From Schoenoplectus triqueter (taxonomy: Eukaryota > Streptophyta > Magnoliopsida > Poales > Cyperaceae), in contig CAXKVV010001093.1 of assembly GCA_964058805.1 (NCBI GenBank), forward strand, positions 1-34,820: 34,820 bases of DNA, read 5' to 3'. A program made the position numbers and the translations under genes. Below are positions 1 through 34,820 of this stretch, piece by piece. The notes below the pieces were generated by a model. The model made no database searches, was not told where the DNA came from, and saw nothing but the letters and a program-made list of their open reading frames with translations. Every line of letters starts with the position of its first letter. The first letter of the stretch is position 1.

Positions 1-1811
1 GTTTTGCGCTCCCGGACTCATTTTCGGCAATGCCGAGTGCGTCGGGTCCCGTTTTCACGTTTTGCGCGCCCGGACACGTTTTCTCCGGTGCCCGGTGCGT
101 CGGGTCCCGTTTTCATGTTTTGCGCGCCCGGACTCGTTTTCGGCGGTGCCGAGTGCGTCGGGTCCAGTTTTCACGTTTTGCGCGCCCGGACTCATTTTCG
201 GCGGTGCCGAGTGCGTCAGGTCCCGTTTTCACGTTTTGCGCTCACAGACTCGTTTTCGGCGGTGCCGGGTGCGTCGGGTCCCGTTTTCACGTTTTGCGCT
301 TCCGGACTCGTTTTCGGCGGTGCCCGGTGCTCGAGTCCCGTTTTCTCGTTTTGCGCTCCCGAACTCGTTTTCGGCGGTGCGGAGTGCGTCGGGTCCCGTT
401 TTTACGTTTTGCGCGCCCGGACTCGTTTTTCGGCGGTGCCAGGTGCGTCGGAACCTTTTTTCACGTTTTCCGCCCCCGGACTCGTTTTCGGCGGTGCGGA
501 GTGCGTCGGGTCCCATTTTCATGTTTTGCGCGCCAGGACTCGTTTTCGGTGGTGCCGAGTGCGTCGGGTCCCATTTTCACGTTTTGCGCGCTCGGACTCG
601 TTTTCGGCGGTGCCGAGTGCGTCGGGTGCCGTTTTCACGTTTTGCGCTCCCGGACTCATTTTCGGCAATGCCGAGTGCGTCGGGTCCCGTTTTCACATTT
701 TGCGCGCTCGGACTCGTTTTCGGCGGTGCGGAGTGCGTCGGGTCCTGTTTTCACGATTTGCGCGCCCGGACTCGTATTCGGCGGTGCCTAGTGCTCGAGT
801 CCCGTTTTCACATTTTGTGCTCCCGGACAAGTATTCGGCGGTGCCGAGTGCGTCGGGTCCTGTTTTCACGTTTTGCGCTCCCGGACAAGTTTTCGACGGT
901 GCCGGGTGCGTCGGGTCCAGTTTTCACGTTTTGCGCGCCCGGACTCGTTTTCGGCGGTGCCGAGTGCGTCGGGTCCCGTTTTCACGTTTTGCGCGCCCGC
1001 ACTCGTTTTCGGCGGTACGGAGTGCGTCGGGTCCTGTTTTCACGATTTGCGCGCCCGGACTCGTATTCGGCGGTGCGGAGTGCGTCGGGTCCTGTTTTCA
1101 CGATTTGCGCGCCCGGACTCGTATTCGGCGGTGCCCAGTGCTCGAGTCCCGTTTTCACGTTTTGCACTCCCGGACTCGTTTTCGGCGGTGCCGAGTGCGT
1201 CGGGTCCCGTTTTCACGTTTTGCGCTCACGGACTCGTTTTCGGCGGTGCCGGGTGCGACGGGTCCCGTTTTCACGTTTTGCGCGCCCGGAGTCATTTTTC
1301 GGCGGTGCCGGGTGCGTCGGATCCTTTTTTTCACGTTTTCCGCCCCTAGACTCGTTTTCAGCAGTGCGGAGTGCGTCGGGTCCCGTTTTCACTTTTTGCG
1401 CTCCCGGACTCGTTTTCGGCGGTGCGAAGTGCGTCGGGTCCCGTTTTCACGTTTTGCGCTCCTGGACTCGTTTTCGGCGGTGCGGAGTGGTTCGGGTCCC
1501 GCTTTTACGTTTTGCGCGTCCGAACTCGTTTTCGGCGGTGCGGAGTGCGTCGGGTCCCGTTTTCACGTTTTGCGCGCCCGGACTCGTTTTCGGCGGTCAC
1601 GTGGGAGTCGGGTCCCGTTTTCAAGTTTTGCGCTCCCGGACTCATTTTCGGCGGTGCGGTGTGCGTCGGGTCCCGTTTTCACGTTTTGCGCGCCCGGACT
1701 CGTTTTCGGCGGTGCCGTGTGCGTCGGGTCCCGTTTTCACATTTTGCGCGCCCGGACTAGTTTTCGGCGGTGCCGAGTGCGTCAGGTCCCGTTTTCACGT
1801 TTTGCGCTCAC

Positions 1812-1968
1812 GGACTCGTTTTCGGCGGTGCCGGGTGCCTCGGGTCCCGTTTTCACGTTTTGCGCGCCAAAACTCATTTTCGGCGGTGCCCGGTGCTCGA
1901 GTCCCGTTTTCACGTTTTGCTTTTCCGGACTCGTTTTAGGCGGTGCCGAGTGCGTCGGGTCCCGTTTT
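1812..1968. repeat. Long-range duplicated block within satellite A (copy 1)
   Basis: This block appears identical by eye to 4821-4977, 3009 bp away (about 52 units). Diagnostic variants shared by both copies are GGGTGCCTCGGG, GCGCGCCAAAACTCATT, the CTCGAGTCCC short variant and TTTTGCTTTTCCGG followed by CGTTTTAGGCGG. Sharing of a whole run of private variants shows multi-unit duplication or conversion, not unit-by-unit drift. Confidence 0.85.
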
Positions 1969-4820
1969 CACGTTTTGCGCGCCCGGACTCGTTTTCGGTG
2001 GTGCCGAATGCGTCGGGTCCCGTTTTCACGTTTTGCGCTCACGGACTCGTTTTCGGCGGTGCCGGGTGCGTCGAGTCCCGTTTTCACGTTTTGCGCGCCC
2101 ATACTCGTTTTCGGCGGTGCCGAGTGCGTCGGGTCCCGTTTTCATGTTTTGCCCGCCAGGACTCGTTTTCGGCGGTGCCGAGTGCGTCGGGTCCCGTTTT
2201 CACGTTTTGCGCGCCCGGACTCGTTTTCGGCGGTGCCGAGTACGTCGGGTGCCGTTTTCACGTTTCGCGCGCCCGGACTCGTTTTCGGCGGTGCCGAGTG
2301 CGTCGGGTACCGTTTTCACGTTTTGCGCGCTCGGACTCGTTTTCGGCGGTGCCGAGTGCGTCGGGTGCCGTTTTCACGTTTTGCGCGTCCGGCCTCGTTT
2401 TCGGCGGTGCCGAGTGCGTCGGGTGCCGTTTTCACGTTTTGCGCGCCCGGCCTCGTTTTCGGCGGTGCCGAGTGCGTCGGGTCCCATTTTCACGTTTTGC
2501 GCGCCCGGACTCGTTTTCGGCGGTGCCCAGTGCTCGAGTCCCGTTTTCACGTTTTGCGCTCCCGGACTCGTTTTCGGCGGTGCCGAGTGCGTCGGGTCCC
2601 GTTTTCACGTTTTGCGCTCCCGAACTCGTTTTCGGCGGTGCGGAGTGCGTCGGGTCCCGTTTTTACGTTTTGCGCGCCCGGACTCGTTTTGCGGCGGTGC
2701 CAGGTGCGTCGGATCCTTTTTTCACGTTTTCCGCCCCCGGACTTGTTTTCAGCGGTGTGGAGTGCGTTGGGTCCCGTTTTCACGTTTTGCGCTCCCGGAC
2801 TCGTTTTCAGCGGTGCGAAGTGCGTCGGGTCCTGTTTTTTGACGTTTTGTGCTCCCGGACTCGTTTTCGGCGGTGCGGAGTGGTTCGGGTCCCGCTTTTA
2901 CGTTTTGCGCGTCCGGACTCGTTTTCGGCGGTGCAGAGTGGTTCGGGTCCCGCTTTTAGGTTTTGCGAGTCCGAACTCGTTTTCGGCGGTGCGGAGTGCA
3001 TCGGGTCCCATTTTCACGTTTTGCGCGCCCGGACTCGTTTTCGGCGGTGCGGTGTGCGTCGGGTCCCGTTTTCACTTTTTGCGCGCCCGGACTCGTTTTC
3101 GACGGTGCCGAGTGCGTCGGGTCCCGTTTTCACATTTTGCGCGCCCGGACTCGTTTTCGGCGGTGCGGAGTGCGCCGGGTCCTGTTTTCACGATTTGCGC
3201 GCCCGGACTCGAATTCGGCGGTGCCCAGTGCTCGAGTCCCATTTTCACGTTTTGCGCTCCCGGACTCGTTTTCGGCTGTACCGAGTGCGTCGGGTCCCGT
3301 TTTCACGTTTTGCGCTCACGGACTCGTTTTCGGCGGTGCCGGGTGCGTCGGGTCCCATTTTCACGTATTGCGCGCCCGGACTCATTTTCGGCGGTGCCGA
3401 GTGCGTCGGGTCCCGTTTTCACGTTTTGCGCTCACGGACTCGTTTTCGGCGGTGCCGGGTACGTCGGGTCCCGTTTTCACGTTTTGCGCGCCCAAACTCG
3501 TTTTCGGCGGTGCGGAGTGCGTCGGGTGCCGTTTTCATGTTTTGCGCACCCAGACTCGTTTTCGGCGGTGCGGAGTGCGTCGGGTCCCGATTTCACGGTT
3601 TGCGCACCAGGACTCGTTTTTCGGCGGTGCCGAGTGCGTCGGGTCCCGTTTTCACGTTTTGCGCGCTCGGACTCGTATTCGGCGGTGCCCAGTGCTCGAG
3701 TCCCGTTTTCACGTTTTGCGCCCCCGGACTCGTTTTCGGCGGTGCCGAGTGCGTCGGGTCCCGTTTTCACGTTTTGCGCGCCCGGACTCGTTTTCGGCGG
3801 TGCCGAGTGCGTCGGGTCTCATTTTCACGTTTTGCGCGTCCGGACTCGTTTTCGGCGGTGCCGAGTCGTCGGGTCCCGTTTTCACGTTTTGCGCGCCCGG
3901 ACTCGTTTTCGGCGGTGCCGAGTCGTCGGGTCTCGTTTTCACGTTTTGCGCTCCCAGACTCGTTTTCGACGGTGCCGAGTGCGTCGGGTCCCGTTTTCAC
4001 ATTTTGCGCGCACGGACTCGTTTTCGGCGGTGCGGAGTGCGTCGGGTCCTGTTTTCACAATTTGCGCGCCCGGACTCGTATTCGGCGGTGCGCAGTGCTC
4101 GAGTCCCGTTTTCACGTTTTGCGCCCCCGGACTCGTTTTCGGCGGTGCGGAGTGGTTCGGGTCCTGTTTTCACGTTTTGCGCGCCCGGACTCATTTTCTG
4201 CGGTGCAGAGTACGTCGGGTCAAGTTTTCACTTTTTGCGCGCCCGGACTCGTTTTCGGCGGTGCGGAGTGCGTCCGGTCCCGTTTTCACGTTTTGCCCGG
4301 ACTCATTTTCGACGGTCACGGGGGAGTCGGGTCCCGTTTTCACGTTTTGCGCTCCCGGACTCATTTTCGGCGGTGCTGAGTGCGTCGGGTCCCGTTTTCA
4401 CGTTTTGCGCGCCCGGACTCGTTTTTAGCGGTCACGGGGAGTCGGGTCCCGTTTTCATGTTTTGCGCTCCCGGACTCGTTTTCGGCGGTGCGGAGTGCGT
4501 CGGGTCCCGTTTTCACGTTTTGCGCGCCCGGACTCATTTCCGACGGTGCCACGTGCGTCGGGTCCCGTTTTGACATTTTGCACGCCCGAACTCGTTTTCG
4601 GCGGTGCGGAGTGCGTCGGGTGCCGTTTTCACGTTTTGCGCACCCAGACTCGTTTTCGGCGGTGCGGAGTGCGTCGGGTCCCGATTTCACGGTTTGCGCG
4701 CCGGGACTCGTTTTTCGGCGGTGCCGAGTGCGTCGGGTCCCGTTTTCACGTTTTGCGCTCACGGACTCGTTTTCGGCGGTGCCGGGTGCGTCGGGTCCCA
4801 TTTTCACGTATTGCGCGCCC

Positions 4821-4977
4821 GGACTCGTTTTCGGCGGTGCCGGGTGCCTCGGGTCCCGTTTTCACGTTTTGCGCGCCAAAACTCATTTTCGGCGGTGCCC
4901 GGTGCTCGAGTCCCGTTTTCACGTTTTGCTTTTCCGGACTCGTTTTAGGCGGTGCCGAGTGCGTCGGGTCCCGTTTT
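4821..4977. repeat. Long-range duplicated block within satellite A (copy 2, at the array edge)
   Basis: Same variant run as 1812-1968. The match ends exactly where satellite A stops and satellite B begins. The last shared bases are CCCGTTTT. The other copy continues with CACG, whereas this one continues with GCACAAAACATAAG of satellite B. Confidence 0.85.
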
Positions 4978-6260
4978 GCACAAAACATAAGTAAGATGCA
5001 CTAAAAACTGTAATTTAAACAAGTTGTTTGACATTTTTTAAATTTTTGGCCGCATAAATACACATAATTTCGTGAAAATTAATGTGATAACTCTTAATTA
5101 TGCCTATTGTAAGATTGTCCAATTAACACTTCGACATGAATATCCTACGACACTAATTTTTCATAAAACATAAGTACAATACATTGGAATCTACTGTTTA
5201 AACAAGTAATTTCAGTTTTTCAAAATATTTGGCCGCATAACTACAAATAATTTCGTGAAAATTAATATAATCACTCCTAATTATGCCTATTATAAGATTT
5301 TCCAATTAAAACTTCGATATGAACATTCTATGATGCTAATTTTGCACAAAACATAAGGAATATGTGTTAAAAACTGCTGTTTAAACAAGTTATTTGAGAT
5401 TTTCAAAATTTTTTGCCGCCTAGCTACTAATAATTTCGTGAAAATTAATATAATTACTCCTAATTATGTCTATTATGAGGTTGCCCAATTAACACATCGA
5501 AATGAATATCCTACGATACAAATTTTTCATAAAACATAAGTAAGATATATTAGAAACTGCTGTTCAAACGAGTTGTTTAAGATTTTAACATTTTTTACTT
5601 CATAACTGCACATAATTTCGTGAAAATTAATACAATAACTCCTAACTATGCCTATTAGAAGATTATCCAATTAACACATCGATATGAACGTTCAACGACA
5701 CTAATTTTGCGTAAAAATTAAGTAAGATGCATTAAAAAAGCTGTTTAAAGAAGTTGTTTGATTTTTTTTTTTTCATTTTTGGATGAATAAATACTCAAAA
5801 TTTCTTGCAAATTAATAAATTTACTCCTAATTATGCCTATTGTAAGATTGTGCAATTAACACATCGATATTAATATCCTACGAGACTCATTTTTCGTAAA
5901 ACATAAGTAAGATACATTACAAACTGCTGTTTAACCAAGTTGTTTAAGATTTACAACATTCATTGTCCATTACTACTTATAATTTCGTGAAAATTAATAT
6001 AATTACTCCTAATTATACCTGTTAGGAGATTATCCAAATAAAATTTCGATATGAATATTCTACGACACACTAATTTTGCACAAAACATAAGTAGGATGCA
6101 CTAAAAATAGCTGTTTAAACATGTTGATTGAGCTTTTAAAATATTTTGTCCGCATAGCTGCATATAATTTCATGCAAATTAATATAATTACTCCTAATTA
6201 TGCATATTACAATACTATCGAATTAAAACATCGATATGAACATTCTATTACACTTATTTT
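4978..6260. repeat. Satellite B higher-order copy 1
   Basis: Seven-monomer unit (types a to g). It starts at the junction with satellite A exactly at the type-a monomer boundary. It carries a longer T run near 5766 than the later copies. Confidence 0.93.
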
Positions 6261-7541
6261 GCACAAAACATAAGTAAGATGCACTAAAAACTGTAATTTA
6301 AACAAGTTGTTTGACATTTTTTAAATTTTTGGCCGCATAAATACACATAATTTCGTGAAAATTAATGTGATAACTCTTAATTATGCCTATTGTAAGATTG
6401 TCCAATTAACACTTCGACATGAATATCCTACGACACTAATTTTTCATAAAACATAAGTACAATACATTGGAATCTACTGTTTAAACAAGTAATTTCAGTT
6501 TTTCAAAATATTTGGCCGCATAACTACAAATAATTTCGTGAAAATTAATATAATCACTCCTAATTATGCCTATTATAAGATTTTCCAATTAAAACTTCGA
6601 TATGAACATTCTATGATGCTAATTTTGCACAAAACATAAGGAATATGTGTTAAAAACTGCTGTTTAAACAAGTTGTTTGAGATTTTCAAAATTTTTTGCC
6701 GCCTAGCTACTAATAATTTCGTGAAAATTAATATAATTACTCCTAATTATGTCTATTATGAGGTTGCCCAATTAACACATCGAAATGAATATCCTACGAT
6801 ACAAATTTTTCATAAAACATAAGTAAGATATATTAGAAACTGCTGTTCAAACGAGTTGTTTAAGATTTTAACATTTTTTACTTCATAACTGCACATAATT
6901 TCGTGAAAATTAATACAATAACTCCTAACTATGCCTATTAGAAGATTATCCAATTAACACATCGATATGAACGTTCAACGACACTAATTTTGCGTAAAAA
7001 TTAAGTAAGATGCATTAAAAAAGCTGTTTAAAGAAGTTGTTTGATTTTTTTTTTCATTTTTGGATGAATAAATACTCAAAATTTCTTGCAAATTAATAAA
7101 TTTACTCCTAATTATGCCTATTGTAAGATTGTGCAATTAACACATCGATATTAATATCCTACGAGACTCATTTTTCGTAAAACATAAGTAAGATACATTA
7201 CAAACTGCTGTTTAACCAAGTTGTTTAAGATTTACAACATTCATTGTCCATTACTACTTATAATTTCGTGAAAATTAATATAATTACTCCTAATTATACC
7301 TGTTAGGAGATTATCCAAATAAAATTTCGATATGAATATTCTACGACACACTAATTTTGCACAAAACATAAGTATGATGCACTAAAAATAGCTGTTTAAA
7401 CATGTTGATTGAGCTTTTAAAATATTTTGTCCGCATAGCTGCATATAATTTCATGCAAATTAATATAATTACTCCTAATTATGCATATTACAATACTATC
7501 GAATTAAAACATCGATATGAACATTCTATTACACTTATTTT
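6261..7541. repeat. Satellite B higher-order copy 2
   Basis: Nearly identical to copy 1. Visible differences are a shortened T run near 7046 and AGTATGATGC instead of AGTAGGATGC near 7371. Confidence 0.93.
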
Positions 7542-8821
7542 GCACAAAACATAAGTAAGATGCACTAAAAACTGTAATTTAAACAAGTTGTTTGACATTT
7601 TTTAAATTTTTGGCCGCATAAATACACATAATTTCGTGAAAATTAATGTGATAACTCTTAATTATGCCTATTGTAAGATTGTCCAATTAACACTTCGACA
7701 TGAATATCCTACGACACTAATTTTTCATAAAACATAAGTACAATACATTGGAATCTACTGTTTAAACAAGTAATTTCAGTTTTTCAAAATATTTGGCCGC
7801 ATAACTACAAATAATTTCGTGAAAATTAATATAATCACTCCTAATTATGCCTATTATAAGATTTTCCAATTAAAACTTCGATATGAACATTCTATGATGC
7901 TAATTTTGCACAAAACATAAGGAATATATGTTAAAAACTGCTGTTTAAACAAGTTGTTTGAGATTTTCAAAATTTTTTGCCGCCTAGCTACTAATAATTT
8001 CGTGAAAATTAATATAATTACTCCTAATTATGTCTATTATGAGGTTGCCCAATTAACACATCGAAATGAATATCCTACGATATAAATTTTTCATAAAACA
8101 TAAGTAAGATATATTAGAAACTGCTGTTCAAACGAGTTGTTTAAGATTTTAACATTTTTTACTTCATAACTGCACATAATTTCGTGAAAATTAATACAAT
8201 AACTCCTAACTATGCCTATTAGAAGATTATCCAATTAACACATCGATATGAACGTTCAACGACACTAATTTTGCGTAAAAATTAAGTAAGATGCATTAAA
8301 AAAGATGTTTAAAGAAGTTGTTTGATTTTTTTTTCATTTTTGGCTGAATAAATACTCAAAATTTCTTGCAAATTAATAAATTTACTCCTAATTATGCCTT
8401 TTGTAAGATTGTGCAATTAACACATCGATATTAATATCCTACGAGACTCATTTTTCGTAAAACATAAGTAAGATACATTACAAACTGCTGTTTAACCATG
8501 TTGTTTAAGATTTACAACATTCATTGTCCATTACTACTTATAATTTCGTGAAAATTAATATAATTACTCCTAATTATACCTGTTAGGAGATTATCCAAAT
8601 AAAATTTCGATATGAATATTCTACGACACACTAATTTTGCACAAAACATAAGTAGGATGCACTAAAAATAGCTGTTTAAACATGTTGATTGAGCTTTTAA
8701 AATATTTTATCCGCATAGCTGCATATAATTTCATGCAAATTAATATAATTACTCCTAATTATGCATATTACAATACTATCGAATTAAAACATCGATATGA
8801 ATATTCTATTACACTTATTTT
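7542..8821. repeat. Satellite B higher-order copy 3
   Basis: Seven monomers in the same order. A few private substitutions are visible, for example GGAATATATG near 7921, AAAAGATGTTTAA near 8299 and TGCCTTTTGTAAG near 8396. Confidence 0.93.
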
Positions 8822-10120
8822 GCACAAAACATAAGTAAGATGCACTAAAAACTTTAATTTAAACAAGTTGTTTGACATTTTTTAAATTTTTGGCCGCATA
8901 AATACACATAATTTCGTGAAAATTAATGTGATAACTCTTAATTATGCCTATTGTAAGATTGTCCAATTAACACTTCGACATGAATATCCTACGACACTAA
9001 TTTTTCATAAAACATAAGTACAATACATTGGAATCTACTGTTTAAACAAGTAATTTCAGTTTTTCAAAATATTTGGCCGCATAACTACAAATAATTTCGT
9101 GCAAATTAATATAATTACTCCTAATTATGCCTATTATAAGATTTTCTAATTAAAACTTCGATATGAACATTCTATGATGCTAATTTTGCACAAAACATAA
9201 GGAATATATGTTAAAAACTGCTGTTTAAACAAGTTGTTTGAGATTCTCAATTTTTTTTGCCGCCTAGCTACTAATAATTTCATGAAAATTAATATAATCA
9301 CTCCTAATTATGCCTATTATAAAATTTTCCAATTAAAAATTTCATATGAACTTTCTATGATGCTAATTTTGCACAAAACATAAGGAATATGTGTTAAAAA
9401 CTGCTGTTTAAACAAGTTATTTGAGATTTTCAAAATTTTTGGCCGCCTAGCTACTCATAATTTCGTAAAAATTAATGTAATTACTCCTAATCATGTCTAT
9501 TGTGAGGTTGTCCAATTAACACTTCGAGATGAATATACTACGATACTAATTTTTCATAAAATATAATTAAGATATATTAGAAACTGTTGTTCAAACGAGT
9601 TGTTTAAGATTTTTATCATTTTTGCTTCATGCTACACATAATTATTAAAAATTAATAAAATTACTCCTAACTATGCCTATTAGAAGATTATCTAATTAAC
9701 ACATCGATATGAATGTTCAACGACACTAATTTTGTGCAAGAATTACGTAAGATACATTAAAAACCTGTTTAAAGAAGTTGTTTGACTTTTATTTTCATTT
9801 TTGGCTGAATAAATACTCAAAATTTCTTGCAAATTAATAAATTTACTCATAATTATGCCTATTTGAAGATTGTCCAATTAACAATTCGATATTAATCTCC
9901 TACGAGACTAATATTTCATAAAACATAAGTAAGATACATTATAAACTGCTGTTTAACCAAGTTGTTTAAGATTTACAACATTCATTGTCCATTACTACTT
10001 ATAATTTCATAAAAAATAATATAATTACTCCTAATTATACCAGTTAGGAGATTATGTAATTAAAATTTCGATATGAATATTCTACGATACACTAATTTTG
10101 CACAAAACATAAGTAAGATT
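8822..10120. repeat. Degenerate edge of satellite B with a duplicated type-c monomer
   Basis: Monomers follow the order a, b, c, c', d, e, f and a truncated g, with starts near 8822, 9004, 9188, 9371, 9553, 9734, 9915 and 10100. The type-c monomer is present twice. From about 9240 onwards the copies diverge clearly more from the first three higher-order units. The array stops about 20 bp into a monomer, where non-satellite sequence begins. Confidence 0.88.
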
Positions 10121-10278
10121 GTTTACCCTTGAAAAATCTCAAAGATAAACAGCTGAGTAAATGAAAATAAAATCAATTATCAATAATAAATCATAAGAAG
10201 AGGAAAGAGAAGAGCAAGGAAGAGAGGGACCACCAGCCAGAAGAAGTCGCTGTCGAATTCCGGAGCAACCGTATTTGT

Positions 10279-10510
10279 CCCACAAGGAAATCTAAAATGC
10301 AAAGCAAGGATATAAATACCCCACCACTTCCTGCTCATTCGAGGTGGGTGACCCTCAGGAGATTCCAGAGAGAGAAATCTCCTGAGGGGTCAGCCATCTG
10401 ATCATATTTTTTCTGACAAGTGGGACCCACCTGGCAGTCACTTGCAAGCAGCTCTGACAGCCTAACACTAGCTTATCAACTAAACCTAACCCAGCCGGAA
10501 TAAGGATTAA
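10279..10510 (+). promoter_or_regulatory. TATA-plus-hairpin module 1
   Basis: First of three tandem modules of about 205-240 bp. A TATA box (TATAAAT, 10311-10317) is followed ~30 bp downstream by an inverted repeat. The left arm, TGACCCTCAGGAGATT (10349-10364), pairs with AATCTCCTGAGGGGTCA (10376-10392) with one bulged G on the 3' side. Four further outer pairs extend the stem. The loop is CCAGAGAGAGA. The module ends with TCTGACAAGTGGGACCCACC. A TATA at this distance would place an RNA 5' end at or just before the hairpin. Promoter activity is inferred. Confidence 0.6.
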
Positions 10511-10518
10511 GCATTAAT

Positions 10519-10757
10519 CCCACAAGGAAATCTTAAATGCAAAGCAAGGGTATAAATACCCCACCATCTATTGCTTATTCGATATGGATGACATTCAAGA
10601 GATTCGGGAGAGAGAAGGAGATCTCTTGATGTGTCATCCATGTATTCACTTTTCCACTCACAGATGGGACCTACCTGACAGTCCCATGCAGATAGCTTCA
10701 ATAACTTGGACCCAGTCTATCCAATAAGTCTAATTAATCCGGAACAAAAGCTAAGCA
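10519..10757 (+). promoter_or_regulatory. TATA-plus-hairpin module 2
   Basis: Tandem copy of module 1. TATAAAT is at 10551-10557. The hairpin arms are ATGGATGACATTCAAGAGAT (10584-10603) and 10621-10641, pairing over about 20 bp with a single extra base at 10630 on the 3' arm. The stem sequence differs from module 1 but complementarity is kept, for example AAGAGAT against ATCTCTT here and AGGAGAT against ATCTCCT in module 1. Confidence 0.6.
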
Positions 10758-10761
10758 ACAA

Positions 10762-10960
10762 TCCCACGAAGAAATTTTAGACAAAAGTCAGAGGTATAAA
10801 AGCCCCGCCATCTACTATTCATTCGAGATGGATGACCCTCAAGAGATTCAGGAGAGAGAGATCTTTAGAGGGGTCATCCATCTAATCAATTTTCACTGAC
10901 AGGTGGGCCCTACACCCCAGTGACAAACATCAAGGAAGTCAAGATTAAACCCTAAGCAGT
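10762..10960 (+). promoter_or_regulatory. TATA-plus-hairpin module 3
   Basis: Third tandem copy. TATAAAA is at 10795-10801. The hairpin arms are 10828-10847 and 10861-10881, with an extra G at 10873 in the same relative place as in module 1, plus one A-A mismatch and one G-T pair. The loop is TCAGGAGAGAGAG. It is followed by ACTGACAGGTGGGCCC, the same tail as in the other modules. Confidence 0.58.
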
Positions 10961-11091
10961 AAACTTCAGAGCAAACCCTAAGAAATTGGAGCAGTGTAAT
11001 TTCTATACAGCAAGAACTGTGTCAATGCCAAGCTAGTATTCTGATACAGCCAATCATAAGAGATCTCAAATGTGATTTTGCTTCCGAGGCT

Positions 11092-11126
11092 GATCAGGTG
11101 CCAAAACTGTGAGCAACCACCTGACC
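11092..11126. other. Hairpin Q1 with CCAAA-GAGCAAC loop
   Basis: TCAGGTG (11094-11100) pairs perfectly with CACCTGA (11118-11124) around a 17-nt loop CCAAAACTGTGAGCAAC. The same loop recurs in hairpin Q2 and in the right arm with different stem sequences. Confidence 0.55.
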
Positions 11127-11147
11127 ATGCCATGATTTCTGCCAATT

Positions 11148-11164
11148 GTTGATAAGTAATCAAC
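11148..11164. other. Hairpin S1 (GTTGAT / ATCAAC)
   Basis: A perfect 6-bp stem encloses the loop AAGTA. A second copy lies at 11274-11290 with loop AAATA. The counterpart in the right arm (34277-34293) reads, on the equivalent strand, ACTGAT-AAGTA-GTCAGT, so two base pairs changed on both sides. Confidence 0.55.
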
Positions 11165-11212
11165 TTTTGACCAAGCTACCCTCATGAACATGAATTGAAA
11201 GTTAATTTCACA

Positions 11213-11258
11213 AGACTGATCAGATGCCAAAGCGGAGAGCAACCATTTGATCAAGTCT
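11213..11258. other. Hairpin Q2 with conserved loop and unpaired A
   Basis: The outer stem AGACT (11213-11217) pairs with AGTCT (11254-11258). The inner stem GATCAGATG (11218-11226) pairs with CATTTGATC (11244-11252) with one G-T pair. A single unpaired A lies at 11253. The loop is CCAAAGCGGAGAGCAAC. The region 11214-11291 is a diverged duplicate of 11091-11165. Confidence 0.6.
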
Positions 11259-11273
11259 AGATTTGTATCAATT

Positions 11274-11290
11274 GTTGATAAATAATCAAC
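11274..11290. other. Hairpin S2 (GTTGAT / ATCAAC)
   Basis: Duplicate of hairpin S1 with the loop AAATA and a perfect 6-bp stem. It lies 126 bp downstream of S1, as part of the diverged duplication of the Q1-S1 block. Confidence 0.5.
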
Positions 11291-11715
11291 TGTTGATCAA
11301 ATCAAACCCTAATAAATATCAATGCAAGTATAATTGGTGTTTAATTAGGGTGGTTTCTGCAAAGGAGAGATATTTGACAGAAACACTGAGCTATAATTGA
11401 AACCTGGAATTAATTCAGAGAGAAAAATAGGGTTTTCTTAGCAAATGAATTTTTAATGCAAGGAGACAGGGGCAAAAGTGGAATTAAAAATTACAGGGAT
11501 AATCATCATGAATTTAGGGATTTTTGGTGAAAATTACATGATTTTTGGATGAGTGGAGCTATTAAAATAAATTCAGAGAAGATAGAACAGATTAATCAAG
11601 GGCCAGGATTGAATCAAGGAGTGCATTGGGTACAACTTAGGGAATGAAGGACAATTTGGGTGCAATTTGGGGACAAGAAAGAGTGCAAGTTCGAAAATCC
11701 AGTAACTATACCAGT

Positions 11716-11948
11716 GCCACATGGCGGCTCTCTATTGGGCCAGCTCAGCCATGAAGAGCCACGTGGCACTCTCCTATTGGTCCACCTCAGATGGGTGGGC
11801 CCCATCACTGGGCTGACCTGACAAGTGGGCCCCACCAGCATGCCACGTGGCAGCCTGCGACTCGGCCATGTCACACCACCAGAGCCATGTGGCTCATTTT
11901 CATTGGTTCATGTCAATAGCAAGTGTAAGGGACACAGACACGTGGCAG
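11716..11948. promoter_or_regulatory. Cluster of GCCACRTGGC palindromes in the left arm
   Basis: Ten-base palindromes or near-palindromes occur at 11716-11725 (GCCACATGGC), 11758-11767 and 11842-11851 (GCCACGTGGC) and 11884-11893 (GCCATGTGGC), with ACACGTGGC near 11938. They are interleaved with GTGGGCCCCA blocks. CACGTG is the plant G-box core bound by bHLH and bZIP factors. Whether it is used here is unknown. The cluster continues beyond the gypsy insertion at 17706-17940 (for example 17926-17935). Confidence 0.6.
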
Positions 11949-11994
11949 CACAGCATGAATCCACTTCATCAAGGGTTGTACACATGTCAACTTT

Positions 11995-11999
11995 CTATT
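11995..11999. repeat. Target site duplication CTATT, left copy
   Basis: Five-base direct repeat flanking the gypsy element. It matches 17701-17705. Confidence 0.9.
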
Positions 12000-12661
12000 T
12001 GAAGGCGATCAAGTCATGGCAGGTCTACAGGTGAACTCTCATGATCAAGGAAGCAAGTTCTGGACCAGTTCTCAGTTTGAAGAACCAAGCCCAAGTCATA
12101 TTTACAATTAATTTACGAAACAGCAGCTTTCTGGACAGATTCGTACTGGGCCAGTATTTTGGGCATAACTCTCTCATAATAACTCGGATTTGGGTGATTC
12201 AAATTTCTGTGATCAGATGATGAAATGGACTATCTTTTTGGTGTTTTGCGTTTCTCCAGATTCCAGAGTCTTCTTAGTCAAAACCTCGTGTCAAGTGAGC
12301 GTGGTTACTGAGGAGCCAGCCAGCATTTAGTTTCTTGGAACTCGTCTTTGAGTCTTTCTGTGTTTTAATTATATTTTGGAATTAACAGTAGTAGTTAATG
12401 TTATTTTTATTGTGTTTTGATATTTGCAAAAATAGTTAAGGAGTTATTAATTAGTAGGAAGTTTCTAGAGTTGAGTTGTATGGCTATATAAAGCCTAATT
12501 TCTGAATGTAAACTCACTTGTTGAATTATTATGAAAAAGTTTATCTTGAGTTGAGTTTATCTCCTCTTTTATCCTGCTGTGAGTTGAGAGTATCCTCCAG
12601 TTGTGATTTTATAGTTGAACGTGTGCGTGTCCTTGGACGATTCATAGCTCGAACGCTATCA
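12000..12661 (+). repeat. 5' LTR of gypsy element
   Basis: Begins TGAAGGCGATCAAG and ends GAACGCTATCA. It is almost identical to 17039-17700. Differences include position 3-4 of the LTR, CCAAGCCC versus CCAGGCCC, and TTTGGTG versus TTTTATG near 12240. Confidence 0.95.
12485..12492 (+). promoter_or_regulatory. LTR TATA box
   Basis: TATATAAA lies in the 5' LTR, with the identical sequence at 17524-17531 in the 3' LTR. Its position, about 170 bp before the LTR end, fits a retrotransposon promoter with a short R-U5. Confidence 0.65.
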
Positions 12662-12663
12662 GT

Positions 12664-12675
12664 TGGTATCAGAGC
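12664..12675 (+). other. Primer binding site, initiator methionine tRNA
   Basis: TGGTATCAGAGC starts two bases after the 5' LTR end. It matches the complement of the 3' end of plant initiator tRNA-Met, the usual primer for plant LTR elements. Confidence 0.9.
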
Positions 12676-12687
12676 AGCAGGCGAAGG

Positions 12688-13720
12688 ATGGTGCGACGTA
12701 GTGCTCGTGTCAATCCTCCTGAAGGCAACCAGCAAGCCGATCGAGATATTGAGTTGAACGAGTTGAGGCAGCATGTGCAACAACTCCAAGAGCGTCTAGC
12801 GCGCGTGGAGGCCGCTGGGAACAACCGCGATGATTCCTATCGTGGCTCAGATGGCGAAACTTATGGTGATGATGATGCGGAGTTCAACCCCTTCCACGAC
12901 AACCACACCTTGGTGTCCAGTGATGAAGAGGCTCTCCATCAAAATCACACCCGAAGGAACCAGCAATTTCGACGGGCTTTTGATCTAAAAGCGGATATTC
13001 CTGTGTACGAGGGGCGCATACAACCCGATGAGTTCATAGATTGGTTCAATACGGTTGAACGTGTCTTTGAATACCAAGATGTCCCTGAGGAAGAAAAGGT
13101 GAAGATTGTTGTCATCAAATTAAAGAAGCATGCATCTATTTGGTGGGAGCAGTTGAAAATGAAGCGAGCCCGTGAGGGTAAGCAAAAAAATCAAAACATG
13201 GGAAAAGATGGTGAAAGAGTTACAAAAGAAGTTTCTGCCGGAAGGGTACTTGCAAGAGGCCTTTTTTCAACTTCATGGCTTTGTTCAAGGTGATAAAACT
13301 GTGGCAGATTACACTGAAGAACTTGATCACCTCATGTTGAAATGTGGCGTTGTTGAGCCCGAAGAACAAACCATTGCACGATATCTTCGTGGCCTTCGCA
13401 AGGAGATTCATGATGTGGTAACTTTACAGCCCTTTATCTCTTATCATGATGTGTTTAAACTTGCCACAAAAGTTGAAAAACAACTCAAGGAGAAAGAAGT
13501 CAGAAAAACAGCGAGCTTTGGTGGTAGCCGAGTTCTCAATCGAGGCCATCCAACAAGTCATGGGAGCAGTACGCAATCAGCCAAACCAACATCAAGTGCA
13601 GTGGCCAAATTTTCAGCAAAAACCGCAACCGCAGGACCCTCTAAACCAACCCCTAAAGCTGTTCAATGCTATCGATGCAAATGGTACGGTCACATCATGT
13701 CCGAGTGCCCAAACCAGCGG
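12688..13720 (+). pseudogene. gag region of gypsy gag-pol (frameshifted)
   Basis: Starts at the first ATG after the primer binding site. Residues ~20-45 are heptad-like (ELNELRQHVQQLQERLARVE), consistent with a coiled coil. The Retrotrans_gag-type core follows, with FDLKADIPVYEG and a W-W motif near SIWWEQLK. A one-base insertion in the A run at 13183-13191 shifts the frame. The original frame then ends at 13293, while the gag homology resumes in the next frame from about 13190. A CCHC zinc knuckle is intact at about 13667-13708 (CX2CX4HX4C, beginning CYRCKWYGH). Gag forms the virus-like particle and the knuckle binds RNA. The gene cannot be read as one protein in this copy unless the A-run length is an assembly error. 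Confidence 0.9.
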
Positions 13721-15674
13721 GTATTTACCATTGTTGAAGAACCCCTAGAAGAGGAACAAACCGATTTTGATTCTCCACCCGTGTTTGATGAGGCAGCAGA
13801 TGAGGAGGATGTCATTTATGGAGATACGGGTGAGATGTTGGTGATTAGGCGTGTGCTGAATTCCAGTCCCGTTCAAGATGATGTGTGGCTCCGTAACAAT
13901 ATCTTCCATACACGATGCACCTCTCATGGGAAGGTATGCGATGTTATCATTGATAGCGGGAGTTGTGAGAATGTTGTTTCTGAAATTATGGTACAAAAGT
14001 TGCCGCTTAAAACTGAAAAGCACCCAAAACCGTACAAACTCTCTTGGTTGGAAAATGGTAAATGTGTGCAAGTTGACCAGCGTTGTTTGGTTAATTTTTC
14101 TATTGGTGAGAAGTACCGAGATGAGGTATGGTGTGATGTAGTTCCTATGGATGCTTGTCATTTACTTTTGGGGAGGCCTTGGCAGTTTGATAGAAAGGTA
14201 CACCATGACGGTTTTAAAAACACTTATTCTTTTGAGCTGAATGGTGCTAAAATTACTTTGGGTCCTTCTATAATGGAAATGAAATCTAAACCAGCCCTCA
14301 AGGATAGCAATTTCATTCTCTCAAAATCTGAATTTACTGAAATTTTTGAAGAATCCCAAATAGCCTTTGCATTGGTGGTGAAAGAAGTTAAGGGTGACAG
14401 AAGTACTCTAATACCTGGACCAATGGTACCTTTACTTGAACAATTTCAGAACCTTATTCCAGATGAAATTCCAGCAGGTTTACCTCCAATGAGGAGTGTG
14501 CCACACTGCATAGATTTTGTTCCTGGTGCAGTTTTGCCAAACAAAGCAGCCTACCGAATGAACCCAACAGAAAATGCCGAGTTACAGCGGCAAGTAGATG
14601 AGTTGTTGAGAAAAGGGTTTGGTGCGTGAAAGCATGAGTCCTTGTGCAGTTCCAGCCTTGCTTGTGCCAAAGAAAGATGGTTCTTTTCGCATGTGTGTGG
14701 ATAGTAGAGCGGTCAACAAGATTACTATCAAGTATCGCTTCCCTATTCCTCGTCTAGATGAAATGCTAGATCAGCTCCATGGTGCTAGTGTATTTTCAAA
14801 GATTGATCTTAGAAGTGGGTACCATCAGATTCGTATGAGGCCTGGTGATGAATGGAAGATGGCATTTAAGACCCGTGATGGATTGTTTGAGTGGTTGGTG
14901 ATGCCATTCGGACTCTCTAATGCTCCTAGTACTTTTATGAGAATAATGAATTTGGTGTTTAAGTCTTTTATTGGCAGATTTGTGGTGGTCTATTTTGATG
15001 ATATACTCGTGTATAGCACGGATAAAGAAGAGCATTTGGAACACCTTCGCTAAGTCTTTGAAGTGCTAGCTGAACAGAAACTCTACATCAACCTCAAGAA
15101 GTGCGAGTTTCTAACCAGCAACTTGGTGGTTTCAGTTGAGGGTATTCATGTTGATCCTTCTAAGGTGGATGCAATTGTTTCATGGCCAATACCAACCAAC
15201 ATTCACGATGTGAGGAGTTTTCATGGATTGGCCTCATTTTATCGCCGGTTCATTCGAGATTTCAGCACTCTTCTCTCTCCAATCACCGAGTGCTTGAAAG
15301 GAGGAGTATTCAAATGGACAAAGGAAGCTGAAAAGAGCTTTCAACTCATCAAGGAGAAGATGACAGCAGCCCCAATTCTTACTTTGCCCAACTTTGAGAA
15401 TATTTTTGAGCTTGAATGTGATGCATCTGGTATTGGCATTGGTGCGGTTCTCAATCAAGAAGGTCGACCTATTGCCTTCTTTAGTGAAAAACTTTCAGAT
15501 TCACGTAAGAACTACACTACATATGACAAGGAGTTCTATGCAATTGTCCGAGCTCTTGGGCATTGGAGACACTACCTCATTTCCAAGGAGTTCATTCTCT
15601 ACTCCGACCATGAGGCGCTGAAGTTCATAAATGGGCAGCACAAGCTCAAACCAAGGCATGCAAGGTGGGTGTAA
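13721..15674 (+). pseudogene. protease, reverse transcriptase and RNase H of gypsy pol (broken)
   Basis: The aspartic protease shows the DSGS active-site motif at about 13952-13963. A one-base insertion in the T run at 14618-14620 moves the reverse transcriptase to the next frame. The palm carries [11 protein letters not shown] and the YFDD catalytic box at 14991-15002. An in-frame TAA at 15051-15053 follows, consistent with a C-to-T change in a glutamine codon. The RNase H domain downstream has its acidic residues in [16 protein letters not shown] and LYSDHEAL. A second stop, TAA at 15672-15674, interrupts the RNase H C-terminus. All recognisable catalytic residues survive, so the lesions look recent. 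Confidence 0.92.
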
Positions 15675-17150
15675 TTTTTACAAGGCTACATATTCCACAT
15701 CAAGCATAAAAGTGGTGCTTCAAATCAAGTGGCGAATGCTTTAAGTAGGAGGCATTCTTTGCTGTCCACAATGAAGGTAAATGTTCTTGGGTTTGAAGTG
15801 ATCAAGGAGTTGTATTCTGATGATGAGTTCTTTGGCATGATAAAAGCTGAATGTGCAAAAGGGCCATATAAAGAATTTGTGGTGAATGATGGATATATTT
15901 TCTATGGCAATCGTTTGTGCGTACCGAATTATTCTTTGAGGTGGCAGATCATTAAAGAGGTTAATGATGGTGGGTTAAGTGGTCATTTTGGATGAGATAA
16001 AACTGGTGCATTACTCCAAGACCATTTCTATTGGCCTAAAATGATGAAGGATGTGAACCATTATATTTTGAGATGTAGAACTTGCCATCTAGCAAAAATA
16101 AAGTCTCAAAATTCTGGACTTTACACTCCCCTTCCTGTTCCTAATGCACCGTGGAAAGATGTGAGCATGGATTTTGTGATGGGATTGCCCAGAACTCGAC
16201 GCAGCAAAGATTCAATCATAGTGGTGGTTGATCGGTTCTCTAAAATGGCGCACTTTGTTCCTTGTGCAAAAACGATGGATGCCACTAACATAGCTGATCT
16301 TTATTTCAAGGAGATAGTGAAGTTGCATGGCATTCCAAATACCATAACATCTGACAGAGACCCGAAGTTTGTTGGGCATTTTTGGAGAACACTTTGGCGT
16401 AAGATGGGTACAAAGCTGCAGTTTAGTTCAGCCTATCATCCTCAAACCGATGGCCAAACTGAGATTGTGAATCGGAGTTTGGGCAATCTGTTGAGAAGCT
16501 TGGTGGGTGATAACATACGCCAATGGGACCTTGTTCTACCTCAAGCTGAATTCGCTTACAACAGGTCCAACAGCAAGACGACAGGTAAAAGCCCTTTTGA
16601 AGTGGTGTATGGATGCAATCCAAAGACTCCTCTTGATCTTGTGTCATTGCCAATCAGCCATAGCTATAGTGGAGATGCAGATGAGCGTGCTAAAGCAATC
16701 AAGGACTTGCATGAACAAGTCAGCAAGAGGATTGAGAAGCAAAATCAGAAGTATGAAAGACAAGCTAACAAGCACCGAAGGGCTGTGATTTTCAAAGAAG
16801 GTGATCTTGTGTGGGTGCATTTGAGCAAGGAGAGATTTCCACCTGGGCGCAATGCAAAGCTCAAGCACCGTGGTGATGGACCGTTTAAAATCTTGCAGCA
16901 CATAGGTGACAATGCTTACAAGGTGGAGCTTCCCGGAGATTATGGTGTTTCATCCACATTCAATGTGAAGGATCTTTCTCCATACCATGGCGAAAATGAG
17001 CCGAACTCGTGGGCGAGTTCTTTTCAACCAGGGGAGAATGATGGCGATCAAGTCATGGCAGGTCTACAGGTGAACTCTCATGATCAAGGAAGCAAGTTCT
17101 GGACCAGTTCTCAGTTTGAAGAACCAGGCCCAAGTCATATTTACAATTAA
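15675..17150 (+). pseudogene. integrase of gypsy pol, CRM-like C-terminus (broken)
   Basis: Continues in the same frame as the RT-RNase H block. The HHCC zinc-binding region is split by a TGA at 15993-15995, consistent with a CGA-to-TGA change. Downstream, from 16041, the C residues of RCRTCHLAK are followed by the DDE core: D in SMDFVMGLP (residue 44 of the segment from 16041), D in SDRDPKF (105) and E in TDGQTEIVN (141), with the canonical 35-residue gap. A GPFKIL...YKVELP module follows, then FNVKDLSPY and an acidic tail. The frame crosses into the 3' LTR at 17039 and ends at the TAA at 17148-17150. No chromodomain is visible. The integrase would insert the cDNA, and CRM-type tails are thought to bias this to centromeric chromatin. 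Confidence 0.9.
17029..17038 (+). other. Polypurine tract of gypsy element
   Basis: CAGGGGAGAA lies immediately before the 3' LTR, the expected priming site for plus-strand DNA. It lies inside the integrase reading frame. Confidence 0.8.
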
Positions 17151-17700
17151 TTTACGAAACAGCAGCTTTCTGGACAGATTCGTACTGGGCCAGTATTTTG
17201 GGCATAACTCTCTCATAATAACTCGGATTTGGGTGATTCAAATTTCTGTGATCAGATGATGAAATGGACTATCTTTTTTATGTTTTGCGTTTCTCCAGAT
17301 TCCAGAGTCTTCTTGGTCAAAACCTCGTGTCAAGTGAGCGTGGTTACTGAGGAGCCAGCCAGCATTTAGTTTCTTGGAACTCGTCTTTGAGTCTTTCTAT
17401 GTTTTAATTATATTTTGGAATTAACAGTAGTAGTTAATGTTATTTTTATTGTTTTTTGATATTTGCAAAAATAGTTAAGGAGTTATTAATTAGTAGAAAG
17501 TTTCTAGAGTTGAGTTGTATGGCTATATAAAGCCTAATTTCTAAATGTAAACTCACTTGTTGAATTATTATGAAAAAGTTTATCTTGAGTTGAGTTTATC
17601 TCCTCTTTTATCCTGCTGTGAGTTGAGAGTATCCTCCAGTTGTGATTTTATAGTTGAACGTGTGCGTGTCCTTGGACGATTCATAGCTCGAACGCTATCA
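17039..17700 (+). repeat. 3' LTR of gypsy element
   Basis: Begins TGATGGCGATCAAG and ends GAACGCTATCA, 662 bp. Its first ~112 bp encode the last ~37 residues of the pol frame. Confidence 0.95.
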
Positions 17701-17705
17701 CTATT
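17701..17705. repeat. Target site duplication CTATT, right copy
   Basis: Matches 11995-11999. Removing one copy and the element rejoins the left inverted-repeat arm. Confidence 0.9.
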
Positions 17706-18300
17706 GGTCCACATCAGCACATATGGGCCCCACCTCAGCGCAACCAGCTAAGAAATGGGCCCCACCTATGCCACGTGTCAACCCATGTTAGGGCCACCTC
17801 AGCAGACTGTGCCACTTGTCAGCACGACAACAATACACATCAACAAATTAAATCTTATTCAATTAGACCTATTGGACACATGGCAGTCAACTACCGGCAC
17901 AATTCAACAGAGTAGATCCCACTCTGCCACGTGGCAGTCGATCATCGATTCACACTAACAGACTCAATTACTTACAGATGGGGTCCACTTATCATAGTTT
18001 TGAGTGTATAGTTCATACAATGAGGCATATACCAAGTCTACACACAATTACAACCGTAAATTTAAAATGAGAAGAAAAGAAGGTATGCACCTGGCTCTTG
18101 TGCTGCCTCCCTCTGATCGCTCCTCTCCTGAAGCGATGGCTCACGAACACCGCGTGCACCCGAAGTTGAACCCCTTTTATCATTTTCTCTTCTCCCTCTC
18201 TTCCTCTTTCTTCCGCCCGACAATAATGGAGGCGCCATGGATGAGAGCGGGTTTAGCACGTTTCTTTGCTTCAATTGTTCACCACGAGGGGCGCCAAATG
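17706..18300. mobile_element. Left arm of long inverted repeat, inner segment
   Basis: Continuation of the left arm beyond the gypsy insertion. The stretch 17970-18095 matches the reverse complement of about 33130-33260, with landmarks such as GAGTGTATAGTTCATACA against GAATGTATAGCTCACACA. It carries more CACGTG-type palindromes (GCCACGTGTCA near 17768, GCCACGTGGC at 17926-17935) and TGGGCCCCA blocks. Homology with the right arm fades near 18270-18300. Confidence 0.75.
18091..18300 (-). pseudogene. Exon-like segment with short basic peptide, left arm
   Basis: I do not recognise the product. Read on the - strand, a TAG acceptor-like border at 18301-18303 precedes a 62-nt leader, then an ATG at 18236-18238. 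It opens a frame of 49 codons rich in Arg and Lys (MAP...GGRKRKRGRRENDKRG) that ends EPG exactly at a CAG/GTGCATACC donor-like site (18091/18090). Upstream lies a possible first intron of 97 nt (18301-18397) with a GAG/GTAATTCC donor. The right arm has the same arrangement at 32942-33138. Both ATG-to-donor stretches end in the same phase and differ in length by 9 nt. Gene status is inferred from this paired conservation only. It may be a functional exon, a gene fragment captured by the element, or chance. Confidence 0.35.
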
Positions 18301-19117
18301 CTAATACAAGATCGTGTGAACAATCAGTTGATGAAATTAGGGATGAGAGCAAGGATAATTGATATAAATAATCATCCGGCTTAGAAATAGGAATTACCTC
18401 TGTGAGGGGTTATAGGCGCAATTGGTGATGCTAGCACTCTATCCCCACTCGCACGACACCAAGGCACGTTTCAAGTAAGTCTCTTGGACTCTCACAATTA
18501 GTGTATTGCCGGCTTGCTAATTGAATTCGAGATGAGATGCTCAAAATCAAAGTCAGTGCAAACAAGGGATTATACAAGGATGCTAGATCAAGTCCGGATG
18601 GTGAGGTGTTGTTGATTAAGCTTTCAATTGGAAGAATTAATAAAGAATGATTATGATTGAGTGTGAAGATCGTGAATGGGGCCTAAGTGAGAAATGAAGT
18701 TTTGATCAACCAATTGAAGTTAAGGGCTGCTCAGAGCTTATAAGGGAGGTTTGTCAGAGGTGTGCGAATGATCAGAATGTTCTGGAACGGTCTAGAAGTA
18801 TAGGAGAGTCGGTTGATGAAAATGAGTGGCAAAAGAGTAAAAATGATAAGAATATAACTAACTCTAACAACTCAAGTTGCGCAGTTAGCTAAAGGACAGT
18901 TGTGCGACCCTTTTTCGCGCGCTCCGCATCGTCGCTGGGCGATGGGATGCGGAAGAAGGACACGGAGATCCCTCCCAAGCGTGCATCTGTTTAATGCCGG
19001 CTGGTTCTGCCGTTTAGAAAGATTTGGATGCACATTTAGGGGGTTTTTAGTGATTGTGAGTTCTTGTAGATTCCGGTGGGCGCAAGCCCCCACCGTTAAT
19101 TACCCTGGGCAACTAAC
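18301..19117. other. Interior of inverted-repeat structure, left piece
   Basis: No protein-coding gene is supported here. It contains the putative intron described for 18091-18300 and some inverted repeats: TCCGCATC with GATGCGGA near 18925-18955, and CGGTGGG (19074-19080) with CCCACCG (19089-19095). I see no terminator, RNA gene or known repeat. The copia element is inserted at its right end, and the interior resumes at 28199. Confidence 0.5.
19113..19117. repeat. Target site duplication CTAAC, left copy
   Basis: Five-base direct repeat flanking the copia element. It matches 28194-28198. Confidence 0.9.
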
Positions 19118-19770
19118 TGTAGGGATTCAGAATGCCCAAATCCCATTAATGCTCAAGCTGCGGAAAGACCGTAGAACAAAAATTTTACTTCTACTTAAGT
19201 TAGGGATTAAAGTATGTCGGATAATAACCGAGAGTTACAGACATTTAATCCTTTACAAAAGACAGTAAAATATTATTTTACTTCTAACTTAAGCTTAGGG
19301 TTAAAGTGATGTGTCGGATGATTACCGAGAGATACACACCTCTTTAAACCTTTATTGATCTACTCCATGATTGATTTCTAAAATATTAATCTACTTAACA
19401 ATTACATAGATTAATATAAGATGTTATACCTCGCTTCCAAATTTCAATTGGAATGAAAATCGGCTTGTCTCGGAGCACCAAACGTCTGATGCCTCTGTAG
19501 GTTATCCACCAGGACTGACCAGAGAGCGGTTTATTTCTTTTGCCAGAAATACCGTAAACCGTGGTTTTTCGCAAAAACACTATTCACCCGAGAAAAAGAC
19601 GAAATAGTACTATTCACGACTCGCAGTAATTCTGTTTCACAAATGTGCAGAAATACCGCAACTTTCGTAAAAACACTATTCACCGATCCCGTGAATTCTC
19701 AAACAACCGTATACCGGGAGAGAGAAAGTAGAACTGATTTGGTATAATTTTCTCTCTCACCCCACCCCTC

Positions 19771-19779
19771 TATTTATAG
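19771..19779 (-). promoter_or_regulatory. TATA box of copia LTR (3' copy)
   Basis: CTATAAATA on the - strand is followed downstream by a pyrimidine/purine-biased leader. The transcription start would lie near 19745, leaving an R-U5 of about 630 bp. The 5' LTR copy is at 26733-26741. Confidence 0.75.
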
Positions 19780-19821
19780 CCAAATTTGGGATTGCAAAAT
19801 TACCAAAATACCCTTGAGGAT

Positions 19822-19937
19822 GATGTCATGGATGATGTCATATATGATGTCATGGATGATGTCATATATGATGTCATGGATGATGTCATGGATGATGTCA
19901 TATATGATGTCATGGATGATGTCATGCATGATGTCAT
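19822..19937. promoter_or_regulatory. Ten-copy 12-bp array, possible LTR enhancer
   Basis: GATGTCAT recurs ten times at exactly 12-bp spacing with alternating linkers GGAT, ATAT and GCAT. The core TGATGTCA is one change from the palindromic bZIP site TGACGTCA. In the element's orientation the array sits about 45-165 bp upstream of the TATA box. The reading frame rich in Met, Ser and Trp across it is a repeat artefact. The other LTR has the same array at 26784-26899 with one unit mutated. Confidence 0.65.
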
Positions 19938-21232
19938 CTAAGGTCCAAATTTACAAGTTTGCCATTGGGCTTTTGGCCAAATTACCGAAATACCCTTGGG
20001 CTTTTGGATTTTGGGCTTTTCTGATTTTGGGCTTTTAATTATTAATTAAGGCTTTAATTATTAATGGGCTTTTGGCCCATAATTCAAATCCATAATTAAC
20101 ATTTAAAATCCAAATCAAATATATATATAATTATCATCTACAATTATATTTTTCTCGGTTGTTGTTTCGGCGAATTTATACGACGTGTCCAACACGTTAT
20201 AAATTCAATCTGATTTTTGTTTCTTGTCATCTCTATGACAAATATAATTATATCATATATAATTAATTATAACCATCTTATTATTAATTATAAACAATTC
20301 ATAATTAATCAATAAGATTCTCCGATTAACTCCTATACGGTGTGACCCGACAGGATCCGTGTTATGTTGGTAAATAGAGTTAAAACCGTTTTAACTTCTA
20401 TAATCATAGGAGGCATCTGGCAGAATGCACTATGACCATCCAATTACACAGATGATGATGTACTGTACAATATCATGATCCAGTAAACTATTTACTTGTG
20501 TTTAATTCTTTTGTCTCATAGCTATCAGATCAGTTTCAAGGTAGGTATGTGTCATCCTTGCAAACTTAATCTTTTCTTGATCCTGAGTAAATAATCAAAT
20601 ATAATTACTCTTGTAATTATACTGCTAGCAGATAATCTTACTCTATCAAGGGGCCCAGTGATGCTATAACTCGTATAAAAATACGAGGGACAATAGTACT
20701 TTTGGCAAACCATCTCTTCCTCCGCATAAGTTATGTATACCGAAGAGCTACCTTTATAGCCACCTTTTACGGATAACGTTTGGTAGAAATCACACACATA
20801 CATATCCTATGTAAGAAAGATGAATACCTCATACTTTAGAATTTAATACTGAACGAAAACATTAATGACACGAATACAATTCCATTTAATGTTTCATTGG
20901 GGGTCTATCAAAATACGATGTTCCTTGAACATCTATCTATGTGATTAAAATGACAACTCTTTGTCTATGGTCTGTAAAACTTGACCATCATTTAATCCAC
21001 ATACTAACTTGATAACGGTTAATTAGTGTTCCTGCTAATTACCTTAGTTAGTGACTTTTAAGAGTATATTCTATATTATGAAGTTTCACAATTCCAGTCA
21101 TGAACTCGGAATGATTCATAAATTCAATAATACTCAAGGAAACAAAATATCGTTTAAATATCCAATTCATGAACAAAGCTTTATATAACAAATTTATCGT
21201 ATTATTGACTTCAAGATTATTACAAACTAACA

Positions 21233-21243
21233 ATCTCCCACTT
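21233..21243 (-). other. Polypurine tract of copia element
   Basis: AAGTGGGAGAT on the - strand immediately precedes the 3' LTR. Confidence 0.85.
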
Positions 21244-21374
21244 AAGCTTGGAGTCAATCATATTGAGTCATGCCTTATACAAATCTCTTTATTCTATAAA
21301 TCTCTCAGATTTAAAGGAAAATCTCACAGCCAATCTCCTATGTGTCTCAAACCCATAGAAGATATGTGCAACTA

Positions 21375-21802
21375 GTGCTTGGCCTGAGGTAGAGATCTTA
21401 CAAGTGGATCAGCTGTGTTGCCGACGGTGTCAATTTTATAAATCTTTACGTCGCCTCTATTTATGATTTTTCATATGAGGTGATAACGTCTGTGTAATCA
21501 CTTACCACGGGCTCTGAGTCAGCACCGTAGATGAGAAACATATCCTTAGTTCTTCTTAAGTACTTAAAGATATTCTTTGCAGCATTCCAGTGCTCCTAGC
21601 ATGGATTAGCCTGATATCTACTCGTCACACTCCAAGCGTACGAGACATCAGGGCGAGTGCACAACATGGCGTACATGATAGAGCCAATAGCCGAAGCATA
21701 TGGTACTCTACTCATTATGTTTTGCTCATCAGTTGTCAAAGGACACTGAGTCTTGCTAAGCTGTGCACCATGATTCATTGGCAGAAATCTTTTCTTAGAA
21801 TT
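21375..21802 (-). pseudogene. RNase H remnant of copia pol
   Basis: Read on the - strand, a stretch with MYAMLCTRPDVSYA and SRYQANP (the copia RT-RNase H connection) is followed by a TAG at 21596-21598. After KNIFKYL-like sequence and a YTD motif (about 21485-21499) the alignment jumps to the family's C-terminal end, RGDVKIYKIDTVGNTADPL (about 21401-21458), in another frame. The intervening RNase H core with the remaining acidic catalytic residues is absent. The domain that would degrade the RNA template is therefore deleted, and the reading frame is broken. Confidence 0.85.
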
Positions 21803-22441
21803 CTACGTGCTGAACCGATTCAGCACTTTATCAATGTATGTACTTTGACTTAATCCAATAAGTCTCTTAGATCTATCTCTATAGATCTTTATGTCTAGTA
21901 TATAGACAGTCTCGCCCAAATCTTTCATTGAGAACACTTTCTTTAATGAAGATTTGGCTGATTGCAATAGGGGAATATTATTTCCCATTAAGAGTATATC
22001 GTCCACATAGAGGGTTAAAATAGCGATGACACTCCCACTAGTTTTCCTGTATACACAATGTTCTTCTTTGCATCTGACGAAGTCAAACTGTTTGACTTCT
22101 TCGTCAAATCAAAGATTCCAACTCCGTGATGCTTGCTTCAATCCATAATGGATCTGAGAAGCTTGCATAACTTCCCAGCATTCTTTGGATCCTCAAAACT
22201 TATGGGCTGTATCATATACACGTCATCTTCCAAATTTCCATTTAGGAAGACGGTTTTGACATCCATTTGCCATATTTCATAATCATAAAATATGATAATT
22301 GTTAGGAGCATCCGAATTGACTTAAACATAGCTACGGACGAAAAAGTTTCATCATAATCTATGTCGAGAATTTGCTTGAAACTTTTCGCTACTAGCCGTA
22401 CTTTGTAAATAATCATATTATCATCCATGCCTGTTTTTCTT
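21803..22441 (-). pseudogene. reverse transcriptase of copia pol (broken)
   Basis: Copia-type RVT_2 domain. It contains LDIDYDETFS and WQMDVKTVFLNGNLEDDVYM, then the catalytic YVDD box at 21998-22009 followed by ILLMGN, and IYRDRSKRLIGLSQSTYI. Lesions visible are a one-base insertion in the T run of the coding strand (22444-22449 on the + strand shown as A), a one-base deletion near 22145 in the usual SIYGLKQA region with a premature stop at 22138-22140, a TGA at 22109-22111 and a TAG at 21803-21805. It cannot encode a working polymerase. Confidence 0.9.
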
Positions 22442-23098
22442 TTAAAAAACCCACTTGTTAGCTATGGGTTTTACCCCAACAAGTGGTGCAACCAGGTTCC
22501 AAACCTTGTTGTCATACATGGACTGTATTTCGGATCTCATGGCCTCCAGCCATTTATCAGAGTCGGGTCTATCCACTGCTTCCGCATAGGTCAGAGGATC
22601 TTCAGCATCAAATACTGAGACTTCATGCAGTCCCATGTACCTTTAAGGTGCACGAACTGTCCTATGTGACCTTCGTAGCACTTGTTCTTCAGGCTGTCGA
22701 ACTTCATCCACATCAGTATGCGCATTTAGTTCTATTTCAACTTGCGTTGAAGTAGATGAGCTCGGGACTAGAACTTCTTTCACAACTATTTGTAGATTTG
22801 GTTCTTCCAAATGCTCATTAGCCGAAGAATCAAGTGGTGGGTTTATCTGATCAGTATCAGATATTGTATTGTGTGATGTATCTTGAATTTCTTCAAGTAT
22901 TACATTACTCCCACTACTTCCTTTTGCGAGAAACTCTTTCTCCAAAAATATACCATGACGAGCAACAATTATCTTGTTCTCGGACTGATAATAGAAGTAA
23001 TATCCTTTCGTTTCCTTAGGATACCCTACGAAAAAACATTTATCAGCTTTGGGTCCAAGTTTGTCAGAAGTCGAACGTTTGACAAATACCTTGCAACC
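22442..23098 (-). pseudogene. integrase C-terminus to RT N-terminus of copia pol (broken)
   Basis: In frame with the upstream gag-IN piece but separated from it by the TAG at 23099-23101, where the family has a tryptophan codon. It shows GCKVFVKR, DKCFFVGYPKETKGYYFY and ARHGIFLEKEF, conserved after the copia integrase core. An acidic, Ser-rich linker and LRRSHRTVRAP follow. A TAA at 22643-22645 interrupts it. The RT N-terminus then reads YAEAVDRPDSDKWLEAM and VGVKPIANKWVF before the frameshift stop at 22442-22444. Confidence 0.9.
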
Positions 23099-24115
23099 CT
23101 AAATTTTAAGATAAGACATATTTGGTACCTTACCAAACCATAACTCATATGGAGTCTTTTCTACTGACTTGGATGAAACCTTATTTATTATTAGTGCAGC
23201 AGTTTCTAGTGCGTGCCCCCAAAACATTTTTGGGAGTGTGGTATTACTCATCATGGAACAAACCATGTCTAACAGAGTTTGATTCCTCCTCTCAGAAACA
23301 CCATTCCATTGCGGCATTCCCGGAGGTGTGAGTTGTGAGACTATTCCACATTCTTTTAAGTACATTATAAACTCATAACTTAAGTATTCGCCTCCACGGT
23401 CTGACCGTAAGGCCTTAATACTTTTATTCAGTTGATTTTCTACTTCAGTCTTGAATTCCTTGAACTTTTCAAAAGATTCAGACTTATGTCTCATCAAGTA
23501 GACATAACCATATCTACTGTAATCATCAATAAATGTGATAAAGTAGCGATCACTGTTTCTTGTACAAGTACTCATTGGTCTGCATACATCTGTGTGTATA
23601 AGGGCTAATAAGTCACTTGTCCTTTCGCCCTTCTTGGAGAAAGACAATTTGGTCATTTTGTGTTTCATCTTTTTAATCTTATTTCCACCTTCTTGGATCA
23701 TGAGATTAGAAGAACTCTTCTTCATCTCCCCATCAGCGATCCTCAACATCCCTTTGAGCTCCTGCAAGCTCTTGTCCATTCCCAGCATATAATAATTCCT
23801 GATGAAATTAGAATAGCTAGGAGGGAGAGAGTTCAGGATAACATCCGTAACAAACTCTTTGCTCAACGGACTGTTAAGCTTCTCCAACTGCTCAACATCG
23901 CTCGTCATACGGAGCATGTGAGTGTCAAGAGAGCTGCCCTCAGTCATCTTATGACTCAGCGGAGATTTAGTTACCTTAAATTTCTTGACCAAGAAACTTT
24001 GTACATCAAGCTCATGTTCTTTGTGCTTGTTGTACATGGTGACTTCATTTGCTGTGCAGTCTACTGCAGGCTGTGCAGGGATTAGTGTATTTAAGGACGT
24101 ACTCGAGTTTCTCAT
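23099..24115 (-). pseudogene. gag fused to integrase core by internal deletion (copia)
   Basis: A 338-residue open frame. Residues ~1-150 are copia Gag (UBN2-type), with SSLDTHMLRM, EQLEKL, PLSKEFVTDVILNSLPPSYSNF and a basic end. Relative to related Gags, the N-terminal part and an internal stretch near residue 40 look shortened. Residues ~165-338 are the integrase catalytic core with D176 (LIHTDVC), D239 (RSDRGGEY) and E275 (GVSERRN), the last two separated by 35 residues. Everything normally between is missing: CCHC knuckle, aspartic protease, and the GAG_pre-integrase zinc region. The join is in frame, so this copy could still encode a Gag-IN fusion. No function is known for such a product. 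Confidence 0.88.
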
Positions 24116-24619
24116 GTCTTAGTATGATTATGAGCGCACATAACGTATTAGTAAGAGTTTCTTTAACCATGTGATACAACATTTAAAATGTAAAGATTTT
24201 TAGCTTTGTTCATGTAATGTCTTATTTCAAATAAAACTCCCACTACAAATTTGTTCTATTCCCGTTTGTAGTTAGGACCAAGATCCCTATTTTCATTGAT
24301 AATCAAGTTATCGTTGAATAACTCGTTTATTAATTATCTTAGGTAAGCAACTCTTTGCTAATCACATCTCTATGTGATTCTTGGTTTCGCTAAACATCAT
24401 ATGTTTTAACGAAACTTTGCCCCAAGCCCAAAACTGTTTTGGAAATCATTGGTAAGTAACCTCACTCTATTTGATTCGTTATGTCGGACATAACCCTCGA
24501 AAACCAAAGGTAAAAGGTGACGCCTACTGAGTAGGTCACGTCTGCCAATGAACAATGGTATGCGAGGACAGAGTAGGTAGGGCATATTACTTAATTTTTC
24601 GGGTTTAACATCGTAAGCA

Positions 24620-25080
24620 GTCAGTTTGTTAAACTGACTTTAAACAGACTTACGAACACGTAAAAAATGTCTGCCAGAAAGACCACTGAAAGTTCCTTTT
24701 CCAGTCTTTCTTTGACACAACCTTCCTTCACGGTTTCTTAAAAATGATAAATCTAATTTACACATTTATAATTAGTCAGTTTATTAAGCTAACTTTAAAC
24801 AGACTTATGAACACGTGAAAATACGTCTGCCAGAAAGACCATTGAAAGTTCCTTTTCCAGTCTTTCTTTGACATAACATTCTTTCACGGTTCCTTAAAAT
24901 GATAAATCTAATTTACACATTTATAATTAGTCAGTTTATTAAGCTGACTTTAAACAGACTTATGAACACGTGAAAAGACGTCTGCCAGAAAGACCATTGA
25001 AAGTTCCTTTTCCAGTCTTTCTTTGACATAACATTCTTTCACGGTTCCTTAAAATGATAAATCTAATTTACTCATTTATT
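24620..25080 (-). repeat. Three tandem ~155-bp repeats in copia leader
   Basis: Copies start near 24620, 24775 and 24930. Each contains GTCAGTTT...AACTGAC-type inverted repeats (in copy 1, GTCAGTTT-GTT-AAACTGAC) and AAAGACC...GTCTTT arms. Copies 2 and 3 are the most similar. Confidence 0.8.
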
Positions 25081-25320
25081 ATCAAAGCGGTAAATCCAAT
25101 TTACCAGCTCATACAAACATTTTGTATATATACATGAATCAGTCACGTATATAACTACTATCTATCCAATAGAAGTAGCTTTGCATCTATGATAAGATAC
25201 ATTTCATATCAAAGCAGTAAATCTAATTTACTTGCTCATACAAACATTTTGTATATATATATGTGAATCAGTCACATATATAACTATCAGTTCTCAATTC
25301 TTTATTTTGCAACTACATCT
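25080..25320 (-). repeat. Two tandem ~127-bp repeats in copia leader
   Basis: Copies begin with ATCAAAGC-GTAAAT near 25080 and 25207. Each contains GTAAAT/ATTTAC and a TATATA-rich inverted repeat around the loop AATCAGT. In the second copy TATATATGTG pairs fully with CACATATATA. Confidence 0.75.
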
Positions 25321-25395
25321 TTGTTCTTTATTTATACCGTAAAAAGCATATAAACATTTTATATGATTTCAAAAACAGTTAATTCCTTCTGGTAC

Positions 25396-25870
25396 GATAA
25401 AGTAATTTGATAACGTGACAAAGTTCCTTTTCGGCCAGTTATCAGGACACGTAAAAGGGGCTCCCAGGAAAGATCGGGGTCACGAGGACCACTTTAAATT
25501 CAATCTTTCCTAGACAGAACCATCTCTTTCGGGTGTGGAGATCAACAGCTCTTACTCAGGTACTTTATTGCTTCATCACATTCATAGATATACTTCTCAT
25601 AACCAAAAGTTTTCGAAAAAGCAAAAGAGTTACATTTGCCATGCTTCGAAAGCGCAAAAGTAATTTGGTAACGTGACAAAGTTCCTTTTGGGCCAGTTAT
25701 CAGGACACGTAAAAGGGCATGTCAGAAAGAATACCGAAGGTATCCACTTCCCATCTTTCTTTGACATCACCTTATCTTTTATGTGTGGAGATCAACAGCT
25801 CTTACTTAGGTACTTTATTGCTTCATCACATTCTTAGATATACTTTAACACAATCGAAAGTTTTCGAAAA
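25396..25870 (-). repeat. Two ~262-bp repeats in copia leader
   Basis: Copies start near 25396 and 25658. Both contain GTAATTTG-TAACGTGACAAAG, GGCCAGTTATCAGGACACG and ATCAACAGCTCTTAC blocks. Confidence 0.75.
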
Positions 25871-26066
25871 GAAAGCGTAAAGAAAGTATAAAGAAAGCTT
25901 AAATCTAATTTAACTTTCTTAGTCGACAGAGCCGAACCAAGAAAATCCAATTTTATTTGGTTTGAACTTTAAGCTGCAAATCTAAGAATTAAACCGATAC
26001 GGGGTATATGCATCTTATTTGCATAAGATATAACCTTATAGAAAATCAATCAGCGGGAGAGCCTTT

Positions 26067-26078
26067 GCTCTGATACCA
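26067..26078 (-). other. Primer binding site of copia element
   Basis: TGGTATCAGAGC on the - strand, one base after the 5' LTR end (CCCAACA). It is complementary to the 3' end of initiator tRNA-Met. Confidence 0.9.
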
Positions 26079-26732
26079 CTGTTGGGATTCGGAATGCCCA
26101 AATCCCATTAATGCTCAAGCTGCGGAAAGACCGTAGAACAAAAATTTTACTTCTACTTAAGTTAGGGATTAAAGTATGTCGGATAATAACCGAGAGTTAC
26201 AGACATTTAATCCTTTACAAAAGACGGTAAAATATTATTTTACTTCTAACTTAAGCTTAGGGTTAAAGTGATGTGTCGGATGATTACCGAGAGATACACA
26301 CCTCTTTAAACCTTTATTGATCTACTCCATGATTGATTTCTAAAATATTAATCTACTTAACAATTACATAGATTAATATAAGATGTTATACCTCGCTTCC
26401 AAATTTCAATTGGAATGAAAATCGGCTTGTCTCGGAGCACCAAACGTCTGATGCCTCTGTAGGTTATCCACCAGGACTGACCAGAGAGCGGTTTATTTCT
26501 TTTGCCAGAAATACCGTAAACCGCGGTTTTTCACAAAAACACTATTCACCCGAGAAAAAGACGAAATAGTACTATTCACGACTCGCAGTAATTCTGTTTC
26601 ACAAATGTGCAGAAATACCGCAACTTTCGTAAAAACACTATTCACCGATCCCGTGAATTCTCAAACAACCGTATACCGGGAGAGAGAAAGTAGAACTGAT
26701 TTGGTGTAATTTTCTCTCTCACCCCACCCCTC

Positions 26733-26741
26733 TATTTATAG
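26733..26741 (-). promoter_or_regulatory. TATA box of copia 5' LTR
   Basis: CTATAAATA on the - strand. This is the copy that would drive the full-length genomic transcript. Confidence 0.75.
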
Positions 26742-26783
26742 CCAAATTTGGGATTGCAAAATTACCAAAATACCCTTGAGGAT

Positions 26784-26899
26784 GATGTCATGGATGATGT
26801 CATATATGATGTCATGGATGATGTCATATATGATGTCATGGATGATGTCATGGATGATGTCATATATGATGTCATGGATGATGTTATGCATGATGTCAT
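26784..26899. promoter_or_regulatory. 12-bp array upstream of copia promoter (5' LTR copy)
   Basis: Same ten-unit array as in the 3' LTR, with the ninth unit changed from GATGTCAT to GATGTTAT. Confidence 0.65.
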
Positions 26900-28193
26900 C
26901 TAAGGTCCAAATTTACAAGTTTGCCATTGGGCTTTTGGCCAAATTACCGAAATACCCTTGGGCTTTTGGATTTTGGGCTTTTCTGATTTTGGGCTTTTAA
27001 TTATTAATTAAGGATTTAATTCTTAATGGGCTTTTGGCCCATAATTCAAATCCATAATTAACATTTAAAATCCAAATCAAATATATATATAATTATCATC
27101 TACAATTATATTTTTCTCGGTTGTTGTTTCGGCGAATTTATACGACGTGTCCAACACGTTATAAATTCAATCTGATTTTTGTTTCTTGTCATCTCTATGA
27201 CAAATATAATTATATCATATATAATTAATTATAACCATCTTATTATTAATTATAAACAATTCATAATTAATCAATAAGATTCTCCGATTAACTCCTATAC
27301 GGTGTGACCCGACAGGATCCGTGTTATGTTGGTAAATAGAGTTAAAACCGTTTTAACTTCTATAATCATAGGAGGCATCTGGCAGAATGCACTATGACCA
27401 TCCAATTACACAGATGATGATGTACTGTATAATATCATGATCCAGTAAACTATTTACTTGTGTTTAATTCTTTTGTCTCATAGCTATCAGATCAGTTTCA
27501 AGGTAGGTATGTGTCATCCTTGCAAACTTAATCTTTTCTTGATCCTGAGTAAATAATCAAATATAATTACTCTTATAATTATACTGCTAGCAGATAATCT
27601 TACTCTATCAAGGGGCCCAGTGATGCTATAACTCGTATAAAAATACGAGGGACAATAGTACTTTTGGCAAACCATCTCTTCCTCCGCATAAGTTATGTAT
27701 ACCGAAGAGCTACCTTTATAGCCACCTTTTACGGATAACGTTTGGTAGAAATCACACACATACATATCCTATGTAAGAAAGATGAATACCTCATACTTTA
27801 GAATTTAATACTGAACGAAAACATTAATGACACGAATACAATTCCATTTAATGTTTCATTCGGGGTCTATCAAATACGATGTTCCTTGAACATCTATCTA
27901 TGTGATTAAAATGACAACTCTTTGTCTATGGTCTGTAAAACTTGACCATCATTTAATCCACATACTAACTTGATAACGGTTAATTAGTGTTCCTGCTAAT
28001 TACCTTGGTTAGTGACTTTTAAGAGTATATTCTATATTATGAAGTTTCACAATTCCAGTCATGAACTCGGAATGATTCATAAATTCAATAATACTCAAGG
28101 AAACAAAATATCGTTTAAATATCCAATTCATGAACAAAGCTTTATATAACAAATTTATCGTATTATTGACTTCAAGATTATTACAAACTAACA

Positions 28194-28198
28194 CTAAC
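28194..28198. repeat. Target site duplication CTAAC, right copy
   Basis: Matches 19113-19117 and confirms the copia boundaries. Confidence 0.9.
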
Positions 28199-28296
28199 CT
28201 CGAGGCACCTCTGGATCTTTAAAAGGGAGAAGCAAATAGTATAGTTAAATGATGGTCAAGTGGTCGTCTGGGTTCACCAAAAGGTTGATCCCGTGG

Positions 28297-28933
28297 AAGA
28301 CGAACCTACTACAGATCGGTTCAGTCTTTACCGCCTCGAGAGATAACCTTACTACAGATCAGATTAATCTCTTCGAAGGGGTTCGATGTGAGTCTACTAA
28401 AGAACGACTCAGCCTCAGTTAATCTAGAAAATGAACCTACTTCAGAACGGTTCAAAATTGATCCTATGAAAGACGAACCTACTACAGATCGGTTCAGTTT
28501 ATACCGCCTCAAGAGATAACCTTACTACAGATCAGATTAATCTCTTCAGAGGGGTTTGAGGTGAGTCTACTACAGAACGACTCAACCTCAGTTGATCTAG
28601 AAGATAAACCTACTACAGAACGGTTCAATCTTAACTAGTCAACAACCAATCACACAAAATACAACTCGAAGCACTGAGCCGGTTGATCTTGAGGTTGGTG
28701 AATCAGGAGAAGGGTGGATTTGGCCCACGTGTTTCTTCTCACTGATCTTCTAGATCATGAATTCGAAGCACTAAGCCAATTCATAAACCTAGGAACACAA
28801 CTGCACACAATGTCAAACCTAAAGCACTAAGCCAGCTTAATATTGAAGCATGTGTTAGTGAAGGAACCTACTACAGAACGGTTCACATTCACTGTTTTGT
28901 GGATGAATCTACTACAGAACGATTCAATCTCAC
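28297..28933. other. Array of ten constant-loop hairpins (class H)
   Basis: Ten stem-loops share an 11-nt loop TACTACAGAAC or TACTACAGATC (two units with one change). Loops start at 28307, 28350, 28395, 28438, 28480, 28523, 28568, 28611, 28869 and 28910. Each loop is flanked by a 5-bp inner stem (GAACC/GGTTC, GAGTC/GACTC, GAATC/GATTC, AACCT/AGATT). An unpaired A follows on the 3' side, and most units add an outer stem of 5-7 bp, for example AAGAC/GTCTT, GAGGT/ACCTC, AAGAGAT/ATCTCTT and AAGAT/ATCTT. Loop spacing is 42-45 bp for the first eight. A 164-173-bp block of four hairpins is duplicated. Function and transcribed strand are unknown. Confidence 0.8.
28662..28838. other. Second hairpin class with GAAGCACTRAGCC loop
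   Basis: Three occurrences of a ~14-nt segment CGAAGCACTAAGCC or close variants start at about 28667, 28764 and 28820. The middle one is flanked by ATGAATT and AATTCAT, a perfect 7-bp stem. The first has CAAC/GTTG and the third is degraded. They lie between the eighth and ninth class-H hairpins. Confidence 0.5.
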
Positions 28934-28997
28934 GATCTCGGGAGATGAACCAGAAGACAAACTTATCGACGGATGAGTTCAGCCTTACTAGCTCAAA

Positions 28998-29455
28998 TGG
29001 TCATGAATTACTTGTTCATGACACCGAGTCATTAAGATGTCACTTCTCTCGGACATCGTAATGTTCTTATCTCTTGGAGTCGACATATCTCTTCATGTTG
29101 ATGTCGCAGCCTTGATTATTCTTCAATGAGCGTCAAGATGTTCTTGTCCCGACTAATCGTTCTAAATGTTGCATTACTTGTGCAAAATCACTGTGTTGCT
29201 CTACACCCCTTGTGTGAGCGCATTTAGTCATGAATTACTTGTTCATGATACTGAGTCATTAAGATGTCACTTCTCTCAGACATCGTAATGTTCTTCTTCC
29301 TCAAAGTCGACATATCTCTTCATGTTGATGTCGCAGCCTTGGTTATTTTTCAACGAGCGTCAAGATGTTCTTGTCTCGACTAATTGTTCTAAATGTTGCA
29401 TTACTAAAATCACTGTGTTGCTCTACACCCTTTGTGTGAGCGTATTCATTCACCT
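28998..29455. repeat. Two-copy ~227-bp repeat full of stem-loops
   Basis: Copies begin near 28998 and 29225. Stems in the first copy include GTCATGAA/TTCATGAC (loop TTACTTG), then CATTA-GATGTC (29030-29041) with GACATC-TAATG (29052-29063) and one A-G mismatch, and GCTC-ACAC/GTGT-GAGC near 29198-29218. The second copy keeps the long stem and the last one, and changes CTCTCG to CTCTCA in the loop. Confidence 0.7.
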
Positions 29456-29459
29456 TTAA

Positions 29460-30460
29460 AATGTAAAAAGGACTATTATATTTTTATTGATTTTTTTATT
29501 ATTAAGATAATACCTTCCATTATTATCTCTATTACAAAGGTGAATTTATTATTATTATTTTTTTTATTTTTAAACTCTATTTATTTCTGTAGAAAATTAT
29601 TTACAAAAATAATAGGAAATGGGTTAGCTATTATCTAGAATTTTATTTAGATTTTTGGGGTTTTATAATAGCTAGGGTAATAGAATTTCATTATTATTAT
29701 TTCTAACTCTATTTATTTTTGTAGAAAATCACTTACAAAAATAATAGAAAATAAATTGGCTATGATTTTATTTGAATTTGTAGAATTTTATAATAGCCAA
29801 AGTAATAGAATTTATATTGTTATATTCTTATTATGTTGAAATACTATTTATTTTGTAGAAATTATTTACAAAACAAAAGATGAATGAGCTATATTATTTC
29901 TATTTTGATTTTTGGGATGTATAATAGATAAAGAAATCATTATTATTATTCTATTCCAATTATGATAGTTTTTATTATATTTTTATTATTTCTATTTATT
30001 ATTTGTAGAAAAATATAAGAATTTTGTTTTATTACCATTATTATTATTATTTAAAAAAAATTCTTATAATAGCTATAAAGAATAAAATTCATTATATTCT
30101 TTATTACAATTATTATTTTTATTGTATTTCATTTATCTATTTTATTATATGATTTCATTATTATATTCCTTATTCTAGAATAAGATGTATTTATTATTTA
30201 TTATTATGATTATTTATTTATGTATTTTTTATTTTTTTTACAGAAATATTAACATAATATTTATTTGACATTATTATTTGTTCTTTTTTTTTATTAAAGA
30301 ATAGAGCTAATCTTATTATTTATTATTGCATATTATTATTGTTATTATTATTTTATGAAAAATAACCAGAAAATCATTAAAATATATCTAATTATTATTT
30401 ATGATTTTATTTGAATTTTTAGAATTTTTATAATATATAAAATGACAAGTCAAAGCTAAG
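29460..30460. repeat. Very AT-rich stretch with repeated stem-loops
   Basis: Dominated by ATTATT runs and ~132-bp degenerate tandem units. One hairpin type has CTATT-ATTTTTGT (29709-29722, one extra T) pairing with ACAAAAATAATAG (29735-29747). The same design is at 29577-29615 with one mismatch, and weakly near 29848. A second type has TAGCTATTAT (29625-29634) with ATAATAGCTA (29665-29674), and in the next unit TTGGCTAT (29756-29763) with ATAGCCAA (29793-29800). No gene is visible. Confidence 0.7.
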
Positions 30461-31089
30461 TCAAATATGTCAATGCATATAATATCTTTTGCTTTTAAAT
30501 TGTTTTAATATGATAATATTTTTAAAACTGAAATATTATTATATAGAAAAATACTATGAAAAATAAGGAAATTTTAGAAACAAATTTGGGTTAATTTGGA
30601 GTTTAGGAACATTTTCAAATGATTTATTTACTCTATACCTTTAATATTCTGTTATTAATTGATTATTGGGCTCAATCTGGGCCTTTAGATCTATATCAAG
30701 ATTAGTGTACATCTTTTATTCAACTCTGTTCTCATTTGGGCCGCCGGATTCAATTTAAGATTAAGTTATATGAGATGTAAGGCCCAGATTCATTTTATAT
30801 CTTTATTTAAAATGGCGCTTTATTTCAAACGTTCGATCTGTTCCGAGATTCGTGTGTGCGCTTCAATACTCGTGCCTGTGCGTCAATATTTGTGCTGATG
30901 CATTCCATTGATTTCTCGATCGGTAAAGTCTTTAATATTCGCGCTACCGGTGGTGCCGGCGACTGAGGCCACCTCTTGCCGATCGGATGACTCCCTTAGC
31001 ACCGTCTTATCATGATAAAACCTTCTACGGTGTCTGATTGACAATCAATACGGTAGATAATGCTGCATACTTGTGTCATTTGAAACAAA
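30461..31089. other. Unassigned spacer
   Basis: Mixed-composition sequence with no supported gene, RNA or known repeat. It includes a GGGCC-rich portion near 30668-30805 and several short palindromes, such as TGATTGACAATCA near 31036. Confidence 0.4.
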
Positions 31090-31620
31090 TTGGTACCGCT
31101 CGGTACCAAAGAGCAATCTTTGCAAATTCAATGAAATTAATTGATGTTCCTGATAATTGATTGCTTGATTCGCATCGTTTACACATGCTAACATGCATGA
31201 ACACAATTAGCAATATTCAAATCAACTTACAACTTTGCTAAGCCAAGTGTGTGATGGTACCGTTCGGTACCAGTTATAATTCACTCGAAATTCTTGCTAT
31301 TAACTCATTTACAATGCCAATTGTTCACTTGACAAGCTTCGTAACAACAATTATAAACAGAATATACTTGATTATGTGTGCAATTTCTCTCTAATCTCAA
31401 TTGGAAGCTCAGTTTAGTCGGTACAGTGCGGTATCGCTCAACACCGATTGCAATTCACTCAAGATTTCAATTATTCATTCACTTTCAATGCCACTTATAT
31501 ACTTAAGGAACTCTATAACAACCATCATGATCGAAATACACTCAATTATGCATACAATTTTGCTTTAATCTTCAATTTAGAATTGTATTTAACTGATGCG
31601 ACACGATAACGATACTGTCA
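31090..31620. repeat. ~165-bp degenerate repeats with GGTACCG palindromes
   Basis: TTGGTACCG-CT-CGGTACCAA (31090-31109) is a perfect 9-bp inverted repeat. TGGTACCG-TT-CGGTACCA recurs at 31255-31272, a decayed copy is near 31418, and a further trace is near 31595. Intervening sequence (ATTCACTC, CAATGCCA, ACAACAAT-type blocks) also aligns between units. Confidence 0.65.
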
Positions 31621-31629
31621 CTCTAAATT

Positions 31630-32120
31630 AATCGAGTTCTCAAGCTTTTAGCTGAGATCAATCGGCTCTAAACAACAATATAGGCCCCAATGTATATGAT
31701 ACAGATAGGAATCAATGCAATTTTAACTTTAGAACAAGAAATCAAATTGAAATTTTAACTGTTATCGAGTTCTCAAGTTAAGCACTGAGATCAATCGATG
31801 TAACAGTCTCCATTTCTGTTTTTCAAACAAAATTGAACAAAGAAATCAATAGAATTATGCAATCTAAGATTCTGAATCTTGAAATAAAGGAAAAGAAATA
31901 GAGATAACCGAAGGAAAATCGATGAAATTCAATACGATATCACTGATATACTGCTATTCAAAGAATTTAGCTACAATAACCTCTCTAATCTCTGATATCT
32001 CAAGAATTAGACTTGCAAACCTTGAATTGACATAAATTAGAGCTTAGAACTTACCTCTAATTGAGTAATTGGAATGAAATAAATCGAGTTCTCAAGTTAA
32101 AACTGAGATCAATCGATTAT
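31630..32120. repeat. Three TCGAGTTCTCAAG...TGAGATCAATCG units
   Basis: Occurrences are at about 31630-31665, 31764-31799 and 32084-32120. CTCA pairs with TGAG and the outer ATCGA pairs with TCGAT (AATCGA/TCGATT in the third) around a variable loop. Spacing is irregular. Confidence 0.55.
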
Positions 32121-32941
32121 ATCAATCTTCTCTTCCAAGTTCTTGCTTTTCTTCTTGCTCTCTCTCTCTCTGAGTTCTATATGCAACCTCTAAAGTATTT
32201 TTTCTCTATTTCTTGTCTTCTGTATTGTGTGTGTGTGTATGTTTTTGCTATTAATTGGGTTATATAGGCAATTGGAGTGGTGCACCAAGGGATTAGAGCC
32301 ATATACCATTCATACACCGATAATTGCATTGCTCTGGTCCATGAACATGGTTTTCCATTTCTGTTATTCAATCTGTTATGGTGTGGGCCCCCCCAAAGCA
32401 TGAATCTTTGACTGTTGACCAAGCTTGACCTTCCTCTCACTTCTCATCCACTGCTAGAACTTTCTAGATCATATCAACATACTATAAATACTCATCTCAA
32501 TGCATCTAAAGCACCCCTTTGCTCTCTGCCATTATTGCCCTTCTTCAAAGCTGTGAATTCAATCACCCGATTTCCACCTTTGGTCAAATGCATATCTCCA
32601 TCATTTGATTGACAGTCTTCATCACTTAAGCGGCGTCGTGTAGGCACATAGAAGCTACAAGCATTGCTAATTCGAGCTGAGAGTGCAAGGTTTCAAGTTT
32701 TCTCCATTTGCCCGATTCATTACTTCATCTCAATTACTTCTATTTAATGCTTAATTGTTACTTCTTTCTTCATCTACAACGTCGCCTAAGTGAGTAGAAG
32801 GAGTTTGCATCATCAATTTTAGATTTTGAAGCAAGAATTGAAGTGCCTCATTAATCACCTGCGGTATTCATCTCTCTCAATAACCCTATTCATTCATTAC
32901 TTTTCAATTTTGATCAATTGCACATATTCTCCCATGTATAG
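32121..32941. other. Spacer with microsatellites and putative first intron
   Basis: Contains CT repeats at 32157-32171 and GT repeats at 32227-32238. No gene is supported in 32240-32860. A GCG/GTATTC donor-like site at 32863/32864 and a TATAG acceptor-like site at 32941 could bound a 78-nt intron preceding the exon-like segment in the right arm. Confidence 0.35.
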
Positions 32942-33138
32942 GCTAACTCTGACTGGAAAGAATTGAAGTTGCGAGCTTTGGAGAGCTTGATCAGTATTAA
33001 TGGCGCCTTCTGCCTCGTCGAGAAGAAGAAAGAAGAGAGGGAGGGAAGAAGGAGAAGAAAGGGAAGGAGGTGCGCCTAGCGCACATAGTCCACAACATGG
33101 TGGTTCCCACAGTCAGAGGCGCAACACAAGTGAGCCAG
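32942..33138 (+). pseudogene. Exon-like segment with short basic peptide, right arm
   Basis: Product not recognised. Counterpart of 18091-18300. A 58-nt leader containing AATTGAAG is followed by ATG at 33000-33002 and 46 codons, very rich in Arg, Lys and Glu (MAPSASSRRRKKRGREEGEE). They end EPG at the donor-like CAG/GTACAT (33138/33139). The left-arm version starts with the same ATGGCGCC, keeps a basic cluster, ends with the same EPG codons and splice phase, and is 9 nt longer. No longer frame continues beyond the donor within the window, so any remaining protein would depend on exons not seen. Confidence 0.37.
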
Positions 33139-33419
33139 GTACATATCCCCTTTTCTCCTTGGTTTAAATTTCTGTTTAGATCTGCGCATAGGCTTGGTGC
33201 ATGATTGTCTGTGTGAGCTATACATTCATAAACCTGACAAATGGGCCCCACATGTAAGTATATGAATCTCGGCCCATTAGCCCAGCTGTGGACTGGTTAA
33301 TCTCTTGCTTAGGTTTAATTGATCTGACTTGGCACACTCTGATAGGTCCACTTGCTTAATTATCCCATTAATCATCTGTATTAGTATTAATGTATGCTGA
33401 GGTGGCTCTGTAGTGTAGT

Positions 33420-33715
33420 GCCATGTGGCTTGGTCCACTGTGATGTGGCACCAATGGCCAGCTGCCATATGGCACTGGAGTGTTGAGGTGTGATGCTGTG
33501 GTGTTGCCATGTGGCACATAGGAGAGTGAGGTGTGTTGCTGCAGGGCTGCCATGTGGCACTGGGAGGGTGAGGTGGACCTGTCAGATCTTGCCACATGGC
33601 ATATTGGTGGGGCCCACATGTCAGGTCAGTATGGTGGTGGGGCCCACATGGCTGAGGTGGACCAATGGGGTGCTGACACGTGGCATGAGGTGACCCAGTG
33701 AGATACTGACACGTG
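33420..33715. promoter_or_regulatory. Cluster of GCCAYRTGGC palindromes in the right arm
   Basis: Instances are at 33420-33429, 33506-33515 and 33549-33558 (GCCATGTGGC), 33464-33473 (GCCATATGGC) and 33591-33600 (GCCACATGGC), with TGACACGTGGC and TGACACGTGTCA near 33674 and 33708. They alternate with GGGGCCCACATG blocks and GAGGTG spacers. Confidence 0.6.
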
Positions 33716-34182
33716 TCACACTCTCTCTCCCCTTTGATTCTGTGTATATGTTTGGGATCCCCAGTTTGCACCCAGATGTGCCTCTGTCCCCAAGTTGCAC
33801 TCAGATGAACCCTTGATTGAATCTCAGCCTTTGATCTTCCCTTTTTAATCTGTTTTATCTTCCCTGAATTTATTTTGATAGCTCCACTTATCCAAAAATT
33901 ATGAAATTTTCACCAAAAATCCCTAAATTCATGATAATCATCCTTGTAATTTTTAATTCCATTTTTACCCCTGTCTCTCTGAATTAAAAATTCTTTTGTC
34001 TAGAAAACCCTGTTCCTTTCTCTGAATTAATCCCAGATTTCAATTGTAGCTCAGTGTCCCTGCCAATTATCTCTCTCTTGCAGAAACCACCCTAACTAAA
34101 TACCAATTAGACTTATATTGATATTCATTAAGGTTCGATCTGATCAACAGTTGATTACATGTCAACAGTTGATACAAATCTA

Positions 34183-34228
34183 GACTTGATCAGATGGTTG
34201 CTCCCAGCTTTGGCACCTGATCAGTCTT
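34183..34228. other. Hairpin Q2 counterpart in right arm
   Basis: AGACT (34183-34187, after which one T is unpaired) and GATCAGATG (34189-34197) face CACCTGATC (34215-34223) and AGTCT (34224-34228) around a 17-nt loop. On the opposite strand this is the same loop and same unpaired A as 11213-11258, with a different wobble position in the stem. Confidence 0.6.
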
Positions 34229-34654
34229 GTGAAATTGACTTTCAATCCCTTAACATGAGGGTGACTTGGTCAAAGAACTGACTACTTATCAGTAATTAAC
34301 ACAAATCAAAGCATGGTTAGGTGGTTGCTCACAGCTTTGGCACCAGGTCAGCCTCGAAAGCAAAATCACATTTGAAATTTCTCATGATTAGTTGCATCAG
34401 AATACTAGCTTGGCATTGACATCATTCTTTGTTGCATAGGGATTATACCATTTCAGTTCTTAGGGTTTACTCTGAAGGTAAATCTTTAGGGTTTAATTCT
34501 GACTCTTCTGATGTTTGGTCACTGAGGTGTGGGGCCCACCTGTCAGTGAAAAATGATTACATGGATGACCCATCAGATAGGCTAGGTTTATGTTGTTAGA
34601 GCCGTCTACAAGGGACTGCCAGGTGGGTCCCACTTGTCAGAAAAGATATAATCA

Positions 34655-34743
34655 CATGGTGACACCCGAGAGATCTCTCCTCTCCCTCGATCCTCTCGGC
34701 TGTCACTCATGCCGAGTGGATAGGGGATAATGGGGTATTTATA
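34655..34743 (-). promoter_or_regulatory. TATA-plus-hairpin module in right arm
   Basis: TATAAAT on the - strand (34737-34743) is followed, reading leftwards, by a hairpin with arms 34689-34711 and 34655-34675. The arms pair through GTGACA/TGTCAC and CCGAGAG/CTCTCGG, with one bulge at 34707, one C-C mismatch and one extra C at 34692. The stem core differs in sequence from the left-arm modules yet stays paired. Confidence 0.6.
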
Positions 34744-34820
34744 CTCTTCCCTTCATGCCCAGAATTTCATTGTGGGACAAATAAGGTTGCTCCGGAATTC
34801 TGTCAGCGACTTCTTCTGAT

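Follow-up and report, generated by a model that had tools for sequence, protein, structure and literature searches.

LTR retroelements are known to carry structured leaders with packaging and dimerisation signals (PMC11381356, PMC3735527), and in Ty1, Ty3 and HIV-1 the regions responsible lie in the structured 5' end of the RNA (PMC11381356). Multiple stem-loops that share a short motif and are read by a coat or core protein are described for single-stranded RNA viruses (PMC6281560, PMC7612645). Here we report an array of hairpins with a near-fixed loop in a 34,820-bp stretch of Schoenoplectus triqueter DNA (the window). The array had been noticed in a sequence-only reading of the letters. To our knowledge, the means by which LTR retrotransposons of plants pick out their own RNA are poorly understood.

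Ten hairpins span positions 28297-28931 of the window on the minus strand, which is the coding strand of the surrounding element (Table 1). Ten stem-loops had been said to share one loop; all ten units were found, but the 11-nt loop is exact in only eight. The pattern TACTACAGAWC occurs eight times on the plus strand of the window and not at all on the minus strand, and in the 82-Mb genome it was found 681 + 664 times (1345), compared to 44 + 58 (102) for the reversed control. The array is real and far above chance. On the coding strand a unit consists of an outer stem, an unpaired U, a 5-bp inner stem and the loop G(A/U)UCUGUAGUA. All five inner pairs form on this strand in 10 of 10 units when G-U is counted, but on the plus strand units 2 and 6 (C.A) and unit 8 (A.C) carry a mismatch, which becomes G-U on the minus strand in all three. 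Outer stems of at least five consecutive pairs are present in five units (1, 2, 6, 7 and 8), while those of units 9 and 10 are shifted or bulged and those of units 3-5 are weak or broken.

Loop-to-loop spacings are 43, 45, 43, 42, 43, 45, 43, 258 and 41 bp, and units 1-8 represent a four-unit block present in two copies (173-bp period, 90% matches). The 258 bp need not be meaningful as 6 x 43, because the same spacing recurs in a second LTR subfamily and a second hairpin class fills the gap. A covariance model of the units, as the sequence-only reading had suggested, was built from the 35 haplotypes described below, which partly include the window's own sequence; it recovered 10 of 10 window units on the minus strand plus one weak extra match (E 0.22). 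When units were folded singly, 6 of 10 were more stable than mononucleotide shuffles at p<=0.05. The self-complementary tetranucleotide GAUC is present in four of the ten loops; the other six read GUUC and lack it. Loop-loop kissing by way of UACUACA was rejected, as its complement was absent (0 matches) from the coding strand of the C1489 LTR and from the 1.2 kb after the PBS of locus L033.

Table 1. Positions of the hairpins and of their host elements in the window; stems and loops are as described in the last column
Feature	Position	Strand	Loop start	Description
Hairpin unit 1	28297..28328	-	28307	GAACC/GGTTC, loop GATCTGTAGTA, outer AAGAC/GTCTT
Hairpin unit 2	28340..28371	-	28350	AATCT/AGGTT on coding strand (one G-U), outer AGAGAT/ATCTCT
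Hairpin unit 3	28385..28416	-	28395	GAGTC/GACTC, degenerate loop (TACTAAAGAAC on +), outer stem weak
Hairpin unit 4	28428..28459	-	28438	GAACC/GGTTC, degenerate loop (TACTTCAGAAC on +), no clear outer stem
Hairpin unit 5	28470..28501	-	28480	GAACC/GGTTC, outer stem broken in window copy
Hairpin unit 6	28513..28544	-	28523	AATCT/AGGTT (one G-U), full outer stem
Hairpin unit 7	28558..28589	-	28568	GAGTC/GACTC, outer GAGGT/ACCTC
Hairpin unit 8	28601..28632	-	28611	GAACC/GGTTT (one G-U on coding strand), outer AAGAT/ATCTT
Hairpin unit 9	28859..28890	-	28869	GAACC/GGTTC, outer GTGAA/TTCAC with asymmetric internal loop
Hairpin unit 10	28900..28931	-	28910	GAATC/GATTC, outer GTG(A)GAT/ATCCAC with bulged A
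Second hairpin class	28662..28685	-		loop around GGCTYAGTGCTTC, stem CAAC/GTTG
Second hairpin class	28757..28784	-		stem ATGAAT/ATTCAT
Second hairpin class	28812..28841	-		stem family GT(T/C)AA/TT(G/A)AC among copies
Two 227-bp direct repeats	29000..29446	-		further predicted hairpins; upstream of array on coding strand
LTR, coding-upstream part	28199..34520	-		interrupted; coding-5' end near 34.5 kb approximate
LTR, coding-3' end (U5 side)	18901..19117	-		ends ..GGGTCGCACA; PBS-like site adjoins in other copies
Ty1/copia, younger, nested in LTR	19118..28193	-		LTRs 19118-21232 and 26078-28193, 99.3% identical; TSD CTAAC; outside array

The array is part of the approximately 5.2-kb LTR of a giant Ty3/gypsy element, Tat-like and encoded by the minus strand, and sits 0.3-1.0 kb before the LTR 3' end in the coding sense. 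Copies elsewhere in the genome join window 18901-19117 straight to about 28199 onward, and the nested copia element carries the Pfam domains Retrotran_gag_2, rve and RVT_2 on the minus strand. In contig C1489, two 5.19-kb LTR copies (99.17% identical, about 16.5 kb apart) are flanked at both outer ends by the 5-bp repeat GGTTC, a target site duplication (TSD); one of them has the ends TGTTTACC..TCGCACA and the other ends TCGCATA. At each of six junction loci the LTR closes with ..GGGTCGCA(C/T)A, after which come GGATC and a sequence resembling a primer-binding site (PBS), which reads TGGCACGCCC in five of the six, starting 5 nt past the LTR, and TAGCACGCCC in the sixth (L034). The TG..CA ends, the PBS-like site and the 5-bp TSD are those of a Ty3/gypsy LTR element. 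Beside one C1489 LTR, rve, H2C2 and RVT_3 domains were found on the minus strand, opposite to the strand read at first. RVT_3 (PF13456) is present as two pieces of one frame with a stop between them (E 6.6e-7 and 5.5e-5), with H2C2 and rve next, and may represent an extra RNase H (aRH) domain. Such a domain in the polyprotein marks the Tat clade (PMC6317226). The closest relatives of the integrase that are assigned to a plant belong to Rhynchospora, a sedge, with identities of up to 75%, and JGI metagenome proteins are up to 97% identical over 54% of the query. After the PBS lies an ORF of at least 376 aa without a Pfam match (L033:2626-3753). All 44 of its homologs are JGI metagenome proteins, one of which, matching 10% of the ORF, carries PF03732, presumably Retrotrans_gag. 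Elements of the Ogre subclade have an extra ORF upstream of gag, a long LTR and an intron between gag-prot and pol.

These results changed two parts of the sequence-only reading. The hairpins had been taken for a plant repeat family of their own, but a stand-alone repeat or satellite family was rejected, since the flanking sequence turned out to be an LTR with a TSD. The array had also been read as RNA on the plus strand, which was rejected because both the coding domains and the common G-U pairs lie on the minus strand. A subterminal array of a CACTA or MULE transposon, considered since the loop resembles CACTA, was dropped in view of the TG..CA ends and TSD. Rfam gave no match above gathering score in window 10000-34820, and two exact core patterns had no match in the viral_contigs collection.

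The remainder of the window holds other repeats. Two satellites abut, one of 58 bp (86 copies, 1-4977) and one of 183 bp (28 copies, 4974-10119), and at locus L015 an LTR copy lies directly against the 58-bp satellite. A separate Ty3/gypsy element with 662-bp LTRs (98.6% identical) and several open gag/pol pieces occupies 12000-17700. Positions 10238-11852 and 33590-34818 are related inverted stretches, parts of both of which match the coding-5' end of the array LTR family. Loci L066 and L035 show a partial tandem duplication of about 142 bp across the LTR end and PBS-like site.

To describe the unit across this one genome, 541 distinct units (59-mers with at most one mismatch in the loop) were tabulated. 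Loci L062-L064 were excluded; the L063 palindrome is 14 bp, and L064:244-281, not in any array, is a solitary hairpin whose perfect stem of 12 bp (AGAAATATTGAC/GTCAATATTTCT) encloses the loop letters. On the coding strand there is usually one unpaired pyrimidine next to the inner stem, often followed by an outer stem. An unpaired A had been reported as fixed; it accompanies a clear outer stem in five of the ten window units, but the base is not invariant, being T in 457, C in 71, A in 12 and G in 1 of the 541 units on the coding strand. The 2705 inner cells comprised 2474 Watson-Crick, 151 G-U, 46 A-C and 34 other combinations. With exact cores across the whole genome, inner pair 1 was C-G 277 times, U-A 100, C.A 6 and U.G 7 (13 mixed), and inner pair 2 was C-G 277, U-A 174, C.A 6 and U.G 9 (15 mixed); these tables include related copies and are given as counts without p-values. 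G-U (16) and A-C (12) were about equal in the exact-core counts, which show no strand bias and are dominated by private decay. Fetched array stretches hold 3-14 units (10 in the window), so the number varies between copies, and spacing within blocks is regular at 41-48 bp.

The LTRs fall into subfamilies F1 (that of the window), F2 and F3, the latter two being roughly 73-83% identical to F1 over longer matches. Relative to the C1489 LTR, changed inner pairs were still paired in 28 of 33 cells in seven F2 copies and in 49 of 63 in nine F3 copies. Divergence of the loop was below that of the spacer in F2 (0.087 vs 0.152), and in F3 the loop constraint is weak since the values are 0.149 and 0.173. 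Outer stems are frequent in F1 and F2, sometimes with bulges of their own, and are missing from most of the 48-bp-spaced F3 units displayed.

Covariation was assessed with the 35 haplotypes found at three or more places, drawn from 380 distinct 36-mers. All five inner pairs are kept in every one (175 of 175 cells), and 35 of the 175 cells have changed on both sides, three of these to U-G. The covariation score of the 12-pair structure was 0.446, compared to 0.225 for shuffled and at most 0.18 for slid controls, although two of five measures (the number of doubly changed pairs and the number of pair types) did not exceed shuffles. RNAalifold returned the five inner pairs unaided, and in an APC-corrected G-test the top three of 666 column pairs were inner pairs 1, 3 and 2. 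The tree-based null was more demanding. Only 2 of 11 predicted pairs (inner 1 and 3) reached E of about 0.05 or better, deep events being few; inner pair 2 gave E=2 and no outer pair passed. Those events are C-G/U-A exchanges at pairs 1 and 2, A-U/G-C/C-G/U-A at pair 3 and G-C/A-U at pair 5. Double changes per branch numbered 10 (null mean 5.3, maximum 14), or 14 without GAACT/AGTTC units (null mean 5.9, maximum 14), but only 4 in the full set and 6 in the subset ended Watson-Crick, with 1-3 in slid controls; at branch level the compensatory changes are equivocal evidence. Conserved RNA structure with covariation was thus seen in the haplotypes, the subfamilies and the core counts, with 2 of 11 pairs passing the tree null. 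For the outer stems, also said to covary, pairing is clear in half of the window units.

Mutations private to one copy and those shared among copies were compared in an alignment of 29 distinct F1 copies (of 37) plus the window, with the window duplicates L009 and L010 excluded. Fisher, block-identity, TATAWAW and strand-stability analyses used 26 of the 29 (L023, L025 and L060 left out). Loci L009-L038 were the best matches to the window array, which over-represents F1, and the 40 loci L068-L107 were picked for having a perfect GAACT/AGTTC core, so that this type is inflated. Private variants numbered 0.20 per site in both the spacer and the inner stem, 0.21 in the loop and 0.29 in the outer stem. 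Variants common to at least four copies came to 42 in 431 spacer sites, 1 in 100 inner, 3 in 110 loop and 5 in 100 outer sites. The depletion of shared variants in loop plus inner stem relative to spacer gave p=0.0009 (0.009 with variants in 2-3 copies also treated as shared), Fisher values here and below being guides only because many rows are close kin (two LTRs per element, duplicated contigs). Dead copies mutate evenly, while transmitted lineages change loop and inner stem less freely, which favours selection over mutation.

The stems gave a similar contrast. Among stem types at seven or more places all nine changes keep the pair, compared to 19 of 58 private changes (39 breaking; p=1.6e-4), and at five or more places 10 keep and 3 break it, compared to 19 and 36 private ones (p=0.011). 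The types at seven or more places include four with coding-strand G-U and none with A-C, which speaks for RNA and for the coding strand, although counts are small; those at five or more places include five and three, respectively. Taken together, pairing and constraint favour a sense-strand RNA hairpin over a DNA effect. Hairpin-templated correction at the DNA level, offered originally as the alternative, is disfavoured because wobble pairs in the common types lie on one strand only and the loop is kept while the stems differ.

A second class of hairpins shares the region. On the coding strand its loop is GGCTYAGTGCTT(C) and its stems are UCAAC/GUUG, UGAAU/AUUCA and GU(U/C)AA/UU(G/A)AC, with a U-G intermediate. 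Majority identity among F1 copies from 18938 to about 29218 was 90-99% per 40-bp block (mostly 95-99%), and 74-96% in the AT-rich part beyond about 29.5 kb, a profile biased by the choice of copies for similarity to 28240-28990. In all 27 copies examined, TATAWAW was present only more than about 1260 nt away from the LTR end; this points weakly to a transcription start upstream of the array, the evidence being weak because that side is AT-rich. Folding z-scores of the coding strand reached -4.8 in the array zone and -5.5 in some windows elsewhere in the LTR. Since only 6 of 10 units fold significantly and other LTR parts also have strongly negative z-scores, the case for the hairpins is comparative and not energetic. 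The coding strand was more stable in 27 of 27 copies, which are related; shuffles were also negative and were exceeded in 25 of 27, and composition gives much of this excess.

The leader of the nested copia element, an unrelated family (from the PBS TGGTATCAGAGC to gag, window 24115-26078, minus strand), is also predicted to fold into numerous hairpins, among them three 155-bp repeats. A related pair of these hairpins differs by one pair change with a coding-strand G-U (UAUAUGUGA/UUCACAUAUA vs UAUACGUGA/UUCAUGUAUA). That this leader folds in a similar way makes a leader role plausible in general.

RNA-type hairpins with a near-constant loop and covarying stems, the central proposal of the sequence-only reading, are supported by pairing counts, haplotypes and shared-variant depletion. 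Judged from these comparisons, the hairpins are probably under selection as sense-strand RNA. If the transcript begins within or close to the AT-rich stretch upstream of the array, the hairpins would fall in a structured R-U5 leader beside the PBS, and sense RNA from the LTR would carry the array in that leader. Each loop G(A/U)UCUGUAGUA would be a putative site for one RNA-binding protein and the stem might merely present it, which would let the stem letters drift in pairs. The likeliest reader would be Gag or the protein encoded by the ORF that follows the PBS, and many sites in a row could raise avidity, such that the element's own RNA would be chosen for dimerisation and packaging. The RNA part of this account is well supported, while the protein and packaging parts are our inference; that Gag binding or packaging is the main job of the hairpins has, in our estimate, slightly less than an even chance. 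The account as a whole, in which selection maintains many copies of an RNA hairpin in the sense transcript of a Tat-like retrotransposon, as putative Gag or packaging sites in its 5' leader, could equally prove right or wrong. It is possible, if doubtful, that the array acts as a repeated hairpin 'barcode' in which some ten 11-nt loops on drifting stems, together with the second fixed-loop class, are read by a multimerising element-encoded protein (Gag or the first-ORF product). If true, this would be a self-recognition code for packaging the element's own RNA that differs in spacing and copy number between LTR subfamilies.

The sense-strand hairpins might instead serve another purpose, such as leader translation, nuclear export, splicing control or binding of a host protein or silencing factor, and although we think this unlikely, it fits all of the pairing and constraint evidence equally. 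The gag-pol intron of Ogre is removed from only part of the transcripts (PMC6317226), and the second class with another constant loop in the region means that more than one factor may be involved. A packaging role may be favoured over these in that the PBS-side location and many like loops resemble packaging and dimerisation regions (PMC11381356).

If the units were instead transcription-factor sites of dyad symmetry in U3 that enhance the LTR promoter, this would account for the regular 41-48 bp spacing, the many 21-bp dyad cores and an outer stem that is dispensable in F3. Unit number differs between copies, as it does in U3 enhancers. Half-sites, however, need not change together, and here the centre, not the arms, is most constant; common variants carry one-strand G-U (4 vs 0 at seven or more places), and between the array and the LTR end 27 copies lack a TATA-like site, which is weak evidence as the other side is AT-rich. 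We regard the enhancer as improbable. It is very improbable that the array has no function, pairing being kept by hairpin-templated template switching in reverse transcription and units kept alike by duplication or conversion: tandem duplication is evident (two four-unit copies at a 173-bp period with 90% matches), the result by branch is equivocal and the loop letters also occur in the lone 12-bp-stem hairpin of L064, but template switching would neither fix a loop over differing stems nor keep G-U in common types, loop and inner stem are depleted of widely shared and not of private mutations, and outer stems and spacers have diverged.

Such a multi-copy hairpin with a near-fixed loop offers, for a very large group of elements, a candidate recognition site that is short, mutable and open to direct testing, and the contrast of private with shared mutations, between dead and transmitted copies, is a simple route to functional RNA inside repeats. 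In the literature searched (titles and abstract openings, with few subscription journals), no plant LTR with a cluster of hairpins sharing a near-fixed 11-nt loop was found, nor did the exact motif strings match there. We know of no hairpin arrays in LTRs of Tat-clade elements such as Ogre and Retand. The host resembles these Tat (OTA) elements in having RVT_3 before the integrase, a length of about 21.7 kb, a 5.2-kb LTR, a 5-bp TSD and a post-PBS ORF without a Pfam domain. Like psi, DIS and Ty3 DS/PAL6, the array would be a structured part of an LTR-element RNA, close to the PBS and the 5' end, but it differs in being one hairpin type repeated, with a near-fixed 11-nt loop and free stems. With the dispersed packaging signals of single-stranded RNA viruses it shares many stem-loops with a common motif; in contrast, it forms one cluster of about 640 bp in an LTR, where the viral signals are scattered over a coding genome, and has a much longer fixed loop. 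Finally, its units are tandemly duplicated, as in the tandem repeats and satellites inside LTR elements, but what has been kept in the array is the pairing and the loop and not the overall sequence.
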